Shown in pieces: positions 1 to 60,000 of a stretch of 60,000 nucleotides of DNA; positions within the stretch are counted from its first letter, which is position 1; every line of letters starts with the position of its first letter. Location: contig OX442315.1 in NCBI GenBank assembly GCA_949358305.1, forward strand, positions 4,156,001-4,216,000, read 5' to 3'. The notes beneath the pieces were generated by a model. The model saw only the letters and a program-made list of their open reading frames with translations, ran no database searches and was not told the origin of the DNA. Source of the DNA: Strigamia acuminata (taxonomy: Eukaryota; Arthropoda; Chilopoda; Geophilomorpha; Linotaeniidae). A program made the translations under genes and the position numbers.

Positions 1-439
1 AACATTCAGGAAAAAGTAGTTTGTCATTACAAAATTGTTTCTTTCATGCATTTTGTACATAACAAGCAATAACTCACATTTTACAGCTGTAATACGAGAT
101 TTATTCTCTTGAAAAACAAATAAAAACACACACAGAGAAAGTGATTTCTACTTTTTATGATTTCATATAACCAGAGTCAATAGAAAGGAATGGTCTGTCG
201 ACCCCCCACTGAAAAGCGGTTAATGAGAACTGCTCTCACCAGAGTGGCGCTGTAGTCAGCGTCTGGGCTGAGATTATCAACAGTTCAGCCGGTGGTTTAG
301 TTAAACAATCAATCCAAGCTTAATAAAGAAAGGTAGCACTGACATTTTTTTTAAAAATACTTTAACAAACCTTTAAAAACCATCAAATGCCATCAAAACA
401 TTTATTAAGAATTAAAAGAAGAAAAAAAATTAAATTAAA
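1..439. other. AT-rich flank, no gene seen
   Basis: This stretch lies downstream (minus-strand sense) of the P-like transposase remnant. It is AT-rich and I find no open frame, RNA gene or clear terminal inverted repeat. A G+C-richer patch near 182-300 sits where the terminal repeat of the related transposon would be expected, but I cannot align it convincingly with the intact repeat at 36728-36969. Confidence 0.4.
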
Positions 440-2973
440 TTATGACAGTTTAGACAATTTTCGGTGTTGCTTTGTTTTTGCATGACATTTTAAATTCTTA
501 TTAAAATGTCTAGTGAAAAAATGAAGCCGACATAAAATAAATCTATTCAATACAAATTTAGTTAAAGAAAGAATGTGGTTTTGACAACCAACTGCAAGTT
601 GCAATAACTTTCCATCTGAAATAACCTCTTCCATTACTTTGAAAAAAATGTTATCATCTGGTACTTTTAAGTGCTTTTGAATGCATTTCTCACTCATTAA
701 TAATAAATTTTCCAATTTTTTTGAAGGATAGAGTAAATAACCTTTTGTTTTTACATTTATGAGCCGAGAATTGAGTGATAAGTTAAGCTTATTATTGTTT
801 TCAATAGATGAAATGCAATCTGGGCACGAAGTAAAATGTTTAACATTTCTTACAATGTAACCCCCCAAGTATGAAACAATGGTGTCTTCTATTTCAGGTG
901 CACAGTAACTGTGTTCGTTATTATCTTCTAGGTTATTTTCTGGATCGGTATAAACTTCTGGGCAGGCTAAAACAGCATCAAGTTGTTGTTCAATTTCTTG
1001 CTTCTTGGTGAAATTTTTGTCATTTTTTTCCAAATCCTTTAAATGGCACAGTAGTTTGGTGGCTTCAGTCCATTCTACATTTGCATTTCGTGGAGGTTTG
1101 ACAAGACAATACGTTGATAACAGTCTATATACTGTATATAAGAAAATTGTAGGCTTGTTGGATGATCATCACAACTAGTTTGTCTGATCATGCCAAAAAA
1201 TCGCTGAACAAATATAATGTATAATTAGAAAATTATTAATTAGCAAAAGCCAAGAATGTTGTAATAGTACTTACTTCAATTGGGTCTTGGTTAAATTTTG
1301 CTGTTAACACATAATGAAAGCCATTTGCAAGTAGAAATTCCGACAAGGAAATAATACTAGCCAATGATATTCTTAAACTTTTACAAGTTTGTTGACTTAA
1401 AAATGGTCTTAATTTAGTAGAATGACCGTACTTAAAGATGATAAAATTTTCCCAATCATCAAGCCATGTAATCGCTTTGGTAATGCACTAAAATAATTGA
1501 AATAAATTAATTAATGAACTTACAAATGTTAAAATATAAAATGTGCTACCGAGTGGACTGAATTATCCATTATTAAGCCTGCAACAGGCTTACACCCATT
1601 GAGTGCATCAAATAAAGTATTTAAAAAATGAGTGAATTTGATTGTTTCTTCTGTACCGTCAAGGTTATATTTTTTCCCATAAGTTTGATAAAACTGTAAT
1701 GCATCTGCTACCTGATTACTGAAAAGCTGCAAGTAAATTTTTTAATGATTTGATATTTTTGGAAAGACTGACAAATTCATGAACAGTAATACCTGGGTAG
1801 CAAGTCTCACATTCATCTTTTGAAAATTGTTTGGGTTCACATGTGCTTCACTTAACTTGGGTACAATTCTTAAACCAGCTGCTAACTTCTCTTCATTTGT
1901 TAGCAGTACACAATAGTGGCCAAGAAGTACTTTACCAGTAGGAAACTATATAATGTGTATAAATTAATATTGATACGATTAGAATAAATTAGAAAGCTTA
2001 CCTCAAAAGTGCCAGAAGCAAGCAAGTTATTTCAAATGCATTTAAAAATGTGTGGAACATCAATAATTGCATGAATTTTTCTCTTACAGTCACTAGGATT
2101 TTGAAAAGTTATTTTGCATTTTCCTATTTTTCCATTAATTCCTAATTGATTCAGCATTGATTTGTTTGTTGATGCACCATCACAAACTACGGCATCTACC
2201 ATAGCACCAGAGTTTTCGAGCAGTGTTATGCACTGTATCAACAGTTGTGCAAGAATTGAGCCAGGAGTAGCTTCTGCTGCACAATAAGTGCCAACAACTT
2301 GCATCCACTGCCCCATAAATGGCCTAAACATAAAGACAAGAGCATGATCACCCAATTTGTTTTTATCATTAGAAGTTGTAACAGTGCCGTAATTTGAAAA
2401 CCCACGCATTTGACCAGAATGCTTATCAAATTCTAAATGTTTTCTTACAGACATCTCATCAAAGATGAGTATGCCACGTCTATTTAATGTTGGTAGAGGT
2501 GATAATTTATCCTTTAGCACCAAAAATAAATTTGCATCAAACCCAAAATTGTTGTCAAGTGACTTCATGTAAGTATGAATTGTTGTTCTAGATGGCAAAG
2601 GCAGAATTGAATTTTTCCTTAAAAAGTCATATGCAGATTTCATTCGAATATGTAGCAATAAACACTGAAGAATCCACTCCGTTGAATATTTGTGGCCTCG
2701 TGCAGACTGGTGTTTAGATAATTCTACACATTCAGTCACCATGACCTTTTGAATGTTAGGTAATTTTTCTAACAATTCATTTAAAAGTTGTGTTTTACTA
2801 ATCGAATTGTTCATTTCTTGGGATTGTATTTTTTTAATTTTCATTTTTGATGCTTTTAATTTTCTTCTAAGTCGGTATACTTCCTCTTGAAGCATCTTGC
2901 ATTTGGTACTGCTGGCTGTTGATGCTGACGATGATGGTCCAGGTAAATTGAAATTATCAGTCCAAATAATCAA
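440..2973 (-). pseudogene. Decayed P/THAP9-like transposase
   Basis: Remnant of a P-superfamily cut-and-paste transposase related to the copy at 20298-36671. Exons inferred from GT/AG sites and from matching the other copy are 2973-2002, 1945-1793, 1726-1550, 1487-1275 and 1203-440. The RNase-H-like core keeps FDEM and CDGAST (first two catalytic Asp), and exon 4 ends in a motif like FNQDPIE (third acidic residue). Exon 2 has 51 codons, exactly as in the other copy, and all four introns are phase 0. Breaks: an in-frame TGA at 2034-2032 where the family has Arg (CGA to TGA fits CpG decay), a frameshift early in exon 5 after the CDDHP motif, and no THAP DNA-binding exon. The left-most codons (2973 to about 2960) read into a transposon terminal sequence, so the annotated start is not a true start. 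Non-functional as a transposase. Confidence 0.85.
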
Positions 2974-3024
2974 GTAATCAAAGTAATCAAAGTAATCAAC
3001 TAATCACTCATTTAATGAAACCCC
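2967..3024 (-). repeat. Lone terminal repeat, GGGGTTTCATTAAATGAG type
   Basis: Read on the minus strand from 3024, this matches the left terminus of the TTAA-flanked element at 6324 over roughly 58 bp, including the subterminal run of GATTACTTT repeats. No partner end and no TTAA duplication is visible here. It abuts the truncated 5' side of the P-like remnant, so it is either a fragment of a deleted element or the end of a chimeric one. Confidence 0.7.
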
Positions 3025-3225
3025 CTATTTTATAGTTCAATATAAAACCATATAATTGCATTGCGTTTATCAAATAACACAATCGATTTGTTTTCACGGA
3101 TCTACTTAAATACCACGTAAATCCGCAATATTCCTCTATAATAAAAATACAACAATAAACAATATCACATTACTAGACATAAAACTTCACCTAATATATA
3201 CAGATCACTCAAACACAACTTCATC

Positions 3226-4521
3226 ATGTACAAGTATGTCGTCCTCGTCTTGCTATTAGTCTGCGAACAAGTGTCAGCTGCATGTAGAAAACTCCCGTGC
3301 AGCGAATGCACAACCCACGAGTGCTGCGTGGACAAACAATGCGACGTCTTAACCTGTTGTTCGTGCAAGTGCAACACTGTTTGTAAACTCCGCTGCCACT
3401 TCAAAGCCTCGGATGCATTCAAACTGCCTCACGAAACGCTGTACGAGACAAACACGGTCGAAGAAGTTGTGTCGCAGTTAGACAACATCACCGAAGATGG
3501 ACTCGTCGACCTCGGCGAAATCTTCTATTGGGTGGTCGCGACCGGACTCAACATAAGTGCCCAGCGCGTCAAGCAAGAGTTCCAACGCCTGGACACCAAC
3601 AACGATCGTTTCTTAACCCGCGACGAAATCAACCTTCCGGTCACGACCGGTCGAAGAAAAAATAAAAGAACAAAAAGGAGGAAGAAGAAGAAGAAGAAAA
3701 GCGAAAAACTCGACGACAATTCTTCCGATTTGACGGGGAGAGAAGCGAAAGAAAATGGCGAAACAAAACAAAACAAAAAAACACTCGCCAAGCTTAAAGA
3801 TGCTTATAATATCGCAAATAAGCTTTCGGCCTCTATCCCAAATTTATCCCATTATCCAAACTCAACCGATTTAATTCTAGACGAAAAAGGCGCGCGTCAC
3901 GCGTGTTCTGTGCAGCTCACATTCGAGACATCGTCGGGCGCAATATTCCTGAAAGATATTATACACAGCAGTGTCTTGTTCCATTGCGACGTCGAAACAC
4001 ATTACGGTCGAATAATCGAGGCGAACAAACTACAAGCTTTTGAAGTGTCGTGTAATAATGTTAGCGGGGTGAAGAAACTCAGCGTTAATGCGAAGGGCTT
4101 CGAGAAGATCGAGTTCGCGAGTATTTGCTTCGGTATGGGCGCTGGTGTGGTTGGTCAGAAAACCTGGAAGAAGTTTTGTTTGGGCTCGCAGTTGTTCGGA
4201 GCTTGTGATTCTTTTGGTTCCGAATTTAATTTCTCGCGAGTAATTCTCGGATCTAGTGTTCGGTTCGGTGTGCTTAAACCCGGGTTCGAGGGTTTTCAAA
4301 TCACAGATGTTCCAGAGTTTCTCGATAATTACGACAGGTGTGAAAATAGTTCCAAAATTGAGTGTTTGCGCCGCATTTGTGAGTTGGTAGTTCTCCTGCC
4401 GGCCACGTCGACGAGTCCGGCTGGAACAATCGGTTGCCCAGCAAGCAGAGACAAGTCTGGTGACGATGTAACAAAAGGAAATATTGATGTCAACGATAGT
4501 AAATGTGTGCAGATAGAATGA
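3226..4521 (+). CDS. Secreted Cys-rich EF-hand protein (host gene, unnamed)
   Basis: Single-exon frame of 431 codons. Residues 1-18 form a clear signal peptide (hydrophobic LVLLLV core, VSA at the likely cleavage site), so the product should enter the secretory pathway. Residues 19-58 hold 12 cysteines, which suggests a disulphide-rich domain. Residues about 85-135 look like an EF-hand pair: the first loop is degenerate, the second is canonical (D123, N125, D127, T131, E134), so calcium binding is likely. Residues 143-158 are almost all Lys/Arg. The C-terminal half (about 220-431) is a domain I do not recognise. The ATG at 3226 is the first in frame and directly begins the signal peptide. Poly(A) signals lie just downstream. 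Codon use is more G+C-rich than the flanks. It does not resemble a transposon protein. Function unknown; extracellular or salivary/venom-type roles would be guesses. Confidence 0.75.
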   Translation: MYKYVVLVLLLVCEQVSAACRKLPCSECTTHECCVDKQCDVLTCCSCKCNTVCKLRCHFKASDAFKLPHETLYETNTVEEVVSQLDNITEDGLVDLGEIFYWVVATGLNISAQRVKQEFQRLDTNNDRFLTRDEINLPVTTGRRKNKRTKRRKKKKKKSEKLDDNSSDLTGREAKENGETKQNKKTLAKLKDAYNIANKLSASIPNLSHYPNSTDLILDEKGARHACSVQLTFETSSGAIFLKDIIHSSVLFHCDVETHYGRIIEANKLQAFEVSCNNVSGVKKLSVNAKGFEKIEFASICFGMGAGVVGQKTWKKFCLGSQLFGACDSFGSEFNFSRVILGSSVRFGVLKPGFEGFQITDVPEFLDNYDRCENSSKIECLRRICELVVLLPATSTSPAGTIGCPASRDKSGDDVTKGNIDVNDSKCVQIE

Positions 4522-4607
4522 GGGTAGAAGAAGATCTCACGGTTGGAGTTAAGTAGAAAACTTGATAAAATAACTGTACTAGTATTCAGAAATATAATAA
4601 TAATAAT

Positions 4608-4630
4608 AATAAATATGAAATAAAATAAAA
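4608..4630 (+). terminator. Poly(A) signals of the EF-hand gene
   Basis: AATAAA at 4608-4613 and further overlapping AATAAA-like copies to about 4630, roughly 90 bp after the stop codon at 4521, at the end of an AAT-repeat run. This is a typical arthropod 3' end. Confidence 0.6.
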
Positions 4631-4639
4631 TTGTGTGCT

Positions 4640-5570
4640 TGCTTGTTTGTGGCTGCCCCTTTCGGCCATTTTTCCTTTAGTTTTCGACGACGCGGTAAAA
4701 GAACATCCGAGTGGAGATTGAGCATCCGAACGCAGCCAAGACGGTCCCCAAAAGGGATTCTGACCGCCGGAACGTGTAGAAGACGTTCTTACAACCCGCG
4801 TGCATCCAGGACGACGTTTACGCAACGCGAATCCGTCACACGTGGACCGAGATTTCAAGCTGTGGAATCCAATAAGGAAGAATTCAATGCGTAAACTGTA
4901 AGTCCATTCCGTTTTTGTCAAAGATTAATGTCAGGTTAGGTTTAACGGAACCACGCGGATCTGGAGCCAAACGAGTCCTATTTTATTGTCAAAATAAATC
5001 ATTGTTGAATTTTAACAAATGCATTCTCGCTCTAGAATTTATTTACTTATGTTCTTGGCAAACCACCAGGACTCAAATCTATCAAAAAGGTCGTGAAATT
5101 ACACGTACAAGTATTTGTTAAAGAGATCCATTTTTGGACAAATCGCGTGCAAGATTATTTATGTATTCATTTTAAAAACATGTTAATAAATACAAGTGAC
5201 AAAAATTATGTATAATTAGTGGAATGAATAAATTGAGATAGATAATTTTGCTGTTTTGAATATGTAAACGTATTTCAATGTTATTTTGAAACAAGTAAAT
5301 ATCTGTAATGCATGGAAGCATTACATCTTAGACTTCTAAACCTCTTCTACAGTTTTCTGTATAGAAATACGTCCGTCCGTCTGTCTGTAAATAAAACACC
5401 AAAATAAAAGAAAATAAAGTAATAAAAAATAAAAATTTTGGCCAAAATAAAGCAACAACAAACAAAATCCCACAAAAATTCAATCAAAAATGATCAAATT
5501 CCGTAAGATAGCCCAACAACAGCCATCAGCGACTGTCAGCGGCAAGTTTAAACAATATAATATGTCATTT
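4640..5570. other. No gene seen
   Basis: Intergenic stretch. Short open frames near 4631-4921 on both strands have no start context, no recognised domain and arginine-rich translations typical of chance frames. A short GTCCGTCC/GTCTGTCT microsatellite lies near 5372-5390. Confidence 0.5.
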
Positions 5571-5584
5571 CCGGGGTACCCGTT

Positions 5585-6215
5585 CCAATGGCGAATCGCC
5601 TAAGGGCAGATTTTCACAATAAAATTCGCCATAGGAAACGTTTTTTGAGTGCAGGGATGTTTCATTTCTGCCATTTGCCATTGGAAACATATTTTCCTGT
5701 TTCCAAGGGCGAAAGTGGCAAATTTGTTTTTTATGTAAAATTTGCCATTGAAAATGTTTTTTGCATTTCCAATGGCGAATATGTGTATGTTGAAATTCGT
5801 CATTGGAACTTTTATTTTGGGTATTTCTCCTTCCAATTCCTAAGAAGGGCTAACAAGGGGGGGAGGGGGGCTGTGTCTTCCTTGTCCCCCGCAAAACTAA
5901 CCTTACTAGTTTTTTGATGCAAAATCATTTTTTTGGGACGGCTTGTCGCAGTATATTCATGTCGCGGTAAATAATGTGGCAAAATTCAACATCCATATAT
6001 TCGCCATTGGAAACACAAAAAGCTTTTCAATGGCAAATTTCAACATACCAATATTCGCCATTGGAAACGCAAAACCGTTTCCACTGGCGAATCGTTTTTA
6101 ATGTTTACCAATTCGCCATTAAAAAGGTCCAAAAGCAGTCCTAATGGCAAATTTAGAGAAATTTGTCATTGGGACTGCTTTTGGACGGAATAAAGTAGAA
6201 ATTTGCCATTCGTAC
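5585..6215. repeat. Array of alternating inverted GCCATTGG motifs
   Basis: At least a dozen imperfect copies of a motif around TTYGCCATTGGAAA occur in both orientations. Examples are 5585-5596 (reverse), 5624-5640 (forward), 5674-5689 (forward), 5766-5780 (reverse), 5794-5809 (forward), 6000-6014 (forward), 6025-6040 (reverse), 6053-6070 (forward), 6077-6092 (reverse) and 6111 onward (forward). The outer ends share an inverted GCCTAAGGGCA (near 5597 and 6228-6240). The layout suggests a foldback or MITE-like non-coding transposon built from palindromic units. No coding capacity. Confidence 0.7.
6127..6186. repeat. 28-bp-arm hairpin
   Basis: Arms 6127-6154 and 6159-6186 are inverted copies (about 26 of 28 positions pair) around a 4-nt AGAG loop. 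It is the tightest palindrome in the surrounding inverted-motif array. Confidence 0.8.
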
Positions 6216-7278
6216 GAATGACCAGGTTTGCCCTTAGGCACCCCAAATAAAAATGTAATTTTCAGACGTATAAATACACTATTACGTGCAACACTGCAAG
6301 AGTTATTGCACCATGTTTATTAAGGGGTTTCATTAAATGAGCGATTAGTTGACTACTTTGATTACTTTGATTAGTCGATTAGTTGATGTGTCATGTGACT
6401 GGATTCAACCAATCCCGAGAATATTCATTTCATCAGTAAGCAACTAAGCAACTAATCAAGTAAACACCCCAAACCATGATTTTCTGCTGATTTGGGCCAA
6501 TTATAAGTGCTCTCTCAATTGAAACCGACATGGCGGCGCCAGACTCGCTTCAACTACACAAGGTCATAATATAACAAAGTCTGCTCAGTTTAGGTTAAAC
6601 TGAACACATGAAACGAGTTAGGTAGTTGCAATTATTATTTGTAGAAACTTTTTTTTAAACAATTGCAACTTATTTAAGTTACAATTTAAACAATTCTGCC
6701 CATCGGAGCAATAATCACATAATCAGATTTTTGTTGGGCCCTCAATATTTTTGGTTTTTCAGTGTGTTCTTTCGCCATTTGTGCATTAATGTTGCTTCTT
6801 TCCGAATAGGCATAACAGATGTGCGTGCTTTATTCCCCTAATGTATGTTTCATCTATGTCAATGTGTATTGTTGTCTACGCTCGAATCTGTTTAATGTTC
6901 TCGACATGGATAAGCAACTGTTATGCTGGGGCATCCAACCGAAATAAAAGAGAGGTTTTTAAAGTATAAAACAAAACACACGTCTTTACTCGTTGGTAAA
7001 ATACAAGCAAGTGAGGAGCAAATACAAAGTAGTCATGGTAACAATTTTACAACAATGTAACTATACAGGGTGTCCCAAAAGTCTGAACCACCCCAAGTAA
7101 TTTCCAAAATACTTGAGATATCAGAAAACTGAAAAAAAATTCATAGGGGAAATCATTCATTGCGAATCTCATGGCATCTTCAAATTTGACCTCAAAGGTC
7201 ATTTTCAAGGTCATTTACTTGCTAACTTCTAAACCAATCAGTTTAGAGCAAAATTTCCAATTACAAAGTTGTAGAGAA

Positions 7279-7610
7279 CCATCTAATTAGTCTAGAACTG
7301 TTCTTAAAAAAATTATTTCTTACTAAAAAGTTTTGAGAAAAAAAGGTTTGAAATGTTAGTCTACTCAGCTTTGTAACTTAAAACTATTGAGGCAACCAAG
7401 CTAATCCTCAATTAGGACACTTTATTGGGTCATACTTGTAAGTAGAAGAGAGGAAACAGAAAAGAAAGGAAATAATTTATCTTGGAAATACATTCCACAT
7501 GATAGTTTTAGGTTACAAAGCTGAGTAGACTAACATTTCAAAACTTTTTTTCTCAAAACTTTTCAGTAAGAAATAATTTTTTTAAGAACAGTTCTAGACT
7601 AATTAGATGG
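7279..7610. repeat. 109-bp inverted repeat with 114-bp spacer
   Basis: 7279-7387 and 7502-7610 are inverted copies with few mismatches, so a transcript would form a long stem. About 210 bp upstream (from 7066) is the string CAGGGTGTCCCAAAAGT, which resembles one end of a transposon; no matching opposite end was found. Confidence 0.8.
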
Positions 7611-7754
7611 TTAGGTCAAACTTCAGCCAAACCTGCTAAGTGTGATCTGTGATATTTGAAGAATTGAGACTCATTGCTGGTCTGTACCAACTGTACGAAA
7701 TAGCGCCCTTCTGCTTGCATCACTACGTGTGATTTGAGCCCTTATTTCTGTGTG

Positions 7755-7967
7755 AGACTGACATTGAGCTTGCTCTGTCAGTGTGAAGTTCTTTGTGTCG
7801 AGTTTAACTCTACAAAGGAAGCTGTGTGTTGACGGATTGTTACGTCGAGCTTGCTCTGTAATAATCAAACCGCTGTGTGTAAGACGTATTCTCGTGTCAA
7901 GCGTGCTCCACGGGAATTTAGGTGTATTTAGAGGTATATTTTGGCATCGAGTCTACTCTGCCAAAAT
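7755..7967 (+). other. Row of five hairpins with covarying stems
   Basis: Five units at 7757-7782, 7789-7819, 7835-7866, 7888-7917 and 7938-7967 share a central sequence close to TCGAGCTTGCTCT. Each is closed by a different but complementary stem of 7-9 bp: for example ACTGACA/TGTCAGT, GATTGTTAC/GTAATAATC and ATTTTGGCA/TGCCAAAAT. The short apical pairing also varies in a compensating way (GAGC/GCTC, GAGT/ACTC, AGC/GCT). Conserved centres with covarying stems point to selected secondary structure, in RNA or as DNA cruciforms. Function unknown. Confidence 0.65.
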
Positions 7968-8325
7968 CCGCGCTCACGCGACGCCATCGACGCCATCTTG
8001 GAGCCAGTGAGTGTGTGTTCGAGAAGAAGCCAGATCGACCCAGTTATTACATATTATTATTTCACCTCATATTCATCGTGTATTTTAGAACAATTAAAGC
8101 AATCGTATTATTTCTTTACTTCTCTGTGTAAAATCATTTCCCTAGACAACCATTTGGCCACAGAGTAAGAGTCTTAAACGGCATCTTGACAGTGATAACT
8201 TGTTAAGTTTACTTGATTTAATAAGTGAAAACCCGGATCGCCACAAATGGCAACTGCGGTTTTTCGTGTAACGCACCTGCAATTAAGGACTTTTATTTGT
8301 CTCAACTACACAATGGCAACGATAT
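7968..8325. other. Element interior, no gene supported
   Basis: Overlapping short open frames (7783-8168, 8247-8459) have no recognisable domain and partly cross the LTR boundary at 8326. Nothing further is supported. Confidence 0.4.
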
Positions 8326-8840
8326 TGTTACGCGGTGGACGACACGCCGTTTGCCGGCTGTCACCCACACGCCTCCGTAAGTATAAAGCTCAGTTTAGAT
8401 TCACAAAACCCTCGATAGAGTTCGCAATAAGCGAAGGAGCGACGATTAACCCCAGTTAACGATAATAGAACGATCTGAAGTTATTTAAGAGTTAACGAGA
8501 GCTGAGGAGCTCAGTTCTCTTGGCTTGTCGATCCGTGAAGGATACGGCATCCGAACTCTGGTTTTGAATACAATTATTAATCATGCTTTTTCAGATATTA
8601 TTTAGGTTTAATTTATTATTTATTATTTAGTTTAGGTTATCAGCTATAGTATTATTATTCTGTACACAGACAGGGTTTATTTTATGATTGGAATAAAGAA
8701 ACTGTGTTATTTGATTATCCAATGAGTCCCCATTATTTCTATCTCACTGGCAGCGTAATTAGCTTAGGTTTATGCAACTAGCTCAGTAGTATTTAAAAGT
8801 AATAAACGTGGTCAAACAGTGGTGTGTTGGCCACGTAACA
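8326..8840 (+). repeat. 5' LTR of element C
   Basis: Begins TGTTACG and ends CGTAACA. TATAAA at 8382-8387 is a likely core promoter and AATAAA at 8692-8697 a likely poly(A) signal. A strong splice-donor-like CC|GTAAGT sits just before the TATA box. The probable primer-binding site is TGGTGGAGGTTGCGG from 8844, three bases after the LTR; the tRNA is not identified. Confidence 0.9.
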
Positions 8841-9461
8841 AAGTGGTGGAGGTTGCGGTCTTTCTATTTTGAAACCCATTAATTGGCTGAAAGTAGTGAA
8901 AATTAGTAAAAAGTGAAGTGAAATTGGCCAGTTATTTGCTAAAAATTAGAGGATCCAGTTAAAATCCGTACAAAATTGCATAAAAATTCAGTAGAAATAG
9001 AATAAATCATATAAAATTTTGAAAAGCTGCACACTCATTTGAATAAGTGATGAGATTGGAAAGGTGACTCATTGTGAGAATCTTTTTTTTTTTTTTGAGG
9101 TCAATTGATGTTGAATAGTTAATTAGATTATTAAGAAAGTTTCACATTTTAAATTGTTAAAGTTGTTTATCTAAGTTGAAATTAATATACTAAAATGAGG
9201 TTGTTTTGGAGGTTAAGAGTTGTGAATATTGAATGTTTATTTAATAATGGAAAAGTTAATAATGATTTGATTTCAGGAAATGTTTTCTTTTTGGTTTATG
9301 TAGAAGTTTATATTGATTTTGATGATTAATTTTGATTATTTTTCAGAAAATAATTTAGTATTTTGATTTTGTTAAAATTTATGTTGAATTTAGTGATTGA
9401 TTGTGATAAATAATTGTGCATAAGTTTATTTTCAGGTTTCAGGAAGTGTTGTTGAGAGTGT
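8841..9461 (+). other. Untranslated leader of element C
   Basis: AT-rich leader after the primer-binding site, including a long T run near 9087. No open frame. A TTATTTTCAG acceptor-like site ends at 9435, shortly before the gag frame opens, so leader splicing is possible. Confidence 0.5.
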
Positions 9462-10829
9462 GTGCCTAAAAGTAGTGAATTGAAAGGCTTGACAGTGGAT
9501 AAACCAGTTAAGCTTACGCAGGCACAGGTGGATAATCTACTGGACTTAAAGAATCAAGAATTAGCTAGAACAGTGGATGATTCCAAAATAACTACAAGAA
9601 AAAGGAGTAAATCAATACAGATAGAGCCTGGAATAAAGGAAGAAATTCCACAAACGAGTTCTTCATTGGACGAGAAACTTGATTTTTCAGTACCACTGAG
9701 GCCAGCACAATTTGGTTCATTGAAGACTATTTTTCAACAGTTAACACCTATAAAAATTAAATTAGTAGGATCGCCACCAAAAGGAACAGTATCCAAGATG
9801 GCGGACCCAACAACAGTATTAACTGATCTTCTCAAGGGTATTTTGGTGCAAAAGCGTGAAGTTGTTTGTTATGATACAGAGAAAGGTAACATCGACCAAT
9901 GGCTGGTGGCTTATGAAGCTACAATAGCATCAGATGATGAGCGAGTGAAACAATTGGCGTTAGCTCTCAAAACTGATGGCCTGGCTTGGTTTGTGGAACA
10001 ATATAAAAAGAATCCAACCTGGACATGGACAGAATGGAAGCCACAAATCGAAACAAAGTTCAGGAAAAGCCAGGAAAATGTATTGAACACTCTTCATTTT
10101 ATGAGGCACACAGAGGGTAAAGCTGATGCTTTTATGAAGAAAGTTTTGGCCGAATGTGCATATGCGCGACCAGAATTACCTGAGAATTTGAAGATTAATT
10201 ACATTTTTCAAGGATTGAAGCCCGCAATGCAACAGATGCTAATTACTGTATTTCCTAAGAATTTGGCAGATATGGAAGAAAGGATTAAGTTATTTGAAAG
10301 CCATAAGATAAAAGATCCAGCAGATGTTCTACTTGCCGCATTTAAGAAAGTCGTGGATGAAAAGGTAAACCCAGTGACGGCAGGTAAACTGAGTGGAGCT
10401 GTGGGGAGCCAAGCAACCCACGCTGAACTTATTGCTGAAATTGCTGATTTGAAACAGCAATTGTTGGCAAACGAGTCAGTGGATTTGGGGGAAGATGAGC
10501 CCATCTTAATACAAGACAGGTGGTATAAGCCAATGAGAGGACAGTACGGTAATAGAAGCAGAGGCGGAAGGCAAAGCTTTAATCCCAATTATAATAATTA
10601 TAATACTAACAATAGTAACAATTCTAATAACCGTTCATGCGGATGTTATCATCATTTCAGTTGTGAGTTTTACAATCCACCCAGGCAACAACAACAACAA
10701 CAACAACAGCAACAGGAAAGAGGTGGAAGTAACAGCTGGAAGTGGAATAAAAAGAGGAGAAGAGGTGAAAATCCAAGTGGAAACCCTAATCCTCAGGCGC
10801 AAACGAAGGACCAAAATTCGAAAAACTAG
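9462..10829 (+). CDS. Gag of element C
   Basis: Structural polyprotein that would assemble the virus-like particle. The frame is open from 9456 (TGA at 9453-9455), starts with a GTG-type codon at 9462, and has its first ATG at 9798 (MADPTT). The upstream 110 codons look coding, so a non-ATG start or a spliced leader exon is possible; I keep the longer frame. The region after 9798 has the helical capsid pattern of Gypsy Gag (QWLVAYEA, LKTDGLAWF, EWKPQIETKF, IFQGLKPAMQ). The C terminus has a CAA-encoded poly-Gln run, basic KKRRRGE patches and a cluster CGCYHHFSC, which is not a standard CCHC zinc knuckle. It ends at TAG 10827-10829, overlapping the -1 frame of pol. Confidence 0.85.
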   Translation: MPKSSELKGLTVDKPVKLTQAQVDNLLDLKNQELARTVDDSKITTRKRSKSIQIEPGIKEEIPQTSSSLDEKLDFSVPLRPAQFGSLKTIFQQLTPIKIKLVGSPPKGTVSKMADPTTVLTDLLKGILVQKREVVCYDTEKGNIDQWLVAYEATIASDDERVKQLALALKTDGLAWFVEQYKKNPTWTWTEWKPQIETKFRKSQENVLNTLHFMRHTEGKADAFMKKVLAECAYARPELPENLKINYIFQGLKPAMQQMLITVFPKNLADMEERIKLFESHKIKDPADVLLAAFKKVVDEKVNPVTAGKLSGAVGSQATHAELIAEIADLKQQLLANESVDLGEDEPILIQDRWYKPMRGQYGNRSRGGRQSFNPNYNNYNTNNSNNSNNRSCGCYHHFSCEFYNPPRQQQQQQQQQQERGGSNSWKWNKKRRRGENPSGNPNPQAQTKDQNSKN

Positions 10830-10927
10830 TTGGACGGCCACAGAGAGATTGTTGCCACCCAAAGAAAAGGAAAAGACAGAAGAAGAATAGTAAGATAGTT
10901 ATAATTGACGTTCAGGTATCGGAGTCA

Positions 10928-13900
10928 TTGTTGGAAATCCCAGTAATTGTAAAAGAAGTGGAAATAAAAGCAGTGATGGACACTGGAGCCAAACGAAACC
11001 TTCTAAGCGAAGAAGTGGCAATAGCCCTTCAATTGGATTATTCACCCAGCCCTAACATTAGGCTACGTGGGATAGGAAAGGATTTGGTGGTTCCAGTGGG
11101 TAAAGCAAAAATGAACATTGCAATTGGAAAACTGACCTATAAAGTGGAAGTGTTAATAGTGTCAGGATTTCATCATCAGCTTTTATTGGGGGATCCATTC
11201 ATGAGGTCAACGAGAACTGTCGTCGATTATGATTTACAAAAAATCTTTGTGGGCCGGAACAATGATAGTGGAGTAGAGGAAGCAGTTTTTCCAATAAACA
11301 AAACATTTTCGGACCAGAGTTATGTCGCCAGAGTGATGAAGAATATTTCAATTCCACCAATGCATGAATGTGTTATACCAGTTTATTTAAATACAAAATT
11401 AACCACAGAAATGTTTATGGAACCGTTAGGAAATGTAATAGATAGGTTTGGAATTTTGTGTTGTAAAACATTAACAAATTTTGAGTATGGCAAAGGAGTT
11501 CTGCGTGTGGCAAATCCAACAAACAAATCAATCTTTCTTAAGGAGAAATCTGCAATTGGTAAGGCGTATTACATTATTGACATCGGGTTGTTGGATGAAA
11601 AGCAAGTGCATTGCTCTGACTCCTCGACCAAAGCGGTTGAGTTGACAGATGAAAAACAAGTGCATTGCTTTGACTTTGACTCCTCGATTGCTAAAGATAA
11701 GATGACCAAAAGCCAACAGGAGCAGATGAAGCAGTTACTTCAGAAGAACCAGGATAGATTTGCAGCCACAGACAAAGACTTAGGCAGAGTAACAACATTT
11801 AAACACAGAATTAATACGGGGGACCATGATCCAATACATTTGCAGCCTTATAGACGTTCAATCGCGGAAAAAGAAGTAGAGGCAGAAGAGACCAGAAAGT
11901 TGCTTGAGATGGGAGTCATTAGGGAGTCAGAAAGTCCATGGAGTGCGCCAGTACTTCTCATCAAGAAGCGAGATGGTAAATGGAGGTTTTGTGTCGATTG
12001 GAGGAGGTTAAACGCGATCACAAAGAAAATGGTATACCCACTGCCCAGAATTGACGATACGTTGGACCAACTGGCAGGGGCCCAGTATTTTTCGATGATG
12101 GATCTTATCCAAGGATATTATCAAGTCGAAATAGATGAACAAGATCGTGAAAAAACAGCGTTTACCACTTCAAGCGGACATTTTGAGTTTAACGTCCTAG
12201 GAATGGGATTATGTAATAGCCCAGCTGCGTTTCAAAAATTGATGAACAAGGTGCTTGGTAATCTTCTTGGTAAGGTCTGTATAGCCTATATTGACGACCT
12301 TATCATATTTTCAAAAACATTTGACCAACATCTTCAGGATCTCGATGCTGTCTTCAGCAAGCTGCGTTTGGCGAACTTGAAGGTTAAACTTAGCAAATGT
12401 ACGTTTGGTACTAATACCATCAAATATTTAGGCCATATTGTTGATTCTGATGGAGTGTCACCTGATCCACGTAATTTGGAAAGTGTTGCTAAATTTCCAA
12501 AACCAACTAATTTAAAGCAGTTGAGAGGGTTTTTGGGGTTATGTTCGTATTATCGTAAGTTCATTCCAGGATTTGCGGACGTATCCAAACCATTAGCCAA
12601 CTTGACTCGCAAAGATGAAGCTTTTGATTGGGGACCACCACAGGAAACAGCGTTTAAGGCCTTACGAACAGCTTTAGTTACGGTACCAGTTTTAGCACAT
12701 CCAAATTTTGCAGAGCCATTCATTGTGTCTACGGATGCAAGTGCTTATGGGCTCGGTGCAATTCTGAAGCAGCGTATAAACAAGCAAGAACATGTGATTT
12801 GTTACGCCAGTCGATTATTAAGTACAGCGGAACAGAACTATAATGCCACCGAAAGAGAATGTTTGGCCATAATATTCGGCATTAACAAGTTTAGACCATA
12901 TCTTTACGGTAGGAAATTTACAATTGTAACAGACCATTCTGCGTTACAATGGCTGAGTAGGGTGAAGAATCCCAACGGTAGGTTGGCCAGGTGGAGTTTA
13001 CAACTGGTAGATTATGACTACGATGTGGTGCACAAGTCAGGCAAGAAGCACACGGATGCAGATGCTCTTAGCCGAATCCAAAAAGAGAGTGGTGAGGAAG
13101 AAAAAGAAATTATTCCCTTACTACTTCTCGAAAAACTGAACTTACCTGTCGAACAGCGTAAGGACGAGAAAATTTTGGAAATCATCACCGCAATGGAGAA
13201 CATTGAGCAACTTCCGAGGAACCGGAAACGTCCTTTAAAACAGTTCGTTATTCGGGACAACACATTGTTCAGAAAGAAAAATTACAATTCTCTGGACACG
13301 GAAGGAAACCTTTTAGTAGTACCGCAGCATTTACGTAAGCAAGTGTTAGAAGAAATGCATGACGGACTCATAGGTGCTCATCTCGGCCTAAACAAGACGT
13401 GGAAAAGGATTAGAGTAAGATTCTTTTGGCCGAGGATATATAGGGACGTAAGGAATTACGTACTCTCTTGTCCACATTGCGCAGGTAGTAAGTCCATGAC
13501 CACTCCACAAAAAGGTTTATTGCAACCTTGGTCAACGATTTCGAAGCCGTTCGAGAGGATTGGAATAGACACGCTAGGAAGCTTTCCAGTATCAAACAAT
13601 GGAAACAAGTTTGTTTTTGTCATAACTGATTATTTGTCGCGTGCAGTCATCGCTAGGGCAGCTCCAGCATGTACAGGGCTGGAGGCAGCAAAAACTCTTG
13701 TCTTTGAGGTAATGCTAAAGGAAGGGAGCCCACGGGAGATACTCAGCGATAAGGGGACGGAATACAGGAATGAAATGATTAATGAAGTGTCAACATTGTT
13801 TAAGTCCCAGCATAAGTCCACTTCCGGAACTAATGGACTTACGGAAAGGTTTAACGCAACATTTGCAAAAATGTTGACTTGTTATACTAATAAAGAACAT

Positions 13901-14851
13901 ACAGATTGGGACGATTTTTTACCATTTCTCATTTTTTCTTATAACACCGGAGTCCATGAAACAACAGGATATACTCCTTATTATTTGCTAAAAGGGTATG
14001 AAGCTGATTTGAGTGTGGAGGTGAACTTGAACCTTCCTCGCAAAGAATTCACTCTTCGCACTTCTAAATTCATGAGGGAGGCGAGGAAGATTGCCAACGA
14101 AAGACTGGAATGGCAGAGCGAGAAAAGCAAAAGAAGGTTTGATTTGGACAGAATTGCAGTGGAATTCGAACCAGGAGAGTTTGTTTACCTGAAAACCCCT
14201 AATAGGAAAGTAGGGTTAAGTGAGAAACTCCTGCCACAATTTTCTGGCCCATACGAAATAGTGAGACGGACAGCGCCAAATGATTACGAAATTAGAAGTT
14301 CAACAGGAAAGAAATCTAGCATTGTCAATGTGGAGCGTTTGAAACCATACAAGCCACGAGAAGAAATTCCAGAGACAATTTTAAGGGACTTACCACTAAA
14401 GAAAGTAACATTTTCTGATGAAGTGCAAGAAAATTCGCAAAAGGACAATCAAAATGCGGAAATCGTGAAGAAAAACGAAGATTCGCGAGATAAGCCTAAA
14501 TTGAGTGCAAAGGAAAGGTTTATTACTGACGAGGATCAGATATCATTGAAATCACTCTTTGAATCTGAGGACGAAACGTCGGTTCCAACTGAAAGGGAAC
14601 GATTGAAGGCACTCTACGGGCCGAAAGAAATTGAGGTACGTCGAGTGAGAAAAGAAGCTGATTTAGAACAGCGGAATCAGTTGCTAAAATCGTCGCTAGA
14701 CGAAAGCAAGAAGAATCGGTCGCAGAAACCATCACCAGGTGTCGCAAATGCTGTTGGCGCCGATACGCATGCGCGACGTCCGGTTGAAGGTGATTTCCGG
14801 TCACGCCGACTTCGACAGCAACCACGCCAGGATTATACTTCGTTTTACTAG
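10928..14851 (+). CDS. Pol of element C (PR-RT-RH-IN)
   Basis: Replication polyprotein, 1,307 codons from 10928. The frame is open further upstream to at least 10823 and is -1 relative to gag, so it is probably made by frameshifting near GAAAAAC at the gag end, a non-canonical slippery site. Order: aspartic protease (MDTGAK, LLLGDPF), reverse transcriptase (FCVDWRRLN, YIDD), RNase H (STDASAYG, TERECLA, TDHSALQW), integrase zinc finger (HHCC), integrase core (first Asp in GIDTLG, second in LSDKGTEY, Glu in LTERFN) and a GPY module (FSGPYEIV). The integrase has only 31 residues between the second Asp and Glu instead of the usual 35, because the YHPQ-type segment before TNGLTE is absent. The frame is otherwise intact. 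Confidence 0.93.
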   Translation: MLEIPVIVKEVEIKAVMDTGAKRNLLSEEVAIALQLDYSPSPNIRLRGIGKDLVVPVGKAKMNIAIGKLTYKVEVLIVSGFHHQLLLGDPFMRSTRTVVDYDLQKIFVGRNNDSGVEEAVFPINKTFSDQSYVARVMKNISIPPMHECVIPVYLNTKLTTEMFMEPLGNVIDRFGILCCKTLTNFEYGKGVLRVANPTNKSIFLKEKSAIGKAYYIIDIGLLDEKQVHCSDSSTKAVELTDEKQVHCFDFDSSIAKDKMTKSQQEQMKQLLQKNQDRFAATDKDLGRVTTFKHRINTGDHDPIHLQPYRRSIAEKEVEAEETRKLLEMGVIRESESPWSAPVLLIKKRDGKWRFCVDWRRLNAITKKMVYPLPRIDDTLDQLAGAQYFSMMDLIQGYYQVEIDEQDREKTAFTTSSGHFEFNVLGMGLCNSPAAFQKLMNKVLGNLLGKVCIAYIDDLIIFSKTFDQHLQDLDAVFSKLRLANLKVKLSKCTFGTNTIKYLGHIVDSDGVSPDPRNLESVAKFPKPTNLKQLRGFLGLCSYYRKFIPGFADVSKPLANLTRKDEAFDWGPPQETAFKALRTALVTVPVLAHPNFAEPFIVSTDASAYGLGAILKQRINKQEHVICYASRLLSTAEQNYNATERECLAIIFGINKFRPYLYGRKFTIVTDHSALQWLSRVKNPNGRLARWSLQLVDYDYDVVHKSGKKHTDADALSRIQKESGEEEKEIIPLLLLEKLNLPVEQRKDEKILEIITAMENIEQLPRNRKRPLKQFVIRDNTLFRKKNYNSLDTEGNLLVVPQHLRKQVLEEMHDGLIGAHLGLNKTWKRIRVRFFWPRIYRDVRNYVLSCPHCAGSKSMTTPQKGLLQPWSTISKPFERIGIDTLGSFPVSNNGNKFVFVITDYLSRAVIARAAPACTGLEAAKTLVFEVMLKEGSPREILSDKGTEYRNEMINEVSTLFKSQHKSTSGTNGLTERFNATFAKMLTCYTNKEHTDWDDFLPFLIFSYNTGVHETTGYTPYYLLKGYEADLSVEVNLNLPRKEFTLRTSKFMREARKIANERLEWQSEKSKRRFDLDRIAVEFEPGEFVYLKTPNRKVGLSEKLLPQFSGPYEIVRRTAPNDYEIRSSTGKKSSIVNVERLKPYKPREEIPETILRDLPLKKVTFSDEVQENSQKDNQNAEIVKKNEDSRDKPKLSAKERFITDEDQISLKSLFESEDETSVPTERERLKALYGPKEIEVRRVRKEADLEQRNQLLKSSLDESKKNRSQKPSPGVANAVGADTHARRPVEGDFRSRRLRQQPRQDYTSFY

Positions 14852-15948
14852 CCAAATTCTGACGTGAACGCAAGTAAATTGCAGTGAACGGAGGAAAATT
14901 CCATTCCTCATAGTGTGTCTGACGAGTTAAGAACAACTTTCGGTGACAACAGGTATTTGTTAAGTAAAAGAAGTTGAAATGAACGTAAGCGAGACGTGAT
15001 GTGATCGAACTTTTGTTAGTCGGATTTTTCGAGGTGAACGCAAGTTATTTGCAGTGACCCGAGATTAATTCTGATTAATTCTACTATTTGAACAAATTTA
15101 GAATAATTTCTTTTGTTAAATTAAGATGATAGGTGTAGGAAATTAATAGTGCGCCGAAAGTGACGAAAACGAAACGAATCTACCGCCGATTTTTCAGCGA
15201 TTACAACTAATATAGCACATGTTTTGAAATGTTAACATAGTATTAAAATTAATAAGTAATAGAAATAATAGCGAATATTTAATTAGTTAGTGGAAATAAT
15301 TTGAATTTTGTATAAAATTTGGAGATTGGAGTTAACTTGATGGAATTGATATGAACGAATTGTATATTTGGATCAAATTAATTACTGATGAATTCTAATT
15401 TATAATTTGAATAATTCTTTTTGAAATATTAGGATTTAATGGACAAGGATATGATGCGACACGCTCATCCCATTCATTTACGCCATCGTATCCTGTATGA
15501 AATCGTACATAAGGAACTTTTGCCCTTTGAGAAAGAGGACGAATAGATTTTGACTTGATATATTTTGTTGTATTTTTTTTTGTCAGTGAAGTGAGCACAG
15601 GTATACTGTAGCGAGCAGAGACTAGTTTTGCATTTATTTGCAGTGACTCTTGTATATTTTTTTTTATAGAAAATTAGAAAATGTCAAAGAAAGAAAAAAA
15701 GAAAAAAAAAAGTAATATAACTGTGAAAACTTGTATAAAAGTGTTGTTAGTGAAGGTTGGAGAACCTGACCAATTTTGAATTTTGACCAAATTGGACTTG
15801 TATTTTTTTATATATATATCTAATGTGTAAGAGGAAGCATGATTGTTCTAAAGAGATACTCAGGGAGAAGGTATGATTAAGTAAGGGGATTTAATTTATT
15901 TTCGATTAGTTTTGTGTTTTTGGGGACCAAAAAAGCTAAAGGGGGGAT
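14852..15948 (+). other. Non-coding 3' region of element C
   Basis: No open frame of note. Contains two partial direct repeats around GTGAACGCAAGT followed by TTGCAGTGA (near 14863 and 15032). It ends in the purine-rich tract AAAGGGGGGA (about 15938-15947), the likely polypurine primer for plus-strand synthesis. Confidence 0.6.
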
Positions 15949-16452
15949 TGTTACGCGGTGGACGACACGCCGTTTGCCGGCTGTCACCCACACGCCTCCG
16001 TAAGTATAAAGCTCAGTTTAGATTCACAAAACCCTCGATAGAGTTTGCAATAAGCGAAGGAGCGACGATTAACCCCAGTTAACGATAATAGAACGATCTG
16101 AAGTTATTTAAGAGTTAACGAGAGCTGAGGAGCTCAGTTCTCTTGGCTTGTCGATCCGTGAAGGATACGGCATCCGAACTCTGGTTTTGAATACAATTAT
16201 TAATCATGCTTTTTCAGGTTTAATTTAATATTTATTATTTAGTTTAGGTTATCAGCTATAGTATTATTATTCTGTACACAGACAGGGTTTATTTTATGAT
16301 TGGAATAAAGAAACTGTGTTATTTGATTATCCAATGAGTCCCCATTATTTCTATCTCACTGGCAGCGTAATTAGCTTAGGTTTATGCAATTAGCTCAGTA
16401 GTATTTAAAAGTAATAAACGTGGTCAAACAGTGGTGTGTTGGCCACGTAACA
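15949..16452 (+). repeat. 3' LTR of element C
   Basis: 504 bp, nearly identical to 8326-8840 except for an 11-bp deletion near position 16216 and a few substitutions. Followed by the ATAT target duplication at 16453-16456. Confidence 0.9.
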
Positions 16453-16582
16453 ATATGAATACAATAAATAATTGAGTGATTATGATTATTGCAATAATCA
16501 ACTAATCACAATAATCGCTCATTTAATGAAACCCCTTAATGTTTTGACTGGGGCACCAAAATTACACTAATTAAGTTCGTGC

Positions 16583-17028
16583 CTACCGTCTTCCCCCGAA
16601 TATAACCCCATGGTGTTATATTCGAATATAACAACACCCTGGTGTTGTATTCGTCAAATTCCATGCAAGTTTGGAAAAAAAGAAAATTGTTAATTTTTTC
16701 TTGAAAACTGTGATTAAAAAACCAACAATATCTTGTATGTTTTTTTTTTTTGTGTTTTATTTAAAGTAACAAAAACAACAATAAAAATAAACTAACTGAA
16801 AACGAACGTGTGCTGTTTCGGTAGCGTTTTGGAAGCGTACACTGTACGTCTTTTACAGTTTTCTAAAAATTCGAATATAACACCATGGTGTTGTATTCGA
16901 ATATAACACCATGGTGTTATAGTTGAAGTGGTGTTATATTCGAATTTTTGCTCAATGTTTGCAAACTTGCGATTTTGAACAAAACTCGAATACAACACCA
17001 TGGTGTTATTTTCGGGGGAAGACGGTAG
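16583..17028. mobile_element. Palindrome-rich MITE-like element
   Basis: Ends are inverted copies of CTACCGTCTTCCCCCGAA (16583 and 17028). Inside are several near-palindromic units of the form TTCGAATATAACACCATGG and its complement. It has no coding capacity and no clear target duplication. Its right part is included in the 616-bp duplication. Confidence 0.6.
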
Positions 17029-18119
17029 CAAAATGCCACAATACTTTTGTCTTATGGCAGATTATAAGGTTGCGCCATCTGGTGAAAATTTAACGATTTT
17101 TTGCGCATTGATCTGTGCACAACGTCACAAAAGGGCGCGTGCTGTCACAGATTATAATCTTGTGTTGGTGTATCACCGGCCATTCATGACGTCAAATTAC
17201 TGCAGATTTTTAAATTAAATTAAATAAAATTTTAATTCACACGCATAAAATTTTATTTTGTTTTATTGTGACTGGTATGGTCTCGCCAATGTAACTAGGG
17301 GACTAATCACACTGGGTAGGGACGCATACATCACGTAATAATAACAAGATTCCCACAATATTGGTTGGTTGGCCTTTATTGTCATTGTCTAGGGGTATGG
17401 GGAATCCCGTTACCCGTTGCAGGGGCGCCACGAAGGCGTGCCGCACCGGCAACCGACCCGTCACACACTGGGCAGAAGTCCAATGTGTGACGTGGTCGGT
17501 TCGGTGTTGTATTCGAATATAACACCATGGTGTTATAGTTGAAGTGGTGTTATATTCGAATTTTTGCTCAATGTTTGCAAACTTGCGATTTTGAACAAAA
17601 CTCGAATACAACACCATGGTGTTATTTTCGGGGGAAGACGGTAGCAAAATGCCACAATACTTTTGTCTTATGGCAGATTATAAGGTTGCGCCATCTGGTG
17701 AAAATTTAACGATTTTTTGCGCATTGATCTGTGCACAACGTCACAAAAGGGCGCGTGCTGTCACAGATTATAATCTTGTGTTGGTGTATCACCGGCCATT
17801 CATGACGTCAAATTACTGCAGATTTTTAAATTAAATTAAATAAAATTTTAATTCACACGCATAAAATTTTATTTTGTTTTATTGTGACTGGTATGGTCTC
17901 GCCAATGTAACTAGGGGACTAATCACACTGGGTAGGGACGCATACATCACGTAATAATAACAAGATTCCCACAATATTGGTTGGTTGGCCTTTATTGTCA
18001 TTGTCTAGGGGTATGGGGAATCCCGTTACCCGTTGCAGGGGCGCCACGAAGGCGTGCCGCACCGGCAACCGACCCGTCACACACTGGGCAGAAGTCCAAT
18101 GTGTGACGTGGTCGGTTCG
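16888..18119. repeat. 616-bp tandem duplication
   Basis: 16888-17503 is repeated as 17504-18119 with no difference that I noticed. Both copies contain an identical 72-codon frame (17000-17218 and 17616-17834) that has no recognisable domain and is probably chance. The near-identity means a very recent duplication or an assembly artefact. Confidence 0.9.
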
Positions 18120-18783
18120 ACTTAACATTCATGTCGCGCTTACCTGCGACCCGCGTATCCGCTCATGGAGGCTGCACTACGGACTCCGCCATAGCACTGA
18201 GGATCAACGTGGTGAATGGTGAGGAGTGTGGGGTTCAACCTGGGACACTTCTCGTCCCTCTCGATGACTACTTCTCCTCTCTGGGAGCTGCTGCAGACAC
18301 GTCCTTCTCAGGCCGTGTCCAACACTCAACTCTCCTCTCACACTCCACTCCCTCCTCACCACACCACTCCACTCCCTCCTCCCCGGGCTAGGTCAATCAT
18401 CCACAGAGGGGTTGACCTTTGGGGCCGTATGGTGGTGTGTGGCAGTGCCGTAGGTCACCCAGGTGGCCTGACGGTCACATCATGTTAACTTAAAATTTGA
18501 CTATTAACCCTCGGTATTAAATATCCCTAACAATCTGATGTCACGTACCAGCACGATACCAGTATTATTTTAGAACTTTTACATACGTTGCTGCGCCCTT
18601 TGATGACGACATAATTTCCGATCAATAACGGCAAAGTGACAAGAATGCCTCCCCTTGTGGCAGACGGACGTCGCCCCGCTTGTGTGGGGCGCTTGTGTGG
18701 GGCCCTTGTGTGGTGCACAACTTGCACACCTCGTTGCAGCAGCCCTAAAAACCAAAACATTTTGAAGACATTTTGTACCGCCA
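18120..18783. other. Unrecognised, CT-rich stretch
   Basis: Contains overlapping short plus-strand frames (17977-18488) in a C/T-rich tract with repeated CCACTCCCTCCTC-type words near 18340-18385. No start context or domain; may be a fragment of an unrecognised repeat. Confidence 0.35.
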
Positions 18784-19386
18784 CTAATGGTTTGAAATTT
18801 TCGGTTTCTTACGTCTACGTTTGTTCATCACGCGAGTATTATCAGCAGATGAAAATTTGAAGAAACACACTTCCAAAATGAGCACAATTCCTGAACATAA
18901 AATAGCGCCAAGAAGAATAAGGAATGCTGTGATGGTGTGTTTGATAGAAATGGGTTTCACTGCTTTGTTTTCTGTTGGCTCGCACAGTCTTTGTTGTTTT
19001 CCATCTTTCACTATTTCAGGGAGGATTCCAGATTCGAGTAACGTCAAAAGTCTGGAAATGTAAAAAAAATATATATATTTAATTCCTTCAAAGTTTTCCT
19101 TTTTTAAATCTGATTGTTGATTTTACTTTTGATTAAATAGTTCCAAATGTTTTGATCCTTTGGCAAATGAAAAATATGTTGACATACTTATAGGGATTTT
19201 TTTAATTGAGAATTGACATTCGGATCGGAACTTGAACAGTAGATGCTCGAACGTTTGAATTAAAGCATTATTATCACTCAAAAGTAGTTTTCTTTCCCTT
19301 TCCCTATCTGATCTTGTATATATTCCATTATTGGGGCTTTTTCCCAATCGTTGCTGTATATTTTTGGCAATGTTTTTCTCTGAATC
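18784..19386 (-). CDS. Ionotropic receptor, last two exons (partial)
   Basis: C-terminal end of a divergent ionotropic glutamate receptor-like chemoreceptor (IR family), a ligand-gated channel in chemosensory membranes. Exons: 19386-19127 (acceptor CTTACAG, donor AA|GTAAAA) and 19051-18784 (acceptor TTTCCAG, stop TAG). They join in phase 2. The first exon ends in the ligand-binding S2 pattern FSFAKGSKHLELFNQ. The second continues LLESGILPEIV, then a cysteine-containing linker, PISI, and the last transmembrane helix (TAFLILLGAILCSGIVLILEV), followed by a basic cytoplasmic tail. This matches the usual IR 3' layout. No upstream exons are visible before the P-like transposon at 19874, so the gene is either truncated or its 5' exons lie beyond the transposon cluster. 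I cannot assign an IR subtype. Confidence 0.8.
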
Positions 19387-19554
19387 CTGTAAGCAGATGA
19401 CATGGAATAATGTTATAACTGTCTCAAATGCAAAAAGCAATAAAACATTTTACTGTATTAAATATAGGCTTATTTTAATTTTTTTTTTAGTAAAAAAAAC
19501 CGTCTATAATTAAAAAGTGTCCTCATTAGTGAGTTTGCGGTTGCCAATTGTTCC

Positions 19555-19587
19555 TTATAATTATGAGTTATAAGCTCATAATTATAA
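19555..19587. repeat. Perfect 13-bp hairpin
   Basis: TTATAATTATGAG at 19555-19567 and its exact inverse at 19575-19587 flank a 7-nt spacer. No neighbour explains it. Confidence 0.8.
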
Positions 19588-19644
19588 AAATGGACTTATA
19601 ACATAACGTAACTCCTCAATTTTTACACTATTTTGTAAAATAAG

Positions 19645-19812
19645 GGAGCCAATCAGATTGCTTAACACTATTTGAAGCTCCTCCCACTATTGCAAATGGC
19701 GCTGATGGTGCTAATGGAAATTCAAAATGGCTGCCTGACCTGTTTCAACAATTAGCCTCAATCACAATTTCTTTCTGCCATCGAAGGATAGAAACAACTA
19801 AAATCATTCCAG
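19645..19812 (+). promoter_or_regulatory. Possible promoter and non-coding first exon
   Basis: A CCAAT-box motif (GCCAATCAG, 19648-19656) is followed by G+C-richer sequence rich in ATGGC words and then a strong splice donor ATTCCAG|GTAAGC (GT at 19813). This resembles an insect promoter with an untranslated first exon. If so, the P-like transposon sits in the first intron. Weak evidence, from motifs only. Confidence 0.3.
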
Positions 19813-19866
19813 GTAAGCAAATAAATGAACTAGAAGACAATTTCATGTCTGAAAACTGTCAAATTA

Positions 19867-19873
19867 GTAAAAC
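19867..19873. repeat. Target duplication GTAAAAC of P-like element (left)
   Basis: GTAAAAC at 19867-19873 is repeated at 36970-36976, directly outside the two transposon ends. It is seven bases, one short of the 8 bp usual for P elements. Confidence 0.8.
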
Positions 19874-20115
19874 CATAGTGTAAGAAGGGATAGTGGTCTC
19901 ACTCGTTAGTTCCCTGATTCGCCACGGCGGCGCTGCGCTCCACAGACAGACTACGACCGCATGGAAACGCATGGTGAAGTAGGTCAAATCCACTTGTTTT
20001 GATCGTTTGAAGCATCAAAAATACAAATAATTATTACTTTTGAACACACATTCATCAAGTAAATATCCTGGCAAGTGTTTTTACCTGTTTCTTGGGTTAT
20101 TTTAATTTTATGACA
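19874..20115. repeat. Left terminal inverted repeat of P-like element
   Basis: 242 bp, inverted match to 36728-36969 with about nine mismatches by eye, several of them C/T at CpG sites. Unusually long compared with the 31-bp repeats of the classical P element. Confidence 0.9.
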
Positions 20116-20654
20116 AGTTTTTTAATCATTATTATTACGAATTTTTTACTTACTGATTATACAATTGTGTTTAGTATTTAAAAAATAAATTTTAATTTAT
20201 GTATTAAATTAATGAACCATGAAATAAAATTAACAAATGATTTTGAAAAAAGTTTAACATGTTTTATTTGTTTAATGTAGATAATTTCATTTGCAAAATG
20301 CCAACAGTTTGTTTTGCACCGGGTTGTAAATCTGGTTATGCAAGTGAAAAAGGGAAAGGAATCAAACATTCTTTTTTTTCACTTCCGAAGGATGAAAAGA
20401 TGCGCCAAATTTGGAGAAATAAGGTTCCACGTTCTGATGCCATTATGGGTGATAGAGATGTCTTATGTGAAATTCATTTTGACCCAAGCAGCATTCAAAC
20501 TCATAATTTTATGACAATTTGTGGAGAAAAAGTAAAAACTCCCCGTAATAGGGTTCAATTGGCTAAGGATGCTTATCCAATAATTTTCCCCAACCTCCCA
20601 AATTATTTGACAACAAAACCAGCAGCAAAAAGGAAGGACCCCAGTCTCAGACGT

Positions 20655-21818
20655 TGTGGTAATCCCAAATTACGACTAATAAAGGAAATTCCTTAAATCT
20701 AATAATTTTATGTGAGTCTAATTTGAGTACCAAAAGGATTGCAAGAATTATCCAGGCACACAGGATGTAGCCCCTATCTTGTGTGGGAAACAAGATAAGA
20801 TCTAGGGACTACAGGATGTGCTACATCCTGTTAGCAGTGAGAGCAGCTGCTAAGAACTCAGTCTGAAACCAAACCTGAACCTGAAAACACCTCCTGAAAA
20901 ACACACAACTGAAAACCACTGAAAATCATTGTTTGTTATGGGAGAAAACTTCACTTCAGATTTAGGCTCACTTCTTGAAATAACACAAGGTTATTTCGAG
21001 ATACACAATTGGTAATTCTCTTCCCAACAAGAAGAGAGGGATTACACTCTTCTCCAAGTAAGAGTCAGGCCAACACTCTTAGCCACAAAAGAGTCAAGAA
21101 TCTTCAGTTCGCCACGGCTAGAACGCTCGTCCACCGCCGCAACAAACGCTGGACCGAGGGAGGAAGATTCACCACGTTGCCGAACGTAAGCAGATCTAGT
21201 TTACGGGATTTCCCGACTAAGACAGCGGAATTCCGCTTGCGTTTGTATTCCGCTCGTATGAGTGGAAATATTCCGTTGGAACCAATTCCCGAGACGTACG
21301 AAGACGCCACGGACGAGATACAGCCAAGACCGGCATATCTCGAGATAATAGCGGTCCCAGACGAGCCACAGCCCGCCAGGACGCACACGAGGACCGAAGC
21401 GAGATTGGACTCCAAGTTTGACGTCCAAGCGAATTCCGTCGCCCACGCCGAGCGACTGGACGCAATAAGAAGATTCAGGACCGAATCCATAATATTCATT
21501 GCATCAGTATTTTTCCTAATTTCCTTATTCCTAGTTATAAGTTATTTTGTCTTGCATGAATATATTAATTAATCTTTCTTATTTGCTATGTTCTCAAAGT
21601 CTGGAAAACCCAGCATTGTAAATTATCATTTATTCATATTTTAATGTAAGATAATTCCGGGTCGGAATTATCCCATTTTATATCAAAGTATTTTTATTAA
21701 AAGTCAGAGAGTTAAATTATAAAAGTTAGTAATTATTTATATTATATGTAAGTCTTTTTAAAGCAATCCTAACGTTCCCCGTGTTGTATTTTAAGTATAA
21801 CATTTCGAGAACGTTACA
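20655..21818 (+). repeat. 5' LTR of element A
   Basis: Contains nested inverted repeats at 20757-20830, a GAAC|GTAAGC splice-donor-like site at 21186, and a G+C-rich stretch (about 21100-21480) that holds the small membrane-protein frame 21258-21572. The rest of the LTR is AT-rich. No clear TATA box was found. Confidence 0.93.
21258..21572 (+). CDS. LTR-encoded small tail-anchored-like ORF (5' LTR)
   Basis: 104-codon frame from ATG 21258 lying wholly inside the LTR. The N-terminal 75 residues are polar and acidic/basic with no domain I recognise; residues about 77-100 are strongly hydrophobic (SIIFIASVFFLISLFLVISY) and end four residues later, which suggests a C-terminal membrane anchor. The frame is open upstream as far as 21009 without an ATG. 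It would be the first ORF on a genomic transcript that starts upstream of it. The same frame is present at 33498-33812. Whether it is expressed is unknown; the long open frame plus a clean membrane segment is the only evidence. Confidence 0.4.
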   Translation: MSGNIPLEPIPETYEDATDEIQPRPAYLEIIAVPDEPQPARTHTRTEARLDSKFDVQANSVAHAERLDAIRRFRTESIIFIASVFFLISLFLVISYFVLHEYIN

Positions 21819-21820
21819 CT

Positions 21821-21832
21821 TGGGGGCCTGTC
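21821..21832 (+). other. Primer-binding site of element A
   Basis: TGGGGGCCTGTC starts two bases after the 5' LTR, as expected for a tRNA primer site. The same 12 bases follow the LTRs of element B. It resembles tRNA-Pro-type sites; the tRNA is inferred, not shown. Confidence 0.6.
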
Positions 21833-21912
21833 GATTTGAACTAAAAATTGTTAAATTTAACGGGACTCTCGACTTTCTTACTGTTTCTTTCTTGCACCTT
21901 TTATTGTAAAAA

Positions 21913-24900
21913 ATGCCGAGAAGAAAGAGCTTTATCCCTACGAAAAAGTATCCGACGCGTCAATCAGGACCACCGACGGACAGCCAAGCGCCAGATCAAG
22001 ATATGGAAGTGGAAATTCCACAAGTACCTGAAATAATTGATCAGGCGCAAGGAGCAGTCGGAGGCAACGTAACAACGCCTTCGCCGCCCAAATTAACTCA
22101 TTCACCGCCAAAATCGGTTGAATTATCTGGAGAACCTGTGTTGCAACAAGTGCGGCCAAAAACTCCGGAAATAACGGCAAAAAAGCCGCCAGACATTTTG
22201 GCACAACGAAAATCGCCAAAATCGCCAAATTCGGCGACGAAAGAGACTGAAACTTCGTCGTCAAAAATTGCACGCTCAATTTCACGACCACCGTCACGTA
22301 GAAGTCACATGTCGGAAGCGGATCGTGAATTGTACGAAAAAACACTGGCCAACGTGAATAAAATTGGATCAGTGTATCAGCAACAATCGTCCAGTGAATG
22401 AGACGCGGCCGAAGTTTCGTTGATGGACTTAATGGACATTGTTGAGGACAGAGTACGTGAACGACCACTTATTCGACGCCAACCAGGCGAAAGGCTTGTA
22501 GACGCCTACCGGAGAAGCCTCAGTGCAATTCGAGCAGATATGGCAGACAGAGCAGGTGAAGCTTTCGACACGGAATCGGCTCGCATAGAAAGTGAAAAAG
22601 GACTCTCGCCGAGCGAAAGAGACGCTCGACGCCGTAAACGACTCGAAAATTTCAAGCGTGATGACGTTTGGGTTGCCTTAATGAGTGAAGAACAAGCAGC
22701 CGTTCGCGCAAAAAATCAACAACGAGAAGTTGATAAAAGACGTCGTGACAGCACAGAGAAATTTGCAGAAAATTCCGTCGAGTGGGTGCGTAACGAAAAT
22801 AATCGTATCCTGTCCGGAATGGAACGTCTGCGAGAAGAGAGAGATATGTTGGAAGCAGAGCAACAAAGATTGGTGGAAGAAAAACGTGAAGTCGAAAAAC
22901 GTAAGCAAGAAGCCATTGCAGCGATAGAGGCAGAAAATGAGCAGCTTCGTTTGATCACCTTTCGCGCTGAACAAGACGCAGAAGCGGTGCGACGCCACTT
23001 ACGCAGAAATCAATTCTCTCAAGACATCCCGTATTCTGCATATGACGTCACGATTAGCGAACTACATGAACGTGCAGGACGACAAAAATCCGAGGAAGAG
23101 TCGGAAAGTCCGTCTAAAAAAAAGAGGGGGGAGGAGCCAGTACCTGGAGATAGGAGAATACAGCCACCCTCACCTGCGCAAAATCAAAATTTAATTGATA
23201 TGTTAAATCAACGAAATTTGCAGCCACACGGTCAGCCAAAAAATAATGATATGCAGCCGATGGAAATAGATACAAATTTCAGAAGTGAAAGACTGCCAAT
23301 GGACATAGACATTCCAGTTGGAGCAAAATGCCCATACACGAGAGATGATCTCGTAACAAGGCAGGGAAATGTGCAAAATATTCAAAACACTCCAAATAGA
23401 AGGGAAGTGCGTCGAGAAAGGCAGCAGACAACCGAAAATCGACCAAATTGGCAAAATCTACCGCCAACTCGACCAAAGGCACCAATATTGGGAGAAAGAG
23501 CAAATTCACCTGTGTCAATAATTAGACCGGAACCACAGTATGCGTGGGAACGACAATACAACAGGCAGGAAGGTGAATTGAGCAGAGAAAATCCGTTTGG
23601 ACGACCAATATTGAGCCCACCAGAATATGAAAACTCGGAAAGAGCAAGAAATAATCCTTTTCTCACTCCACCAAGAGAAAGAGACCAGGAAGTGCCAAGA
23701 AATGAGTATCAGCTGCCACAAGGATTTCAACAGCCAAAGGAGGAAGCAAGAAGTTTCCAAACATACGTAAATCCATGGCTGAACAGCGCAGCAAATCAGC
23801 AAAGAGAATTTCCCCAAAGTCAAGAAGGAGGATTCGCGCATCATAACCGAGGATTTCGAGATTTTAATGCGCCACCATCCTATGACAGAGGAAATCCTCA
23901 ACAGTCGCAACAAGAAAATAACAATTTTCAGCGACAACAGAGAAGTGACAATTTCTCACAAAATAATTCAAGATCAGATAATTTTCGACAAGAACAAAAT
24001 TATCACAGAACGAATTTCGAACCACGTTGTGGACAGCAACAACAGCAAAGGACCAACAACCCATTTGCTGAGCAACTTCCAGAACAAAGAGCGACAGCGC
24101 CAGCACAAGATGCGCAATATTGGGAGCAGTACATCAAAGATCAAATTGACTCCAAATTAGCGGCGACAGAAGTCGATGAAGCTGACGAAGCTCGCCAGAG
24201 AAGGTTCGAAAAATATCGAGCAATTAATTGGACACACACGTTTGAGCCAGAAAGTCAAATTAAATGGGACAGAATTTTGCCAGATATATTTGATGGAAAT
24301 TGGCATGCTGGAACGCAATTTCTGGAAGAAATGGTGCGACTAGCCAGAGCAAGCGGTGCAAGTCCATATTTGACGTTAAAAAAGATTGTTCCAAAAGCAG
24401 TATCCGACAATGCAGCTGATTGGTTCTACGAGCAAGAATTCCAAGATTGGGACTCGTTCGTAAAAGCATTTTTGACAGAATATGGCGAACCAATCGAGAC
24501 ATTGCTATATCATTGGGATAATTGGCAACAGTATAGAGGAGAAGACTTACGAGCATATTTACGACGAACAGAGGATCTCCTCACCAAATTGCCATACAAA
24601 ATGGGCGATGCATCACATGATAGGCAATTCAGAAAAGGCTTGACTCAATATTCGAAAAATATATTGATGTCAGTAAATGCGCCCAATCCAGGGTCATTTA
24701 AAAAATTAGCCACATTCATGCGAGCTCACCAAACAAAGATCGACGAACGTTTTATTACATACATGACAAACGCCGATCGTGAAGCCATGAAAGAACTAAG
24801 TAAGAAGCAATCCGAAGCAGCTTCCGGAGGTACGAGGCGAATGAAACCACGACAATACATTCTCCCGCCTTCATCAAACACGCCAGCTGAACGAACAGTG

Positions 24901-25476
24901 CCAGTGGACCCATCCAATCCTCACCCTCCACCCAAAAATGCAGTCAAGATGACAGCAAAAGCAATAGTGGAAAGGTTAGAGATGGAAGATAAAGAAGAAG
25001 TGCCAAATGAGACAAATTGGGCACAGGAAGAAGTAGAGTCAGAAGTTGATGATTTATTAGAAGGAGCACACGCATTCTACACAAGAAATAACCCGACAGC
25101 TCCAAAATATAAGCCATCACTGCAAGGAAGGACGTTGAATCCGTTCACTCGCCCAGCAGCAGCAGCAGCACCTGCATCTGCGCCAGCCTCAACGCTAACT
25201 CAAGCTGCAAAGCCAACCACAGCTTCAAATAACCTCACGAAGGTGATGGAAACATTTCTGAGTCAACCTTCAACATCAACTGCGCCATTACCTACAGGAG
25301 CGGTTCCGAAGTCTACACAGCCAACAGTCAAGGCCACGCCGGAGAACTCACCTTGCAACAATTGTCAGCAATTAGGACATTGGGCAAGGAATTGTCCCCA
25401 ACCAAAGAAATTTACGAAGGAGGACATTGAGAAGATCGTGCAGTCATTGACGGAATTGGTTCAAAAAAACATGTAG
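21913..25476 (+). pseudogene. Gag of element A with one in-frame stop
   Basis: Structural polyprotein of the particle, 1,187 codons from ATG 21913, unusually long for Gypsy. One TGA at 22399-22401 (codon 163) interrupts an otherwise continuous frame; an ATG follows at 22423 and could allow restart. Residues after the stop form a long charged coiled coil (about 22600-22990), then a Pro/Gln/Asn-rich linker, a capsid-like helical domain (FDGNWHAGTQFLEE, DWFYEQEFQDW, about 24240-24780) and one CCHC zinc knuckle (CNNCQQLGHWARNC, from 25353). It ends at TAG 25474-25476 just after a slippery site for Pol. The TGA may be a simple mutation or a programmed readthrough point; element B gag has no stop, so mutation is more likely. 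Confidence 0.85.
25464..25470 (+). promoter_or_regulatory. -1 frameshift heptamer A AAA AAC (element A)
   Basis: In the gag frame the codons read CAA AAA AAC ATG TAG, giving a canonical A AAA AAC slippery heptamer six bases before the gag stop. The -1 frame is open from here into pol. Downstream structure was not assessed. Confidence 0.75.
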
Positions 25477-25511
25477 GCGCGGACTCTCGAAGCCAAGAGC
25501 AGCCCGCGCCC

Positions 25512-28500
25512 ATGTGTAACTCGGAAACCGGTGCGAAAGAAGAGACAGTGGCACAAGCAAAAGAAATGGAAATTTCAGAAGAAGTTAAAGCAAATGACGA
25601 TAAACTGGAATCTCCAGAATGCAAGTTGGAAGTGAAGGAAGAAATTAAAACAGAGATTCAAAAAATAGATGCATCATATTTCACCAAAGAAGTAAAAGCA
25701 GAGCTGGAACAAATGGAAAAACCGACAGAGTCGCCAGCTACAGTCTTTTGGTGCAATGTGAAAAAAGATTTTGAAGAAACACCGACATTAAGCGAAGAAA
25801 TAATGTCGATGAAGAGCGAATTCATAACATTGGACGCGATGTTTGAAGAATTACCTCAGTTCTCAGACGAAGAAAAATACCGTCTAAGGCGAAGTGACAT
25901 CTTGGTTTCCAATGATGAAATCATGAATGGTCTGACGACGCTAAGAATTATTACGAAAAAAGGATCCATAGTAACTATGCTGGATTCAGGGGCCAACCGG
26001 AGCTACATCACGATGCCTCTAATCAAGAAGATGGAACTGGAAAAGAAAATAATTCCAGGAGACTCAAAAGCAGTCGTATCAACTGCAGATGGAGATGTAA
26101 CGCCTGTTGGACACATCAATTTGTCATTCACGTGGTCCCACGGTGTGAATAATCATCATTTCATAATTTTGCCACATCAGTATTCCTTCATTCTCGCTGG
26201 AAATGATTTTATGAAAAAATTAAATATTCAGCCAAATCCAGTAACGGGAGGATGGAATTTTATCGCAAATGTGCCAGCGCCAAGACCATATATTGCGCAA
26301 GATGTGTTGGATCGCTACGAGGAGAAATTAGAGCAGCCAGCATCATCATTTATGACATTTGTGAAAAGGACAGATTATAAAACATTCCAAGCTCGACTAA
26401 AAGTTGGAAATGCGATTGCAACATTGACTGATGAAGCAAAATTAGAATTAACTGAAGCAAAACAGTTAGAAAAAGTGCTACGCAGACATGAAAAAATTCT
26501 GACAAAAGTACCAGGGAGAACACACGTGACACAACATAACATTGACTTAGATACAGATAAGCCAATAAGAGTGCCATTTCACAGCTGGAATCCCCAGAAA
26601 CGTGAAATTTTAAAGCAAATGTGCACAGATTTGAAAGAAAAAGGCTATGTGTCAGATGCAATTGGCGATTACGCAACAAGGATAGTCCTTGTGATGAGGC
26701 AAGGATCGGACCCTCGTCTCTGTATTGATTATCGTCCGATAAATGAACACACTAAATATGATCCACCGCAAATGCCGACAATTGACGAAATTTTGCGTGA
26801 ATTAGGCGAGTTCAATTGGGTCTCGACAATAGACTTAACAAAAGGGTACTGGCAGATCGAATTAAGGCCAGAGGACCGCCCTAAAACAGCCTTTTGGAGT
26901 CCGATCGGACGTCTCATGTTTAACGTGATGCCGTTCGGTCTGGTCAATGCGCCCACGACATTCCAAAGAATGATCGAAAAAGTTTTGGGAGACGCATACA
27001 GGATGTATGCGTGGGCATATCTGGATGACATTGTCATCGTTTCAAAAACATTCAAGGAACACATACAACATGTTGACAATGTTTTGACCAAATTGAAAAA
27101 TGCTGGATTACATGTAAATCCAGAAAAATCGAAGTTTTTCAGAAAAGAACTTTCCTTTTTAGGCTACAAGCTTGGAGTTAATGGGCTCAGTGTGGACCCA
27201 AAGAAAGTCTCAGCAATCAAAGACTTTCCAGCACCAACATATCTCAAAAGTTTACAAAGATTCCTTGGAATGGTGAATTTCTTTCACCGACTGCTAAAGA
27301 ATTTGGCAACCACTGCAGAGCCATTACGCCCACTGCTAAAAAAGGAAACAGAATTTGTGTGGACCGAAGTTCATCAAAAAGCATTTGACGAAATTAAAGC
27401 AGCACTAACCGACTCAGATACGCTAAAGCTGCCAAACCTATACAAGCCATTTATTGTGCATACGGATGCCAGTCAAAAGGGACTTGGAGCGGCACTTATG
27501 CAGGAGCAGCTAGTCGATGGTCAAATGATAGAAGTTCCGTGTGTCTACGCGAGCAGAAGCCTTCAGCAAGCTGAGAAAAATTACAGCGCTACGGACTTAG
27601 AATGTCTCGGCGTAATCTGGGCACTACGGAAATTCCGTCCATATTTAGAGTTTACACACTTCACAGTGCAGACAGACCACCAAGCGCTCAAGTGGTTAAT
27701 GATGCTAGAAGAACCAGCCGGACGTTTGGCAAGATGGCAGATGGAACTTATGAGTTTCAACTTCAAAATAAATTACATCAAAGGGCCATCAAACGTCGTA
27801 GCTGACGCATTATCACGAGCACCAGTAGATAATTTGGATGAACCCGAAATCTACGATGAAATTACGTCATATTGCCCAACAGCAAATGGACAATGGTCAT
27901 TCACAAATTGGAACCAACTTCCACGTCAAGATCGCGAGCCAACTCCTGAAGAAAAAGAAGAAAAATTCATCACATATTGGTGCCAATCACTCAACACCAA
28001 AGATGAGGAGTTCGAGCAAGATCAAGAGGAAGAAGATTGGAAATATATGCCCAATACAGAAAATAAAATGATGAAAACATTTGTCGCCAGAGTAACAGAA
28101 CAATTAGATTGTGCGCCACCTTCGCGACAAGACTTTATTGATCATCAAATCCGAGATAGACAATGTCAACAAATGAGACATTTTCTGGAGACACAAGAAC
28201 TTCCACCACAAGTTAGAACGCCAATAGAAAAACAGATTTTCCGAAAAGTGGCGAATCAACATATTGTGGAAGATGGATTACTACTTCGATTCCAACCCAC
28301 TCTTTCCGACGAATTAGGTGATGATGGAAGAGCGATGAAAGTAGTAGTACCAAAGACTTTACGTCACAGAGTCTTATGGTTAATGCACGGCCATCCGCTG
28401 GCAAGCCATTGTGGAATTTCTCGCACATTATACCGAATGCGACAAATTTATACATGGTCAGGAATGAAAAAAGACGTGGCACGCTTTATTAAACACTGCC

Positions 28501-29765
28501 CACGTTGCCAGGCATGTAAGCCACGCATTAAGCCAAAAATTGAATCCGCAGAAATTGGGCCTTACGCACCATTTGAGTGTCTCAGTATCGACCTCACAGG
28601 CCCAAAACCAAGAACAGATCGCGGAAATACATACATCTTGGTAATTGTAGATGTCGCAACAAGATGGCCAATTTTTTATCCAATGTCAAATCCAACAGCG
28701 GTAAAAATTGCTAATTGCATCTACGATGTATCAATGAGATGGGGATTTCCCCGCAAATTATTGTCAGACAATGGCCCACAATTTAAAGCCAAAGTCTACA
28801 AGGAATTTTGCCGAAAATTTAAAATTGTGCCGAAATTCACGTCCCCTTATCATCCACAAGCCAACCCAGTCGAAAGGGTTAACAGGGACATAAAATATAT
28901 TATTTCGATTTATTCTGACCTTCACAATAAATGGGATGAATATTTACGCGAAATAGCATTCAGTATAAGAACCACTGACACCCGTGGTAGAGGCTATTCG
29001 CCAGCATATTTAAATTGCGGGCGCGAATTTCGAGTGCCATGGGACCCAAGAATATTGGATGATATGTTGCAAATCGACCCGCAAAATCCTCACATTTACG
29101 TGCAAAAATTGGAGCGCATCATTGGTGACACATATCAACACATGATGGCGCACATCGTCGATTTGCGAGAAAGAGTAAAAAACAAGAAATTGGACGGAAA
29201 ATTTCAAGATTTCCGAGTCAATGATCTTGTGTGGCGAGAAAGTCACATATTATCAAGTGCACAACATGGAATTTCGGCAGGATTAGCCGATAAACGCACA
29301 GGGCCGTACGTCATTATGCAAATTCACCAAGGAGGCGCGGCAAAATTGAAAAGGTTAAGAGACAACAAAATTTTTGGATCAATTCATTTGACAGAATTGA
29401 CTCCATATTTTCCTGAATTTAACCAGGAAATATGGAAGGAAAATCAATCTGCAAGCGACATAAATGCAGAAGTTGTCAACACACTTTATGACGAAGTCGC
29501 GACCCCTCCAAATGATGAGACAGCGCCTGCAGAAAACAATGGAGCGCATTCCACACCAGAGTGTGAAGTCCAAGCCACTCCATTCCCACCTGTCAATAAT
29601 GTAGAAATCCGTCAACAAGTGGACGAATTTTTAAAAAGGAGGGAGGAAGGGGTGAGAAGAAAAATTAGAAATAAATTGCGCAAAAAAGATAAAGTGGAAA
29701 ATCCACACGAAACCAGTGAAAAACCGACTCTTAAATACAATTTAAGAGATCGAGCAAAAATCTGA
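25512..29765 (+). CDS. Pol of element A (PR-RT-RH-IN)
   Basis: Replication polyprotein, 1,417 codons from ATG 25512, open in the -1 frame from before the slippery site, so synthesis as a Gag-Pol fusion is likely. After an acidic N-terminal segment: aspartic protease (LDSGANRSY, LAGNDFM), reverse transcriptase (LCIDYRPIN, MPFGLVNAP, YLDD), RNase H (HTDASQKG, TDLECLG, TDHQALKW), integrase zinc finger (HGHP, H, CPRCQAC), integrase core (SIDLTGP, LSDNGPQF, NPVERVN) and a GPY motif (KRTGPYVIM). The 34-residue spacing between the second Asp and Glu matches element B. The frame is uninterrupted. Copies cDNA and integrates it in the nucleus. Confidence 0.95.
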   Translation: MCNSETGAKEETVAQAKEMEISEEVKANDDKLESPECKLEVKEEIKTEIQKIDASYFTKEVKAELEQMEKPTESPATVFWCNVKKDFEETPTLSEEIMSMKSEFITLDAMFEELPQFSDEEKYRLRRSDILVSNDEIMNGLTTLRIITKKGSIVTMLDSGANRSYITMPLIKKMELEKKIIPGDSKAVVSTADGDVTPVGHINLSFTWSHGVNNHHFIILPHQYSFILAGNDFMKKLNIQPNPVTGGWNFIANVPAPRPYIAQDVLDRYEEKLEQPASSFMTFVKRTDYKTFQARLKVGNAIATLTDEAKLELTEAKQLEKVLRRHEKILTKVPGRTHVTQHNIDLDTDKPIRVPFHSWNPQKREILKQMCTDLKEKGYVSDAIGDYATRIVLVMRQGSDPRLCIDYRPINEHTKYDPPQMPTIDEILRELGEFNWVSTIDLTKGYWQIELRPEDRPKTAFWSPIGRLMFNVMPFGLVNAPTTFQRMIEKVLGDAYRMYAWAYLDDIVIVSKTFKEHIQHVDNVLTKLKNAGLHVNPEKSKFFRKELSFLGYKLGVNGLSVDPKKVSAIKDFPAPTYLKSLQRFLGMVNFFHRLLKNLATTAEPLRPLLKKETEFVWTEVHQKAFDEIKAALTDSDTLKLPNLYKPFIVHTDASQKGLGAALMQEQLVDGQMIEVPCVYASRSLQQAEKNYSATDLECLGVIWALRKFRPYLEFTHFTVQTDHQALKWLMMLEEPAGRLARWQMELMSFNFKINYIKGPSNVVADALSRAPVDNLDEPEIYDEITSYCPTANGQWSFTNWNQLPRQDREPTPEEKEEKFITYWCQSLNTKDEEFEQDQEEEDWKYMPNTENKMMKTFVARVTEQLDCAPPSRQDFIDHQIRDRQCQQMRHFLETQELPPQVRTPIEKQIFRKVANQHIVEDGLLLRFQPTLSDELGDDGRAMKVVVPKTLRHRVLWLMHGHPLASHCGISRTLYRMRQIYTWSGMKKDVARFIKHCPRCQACKPRIKPKIESAEIGPYAPFECLSIDLTGPKPRTDRGNTYILVIVDVATRWPIFYPMSNPTAVKIANCIYDVSMRWGFPRKLLSDNGPQFKAKVYKEFCRKFKIVPKFTSPYHPQANPVERVNRDIKYIISIYSDLHNKWDEYLREIAFSIRTTDTRGRGYSPAYLNCGREFRVPWDPRILDDMLQIDPQNPHIYVQKLERIIGDTYQHMMAHIVDLRERVKNKKLDGKFQDFRVNDLVWRESHILSSAQHGISAGLADKRTGPYVIMQIHQGGAAKLKRLRDNKIFGSIHLTELTPYFPEFNQEIWKENQSASDINAEVVNTLYDEVATPPNDETAPAENNGAHSTPECEVQATPFPPVNNVEIRQQVDEFLKRREEGVRRKIRNKLRKKDKVENPHETSEKPTLKYNLRDRAKI

Positions 29766-30059
29766 AGTCCCCAGTATCTATAAATAGAAATGGCGTCACT
29801 CGGAATCCAGGATATGGATGACGTCATGGGATAGGGGCTGAACGGAAACAAAACGTCACTTTTCCGTTCATCGCCAAAGTGAAAACACACAAGTGTTCGT
29901 GTCAAACAAACAACTCGGATTTACCAACGAAAATAGGATTTATCACTGGATAGTAAGTTAAACTGAAGTGGATTGCCACAATAAATATATAATAACAAAC
30001 AAACTTCGTCGAAATTAGGAATTTATCGAAATTTCAAACGAAAGTAACGAGCGCCAATT
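29766..30059 (+). other. Spacer between pol and ORF3 (element A)
   Basis: 294 bp without an open frame. Probably holds the splice acceptor and 5' untranslated part of a subgenomic ORF3 message, but I could not pick one convincing acceptor. Confidence 0.4.
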
Positions 30060-32848
30060 ATGTCACGCAAACGCGCCTACATCCCCGACGAAGATAGCGA
30101 GGATGAAGAAGAATTCGAGGAGACCATGAAGGTATTTATGATTAACAAAAAATAGTTAAAAAAAAAAAAATTGCAAAGTCAACAAAAAGCAATTTCGAAA
30201 AAATTGTTAATCGAAACCAACATGGCTGCCGTCGAATATGGGAGTTTCCCGTCTAATGGAATAATTAATTTATTCAGGTTCTCTCGTATATGGCCACGTG
30301 GGAGGACATTTACGACGCCGGGTTCTGCAACTGGGCAATACAACGAGGCAGAATTCCGGAGGCACTAAGAATTGCATTCGAGAAATATGGGCCATGGAGA
30401 GTAAGAAAATGGTGGTCCAAAGCAATCGAAAGACGATGGGGAACCGACAAAAGACTGTGTGTTTGCATGCCAGTTAACAAACGCGAAGAAGCTCGTATCG
30501 CGTTATGGGGCGCCGACGTTCCCGCGCCATTATGGACGGAGTTATTAGCACGAGAGTACCCGATCACGAGTCAAGAAGACCGGGACAGGAGAAGATTCTT
30601 TAAACGAGGATCGGATAAAAAAGCCATTTTGGAGGAAATTCGAGAAAGGCTGCGATCGACAATGCATGAAGTCGCTGCCAAATACCTGAAAGCGAAAGCG
30701 GAATATGAGAAAAAGCTGAAGCGGTTTCCACAGTCAGTTAGGCCTGAATCACGCCCTCCATACTTCGCAAAAACGCAAACAGAGATGCATCAACTCCATA
30801 TGGCAGGTGTATTTTCGAGCGCAGATCCCGTCATGTCCAAAGAAATTGGGGACAAGAAAAGAGCCGACGAAGAACGTCGTCGGACATACGAAGATGAGCC
30901 AGAGAGGAAAATCCTCAACCAAGACTACAGTGATTTGCGAACACGACTAGATCTCCGAAGTCGACTCGCAAGATCAAAACATCAAAGTCGACGTGACCAG
31001 CATCAAAATCGATGGAACGCGCATCATCAGCGATCACCTCCACCAAGGCATCGAGAGACGTACGTCGGAACACAGAATCATCCAACGCCGCCTGAATCAA
31101 GTCGCCAACTTCCGCCGGAGGATTGGAAGATTTTATCTGAGGTCGTGACGAAGAGAAGCCACAGCTATCAGCAGCAGCGGCCGAATAGAACCATTCACAT
31201 CACGCCCACAACAGTTCAGGTGACCACTGAAGGACGACAAAGCGATGCAGAACTTTAAAGCAATCTCGAATCAGCACAGAAAGGACCAAAGACGCCGCCA
31301 GGTTCTACGCGAAGTTCAAACCATAGCAAGCATTCACCAATAATCTGGTCGAACGAAAATCGCCCAGAAAAAGAGAAGTCGCCGCCACCTCCTCCTCCGC
31401 CACCATTGGAGAAGAAGGGAGCTGTCAAACCCAGAAAGATTCTGCGGCCTAGACACAGAGAAGCAAGCATTCCGGAAAGTTTGAGGAACTCCTCTAAAAA
31501 TACCAAGAATGCAGGGCAGGTGCAACGATACATCATGCCACACGAAAAGCTCGTAAGCTATCGACTTCCGAAAGAGGACTTATCAATTCCAGTCCCTGAT
31601 GTACCACAAGTTAATTTTTCGGGAAATATATCCATGCAGCCAGTTGATGGATTTAATCAAGATTACCGAAAATTATGCGAAAGATATTCAGTATATGCAA
31701 AAGAAGCGCAAGAACTGCTCAAACCGTATTTGGACGTCTTCCAGAACGACCAAATAAACGAGGGAATATTCGAGTGGCAGCGGAACGCAGAAGAGTTCAG
31801 GAAAACCCCACTCAACGAACAAAACGAAAGGTTCCTGAAGCGCTTCAAACAAAAAATGACTCGCGCACCACAAAGGATTCTGTATCCAGGAGTATTGGCA
31901 ACAGACGAATACGCCTTTATGGCAATAACATTTCTATGGTCGTCGCCAATGGGAATTCCCAGGGAGATGATACAGAATTGGATGTCGATATTACCCGACC
32001 CCGCCGAGCTGCGAGCAGACCTAGTCAGAAAAGCCCTCGCAAGCGGCGAGACAGCGAGTCAGGGAGCCATACGCTTGCGTAGTGAATGGCAAGCCAGAAA
32101 ATCCGAAGTTGAATTAGGATTGAAGCCATTCGTGCCACCAGCCACAAACTCATATATGCCAGTATTCGCAACCGGACGGACGCCTGGACCACAGCCACCT
32201 TCGTCCAGACCTGAAGCCACGTACACACCAATGGCTGCCGCCATTGCATCAGGTCACCGGAGTTCAACGAGTGCATCCAAATCTACGCCAGAAAAGGATC
32301 AACGAACTTCTGGCTACACATCAGGATGGCAATCAGATGCGTGTCCAACGCCACGATTGGTGCAAGCCGACGCTAGGTTGCAGGAAGAACGCGTTCGCCA
32401 CCGATTAGAACTGCTGGAGATATCGAAAGCAATCGCCGAAAGCAAAACGCATCAAGCAAATGAGAAACCTAAAGGACCAGTAATCGATAATAACAACTAC
32501 GGAAAAATTCGATATTACTACCCTTTGCTAAAATTCTCCGCAAGCACTCGCATTATATTGATGAATAATTCGGTGCTGTGCCAGGAAACATTTGACTGGT
32601 TGGAGATCCATGCCAAATGTGGATCCGACCCACTTCTCCAAGCCAGACTGGTAAAAGCCCGAAGACACATCGACGACTGTCCAGAAACATACCAGATTCC
32701 AGTCAGACACGTCTACGACCGAATCCATGGCATTGAAGAAGTATGGCTCAAGATCAATCCAGGAATGGCGTCTGGACCAGACAGAGGGAACCCAAAGTTC
32801 ACAATTTTGGAGAGCCCGGTCCCGACCTTGGATCTGAGCAACGCATAA
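30060..32848 (+). pseudogene. Spliced ORF3 of element A, one in-frame stop
   Basis: Third gene of unknown function. Exon 1 (30060-30131, 24 codons) is basic then very acidic (IPDEDSEDEEEFEE) and ends at AAG|GTATTT. Intron 30132-30277 (146 nt, with stops in frame). Exon 2 starts after TATTCAG at 30278 in phase 0 and runs to TAA 32846-32848. About 880 codons in all. A single TAA at 31256-31258 splits exon 2, and the same frame continues on both sides. Features: Arg-rich N-terminal half, motif KTQTEMHQLHMAG (about residue 187), a Pro run near 31390, IPREMIQNW...LRADLVRKA (about residue 582), and YPLLKFSASTR near the C terminus. No signal peptide or membrane helix, so it is not a standard envelope protein. 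Homologous to ORF3 of element B. Confidence 0.75.
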
Positions 32849-32880
32849 AGGAAAAGAAGAAGTGGTTCCACTTCTCCCCT

Positions 32881-32894
32881 AAAAAGGAGGGAAG
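32881..32894 (+). other. Polypurine tract of element A
   Basis: AAAAAGGAGGGAAG, uninterrupted purines, directly precedes the 3' LTR at 32895. This is the expected primer for plus-strand DNA synthesis. Confidence 0.8.
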
Positions 32895-34060
32895 TGTGAT
32901 AATCCCAAATTACGACTAATAAAGGAAATTCCTTAAATCTAATAATTTTATGTGAGTCTAATTTGAGTACCAAAAGGATTGCAAGAATTATCCAGGCACA
33001 CAGGATGTAGCCCCTATCTTGTGTGGGAAACAAGATAAGATCTAGGGACTACAGGATGTGCTACATCCTGTTAGCAGTGAGAGCAGCTGCTAAGAACTCA
33101 GTCTGAAACCAAACCTGAACCTGAAAACACCTCCTGAAAAACACACAACTGAAAACCACTGAAAATCATTGTTTGTTATGGGAGAAAACTTCACTTCAGA
33201 TTTAGGCTCACTTCTTGAAATAACACAAGGTTATTTCGAGATACACAATTGGTAATTCTCTTCCCAACAAGAAGAGAGGGATTACACTCTTCTCCAAGTA
33301 AGAGTCAGGCCAACACTCTTAGCCACAAAAGAGTCAAGAATCTTCAGTTCGCCACGGCTAGAACGCTCGTCCACCGCCGCAACAAACGCTGGACCGAGGG
33401 AGGAAGATTCACCACGTTGCCGAACGTAAGCAGATCTAGTTTACGGGATTTCCCGACTAAGACAGCGGAATTCCGCTTGCGTTTGTATTCCGCTCGTATG
33501 AGTGGAAATATTCCGTTGGAACCAATTCCCGAGACGTACGAAGACGCCACGGACGAGATACAGCCAAGACCGGCATATCTCGAGATAATAGCGGTCCCAG
33601 ACGAGCCACAGCCCGCCAGGACGCACACGAGGACCGAAGCGAGATTGGACTCCAAGTTTGACGTCCAAGCGAATTCCGTCGCCCACGCCGAGCGACTGGA
33701 CGCAATAAGAAGATTCAGGACCGAATCCATAATATTCATTGCATCAGTATTTTTCCTAATTTCCTTATTCCTAGTTATAAGTTATTTTGTCTTGCATGAA
33801 TATATTAATTAATCTTTCTTATTTGCTATGTTCTCAAAGTCTGGAAAACCCAGCATTGTAAATTATCATTTATTCATATTTTAATGTAAGATAATTCCGG
33901 GTCGGAATTATCCCTATTTCCATATCAAAGTATTTTATTAAAAGTCAGAGAGTTAAATTATAAAAGTTAGTAATTATTTATATTATATGTAAGTCTTTTT
34001 AAAAGCAATCCTAACGTTCCCCGTGTTGTATTTTAAGTATAACATTTCGAGAACGTTACA
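32895..34060 (+). repeat. 3' LTR of element A
   Basis: 1,166 bp, nearly identical to 20655-21818; differences are a G/A at the fifth base and small indels near 33914 and 34003. Followed by ACGT (34061-34064), the target duplication, after which the transposase frame resumes. Confidence 0.95.
33498..33812 (+). CDS. LTR-encoded small tail-anchored-like ORF (3' LTR)
   Basis: Copy of the 104-codon frame at 21258-21572 with the same translation. Being in the 3' LTR it would lie after ORF3 on a genomic transcript only if the RNA extends through it. Present because the LTR is duplicated, not independent evidence for function. Confidence 0.35.
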   Translation: MSGNIPLEPIPETYEDATDEIQPRPAYLEIIAVPDEPQPARTHTRTEARLDSKFDVQANSVAHAERLDAIRRFRTESIIFIASVFFLISLFLVISYFVLHEYIN

Positions 34061-36727
34061 ACGTTTGATATCTTCAACTCATGTCCCAAAAAGAAAAAAA
34101 ATCAGTGATTCAGTAAATGAAATGAATGAATCAAACAGTTTGAGTGATCCTGTGTGTGAAACTACAAGTAGTAAGCAGAATATTATTTTAGAGAATGAAA
34201 ATCTAAAATCTAAAAACATATCTTTAAAATCATTGTTAATGGAGAAAGAAGAAACCCTGTCACAACAAATTAAAGAGATAGAAGAACTGAAAGCTGCATT
34301 AATGAAGGCTAAATCCCAAATTGCACCATACGAACTGTTGTCAAAAAAAACCAAACAAATAATTCAGACCTTTATTAAGAAAGAAACAACGAAGAAGAAT
34401 GGAATGCGTTACCAAAATGATTTTATTCTGGATTGCTTGCTACTTAGAATAAAATCACCAAAAGGTTATAAGCATTGCTTGAAACATGGACTGCTGCCTT
34501 TGCCTTCAAAAGCGACCTATTGTCGATTACTGCGTGGGCTAAAATGTGACTTTGGTATAAACAACAATGCACTTTTAGCGCTACAACAACAGTTTATCAA
34601 CAAGGCTGATAATGACTGTCTGGGGATTCTCGTTTTTGATGAAATGCAACTTAAACAAGAAGTTGATTTCAACGAATCCACAATGCAATTTGATGGCTTT
34701 GTAAATTATGGTAATTTAACGACTGAGGAACAGAAGAATGTTAAGGCAAATCACGCTCTTGTATTTGCTTTCCGTCCATTATTGGGCCAATGGATGCAAC
34801 CTATTGCGTGTTACACTTCAAAAAATGCAACCCCGGGTCATATTTTGGCAAAACTAATTTTAGAAGTTTTGATTGCTTTAGAAAACTCTGGTGCTAAAGT
34901 TATTGCAATTGCTTGTGATGGAGCTCAAACTAACAAAAGTGCTGTACATTCCTTTGGCATCAGTGGAAAGCAAAAAAACTTTAAAAATAGTTTTTCCCAT
35001 CCTTATGATTCAGTGAATAGAAAAGTGTTCTGTTTGTTTGATGTTCCTCACACGTTCAAATGTATTCGGAACCAATTTCAAAAGAAAAAAAAATGCAAAG
35101 TAAGCTGATTTAATAATCAAAATGAGTGTAATTATGGTTTTATATTAAATTTTAAATTTTTAGTTTTTAGATTGGACACTAGATTACAACTTATACAATG
35201 AATTGCTAAATGAAGAGCTAACCTTACCCGCAGGACTCAGAATTGTCCCAAAACTAACAGAACATCATATAACACCGAATGCATTTCAGAAAATGAATGT
35301 TTCTTTAGCAGTCCAGGTACGTTTGTTACAATTAAATGTAGTCCACAAATAAGTATACTAATTAAATTGTGTAGCCTTTCAGCAGGACCACTGCACGTGG
35401 ACTAAAAATTAACAGAGAATTAAAAAAAAAAAAGTTTATAAATTCCGAAGACTTAGAGAAGTTTACATCACACATAAACCATTTGTTTGACATTTTAAAC
35501 TCACGTTTACCTATTAATGGTTTGCAAAAAAATAGTGATAAGCACAAAGTAACTATTAGATTTATATCTATATTTCTATCAAAGTATATTCATTTGTTAA
35601 TTTGTTTTAGTTTCTACAAGAATTTGCAAATCAACTAAAGTCAGCAGATGCATTAAATGTGACTGTCATGTCATCTACAACCCATGAAGCCCTCAAAATA
35701 ACAGTTTGTAGTATTTTAGAAATCTCTGACTTCTTATGGGATCAAGGTTTTAAATACGTTTTAACGGGAAAACTAAATCAAGATTGTATTGAGGTATTAA
35801 TTTATTGCATGTGAGGGTTGCATGAATACTAATTTTTATTATTATTATCCTACCTAATGCAATTTAGTCATATTCTTTCCTATTTTTTTAAAAATTAATT
35901 TCAAATATTTTTCAGAGATATTTTAGTCTAATCAGATACAATGCTGGATGTGACGATCACCCTACTCCAAAAACATTCTCACAACTAAATTCACTGCTGT
36001 CAGCATACACACCAATCAAAAACGCTCTTGTGTCAGGAAATTGTGAGAAACAAGTGGACGAAACAATTCTGGAGTTTGGAAACTATCTGAAAACTGCATC
36101 AACCAATGCACATAAAGATGCAACAAACCAAAGAAAAATTGTTCAGGACCTCATCAAAACCAAATTAAATATAACAAATATAGGTTCTGACTATGTTAGG
36201 CACACAGACACAATACCAGAAGATGCAATTGTGCATGATCTCTGTGGTTGGCTAATAAAAAAGGCCAACGGAATAATAAGTTGTGAGAATTGTTTAAATT
36301 TATTAGTTAATAATCAAGAAACTTGTCTTCAAAATGCAATAATAACAAAGGCAAAAGATTATGGAAACTTTTTAAAATACCCATCAGCAGACTTTTTAGA
36401 CTTATTCAAAAAAGTAGAAAAAAATGTTCAAAACTTTCTTGCAAATGAAAAATTTTCAGGTAATTTATATGAAGTAATCATTAGTCAATTTTCAATAATT
36501 AATGTCAGTAATGTAATAGTTTGTTCTGCTGATCACTGTTTTGAATTGATTCCTAAACTTATAATGATGTATATAAAATTACGCCTTCATTTTTATACAA
36601 AAGTAAAAAATAATGAATTAACGACTAGTACTAAAACAAAATATGTGAGAAAACTGTCAAAATTGCAATAAAAATTTTTTTTTTTAACTTTTTCTTGAAA
36701 ATTTGTATTTTTTATGTTATATCTTAG

Positions 36728-36969
36728 TGTCATAAAATTAAAATAACCCAAGAAACAAGTAAAAACACTTGTCAGGATATTTTCTTGATGAATGAGTGTT
36801 CAAAAGTAATAATTATTTGTATTTTTGATGCTTCAAACAATCAAAACAAGTGGATTTGACCTACTTCACCATGCATTTCCATGCACTCGTAGTCTGTCTG
36901 TGGAGCGCAGCGCCGCTGTGGCGAATCAGGGAACTAACGAGTGAGACCACTATCCCTTCTTACACTATG
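36728..36969. repeat. Right terminal inverted repeat of P-like element
   Basis: Inverted copy of 19874-20115 (242 bp). Its outer end CACTATG is followed by the target duplication GTAAAAC at 36970-36976. Confidence 0.9.
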
Positions 36970-36976
36970 GTAAAAC

Positions 36977-37069
36977 TACAGATTTTCATTTTCTTTTGCA
37001 TATGGATTTGTTCTACTTCTCATATCCTTTTGGAAAAACCATTCCAGCCCCAATGATACAGTTATACAC
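36977..37069. other. 93-bp unique flank between two elements
   Basis: The only non-transposon sequence between the P-like element and element B. No feature recognised. It represents host sequence originally continuous with 19866. Confidence 0.6.
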
Positions 37070-37889
37070 TGTGGTGACCCAGTTGGATAAGTGTCCCCCC
37101 AGGGCGGATACTTGTCCTCTGAGTCACTATGATTGAAGAGTCGTTCCCCCCGAGTTGGCTCCACCTCCCCATGGCAGGTGTGTGCCCCGAGGGGGAGGAA
37201 GCGGTTGGTGGTCAGCCCCCATTGGTTGATCGCCGGCCCTTCACCCCACTGCATAAAAGGCTGTGTTTCCCGCCTAAAGTCAGAACTTACACAAACGACA
37301 CCAAGAACACAGCAACTACCTCACCGTCAGGCCAACTTCAACTACAAGTTAGGATTGATCGAGGATCGCTGAGTAAAGTGCAAACTGTAACTCTCACGAA
37401 GTCACTTGCGAGCTATTCCTGCGAAAGCACGAGAATAGCCCTTGTGAAATCACCCAGAATAATCGCCCAGACGATTATTCGCCGAAGTAAGTGTCCGAGT
37501 GCTTTGTAGGGAACCCCAAAGTTCCTAGACGAGGCCTCCGAGACGCTAAACCAAACCCTAGACAACAGGCACGGATAGAAGACTCGAGAGAGCATTCCAC
37601 CGCGTCCGTGACGACGAATCCGTGACGAATTTACGACAACTCGAGACGCCGCCTTTGTTCCGCCGACCACGCGGAACCGACGACGCCATCTTGAGAAATC
37701 CATTGTTCGACGCTGACCACGTCGACTCTAGAATTATTACTGAGTGTATTTTAAAGGCATAAAGCCTGGTGAATAAATTACCTGTTTATTTACATACATT
37801 TGGTATTCATTTGGGTATTTGCTTAATTGATCACAGGTAAAGTATTACACGTTAGCGCTATTTAAACCTATACAAAGTAGGACGCGACA
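37070..37889 (+). repeat. First LTR of element B
   Basis: 820 bp, starts TGTGGTGACCC and ends CGCGACA. A TATA-like ATAAAA at 37253-37258 is followed about 27 bp later by a TCAG initiator-like site (37280). AATAAA at 37772-37777 is a likely poly(A) signal, and ACAG|GTAAAG near 37838 a splice-donor-like site. A 126-codon frame (37129-37509) spans the TATA box and has no domain, so I do not call it a gene. Confidence 0.93.
37253..37283 (+). promoter_or_regulatory. Core promoter of element B LTR
   Basis: ATAAAA box with a TCAG initiator-like sequence about 27 bp downstream, the usual arthropod spacing. The same sequence recurs in the middle LTR from 49288. Confidence 0.55.
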
Positions 37890-37891
37890 CG

Positions 37892-37909
37892 TGGGGGCCT
37901 GTCCGGGAT
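37892..37909 (+). other. Primer-binding site of element B
   Basis: TGGGGGCCTGTCCGGGAT begins two bases after the LTR. It differs by only two bases from the tRNA-Pro primer site known from gammaretroviruses, so tRNA-Pro is the likely primer. Repeated at 49927-49944 in unit 2. Shares its first 12 bases with element A. Confidence 0.65.
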
Positions 37910-37972
37910 TTAGAAATAAATCTCAAATCTGAACTTGTGATCTCTCAATAAGATAACCCAAATCGAAAGAAA

Positions 37973-40900
37973 ATGTCAGACAAAGACGAACAATCCACGT
38001 CTGAAACCGAGCAGAGAATGCCCGAGAAGGGAAAAAGGACCTCCGACTACCACCTAAGGTCGGATGGTCCCGTCCCGGAAATGTCCGCAAAGGCGAAAGC
38101 CCGAGCGAATAAAAGGAGAGCGAAGGCGCAGAAAGAGGAGCAAGCTGCATCGCTCGCGGCCCTAGACGGGCCAGAGCGAGAGCGGGTTCCCTTGAATATG
38201 CAACCCTTCGAAGATACCGATCCGGAAGCCATAGAAAATCGAGAAGAAATTCGCGACGTATCGCCGGGACGAGTATCGATATTAATGACCGAGGAGACGA
38301 ATGAAGCTCCGAGAAAAACGGTCACGGTCGGCACAAACCCATCGCCACCAACGGCTCAGACGTCCGTAGAGCAAACCCCACGGAAAAACGACGGCGGGAC
38401 CCCGATAACCCCCCGAGTTACGGCGAGTCCTGCAGTTGTTTCCTTCGAAGTATCTCACCTAATTCGGTTGACGCAGCAAGCTGCCCAACTAAAAGCGATG
38501 ATAGACATCCCAGTAGGAACATCAGTCTGGGAATCAATTACTCTACTCACGGACGCTATCTGCGCGGCACAAGCCCCGACGCCGGTCGCAAGACCAGCAG
38601 CGGAGACGCCCATGCCCCAGGTAACGCCCAGTGACACCGGAGGTTTCGCGCCAGACCCCAACCGAGCACTTCAACAATCCAGAGAGAAGGCCCGCGAAGA
38701 AGCCAGACAAGAAGCGACTAATCGCCAACGAAGACTGAGCGCAGAGCGGCGAGAACTCTGGAAGGAAGAGGAAGAAAGGGAGCAACGCGAGAGAAGAACC
38801 ACCGAGAGAACAGAGAAACTGGTCCGAAAAATGAGGGAAGAACGAGAAGCTAAAATTCGAAAAGAATGGAACGCCACGGTAGAAGGGCGACATCGAGAAG
38901 CTCAAGAGTACGAGGACCAATTTCAAGTGCTCGTAGCTCAAAGAAAAGCAGAAAAGCTACAAATGTTGCGAGAAGAAGCCATTTTACAACATCAGAAATG
39001 GGAAGAGCAACATCGCGAGAGGTTGAGAGAAGAAGAAGCCAGAAAAGAAAAAGAACAGTTCCTGAAAGAGAAAGAGGAATGGGACCGAGTCAGATGGACC
39101 GAAGAGTACAAAGCAAAGAAACAAGCCATAATAGATGAGCAAAAAAGATGGGAAGCCGAAAACTGGGAGAAAGAAACAGAAAAGTTCCAAAAAGAGTACG
39201 AACAAGGTGTCTCGGACAGGAAGAAAAGGGAAGAAAACCCGAAACGAAAGTCAGAACCCCCAAGCGGCTCTGATACCGACACAGGAGAAGATGCAGCAAA
39301 GCCGGCAAAAACGGCAAAAAGGGGAAAATCACAAAAGAGAGACGGATCGGTCCCAAAAACAAAAGACCGTCACCCCTCAAAAAGATCCGAGACGGAGGCA
39401 GCCATCGACGCGTTACTCGAAAAGAAAAACGCAAATAAAAACCGGGAACGCCCCGAAAGCGAGGAAAACAGATGGCATTCTTTGTACGAGAACAACGACG
39501 GAGAGGAGCCGCCGCCATCCGGAGGCTCGAAACAGAAGAAGGCTGGCGGAGAGACCCCACCGAGAGGGCCGAGGTTTCACCCCCAAGGAGATCCCTCCGA
39601 GCCCTCCGATTCTTCGGACGACGACCACCCGAGTCGACCGTCTACAGGGAGGAGTCAAGAAGGCAGCGATGGGCACCGGTCGAACCGGCCGAATGCTTCA
39701 GACCGCTCCTCCCGGAGCTCCAACCCTCGTTCAGAGGAAGGGAACTTTCAGGACTCATCTGGCCGACATTACACGATGTCTGAGCTAGGCCGAGCCCTGC
39801 TGAACTCTTTCAGAAGAGAAGGAATCGATCTAGGCCATCCAGGCGACGAACATAATCGCGCTGGAGAGAGGGTTAAGCGCAAATATGGCGTACGAAACGA
39901 ACCAAGCAGTGAAGCCACGGGTAACATCCGCTGGCAACACTATATTCAAACGCGGTTTGACGGTTCGTGGAAGGCCGGAGACCGCTTCCTGGACGAAGTA
40001 ATGCGTATCAAGAAAGCGACAAAAGCCACCGTCGCCGACATGCTAACCCACGGGCTAGTGGAGCTAACTACGGGGTCAGCTCGAGAATGGTACCAGGGAC
40101 TAAAAAACCCAACCTGGGACGATTTTCTCGTCCGTTTCGATCTCCGATACGGCGAGACTCCAGACGAGATCAGTAACAAATTACGTGGTCTACGACAAGC
40201 CCCAGGAGAAACATTAGCCGACTACGACGCCCGAGCGAAACTCCTGTTTGCAAGAGCGCCGTATGAAATAAACCCCGCTGGTTTTACGATGATCTTTTAC
40301 GGAGGATTATCAGCCCACTCGCAAAGAATTCTGCTAGACATGCGTGCACCCCGCACTGGCGATTACCAAGATGTCAGTAACTATCTTCTAACAAACACGT
40401 TAGAAATAGAACAGCGGTATTATGCCACTCTGCCCCCGGAGGAAGCTGAAGCACACGAGAAACGGTTGCAGACGAGCGCCGAACGTCACAAGACCTCAGA
40501 GAAATTAATGAGGCCAAGTGAATATTTGAGCGGCATCATGAGTCTCGCCGAGGCCTCCTTCGGACGAATGCTGACACCTAAGGCAGGCAGTATCCTTCCA
40601 GCCAACCCAATAGCTGCCCCAAAAAAAGCACCGGCAGCGATGGCGATGCAGGTGACCTCGACGGACTCCACCCAGATGGAGAAAGTCGAAGAGACAACAC
40701 CTCTCGCCACGGCTAAAGAAGAGGAGCCAGCATCGAGCGACGAGGAAGCCCTAAATGAGCACCTCGAAAACTTATCGACGGGATGCGACGATCAAGGTCC
40801 CTATTTGCACCATGCACACCGGGCCTTGGCAATCACACAATTCAGAGCACACGTGCAGGCGACAAAAGCGAGAGGAGCATTGGGAGGAAAAAGACGATTC

Positions 40901-41113
40901 CCGACGCCCTTCGTCCCGAAAAAACCGGGATTCACTCCCACAGGGGATAAAAGTAACATCAAATGTTACAGCTGTGGAGAATACGGCCACTACTCAGATA
41001 GATGTGAGAAAACCGTCAAAGAAAAGGACATCATGCAAACCATGATGAAAATGATGATGGAGTTAAAAACTGATCTGGCAAAAAACTTCCAAGCGCAGGC
41101 GTCGCCGAAATAA
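37973..41113 (+). CDS. Gag of element B, unit 1
   Basis: Structural polyprotein of 1,046 codons from ATG 37973, 64 bases after the primer-binding site, with no interruption. N-terminal 230 residues are polar; about 235-430 form a highly charged Glu/Arg coiled coil (REEAR, EEEREQRERR); then an acidic-basic Pro/Ser linker (to about 600); a capsid-like domain (TRFDGSWKAGDRFLDE, REWYQGLKNPTWDDF, FYGGLSAHSQRI, about 650-830); and one CCHC zinc knuckle (CYSCGEYGHYSDRC) near the C terminus that should bind the genomic RNA. It ends in TAA after a slippery site. Domain order matches element A gag. Confidence 0.93.
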   Translation: MSDKDEQSTSETEQRMPEKGKRTSDYHLRSDGPVPEMSAKAKARANKRRAKAQKEEQAASLAALDGPERERVPLNMQPFEDTDPEAIENREEIRDVSPGRVSILMTEETNEAPRKTVTVGTNPSPPTAQTSVEQTPRKNDGGTPITPRVTASPAVVSFEVSHLIRLTQQAAQLKAMIDIPVGTSVWESITLLTDAICAAQAPTPVARPAAETPMPQVTPSDTGGFAPDPNRALQQSREKAREEARQEATNRQRRLSAERRELWKEEEEREQRERRTTERTEKLVRKMREEREAKIRKEWNATVEGRHREAQEYEDQFQVLVAQRKAEKLQMLREEAILQHQKWEEQHRERLREEEARKEKEQFLKEKEEWDRVRWTEEYKAKKQAIIDEQKRWEAENWEKETEKFQKEYEQGVSDRKKREENPKRKSEPPSGSDTDTGEDAAKPAKTAKRGKSQKRDGSVPKTKDRHPSKRSETEAAIDALLEKKNANKNRERPESEENRWHSLYENNDGEEPPPSGGSKQKKAGGETPPRGPRFHPQGDPSEPSDSSDDDHPSRPSTGRSQEGSDGHRSNRPNASDRSSRSSNPRSEEGNFQDSSGRHYTMSELGRALLNSFRREGIDLGHPGDEHNRAGERVKRKYGVRNEPSSEATGNIRWQHYIQTRFDGSWKAGDRFLDEVMRIKKATKATVADMLTHGLVELTTGSAREWYQGLKNPTWDDFLVRFDLRYGETPDEISNKLRGLRQAPGETLADYDARAKLLFARAPYEINPAGFTMIFYGGLSAHSQRILLDMRAPRTGDYQDVSNYLLTNTLEIEQRYYATLPPEEAEAHEKRLQTSAERHKTSEKLMRPSEYLSGIMSLAEASFGRMLTPKAGSILPANPIAAPKKAPAAMAMQVTSTDSTQMEKVEETTPLATAKEEEPASSDEEALNEHLENLSTGCDDQGPYLHHAHRALAITQFRAHVQATKARGALGGKRRFPTPFVPKKPGFTPTGDKSNIKCYSCGEYGHYSDRCEKTVKEKDIMQTMMKMMMELKTDLAKNFQAQASPK
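41080..41086 (+). promoter_or_regulatory. -1 frameshift heptamer A AAA AAC (element B, unit 1)
   Basis: In the gag frame the codons read GCA AAA AAC TTC, a canonical A AAA AAC heptamer 24 bases before the gag stop. The -1 frame is open from here through the gag stop into pol, which has no ATG at its start. This supports Gag-Pol production by frameshifting. Confidence 0.8.
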
Positions 41114-41184
41114 ATTCAGCTTCGTCTGCGCCAGCCGCGGAAATTAAAAAGAAGAAATATCACACTGGACCCGCAGGTCATGCC

Positions 41185-44100
41185 TTGGCAGAGGCACAGA
41201 TCAAAGAACGCATACAGACCGTTCCGAAGAAGGAGGAAAAAGTGACGTTAACGAGTATGCAAGTGAGAACGAAACCGGAGGTCGACATGGATTGGACGGA
41301 CCTTCCGTTCAATCTGGAGGTTGAGCCCCAGACATTACGCGTATTTCACTGCAATGTCACAAAAGCACATTGCGAAACTCTGTGTATGCTGCCAGTGGAG
41401 ATAGAAAACCAAAAATTGTTCGGTCTACTGGATTCAGGAGCGGATCGTTCATACATATCCGAAGATATAGTAAAGGACTTGGATATTGGAAAAAAGGTGG
41501 CACAAGTGAACGCGAACGTAGAATTGCTCACCGCCAACGGCTACGTCAAGCCGAAGGGCGTAGTTCGCATCATGATCGACTGGAAGGGGGGGAACCTGTC
41601 CCACCCCTTCATAGTCTTGCCATCCCACGACAAAGTATTCCTCCTAGGGATGGATATCATGGCGAAACTGAAAATTCAGCCAAACCCGATAACCCGTTCA
41701 TGGAACTGGATAAGTCCCGAGGGAGAACGGCCAGTCCCCGTGGTCCCCCAAAAATTGCTGGACGAAGCCAAGGACAAAGAGGAATACGGAAGAGGATTGC
41801 GAAAATTCGTCCAAGAGTACGATTTCGCAGCCTTCACTCTGGAATTACAAAGGAGTAACGTCGTGGACACTCTAGTCGAGGAGGCAGCACTGCGTATCAA
41901 CGAGGCATCGCTACTAAGGCGAGTGCTTCGAAAACATGAAAGAATTCTGACCAAGACACCTGGTCGAACGACGGAAGCAACCCACGAAACAGTCTTAACC
42001 ACAGACAAGCCGATTCGAGTGCCTTACAAGGGGATGAACCCCCAGAAAAGAGACATTGTGACGCAAATGTGCCAAGACATGCTCGACAAGGGCATAGTAA
42101 CGCAAGCCCTGGGCGAATACGCCATGCGGATCGTCCTGGTGACACGTCCAGGTTCGGAACCTCGACTATGCATCGATTATCGCCCCCTGAACGCGATAAC
42201 ATTTATAGACCCGATTCAGATGCCGTCTATAGACTCGATCCTCCGGGAACTGAGCCCATTTAAGTGGGTAACCACCATGGACTTGTCAAAGGGGTATTGG
42301 CAGGTGGAACTCAAACCCGAAGACAAACTGAAAACAGCTTTCTACTCCCCGATAGGAAGACTAATGTTCAACGTGATGCCGTTCGGGCTTGTAAATGCCC
42401 CGAGCACGTTCCAGAAATTGATCGAAAGCGTGTTGGGAGATATGCTTCACGACTTCGTGTGGGCGTATCTCGACGACATCATAATAACGTCGGACACATT
42501 CGAAGAGCATATAGACCACATCGACAGAGTGGTCTCTCGCCTAGCCAAGGCGGGACTCCACATCCATCCAGGGAAGAGCAAGTTTTGCAGAAAAGAGCTT
42601 GCCTTCCTAGGATACCGAATAGGAGTCGAGGGAATCGCGATTGACCCCGAAAAGGTTAAAGCAATAAACGGATTCCCCGCCCCCGAAGATATAAAAGGTG
42701 TCCAGAGATTTATGGGCATGGTCAATTTCTTCGGCCGACTACTCTCTGGTCTGGCTGAGGTGGCCGCGCCTATAACGGATCTCTTACGAACGGATAAAGA
42801 GTTTGAGTGGACGGTCCAGTGCGAGGCCGCATTTAGCACTATCAAGCAAATGCTGGCTGACGTCGAAAAGATGCCATTGCCGGACCTAAACCGACCGTTC
42901 GTGTTGCACACCGACGCGAGTAAAATCGGACTGGGTGCAGCCCTTCTGCAGACCCACGTGTACAACGGAATCTCGCAGGAAGTACCCTGTATGTTTATAA
43001 GCAGAAAAATACAGGGCGCGGAGAAAAATTACACGGCAACGGAACTAGAATGCCTAGCCGTAATTTGGGCAGTTCGGAAGTTTCGCGACTATCTGGAGTA
43101 CACGAACTTCGAGGTTCAGACAGATCACCAGGCACTAAGCTGGTTGATGAAGCTCAAGGAACCCTCCGGCCGACTCGCACGATGGCAACTGGAGTTAATG
43201 GCGTGCGATATAACAATTACGTACCGCCCCGGGAAGTACAATCATGTGGCCGACGCCCTCTCAAGAGCCCCAGCCTCTGACCCCCAAGGTCCAGACGACG
43301 ACGGCGAGGACGACACCCACCTCTTGTACTGCCCGACTCCACGGAGAATATGGCGTTTGCGAAAGGCGAACGAGCTACCAGTGATGGAGCCCGAGGATAG
43401 AACGTTTTGTGGGTTTTGGACTCGAACATACCAGCCAGCGGGGACGAACGATTCAACATCCGAAATTCAATCTCCGCCCCCCGGAGAAACCCACAAAACA
43501 CTACTACGCGCCTTCACAGCAAAAATTGAAGAAAAAACGCAATATGCTCCACCCACGAGACGTGAGTCCATCGAACACCAGGCAGCAGACGCAAAATGTC
43601 AAATTATAACACAATATTTGCTAAACAGCGAATTTCCGGAAGGGATGACAAACCCCCACCGCCGAAAACAGTTCGTCAAGGAGGCAACAAGCTACCTCAT
43701 AGATGATGAACTCCTGGTGAAATACCACCCGACGTTTCAAGATGACCTCAGCGAAGCGGGAAACTCGGTTAAAGTGGTCGTGCCGACATCACTACACACC
43801 CGACTGTTGTGGCTGATGCACGGACACCCGCTCGCCGGCCATTCTGGCGTGGCGAGGACCCTTTATCGAGTAAAACAACTTTTCTTCTGGCCGGGCGCGC
43901 GGCAAAAGATAACGAAATTTATCCGACACTGCCCCCGGTGCCAAGCGTGCAGACCGCGAGATAAAGTGGCCAGAAACGCCATGTCTCTCGGACCCTACGC
44001 ACCATTTGACTGCCTAAGCATAGACTTGATGGGCCCCAAGCCCACAACGGGAAACAAGAACATGTATATTCTCGTAATTATGGATGTGGCCACCCGATGG

Positions 44101-45216
44101 CCGGAGCTGTACGCCCTCGCGAAGCCCTCGGCTGAAAACATAGTCGAGTGCCTTTACGACGTGGCAATGCGATTTGGGTTTCCCAGAAAACTCATTTCGG
44201 ATAACGGCCCCCAATTCCGATCAAGAATATATAAGGACTTCTGTAGAAAATTTAAAATGGATGCATCAAACACCTCCACGTATAATCCTCAGACAAACCC
44301 AGTCGAGAGATTAAATAAAGACATAAAGTATGCGCTGACAGTATTCACCGATATTCACAATCGATGGGACGAATACCTGCGAGAAATCGCTTTCAGCATT
44401 CGCTCAACCGTGTCAAGAACACGCGAATTCTCACCGGCGTACCTCAACTTCGCCCGCGAATTAAGGATGCCATGGGACCCACGCGTTGCCGAAGCTGTTA
44501 ACGTATTAGACCCATCGAGCCCACATGAGTACGTGTGCCGGTTGGAACAGACTATATCCGACACATACCAGCATATGATGGCGCATATTTTCAACATGAG
44601 AGAGAGAATCGCAGATAAAGAAGGCGATCTCGCTTTCGCGAACTTTAAAGTGAATGATCTAGTGTGGAAGGAGGCACACACGTTGTCCAATGCAGCGAGG
44701 GGCATCGCCGCCGGTTTAGCCGACAAGAGGGACGGTCCCTATGTAATTGTGGCCGAACACGGCGGCAACGCATACCAACTGCGCCGCTTAGAGGACAACA
44801 AAAATTTTCAGTCGATACATGGCCGAGATTTAAGGCCATATCTGCCAGAGTTTCCCCAAGAAATCTGGCTGGAAGGTCAGACACACAGCGGCCAAGGGGG
44901 CACCGTGGTCGACACGTTCCAAAAAACAAATGAAGCTGAAAATATAACGAAGGACGAGGACGAATTCTTCGACGCCGAATCCCCAGCCGACGAGGCTCCA
45001 ACTCAGCCGGAGCAAGCAATTTCGGAGAGGGAGGAAGCAGAAGAATGTACTTCTGAAATGGAAAATAAAAAAATTAATAATGAGAAAAATGCCAACACAT
45101 CGGAGATGAACGAGCAAGTAGAGTCACGATCTACGAGCACGTCGAAAATCAACCTTCGACCACGACGAAGCGATAATCCGTTCATTCGGGACGGCAAAGT
45201 CGTGGGGAAGAACTAA
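41185..45216 (+). CDS. Pol of element B, unit 1 (PR-RT-RH-IN)
   Basis: 1,343 codons from 41185; the frame is really open from the slippery site at 41080. Protease (LDSGADRSY, LLGMDIM), reverse transcriptase (LCIDYRPLN, MPFGLVNAP, YLDDI), RNase H (HTDASKIG, TELECLA, TDHQALSW), integrase zinc finger (HGHP, H, CPRCQAC), core (SIDLMGP, ISDNGPQF, NPVERLN) and GPY module (RDGPYVIV), then an acidic tail with a basic end. No stops or frameshifts, and catalytic residues are present, so it is potentially functional. Closest relative in the window is Pol of element A, which shares the HMMAHI...GLADKR block before GPY. Confidence 0.96.
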   Translation: MAEAQIKERIQTVPKKEEKVTLTSMQVRTKPEVDMDWTDLPFNLEVEPQTLRVFHCNVTKAHCETLCMLPVEIENQKLFGLLDSGADRSYISEDIVKDLDIGKKVAQVNANVELLTANGYVKPKGVVRIMIDWKGGNLSHPFIVLPSHDKVFLLGMDIMAKLKIQPNPITRSWNWISPEGERPVPVVPQKLLDEAKDKEEYGRGLRKFVQEYDFAAFTLELQRSNVVDTLVEEAALRINEASLLRRVLRKHERILTKTPGRTTEATHETVLTTDKPIRVPYKGMNPQKRDIVTQMCQDMLDKGIVTQALGEYAMRIVLVTRPGSEPRLCIDYRPLNAITFIDPIQMPSIDSILRELSPFKWVTTMDLSKGYWQVELKPEDKLKTAFYSPIGRLMFNVMPFGLVNAPSTFQKLIESVLGDMLHDFVWAYLDDIIITSDTFEEHIDHIDRVVSRLAKAGLHIHPGKSKFCRKELAFLGYRIGVEGIAIDPEKVKAINGFPAPEDIKGVQRFMGMVNFFGRLLSGLAEVAAPITDLLRTDKEFEWTVQCEAAFSTIKQMLADVEKMPLPDLNRPFVLHTDASKIGLGAALLQTHVYNGISQEVPCMFISRKIQGAEKNYTATELECLAVIWAVRKFRDYLEYTNFEVQTDHQALSWLMKLKEPSGRLARWQLELMACDITITYRPGKYNHVADALSRAPASDPQGPDDDGEDDTHLLYCPTPRRIWRLRKANELPVMEPEDRTFCGFWTRTYQPAGTNDSTSEIQSPPPGETHKTLLRAFTAKIEEKTQYAPPTRRESIEHQAADAKCQIITQYLLNSEFPEGMTNPHRRKQFVKEATSYLIDDELLVKYHPTFQDDLSEAGNSVKVVVPTSLHTRLLWLMHGHPLAGHSGVARTLYRVKQLFFWPGARQKITKFIRHCPRCQACRPRDKVARNAMSLGPYAPFDCLSIDLMGPKPTTGNKNMYILVIMDVATRWPELYALAKPSAENIVECLYDVAMRFGFPRKLISDNGPQFRSRIYKDFCRKFKMDASNTSTYNPQTNPVERLNKDIKYALTVFTDIHNRWDEYLREIAFSIRSTVSRTREFSPAYLNFARELRMPWDPRVAEAVNVLDPSSPHEYVCRLEQTISDTYQHMMAHIFNMRERIADKEGDLAFANFKVNDLVWKEAHTLSNAARGIAAGLADKRDGPYVIVAEHGGNAYQLRRLEDNKNFQSIHGRDLRPYLPEFPQEIWLEGQTHSGQGGTVVDTFQKTNEAENITKDEDEFFDAESPADEAPTQPEQAISEREEAEECTSEMENKKINNEKNANTSEMNEQVESRSTSTSKINLRPRRSDNPFIRDGKVVGKN

Positions 45217-45596
45217 AAATAAAAGAAAATGTGATAACATGGAGCGGAGGCCTTGTAAAATAGAAAGATTTACTTACGAGAGCTGCTGCACATGTTGAGA
45301 CGCGAAAATTTGGCTAAGTCCAAACTTCGCAACGAATTGTCGCAGTCACCACTAACAGACGAGAAGTTATGACGTATCGGGCGACCACGTGACAACGAAA
45401 CCACGCGGTCGACCCCGTAGCGTCATTGCCAGCACGGCGGATCTCGCAAAATACGAGACGCGTTCGAGACCCACAATTCTCAGCGTCGATAGGCCCAGTT
45501 TCCGACTGTTTTTAACACGACGAGACGTGTTTTTTGCTTCTCCCCAAAGAGAAAACAAAGACCTCTCAAACAAAAACTTCTCTTTCCTAAATTGAA
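45217..45596 (+). other. Spacer between pol and ORF3 (element B, unit 1)
   Basis: 380 bp without a supported gene. A pyrimidine-rich stretch ending CTTCTCCCCAAAG near 45548 is a candidate splice acceptor for an ORF3 message. Recurs at 57252-57631. Confidence 0.4.
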
Positions 45597-48500
45597 ATGG
45601 CCGATCGACGCAACCCACGATTAGAGCCGAGCGCATCGTCGAGAGACGAGAGCGACGGCCTAATCGTAAATGCAGAAGAAGAATAGAATTGGGACGAACA
45701 ACCGCCGTTGCAGGTAAATTAGTGTGATTTCCCCAGAGAAATCACATAATTCTTTGAATCTGTTGCATCCAACCCAGATTGGAGCGTGACTTGTGACTGA
45801 TATATTTCTTTCTGTTTTATTGTTGATTTAAGGCTGGCTAAAAAACCCGAGAGTGGACCCAGATTCACCTCGGAGTCAAGGCCGCCAAAAAACTAGAACA
45901 AAGGAAGTGTTCGCGGAATGGCGTCGTGGCAAACCAAAACCAAAACTAAAGGTTTTCTTTCTTTTAAATTTAAACATCGTAATAAATTAAAATACGATTA
46001 GAGTTAAAATAAAAAAGTTTAACGTAAAATTAAAATTTAACGATCGGTTTTGCCTGCGACCCCTTCCTAAAAGCGGATCACCTGAGTTCAAAAGTAGTGT
46101 TGGATCAGCGCTACGACGGCGGAGATCATCGCAGAACTGCGAAACAAGAAAATAAGACCGACGGCCGCAACAAAAGAAAGGAGCTGCTGCCACCGTCGAT
46201 CTTGAGCATATTTCTGATCCCCATCGTTAACTGGGATTTATTATATTAATCTTGTGATCTAAAATTATTCAGGTCGACCCGCTAGAATCGTGGGACGCCC
46301 TGCCTCCGACGGCGTCAACCGCCAACAACATCTTTCGCGGAGCCCTGCCGATTTACCTGCGGCAGGCCTATCCTGCGGAGACCAGCGCCTGGAAGATTCG
46401 ATTGATGTATTCCAGGACCCTCGAAGAAAAATTCGAGCGATCGAAAACGCTGGTCGAGTGCATGACGAAGGAGATGAGGGAGCGAGTGGGGCCGCGGATC
46501 CCACCCGATGCGGATCCGCCGAGCCCCGTTTACTCCGGGTATCTGGAAGAGGCTTACCCAGGCACGGTGGCCGAGTTGCACACCTCCCACAGGTGGCGCG
46601 AGGCCCCGACCTTGGCAGCCCGCCAGAGAATAGTGGACGACGAGATCAAACGCTTAAAGCGCACCGAGACTCACGGAGTAACCCGAGTTCTCGAGAGAAA
46701 CGGTTTCTCCCCCGAAGAAATCCGTAGATGGCTTCGCGACATCGAAGAAGATCATCTGACACCCAGATGGATACCGCCGGCGAATTTTACGGCCACGCAG
46801 TCTGAGATGTGGCAGTTATACCACGCTGGTATCCTGGGAAGTCGCCGCCATCACAGAAGATCGAAGCGTCCGGCGGAGTCCGCTCCACGCGGACCCGCAC
46901 GAAGAAGACAGGCCGTCTCCCCAATAGAGGCCGGCCCGTCAACGAGTCGCGACTACCGCAGCCGCTCGAGCAGCTCCAGTTCCCGAACTCGAGTTGTCGT
47001 GCGCTCGGAGTGTCGCCGAGTAGTAACGCTCGAACCTGCCTCGCCAGACGACGCGCGGGCTGAGCGAACAGTCGAATCTTCCGCCCACTGGGCTGCGAGG
47101 ACCGAGACACACCAAGATCGAGGAAAGAAAAGATCCTCGTTGTTTATGGCGATTACCACACAATCGTCAGATCAATCCTCGTCGCGACGAACCGTCTCAT
47201 CACACCAGAGACCGGATTCCCCGTCGGACGTCCCCCAGAGGACGGTCCAACGAAGATCCGTCGCGGCCAACACCAGAAGGAACCGGAAACGCAAAGTACG
47301 TCAGAAGATGCGTGCACAATCCCTGATAGCCAAGGGATTAGAGAAGGAGCGAGAGATGGCCGCCGCGAAAAGGTCCGAACCCCAGAGTCTCGGACCCACG
47401 GCTGGGCCATCCAGGCTCCAAGCGGAGATCGACTTGGGAGAATTGACGGAGGAACAATTGTCCCAAGATGAGTCGGATAAGGATGGACCGGTTACGAAGC
47501 AGGATCTGGCCGTGGCTTTGAAGAACGCCTTCCGAGGATACGCGGCCAACCGGCCGTCGAGCTCAACACCGGCTGTGCCAACCGCGCTTGTGCCCCCACA
47601 GGTGCAACCGCGATGGCCGCCACTCCTCGAGGGTACAAACCCAGCCGTGACCGCGTGGACTCCTCCCCGGATGATTCCGGTGGGAGATCCAACTCCGAAA
47701 CGGGTCAGATACGATGACTTACCCGGGTTGGGCCGTCCACCATCACCCCCAACACCGCGCGTGTATCGACCTCATCGCAACGCCGAGTGGTACGCACAGC
47801 GGGAGATGGACGCCCGGTGCCGGCGTGAAGCGGCCTATCCTCCACTCAGCGAGCTACGGGAATATCTGGCCGAATACGAGAACCCCGCGATTGCCGAGTT
47901 GGCCATACGACAGGCCGACGCCGCCCAGACTCACCACATCAATTGGGCGATCGAACAGATGCGGACGCTGTCACAACAATTCAGTGACAATCCGGACCGC
48001 GCTCACCCCTGCCATCGGAGCAGTTTGAATTTGGCCGTGACGAACGTCTTGGCCCAGCTGTTGTCCCTGGGCGTCTTCTTGGACAGTCGGCAGGCTATGG
48101 CGGCCTGGACAATCGTCGACCGTGAGGGAGTTCACCTTCCTCGGGCGTTGTACCAGGTGTGGGCCGGATGGACTCCTGAGCCCGCCTCGCTGCGCTTCGA
48201 CCTGGCCAGAAATACAGAAAACCCAGGCCTACAGTTTTCAAAGATGCGTTCGTTAGCATTCCGCTACCGGAACCCCGGAGTCCACCCTTCCTTGTTGCGA
48301 ACAATTCGGGAGGCTCCGGAGATACCAGGAACGGCAGCAAGCCTCCCACAGGCCATCGAGACCGCCCCCCCAGAGGCGGCGGTCCAACCATACATACCGA
48401 CCCCAAAGCCGGTATTCCCGAAGGAGAAGCGGTACGCGAATCGACCCAAATTGATTCCGAAACGCTCCAACCGAGGACCGCGAACTCCTCCGCTGCCCTC

Positions 48501-49059
48501 TCCTTCACCACCAGCGGCAGAGCTGGCCGCTCTTGCAACAGAGCCGGCTACGCCACCGTTGGAGAGTCCAATGGAGATTCCACTTCCTCCATCGCCTCCG
48601 CCGCCCCCAGCAGCGCAGCTTTACTTGAGGTTGGGAGTGGAATACCCATTCCTCCAGATGTCGGAGTTAACGCGACAACGCATCATTGACTCCGATGATC
48701 ACGGCGAGTCGATCCTCAAATGGCTGAACAGAGAGGCCCGATCCACCATGGACGCCGTCTTCCATCGCCGTATCCTACGGGCCCACAGGAAACCCGGATC
48801 GAGCGCCGAGTCGCGAAGGATTCGGCTCGTTCCAGACCGATTCCCTGCATCTACCCGGATTTGGATCCATGAGCGTACGGGGTTGATTGGCGAGCCAGTC
48901 GGCGGTCACCCGCAGTACTTCATCAACGAGCGACAAAATCCTGCGGATCTGACAACCTCTCTACCCCCGGATTTACCACCGCCGCCACCGGCTGTGCCAC
49001 CGGTTATCCTCCGCCCATGCAGAGGTGTATTGCCGGCGCTCCGCAGAGGAGAACGATAA
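45597..49059 (+). pseudogene. Spliced ORF3 of element B, unit 1 (stop in exon 1)
   Basis: Third gene, function unknown. Exon 1 (45597-45713, 39 codons) ends at CAG|GTAAAT; intron 45714-46272 (559 nt); exon 2 starts after TATTCAG at 46273 in phase 0 and is open for 928 codons to TGA at 49057-49059. Exon 1 has a TAG at 45684-45686 where unit 2 reads GAG, so this copy would need another start (ATG at 46405). Features of exon 2: Ser/Arg-rich basic N-terminal half, motif ATQSEMWQLYHAG, block LPRALYQVW...LRFDLARNT, Pro-rich segments (PPLPSPSPP, PLPPSPPPPP) and a C-terminal EYPFLQMSELTR domain. No signal peptide or membrane helix. Distant homologue of ORF3 of element A in the same position and exon layout. 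Confidence 0.75.
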
Positions 49060-49089
49060 AATTTGAGATCGCTCCGATCCGAGATCGAA

Positions 49090-49104
49090 GCTGGAGGAGG
49101 GACG
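49090..49104 (+). other. Polypurine tract of element B
   Basis: Purine-rich GGAGGAGGGACG directly before the middle LTR at 49105; expected plus-strand primer. Confidence 0.65.
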
Positions 49105-49924
49105 TGTGGTGACCCAGTTGGATAAGTGTCCCCCCAGGGCGGATACTTGTCCTCTGAGTCACTATGATTGAAGAGTCGTTCCCCCCGAGTTGGCTCCACC
49201 TCCCCATGGCAGGTGTGTGCCCCGAGGGGGAGGAAGCGGTTGGTGGTCAGCCCCCATTGGTTGATCGCCGGCCCTTCACCCCACTGCATAAAAGGCTGTG
49301 TTTCCCGCCTAAAGTCAGAACTTACACAAACGACACCAAGAACACAGCAACTACCTCACCGTCAGGCCAACTTCAACTACAAGTTAGGATTGATCGAGGA
49401 TCGCTGAGTAAAGTGCAAACTGTAACTCTCACGAAGTCACTTGCGAGCTATTCCTGCGAAAGCACGAGAATAGCCCTTGTGAAATCACCCAGAATAATCG
49501 CCCAGACGATTATTCGCCGAAGTAAGTGTCCGAGTGCTTTGTAGGGAACCCCAAAGTTCCTAGACGAGGCCTCCGAGACGCTAAACCAAACCCTAGACAA
49601 CAGGCACGGATAGAAGACTCGAGAGAGCATTCCACCGCGTCCGTGACGACGAATCCGTGACGAATTTACGACAACTCGAGACGCCGCCTTTGTTCCGCCG
49701 ACCACGCGGAACCGACGACGCCATCTTGAGAAATCCATTGTTCGACGCTGACCACGTCGACTCTAGAATTATTACTGAGTGTATTTTAAAGGCATAAAGC
49801 CTGGTGAATAAATTACCTGTTTATTTACATACATTTGGTATTCATTTGGGTATTTGCTTAATTGATCACAGGTAAAGTATTACACGTTAGCGCTATTTAA
49901 ACCTATACAAAGTAGGACGCGACA
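49105..49924 (+). repeat. Middle LTR shared by both element B units
   Basis: 820 bp; I saw no difference from 37070-37889 by eye. It serves as the 3' LTR of unit 1 and the 5' LTR of unit 2, and is followed by the same primer-binding site at 49927. Confidence 0.95.
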
Positions 49925-50007
49925 CGTGGGGGCCTGTCCGGGATTTAGAAATAAATCTCAAATCTGAACTTGTGATCTCTCAATAAGATAACCCAAATCG
50001 AAAGAAA

Positions 50008-53000
50008 ATGTCAGACAAAGACGAACAATCCACGTCTGAAACCGAGCAGAGAATGCCCGAGAAGGGAAAAAGGACCTCCGACTACCACCTAAGGTCGGAT
50101 GGTCCCGTCCCGGAAATGTCCGCAAAGGCGAAAGCCCGAGCGAATAAAAGGAGAGCGAAGGCGCAGAAAGAGGAGCAAGCTGCATCGCTCGCGGCCCTAG
50201 ACGGGCCAGAGCGAGAGCGGGTTCCCTTGAATATGCAACCCTTCGAAGATACCGATCCGGAAGCCATAGAAAATCGAGAAGAAATTCGCGACGTATCGCC
50301 GGGACGAGTATCGATATTAATGACCGAGGAGACGAATGAAGCTCCGAGAAAAACGGTCACGGTCGGCACAAACCCATCGCCACCAACGGCTCAGACGTCC
50401 GTAGAGCAAACCCCACGGAAAAACGACGGCGGGACCCCGATAACCCCCCGAGTTACGGCGAGTCCTGCAGTTGTTTCCTTCGAAGTATCTCACCTAATTC
50501 GGTTGACGCAGCAAGCTGCCCAACTAAAAGCGATGATAGACATCCCAGTAGGAACATCAGTCTGGGAATCAATTACTCTACTCACGGACGCTATCTGCGC
50601 GGCACAAGCCCCGACGCCGGTCGCAAGACCAGCAGCGGAGACGCCCATGCCCCAGGTAACGCCCAGTGACACCGGAGGTTTCGCGCCAGACCCCAACCGA
50701 GCACTTCAACAATCCAGAGAGAAGGCCCGCGAAGAAGCCAGACAAGAAGCGACTAATCGCCAACGAAGACTGAGCGCAGAGCGGCGAGAACTCTGGAAGG
50801 AAGAGGAAGAAAGGGAGCAACGCGAGAGAAGAACCACCGAGAGAACAGAGAAACTGGTCCGAAAAATGAGGGAAGAACGAGAAGCTAAAATTCGAAAAGA
50901 ATGGAACGCCACGGTAGAAGGGCGACATCGAGAAGCTCAAGAGTACGAGGACCAATTTCAAGTGCTCGTAGCTCAAAGAAAAGCAGAAAAGCTACAAATG
51001 TTGCGAGAAGAAGCCATTTTACAACATCAGAAATGGGAAGAGCAACATCGCGAGAGGTTGAGAGAAGAAGAAGCCAGAAAAGAAAAAGAACAGTTCCTGA
51101 AAGAGAAAGAGGAATGGGACCGAGTCAGATGGACCGAAGAGTACAAAGCAAAGAAACAAGCCATAATAGATGAGCAAAAAAGATGGGAAGCCGAAAACTG
51201 GGAGAAAGAAACAGAAAAGTTCCAAAAAGAGTACGAACAAGGTGTCTCGGACAGGAAGAAAAGGGAAGAAAACCCGAAACGAAAGTCAGAACCCCCAAGC
51301 GGCTCTGATACCGACACAGGAGAAGATGCAGCAAAGCCGGCAAAAACGGCAAAAAGGGGAAAATCACAAAAGAGAGACGGATCGGTCCCAAAAACAAAAG
51401 ACCGTCACCCCTCAAAAAGATCCGAGACGGAGGCAGCCATCGACGCGTTACTCGAAAAGAAAAACGCAAATAAAAACCGGGAACGCCCCGAAAGCGAGGA
51501 AAACAGATGGCATTCTTTGTACGAGAACAACGACGGAGAGGAGCCGCCGCCATCCGGAGGCTCGAAACAGAAGAAGGCTGGCGGAGAGACCCCACCGAGA
51601 GGGCCGAGGTTTCACCCCCAAGGAGATCCCTCCGAGCCCTCCGATTCTTCGGACGACGACCACCCGAGTCGACCGTCTACAGGGAGGAGTCAAGAAGGCA
51701 GCGATGGGCACCGGTCGAACCGGCCGAATGCTTCAGACCGCTCCTCCCGGAGCTCCAACCCTCGTTCAGAGGAAGGGAACTTTCAGGACTCATCTGGCCG
51801 ACATTACACGATGTCTGAGCTAGGCCGAGCCCTGCTGAACTCTTTCAGAAGAGAAGGAATCGATCTAGGCCATCCAGGCGACGAACATAATCGCGCTGGA
51901 GAGAGGGTTAAGCGCAAATATGGCGTACGAAACGAACCAAGCAGTGAAGCCACGGGTAACATCCGCTGGCAACACTATATTCAAACGCGGTTTGACGGTT
52001 CGTGGAAGGCCGGAGACCGCTTCCTGGACGAAGTAATGCGTATCAAGAAAGCGACAAAAGCCACCGTCGCCGACATGCTAACCCACGGGCTAGTGGAGCT
52101 AACTACGGGGTCAGCTCGAGAATGGTACCAGGGACTAAAAAACCCAACCTGGGACGATTTTCTCGTCCGTTTCGATCTCCGATACGGCGAGACTCCAGAC
52201 GAGATCAGTAACAAATTACGTGGTCTACGACAAGCCCCAGGAGAAACATTAGCCGACTACGACGCCCGAGCGAAACTCCTGTTTGCAAGAGCGCCGTATG
52301 AAATAAACCCCGCTGGTTTTACGATGATCTTTTACGGAGGATTATCAGCCCACTCGCAAAGAATTCTGCTAGACATGCGTGCACCCCGCACTGGCGATTA
52401 CCAAGATGTCAGTAACTATCTTCTAACAAACACGTTAGAAATAGAACAGCGGTATTATGCCACTCTGCCCCCGGAGGAAGCTGAAGCACACGAGAAACGG
52501 TTGCAGACGAGCGCCGAACGTCACAAGACCTCAGAGAAATTAATGAGGCCAAGTGAATATTTGAGCGGCATCATGAGTCTCGCCGAGGCCTCCTTCGGAC
52601 GAATGCTGACACCTAAGGCAGGCAGTATCCTTCCAGCCAACCCAATAGCTGCCCCAAAAAAAGCACCGGCAGCGATGGCGATGCAGGTGACCTCGACGGA
52701 CTCCACCCAGATGGAGAAAGTCGAAGAGACAACACCTCTCGCCACGGCTAAAGAAGAGGAGCCAGCATCGAGCGACGAGGAAGCCCTAAATGAGCACCTC
52801 GAAAACTTATCGACGGGATGCGACGATCAAGGTCCCTATTTGCACCATGCACACCGGGCCTTGGCAATCACACAATTCAGAGCACACGTGCAGGCGACAA
52901 AAGCGAGAGGAGCATTGGGAGGAAAAAGACGATTCCCGACGCCCTTCGTCCCGAAAAAACCGGGATTCACTCCCACAGGGGATAAAAGTAACATCAAATG

Positions 53001-53148
53001 TTACAGCTGTGGAGAATACGGCCACTACTCAGATAGATGTGAGAAAACCGTCAAAGAAAAGGACATCATGCAAACCATGATGAAAATGATGATGGAGTTA
53101 AAAACTGATCTGGCAAAAAACTTCCAAGCGCAGGCGTCGCCGAAATAA
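50008..53148 (+). CDS. Gag of element B, unit 2
   Basis: Same 1,046-residue translation as 37973-41113, shifted by 12,035 bp. All features listed there (coiled coil, capsid-like domain, CCHC knuckle) are kept and no lesions are present. Confidence 0.93.
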   Translation: MSDKDEQSTSETEQRMPEKGKRTSDYHLRSDGPVPEMSAKAKARANKRRAKAQKEEQAASLAALDGPERERVPLNMQPFEDTDPEAIENREEIRDVSPGRVSILMTEETNEAPRKTVTVGTNPSPPTAQTSVEQTPRKNDGGTPITPRVTASPAVVSFEVSHLIRLTQQAAQLKAMIDIPVGTSVWESITLLTDAICAAQAPTPVARPAAETPMPQVTPSDTGGFAPDPNRALQQSREKAREEARQEATNRQRRLSAERRELWKEEEEREQRERRTTERTEKLVRKMREEREAKIRKEWNATVEGRHREAQEYEDQFQVLVAQRKAEKLQMLREEAILQHQKWEEQHRERLREEEARKEKEQFLKEKEEWDRVRWTEEYKAKKQAIIDEQKRWEAENWEKETEKFQKEYEQGVSDRKKREENPKRKSEPPSGSDTDTGEDAAKPAKTAKRGKSQKRDGSVPKTKDRHPSKRSETEAAIDALLEKKNANKNRERPESEENRWHSLYENNDGEEPPPSGGSKQKKAGGETPPRGPRFHPQGDPSEPSDSSDDDHPSRPSTGRSQEGSDGHRSNRPNASDRSSRSSNPRSEEGNFQDSSGRHYTMSELGRALLNSFRREGIDLGHPGDEHNRAGERVKRKYGVRNEPSSEATGNIRWQHYIQTRFDGSWKAGDRFLDEVMRIKKATKATVADMLTHGLVELTTGSAREWYQGLKNPTWDDFLVRFDLRYGETPDEISNKLRGLRQAPGETLADYDARAKLLFARAPYEINPAGFTMIFYGGLSAHSQRILLDMRAPRTGDYQDVSNYLLTNTLEIEQRYYATLPPEEAEAHEKRLQTSAERHKTSEKLMRPSEYLSGIMSLAEASFGRMLTPKAGSILPANPIAAPKKAPAAMAMQVTSTDSTQMEKVEETTPLATAKEEEPASSDEEALNEHLENLSTGCDDQGPYLHHAHRALAITQFRAHVQATKARGALGGKRRFPTPFVPKKPGFTPTGDKSNIKCYSCGEYGHYSDRCEKTVKEKDIMQTMMKMMMELKTDLAKNFQAQASPK
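53115..53121 (+). promoter_or_regulatory. -1 frameshift heptamer A AAA AAC (element B, unit 2)
   Basis: Copy of the heptamer at 41080-41086, with the same codon phase. Confidence 0.8.
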
Positions 53149-53219
53149 ATTCAGCTTCGTCTGCGCCAGCCGCGGAAATTAAAAAGAAGAAATATCACAC
53201 TGGACCCGCAGGTCATGCC

Positions 53220-56200
53220 TTGGCAGAGGCACAGATCAAAGAACGCATACAGACCGTTCCGAAGAAGGAGGAAAAAGTGACGTTAACGAGTATGCAAGTG
53301 AGAACGAAACCGGAGGTCGACATGGATTGGACGGACCTTCCGTTCAATCTGGAGGTTGAGCCCCAGACATTACGCGTATTTCACTGCAATGTCACAAAAG
53401 CACATTGCGAAACTCTGTGTATGCTGCCAGTGGAGATAGAAAACCAAAAATTGTTCGGTCTACTGGATTCAGGAGCGGATCGTTCATACATATCCGAAGA
53501 TATAGTAAAGGACTTGGATATTGGAAAAAAGGTGGCACAAGTGAACGCGAACGTAGAATTGCTCACCGCCAACGGCTACGTCAAGCCGAAGGGCGTAGTT
53601 CGCATCATGATCGACTGGAAGGGGGGGAACCTGTCCCACCCCTTCATAGTCTTGCCATCCCACGACAAAGTATTCCTCCTAGGGATGGATATCATGGCGA
53701 AACTGAAAATTCAGCCAAACCCGATAACCCGTTCATGGAACTGGATAAGTCCCGAGGGAGAACGGCCAGTCCCCGTGGTCCCCCAAAAATTGCTGGACGA
53801 AGCCAAGGACAAAGAGGAATACGGAAGAGGATTGCGAAAATTCGTCCAAGAGTACGATTTCGCAGCCTTCACTCTGGAATTACAAAGGAGTAACGTCGTG
53901 GACACTCTAGTCGAGGAGGCAGCACTGCGTATCAACGAGGCATCGCTACTAAGGCGAGTGCTTCGAAAACATGAAAGAATTCTGACCAAGACACCTGGTC
54001 GAACGACGGAAGCAACCCACGAAACAGTCTTAACCACAGACAAGCCGATTCGAGTGCCTTACAAGGGGATGAACCCCCAGAAAAGAGACATTGTGACGCA
54101 AATGTGCCAAGACATGCTCGACAAGGGCATAGTAACGCAAGCCCTGGGCGAATACGCCATGCGGATCGTCCTGGTGACACGTCCAGGTTCGGAACCTCGA
54201 CTATGCATCGATTATCGCCCCCTGAACGCGATAACATTTATAGACCCGATTCAGATGCCGTCTATAGACTCGATCCTCCGGGAACTGAGCCCATTTAAGT
54301 GGGTAACCACCATGGACTTGTCAAAGGGGTATTGGCAGGTGGAACTCAAACCCGAAGACAAACTGAAAACAGCTTTCTACTCCCCGATAGGAAGACTAAT
54401 GTTCAACGTGATGCCGTTCGGGCTTGTAAATGCCCCGAGCACGTTCCAGAAATTGATCGAAAGCGTGTTGGGAGATATGCTTCACGACTTCGTGTGGGCG
54501 TATCTCGACGACATCATAATAACGTCGGACACATTCGAAGAGCATATAGACCACATCGACAGAGTGGTCTCTCGCCTAGCCAAGGCGGGACTCCACATCC
54601 ATCCAGGGAAGAGCAAGTTTTGCAGAAAAGAGCTTGCCTTCCTAGGATACCGAATAGGAGTCGAGGGAATCGCGATTGACCCCGAAAAGGTTAAAGCAAT
54701 AAACGGATTCCCCGCCCCCGAAGATATAAAAGGTGTCCAGAGATTTATGGGCATGGTCAATTTCTTCGGCCGACTACTCTCTGGTCTGGCTGAGGTGGCC
54801 GCGCCTATAACGGATCTCTTACGAACGGATAAAGAGTTTGAGTGGACGGTCCAGTGCGAGGCCGCATTTAGCACTATCAAGCAAATGCTGGCTGACGTCG
54901 AAAAGATGCCATTGCCGGACCTAAACCGACCGTTCGTGTTGCACACCGACGCGAGTAAAATCGGACTGGGTGCAGCCCTTCTGCAGACCCACGTGTACAA
55001 CGGAATCTCGCAGGAAGTACCCTGTATGTTTATAAGCAGAAAAATACAGGGCGCGGAGAAAAATTACACGGCAACGGAACTAGAATGCCTAGCCGTAATT
55101 TGGGCAGTTCGGAAGTTTCGCGACTATCTGGAGTACACGAACTTCGAGGTTCAGACAGATCACCAGGCACTAAGCTGGTTGATGAAGCTCAAGGAACCCT
55201 CCGGCCGACTCGCACGATGGCAACTGGAGTTAATGGCGTGCGATATAACAATTACGTACCGCCCCGGGAAGTACAATCATGTGGCCGACGCCCTCTCAAG
55301 AGCCCCAGCCTCTGACCCCCAAGGTCCAGACGACGACGGCGAGGACGACACCCACCTCTTGTACTGCCCGACTCCACGGAGAATATGGCGTTTGCGAAAG
55401 GCGAACGAGCTACCAGTGATGGAGCCCGAGGATAGAACGTTTTGTGGGTTTTGGACTCGAACATACCAGCCAGCGGGGACGAACGATTCAACATCCGAAA
55501 TTCAATCTCCGCCCCCCGGAGAAACCCACAAAACACTACTACGCGCCTTCACAGCAAAAATTGAAGAAAAAACGCAATATGCTCCACCCACGAGACGTGA
55601 GTCCATCGAACACCAGGCAGCAGACGCAAAATGTCAAATTATAACACAATATTTGCTAAACAGCGAATTTCCGGAAGGGATGACAAACCCCCACCGCCGA
55701 AAACAGTTCGTCAAGGAGGCAACAAGCTACCTCATAGATGATGAACTCCTGGTGAAATACCACCCGACGTTTCAAGATGACCTCAGCGAAGCGGGAAACT
55801 CGGTTAAAGTGGTCGTGCCGACATCACTACACACCCGACTGTTGTGGCTGATGCACGGACACCCGCTCGCCGGCCATTCTGGCGTGGCGAGGACCCTTTA
55901 TCGAGTAAAACAACTTTTCTTCTGGCCGGGCGCGCGGCAAAAGATAACGAAATTTATCCGACACTGCCCCCGGTGCCAAGCGTGCAGACCGCGAGATAAA
56001 GTGGCCAGAAACGCCATGTCTCTCGGACCCTACGCACCATTTGACTGCCTAAGCATAGACTTGATGGGCCCCAAGCCCACAACGGGAAACAAGAACATGT
56101 ATATTCTCGTAATTATGGATGTGGCCACCCGATGGCCGGAGCTGTACGCCCTCGCGAAGCCCTCGGCTGAAAACATAGTCGAGTGCCTTTACGACGTGGC

Positions 56201-57251
56201 AATGCGATTTGGGTTTCCCAGAAAACTCATTTCGGATAACGGCCCCCAATTCCGATCAAGAATATATAAGGACTTCTGTAGAAAATTTAAAATGGATGCA
56301 TCAAACACCTCCACGTATAATCCTCAGACAAACCCAGTCGAGAGATTAAATAAAGACATAAAGTATGCGCTGACAGTATTCACCGATATTCACAATCGAT
56401 GGGACGAATACCTGCGAGAAATCGCTTTCAGCATTCGCTCAACCGTGTCAAGAACACGCGAATTCTCACCGGCGTACCTCAACTTCGCCCGCGAATTAAG
56501 GATGCCATGGGACCCACGCGTTGCCGAAGCTGTTAACGTATTAGACCCATCGAGCCCACATGAGTACGTGTGCCGGTTGGAACAGACTATATCCGACACA
56601 TACCAGCATATGATGGCGCATATTTTCAACATGAGAGAGAGAATCGCAGATAAAGAAGGCGATCTCGCTTTCGCGAACTTTAAAGTGAATGATCTAGTGT
56701 GGAAGGAGGCACACACGTTGTCCAATGCAGCGAGGGGCATCGCCGCCGGTTTAGCCGACAAGAGGGACGGTCCCTATGTAATTGTGGCCGAACACGGCGG
56801 CAACGCATACCAACTGCGCCGCTTAGAGGACAACAAAAATTTTCAGTCGATACATGGCCGAGATTTAAGGCCATATCTGCCAGAGTTTCCCCAAGAAATC
56901 TGGCTGGAAGGTCAGACACACAGCGGCCAAGGGGGCACCGTGGTCGACACGTTCCAAAAAACAAATGAAGCTGAAAATATAACGAAGGACGAGGACGAAT
57001 TCTTCGACGCCGAATCCCCAGCCGACGAGGCTCCAACTCAGCCGGAGCAAGCAATTTCGGAGAGGGAGGAAGCAGAAGAATGTACTTCTGAAATGGAAAA
57101 TAAAAAAATTAATAATGAGAAAAATGCCAACACATCGGAGATGAACGAGCAAGTAGAGTCACGATCTACGAGCACGTCGAAAATCAACCTTCGACCACGA
57201 CGAAGCGATAATCCGTTCATTCGGGACGGCAAAGTCGTGGGGAAGAACTAA
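53220..57251 (+). CDS. Pol of element B, unit 2 (PR-RT-RH-IN)
   Basis: Same 1,343-residue translation as unit 1 with all catalytic motifs; in the -1 frame to gag. Identical Pol in both units shows that the units separated very recently. Confidence 0.96.
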   Translation: MAEAQIKERIQTVPKKEEKVTLTSMQVRTKPEVDMDWTDLPFNLEVEPQTLRVFHCNVTKAHCETLCMLPVEIENQKLFGLLDSGADRSYISEDIVKDLDIGKKVAQVNANVELLTANGYVKPKGVVRIMIDWKGGNLSHPFIVLPSHDKVFLLGMDIMAKLKIQPNPITRSWNWISPEGERPVPVVPQKLLDEAKDKEEYGRGLRKFVQEYDFAAFTLELQRSNVVDTLVEEAALRINEASLLRRVLRKHERILTKTPGRTTEATHETVLTTDKPIRVPYKGMNPQKRDIVTQMCQDMLDKGIVTQALGEYAMRIVLVTRPGSEPRLCIDYRPLNAITFIDPIQMPSIDSILRELSPFKWVTTMDLSKGYWQVELKPEDKLKTAFYSPIGRLMFNVMPFGLVNAPSTFQKLIESVLGDMLHDFVWAYLDDIIITSDTFEEHIDHIDRVVSRLAKAGLHIHPGKSKFCRKELAFLGYRIGVEGIAIDPEKVKAINGFPAPEDIKGVQRFMGMVNFFGRLLSGLAEVAAPITDLLRTDKEFEWTVQCEAAFSTIKQMLADVEKMPLPDLNRPFVLHTDASKIGLGAALLQTHVYNGISQEVPCMFISRKIQGAEKNYTATELECLAVIWAVRKFRDYLEYTNFEVQTDHQALSWLMKLKEPSGRLARWQLELMACDITITYRPGKYNHVADALSRAPASDPQGPDDDGEDDTHLLYCPTPRRIWRLRKANELPVMEPEDRTFCGFWTRTYQPAGTNDSTSEIQSPPPGETHKTLLRAFTAKIEEKTQYAPPTRRESIEHQAADAKCQIITQYLLNSEFPEGMTNPHRRKQFVKEATSYLIDDELLVKYHPTFQDDLSEAGNSVKVVVPTSLHTRLLWLMHGHPLAGHSGVARTLYRVKQLFFWPGARQKITKFIRHCPRCQACRPRDKVARNAMSLGPYAPFDCLSIDLMGPKPTTGNKNMYILVIMDVATRWPELYALAKPSAENIVECLYDVAMRFGFPRKLISDNGPQFRSRIYKDFCRKFKMDASNTSTYNPQTNPVERLNKDIKYALTVFTDIHNRWDEYLREIAFSIRSTVSRTREFSPAYLNFARELRMPWDPRVAEAVNVLDPSSPHEYVCRLEQTISDTYQHMMAHIFNMRERIADKEGDLAFANFKVNDLVWKEAHTLSNAARGIAAGLADKRDGPYVIVAEHGGNAYQLRRLEDNKNFQSIHGRDLRPYLPEFPQEIWLEGQTHSGQGGTVVDTFQKTNEAENITKDEDEFFDAESPADEAPTQPEQAISEREEAEECTSEMENKKINNEKNANTSEMNEQVESRSTSTSKINLRPRRSDNPFIRDGKVVGKN

Positions 57252-57631
57252 AAATAAAAGAAAATGTGATAACATGGAGCGGAGGCCTTGTAAAATAGAA
57301 AGATTTACTTACGAGAGCTGCTGCACATGTTGAGACGCGAAAATTTGGCTAAGTCCAAACTTCGCAACGAATTGTCGCAGTCACCACTAACAGACGAGAA
57401 GTTATGACGTATCGGGCGACCACGTGACAACGAAACCACGCGGTCGACCCCGTAGCGTCATTGCCAGCACGGCGGATCTCGCAAAATACGAGACGCGTTC
57501 GAGACCCACAATTCTCAGCGTCGATAGGCCCAGTTTCCGACTGTTTTTAACACGACGAGACGTGTTTTTTGCTTCTCCCCAAAGAGAAAACAAAGACCTC
57601 TCAAACAAAAACTTCTCTTTCCTAAATTGAA

Positions 57632-60000
57632 ATGGCCGATCGACGCAACCCACGATTAGAGCCGAGCGCATCGTCGAGAGACGAGAGCGACGGCCTAATC
57701 GTAAATGCAGAAGAAGATGAGAATTGGGACGAACAACCGCCGTTGCAGGTAAATTAGTGTGATTTCCCCAGAGAAATCACATAATTCTTTGAATCTGTTG
57801 CATCCAACCCAGATTGGAGCGTGACTTGTGACTGATATATTTCTTTCTGTTTTATTGTTGATTTAAGGCTGGCTAAAAAACCCGAGAGTGGACCCAGATT
57901 CACCTCGGAGTCAAGGCCGCCAAAAAACTAGAACAAAGGAAGTGTTCGCGGAATGGCGTCGTGGCAAACCAAAACCAAAACTAAAGGTTTTCTTTCTTTT
58001 AAATTTAAACATCGTAATAAATTAAAATACGATTAGAGTTAAAATAAAAAAGTTTAACGTAAAATTAAAATTTAACGATCGGTTTTGCCTGCGACCCCTT
58101 CCTAAAAGCGGATCACCTGAGTTCAAAAGTAGTGTTGGATCAGCGCTACGACGGCGGAGATCATCGCAGAACTGCGAAACAAGAAAATAAGACCGACGGC
58201 CGCAACAAAAGAAAGGAGCTGCTGCCACCGTCGATCTTGAGCATATTTCTGATCCCCATCGTTAACTGGGATTTATTATATTAATCTTGTGATCTAAAAT
58301 TATTCAGGTCGACCCGCTAGAATCGTGGGACGCCCTGCCTCCGACGGCGTCAACCGCCAACAACATCTTTCGCGGAGCCCTGCCGATTTACCTGCGGCAG
58401 GCCTATCCTGCGGAGACCAGCGCCTGGAAGATTCGATTGATGTATTCCAGGACCCTCGAAGAAAAATTCGAGCGATCGAAAACGCTGGTCGAGTGCATGA
58501 CGAAGGAGATGAGGGAGCGAGTGGGGCCGCGGATCCCACCCGATGCGGATCCGCCGAGCCCCGTTTACTCCGGGTATCTGGAAGAGGCTTACCCAGGCAC
58601 GGTGGCCGAGTTGCACACCTCCCACAGGTGGCGCGAGGCCCCGACCTTGGCAGCCCGCCAGAGAATAGTGGACGACGAGATCAAACGCTTAAAGCGCACC
58701 GAGACTCACGGAGTAACCCGAGTTCTCGAGAGAAACGGTTTCTCCCCCGAAGAAATCCGTAGATGGCTTCGCGACATCGAAGAAGATCATCTGACACCCA
58801 GATGGATACCGCCGGCGAATTTTACGGCCACGCAGTCTGAGATGTGGCAGTTATACCACGCTGGTATCCTGGGAAGTCGCCGCCATCACAGAAGATCGAA
58901 GCGTCCGGCGGAGTCCGCTCCACGCGGACCCGCACGAAGAAGACAGGCCGTCTCCCCAATAGAGGCCGGCCCGTCAACGAGTCGCGACTACCGCAGCCGC
59001 TCGAGCAGCTCCAGTTCCCGAACTCGAGTTGTCGTGCGCTCGGAGTGTCGCCGAGTAGTAACGCTCGAACCTGCCTCGCCAGACGACGCGCGGGCTGAGC
59101 GAACAGTCGAATCTTCCGCCCACTGGGCTGCGAGGACCGAGACACACCAAGATCGAGGAAAGAAAAGATCCTCGTTGTTTATGGCGATTACCACACAATC
59201 GTCAGATCAATCCTCGTCGCGACGAACCGTCTCATCACACCAGAGACCGGATTCCCCGTCGGACGTCCCCCAGAGGACGGTCCAACGAAGATCCGTCGCG
59301 GCCAACACCAGAAGGAACCGGAAACGCAAAGTACGTCAGAAGATGCGTGCACAATCCCTGATAGCCAAGGGATTAGAGAAGGAGCGAGAGATGGCCGCCG
59401 CGAAAAGGTCCGAACCCCAGAGTCTCGGACCCACGGCTGGGCCATCCAGGCTCCAAGCGGAGATCGACTTGGGAGAATTGACGGAGGAACAATTGTCCCA
59501 AGATGAGTCGGATAAGGATGGACCGGTTACGAAGCAGGATCTGGCCGTGGCTTTGAAGAACGCCTTCCGAGGATACGCGGCCAACCGGCCGTCGAGCTCA
59601 ACACCGGCTGTGCCAACCGCGCTTGTGCCCCCACAGGTGCAACCGCGATGGCCGCCACTCCTCGAGGGTACAAACCCAGCCGTGACCGCGTGGACTCCTC
59701 CCCGGATGATTCCGGTGGGAGATCCAACTCCGAAACGGGTCAGATACGATGACTTACCCGGGTTGGGCCGTCCACCATCACCCCCAACACCGCGCGTGTA
59801 TCGACCTCATCGCAACGCCGAGTGGTACGCACAGCGGGAGATGGACGCCCGGTGCCGGCGTGAAGCGGCCTATCCTCCACTCAGCGAGCTACGGGAATAT
59901 CTGGCCGAATACGAGAACCCCGCGATTGCCGAGTTGGCCATACGACAGGCCGACGCCGCCCAGACTCACCACATCAATTGGGCGATCGAACAGATGCGGA
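57632..60000 (+). CDS. Spliced ORF3 of element B, unit 2 (cut by window end)
   Basis: Exon 1 57632-57748 is fully open here (codons GAT GAG at 57716-57721 where unit 1 has GAA TAG), acidic at its end (EEDENWDEQ). Intron 57749-58307; exon 2 from 58308 is in phase and open to the window end, so about 1.1 kb of the C-terminal coding part is missing. This is the intact version of the gene and the best one for judging its N terminus. No signal peptide in exon 1, which argues against an envelope role. Confidence 0.75.

Follow-up and report, generated by a model that had tools for sequence, protein, structure and literature searches.

A candidate split accessory gene retained behind pol in a clade of giant Ty3/Gypsy elements of Strigamia acuminata

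Two giant Ty3/Gypsy elements in the window

The DNA analysed (the window) was a stretch of 60,000 nt from the arthropod Strigamia acuminata (assembly GCA_949358305.1, contig OX442315.1, positions 4,156,001-4,216,000, forward strand). All coordinates refer to this window, and the features of elements A and B given below lie on its + strand. Both A and B are Ty3/Gypsy retroelements. Copy 1 of element A (37070..49924, about 12.9 kb) is bounded by LTRs at 37070-37889 and 49105-49924, the ends of which were read from the sequence. A second copy of A follows in tandem, shares the LTR at 49105-49924 and exceeds the window; the two copies show 2 differences over the 10,896 bases comparable within the window and are identical over 1031 bp of LTR plus leader. 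A primer-binding-site-like sequence, TGGGGGCCTGTCCGGGAT, was found in A, and TGGGGGCC.. stands just behind the LTR in A and B alike, as is expected of the primer-binding site of Ty3/Gypsy elements. The gag frame of A (37952..41113, 1053 codons stop to stop) has a zinc knuckle near its end, which matched zf-CCHC at E 0.005, under the Pfam family cut-off, and was read in the sequence as CX2CX4HX4C. The pol frame of A (41074..45216) gave Pfam matches to RT_RNaseH (9e-35), RVT_1 (3e-29) and rve (9e-14).

Element B (20655..34060, about 13.4 kb) has LTRs of about 1.16 kb (20655-21818 and 32895-34060, 99.5% identical) and is flanked by a 4-bp target duplication, ACGT. Its gag frame (22402..25476, 1024 codons) also has a zinc knuckle (zf-CCHC, 1.6e-6) and is separated by an in-frame TGA (22399-22401) from a stretch of 162 codons with an ATG in the same frame (21913-22401). 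Its pol frame (25431..29765) matched RT_RNaseH (1e-35), RVT_1 (4e-33) and rve (3e-15). The order protease, RT, RNase H and integrase was the same in the pol of A and B according to Pfam, and the two pol proteins are 49.5% identical over 1282 aa, while the gag proteins are 23% identical over 442 aa. A third, smaller Gypsy element is also present in the window (pol at 10790-14851, 35% identity over the RT part), and among the window ORFs no long frame was found downstream of its pol.

Structure of ORF3 in A and B

A large third gene after pol, proposed by an earlier sequence-only reading of this DNA, is present in both A and B and is here called ORF3. Its short first coding exon is separated from a long exon 2 by a phase-0 intron. 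In copy 1 of A, exon 1 (45597..45713, 39 codons) is followed by an intron of 559 bp (45714..46272, GT..AG, acceptor TTATTCAG), placed from the sequence, and by exon 2 (46273..49059, 928 codons and stop). In copy 2, exon 1 (57632..57748) is open, and exon 2 begins at 58308, reaches the window edge at 60000 and is open to the end of the frame in the genome (locus L010). In B, exon 1 (30060..30131, 24 codons) is followed by a phase-0 intron of 146 bp (30132..30277, acceptor TTTATTCAG) and by exon 2 (30278..32848); exon 1 is the same, and the build is repeated, in locus L039. These exons lie where the earlier reading had put them, but it had missed an in-frame stop in exon 1 of A copy 1 and another in exon 2 of the window copy of B (31256-31258). 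Of 30 fetched copies of A, 29 have an open exon 1, and these include copy 2 of the window; exon 2 of B had open frames of 859-861 codons in seven of the eight other long matches listed and of 611 codons in the remaining one.

When exon 2 of A was used as BLASTP query against two open pieces of exon 2 of B, the N-terminal part was matched at E 4e-11 (27% identity over 196 aa) and the C-terminal part at E 5e-9 (21% over 369 aa). The similarity is above chance, and the two proteins are homologous. Between A and B, ORF3 has diverged to about 20% identity, compared with the 23% of gag.

ORF3 families in the host genome and co-inheritance with pol

With the C-terminal piece of B ORF3 as query, at least 112 stretches of the host genome were matched (82 scored of 1173 candidates), and internal stops were listed for 4 of the 112. 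Twelve places were fetched, one of them the B copy L039. Together with A they make 11 families with a mutual identity of at most 58%, L045 being grouped with L042 and L050 with L049. ORF3 is not confined to two families, as had been supposed; at least 11 carry it in this genome. The ORF3 frame was 759-1084 codons long in the fetched loci and up to 1154 codons among the matches listed.

Upstream of ORF3, pol was found in all five families for which extra sequence was fetched, 50-69% identical to the pol of A or B; the end of pol also precedes ORF3 in L048 and in L039. Over seven families, the distances of pol (334 shared columns) and ORF3 were correlated with a Mantel r of 0.98, a value that among 5040 permutations only the observed pairing reached; without A, r was 0.95 (2 of 720 permutations). 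Since the divergence of ORF3 tracks that of pol in these seven families, ORF3 was inherited with pol and did not enter the elements repeatedly.

Selection on ORF3

Exon 2 of A was open along the whole query frame of 933 residues in 48 of the 49 scored places in the host genome. Among 30 copies of A, which were selected by protein score, a choice that favours open frames, 63, 48 and 255 variable sites were counted at codon positions 1, 2 and 3, and pN/pS was 0.116. The dN/dS of A ORF3, calculated from means over 66 pairs of 12 chosen copies, was 0.081, with single pairs ranging from 0.045 to 0.206. Two further pairs, independent of the choice by protein score, gave 0.123 (L049/L050) and 0.130 (L042/L045) at dS 0.44. 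Of four more distant pairs, two had a dS of about 2 or more and gave 0.158 and 0.191, and the other two were saturated. Purifying selection on ORF3 is strong in three families (dN/dS 0.08-0.13). A dN/dS near 1, which the earlier reading had named as evidence against retention, is excluded for the families measured.

Features of the ORF3 protein

Three conserved blocks, N, M and C, were recognised in ORF3. They are linked by long stretches in which basic residues, serine and proline abound, and these low-complexity linkers make up a large share of the protein. Block N contains WGT and TQ..MHQL..AG; the helical block M contains GVF, IP..ML.NW, LRS.L and GET..Q...RLR.EW; and block C contains YGKIR..YP.L, KWLE and VWLHVN.G..SGP..G.P. 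The three motif blocks described by the earlier reading occur in the ORF3 of both A and B in the order given there. The second, (I/L)PRxxxQxW followed by LRxDLxR, holds for A and B but is general only in part, with its PR and Q particular to these two elements.

The exon-2 proteins are net basic, from +6 to +55 (n=11). Exon 1 is hydrophilic by reading and had been called acidic; it begins with a basic part and becomes acidic further on. By reading, each of the 10 sequence types has at least three K/R among residues 1-15, a content little above that expected by chance for a basic protein. RS/SR dipeptides were not clearly over composition, with fewer than 5% of shuffles reaching the observed count in only 2 of 11 proteins, and no obvious conserved Cys cluster was seen in the aligned blocks. 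As claimed before, neither signal peptide nor membrane helix was found by hydropathy in the 11 exon-2 proteins. No N-terminal hydrophobic stretch was present, and the best 19-residue means, 0.95-1.75, revealed no strong or clear membrane helix. A mean of 1.6 is the usual threshold for such a helix; the single value above it belongs to residues 590-608 of A, within a predicted helical bundle, and the values of the 10 others are lower.

No Pfam family was found for ORF3 in 11 members searched at E up to 10; a single MBD_C match, at E 0.14, was seen in one of them. A known envelope family, whose match would have spoken against the earlier classification as non-envelope, was likewise absent in this search. 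No relative was found in the PDB by sequence or profile. None was found among about 5.8 billion proteins either, but this negative is weak, because pol itself finds only distant relatives there (890 at E <= 1e-20, 28-41% identical among the 120 listed). Structure models made from the window sequences with 2 and 3 alignment rows were of low confidence (mean pLDDT 40.0 and 45.5). Only a helical stretch around residues 531-630 of A reached pLDDT 67-81, block M being predicted as all-helical, and fold searches with the low-confidence model returned only common helical bundles or arrangements.

The earlier proposal of a retained non-envelope accessory protein is borne out by purifying selection, by co-inheritance with pol, by a build conserved in 10 of 12 loci, by the lack of membrane signals and by the lack of a Pfam or PDB match. 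That ORF3 is a real gene has been shown above from homology, the place behind pol, the two-exon phase-0 build in the sequence, purifying selection, co-divergence with pol and the lack, by hydropathy, of a secretion signal or clear membrane helix. These facts suggest that ORF3 should be regarded as an anciently retained accessory gene in a clade of giant arthropod Ty3/Gypsy elements.

The intron and inferred splicing

The GT and AG of the ORF3 intron were kept in all 30 copies of A. In 10 of the 12 fetched loci, an in-frame phase-0 acceptor marks the start of the exon-2 frame or follows it closely, and upstream there is a short open exon 1. Phase-0 donors in the fetched loci include GAG|GTAGTAAA, AAG|GTAGTCAA and GAG|GTATTTTT. 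For the other families, exon 1 was picked by eye among several ATG frames, and several of them have more than one phase-0 GT. The earlier reading had described a phase-0 intron ending in TATTCAG; the intron stands in A and B, but this acceptor is not general, and TTTATAG, ATTTAG, TGATAG, TTTCAG, ATACAG and GACGCAG were found in other families. In L045 no in-frame phase-0 acceptor was found.

Locus L048 is intronless. Its exon 1 is fused to exon 2 at the predicted junction, the site of a 671-bp intron in its relative L043, and the two loci match at 83% across the 405 bp that immediately precede exon 1. The junction pattern of L048 occurs at one place in the genome. Such an arrangement would result from reverse transcription of a spliced RNA, and ancestral absence of the intron is a possible alternative. 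For A and B, a genome-wide search that allowed up to 3 mismatches did not find the spliced junction, while the pattern of L048 used as a control was found. As this search gave no such junction, the RNA behind the copies was unspliced. Taken together, the splice sites and the genomic copies suggest that the ORF3 protein would be made from a spliced mRNA and that the packaged RNA would retain the intron.

Comparison with known accessory genes

Extra genes beyond gag and pol are already known, such as the ORF3s of bdelloid rotifers (PMC5408684), TRP28 of Retand (PMC11963269) and CERV. It has been reported that CERV, encoded by the LTR retrotransposon Cer1 of C. elegans, is made from a spliced mRNA, is required for export of the unspliced genomic RNA and has no obvious homology outside nematodes (PMC10309623). 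ORF3 is likewise an accessory protein of an LTR retrotransposon and, judged from its splice sites, would also be made from spliced mRNA, and the description of CERV as folded domains on flexible linkers with strong divergence between species also fits (PMC10309623). However, CERV has 517 aa and 5 exons, of which exons 1-3 are in the gag frame (PMC10309623), whereas ORF3, as predicted from the DNA, has its own exon 1 and intron downstream of pol in A and B, to which its mRNA might add a further 5' exon from the leader or gag, and exceeds CERV 1.5- to 2-fold in length. CERV also needs a Cys loop for its function (PMC10309623), while no conserved Cys cluster was seen in ORF3; the two systems are likened here by description.

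The ORF3s of bdelloid LTR elements are likewise third, non-envelope genes beyond gag and pol, but are described as recognisable GDSL esterases or DEDDy exonucleases that are family-specific and missing in the earliest branches (PMC5408684). For the ORF3 of this study no family was matched, and it accompanied pol in the 7 families compared. Retand elements are Gypsy elements in which a long region separates pol from the 3' LTR and encodes TRP28, a conserved protein of unknown function that is antisense to gag and pol (PMC11963269), in contrast to the sense, intron-bearing ORF3. In the Drosophila MDG1 group, sORF1 and sORF2 are accessory genes kept by selection in envelope-less insect LTR elements, but they are short and lie before gag (PMC11952523), whereas ORF3 is large, split and behind pol. 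In the parts of the literature retrieved by our search, no description was found of a large, intron-bearing gene on the sense strand that belongs to none of the families searched and follows pol through an arthropod clade. ORF3 adds a protein family with no recognised relatives to the targets of element annotators.

A tentative role in the fate of unspliced RNA

Retroviruses are well known to carry accessory genes for the management of genomic RNA, and Rev of HIV-1 acts on the balance of export and splicing of unspliced RNA. If ORF3 is made from spliced mRNA while the packaged RNA keeps the intron, an RNA bearing splice sites must leave the nucleus unspliced. By analogy, ORF3 might be a nuclear regulator of unspliced element RNA that acts like CERV of Cer1 or Rev, a reading we put forward tentatively and hold at somewhat worse than even chances. 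Unspliced element RNA would then serve as genome and as gag-pol mRNA, and a spliced form would be needed for ORF3. Once in the nucleus, the protein would use its basic N-terminal tail and the long, basic and probably disordered linker to bind unspliced RNA, and its helical middle domain to assemble. It might then pass the RNA to an export route or restrain splicing, as CERV and Rev do. In its logic (a split gene, no membrane signals, basic, linked blocks) ORF3 would fit CERV, without proven kinship. Several facts speak against this reading: no obvious conserved Cys cluster like the Cys loop of CERV, RS/SR counts that do not prove an RS domain, K/R content of exon 1 near chance for a basic protein, and a size (759-1084 codons in the fetched loci) far larger than that of Rev. 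The intron could also be an ordinary one that is merely spliced inefficiently. The wider proposal, in which ORF3 is a protein family of its own, the arthropod counterpart of Rev and CERV, inherited with pol through the giant Gypsy clade and with the conserved intron as a switch between spliced and unspliced RNA, is rather doubtful.

CERV is proof that a Gypsy-type element can own a gene that manages genomic RNA (PMC10309623). If the regulator reading is true, ORF3 would be a second, independent system for the control of splicing or export in envelope-less retroelements, offering many young open copies in at least 11 families of one arthropod genome. It would also raise the question of why an intron persists in an RNA that is required unspliced.

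Other readings of ORF3

The packaging, RNA or chromatin roles named by the earlier reading remain guesses. In a serious but unlikely rival reading, ORF3 is a second structural protein, Gag-like or capsid-associated in a derived form, which assembles together with Gag or packages the RNA. In the predicted all-helical block M, IPxExxxNW is followed by GET..RLR.EW, an order that recalls the one in retroviral capsids, and ORF3 diverges between A and B at a rate similar to gag. An hhalign comparison with the gag of A picked exactly this block, but the alignments were not significant (probability 0.4% and 1.6%), and the gag of B gave 0.1% with a different block. In addition, A and B already possess a gag with a zinc knuckle, no Pfam Gag family was found in the 11 members, and the fold search with the low-confidence model yielded common helical bundles alone.

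The chances are similarly low for an equally serious rival, a chromatin or silencing factor that would serve integration targeting, promoter activation or escape from piRNAs or heterochromatin. ORF3 is basic and without a secretory signal by hydropathy, the many near-identical open copies of A point to a recent burst, and plant Retand elements carry the putative DNA-binding TRP28 between pol and the 3' LTR (PMC11963269). However, Pfam revealed no DNA-binding or chromatin domain except for the MBD_C match at E 0.14 in one of 11 members, and this reading leaves the gene's own intron unexplained.

Captures of host genes are known from bdelloid rotifers (PMC5408684), but a captured gene or enzyme without a special role in RNA fate is improbable here. 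GDSL and DEDDy domains are absent from the 11 members, no enzyme family in Pfam and no solved enzyme was matched above chance, and much of ORF3 consists of low-complexity linkers. It is very improbable that ORF3 is a strongly diverged envelope or serves transfer between cells in another way: ORF3 shares a position after pol and apparent expression via splicing with the env of gypsy, but the 11 exon-2 proteins have no N-terminal hydrophobic stretch or clear membrane helix, Pfam gave no envelope match, and B has a separate membrane protein encoded in its LTR.

The membrane protein in the LTR of B

This protein of 104 aa is encoded inside the LTR of B as a separate accessory gene (21258..21572, with a second copy at 33498-33812) and has one membrane helix with a hydropathy of 2.74. 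It resembles sORF2 of the Drosophila MDG1 group in size and in its one membrane helix, but differs in that its basic patch lies before and not behind the helix and in that it does not start with MGxxxS/T (PMC11952523). This N-terminal myristoylation motif was present in 4 of 6 MDG1-group proteins and was used as a filter in a wider survey (PMC11952523); of the 13 aligned B sequences, 12 start with MSG and one with MSC. The protein had 62 matches in the host genome, with a median dN/dS of 0.21 (53 usable of 78 pairs from 13 chosen sequences), and so it is, like sORF2/FAST proteins, short, with a single membrane helix and under selection.

Accessory genes of the two large Gypsy elements

Element B, a Ty3/Gypsy element of about 13.4 kb (20655-34060), encodes a 104-aa protein in both of its LTRs (21258-21572 and 33498-33812), and this protein carries a single membrane helix close to its C terminus. 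The host genome holds 62 matches to it, with identities going down to approximately 32%. Based on the window sequence and 12 sequences picked from these matches, a median dN/dS of 0.21 was obtained (13 aligned sequences, 53 of the 78 pairs usable). The frame is a second accessory gene of element B, located within the LTR. The protein is similar in size to the sORF2/FAST-like proteins, but differs from them in that its basic patch precedes the helix. When the LTR sequence of element A, the other large Gypsy element (about 12.9 kb), was examined, no comparable frame was found. The gag frame of element B (21913-25476) was interrupted by an in-frame TGA at 22399-22401.

ORF3, the third gene located after pol in both elements, was absent from the smaller Gypsy element at 8324-16453, as judged from the frames of the window; this element has gag, pol and LTRs of about 518 bp that are 97% identical. 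The host genome also holds an intronless relative of ORF3 (L048, C1:51281000-51284720), in which exon 2 is joined in frame to exon 1 and the end of pol lies upstream. Its exon junction occurs once genome-wide.

Sequence variation and arrangement of element A

Among 30 copies of element A, 28 of the 572 columns of the ORF3 intron were variable, and the intron together with codons 1-240 of exon 2 (45714-47000) was far less variable than the remaining part of exon 2. In these codons the low variation extends to the third positions. Recombination between subfamilies or constraint at the RNA level could account for this tract.

Two copies of element A are arranged in tandem with a common middle LTR (37070-60000), and only 2 differences were found in 10,896 comparable bases. 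Unequal recombination would leave such an arrangement, as would the insertion of an already joined form.

Other features of the window and the host genome

Two fragments of P-element/THAP9-like transposases were identified, one on the reverse strand at 440-3003 and the other on the forward strand at 33993-35108, starting at the end of element B. They matched a TNP-like RNase H domain (E 2.5e-36 and 6e-33, respectively), and a THAP9_C match (E 2e-4) was also obtained. A direct repeat (16887-17186 and 17503-17802, spacing 616 bp) was 100% identical across at least 300 bp. The forward strand also holds a 458-codon open frame at 3145-4521, which is perhaps a host gene. Its start reads as signal-like, one part of it is Cys-rich, and it gave a weak EF-hand match (E 0.02).

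TTAGG telomere arrays were observed at contig ends of the host genome, such as C1:1-520, with 18704 exact, overlapping 30-base matches on both strands, which fits an arthropod host.
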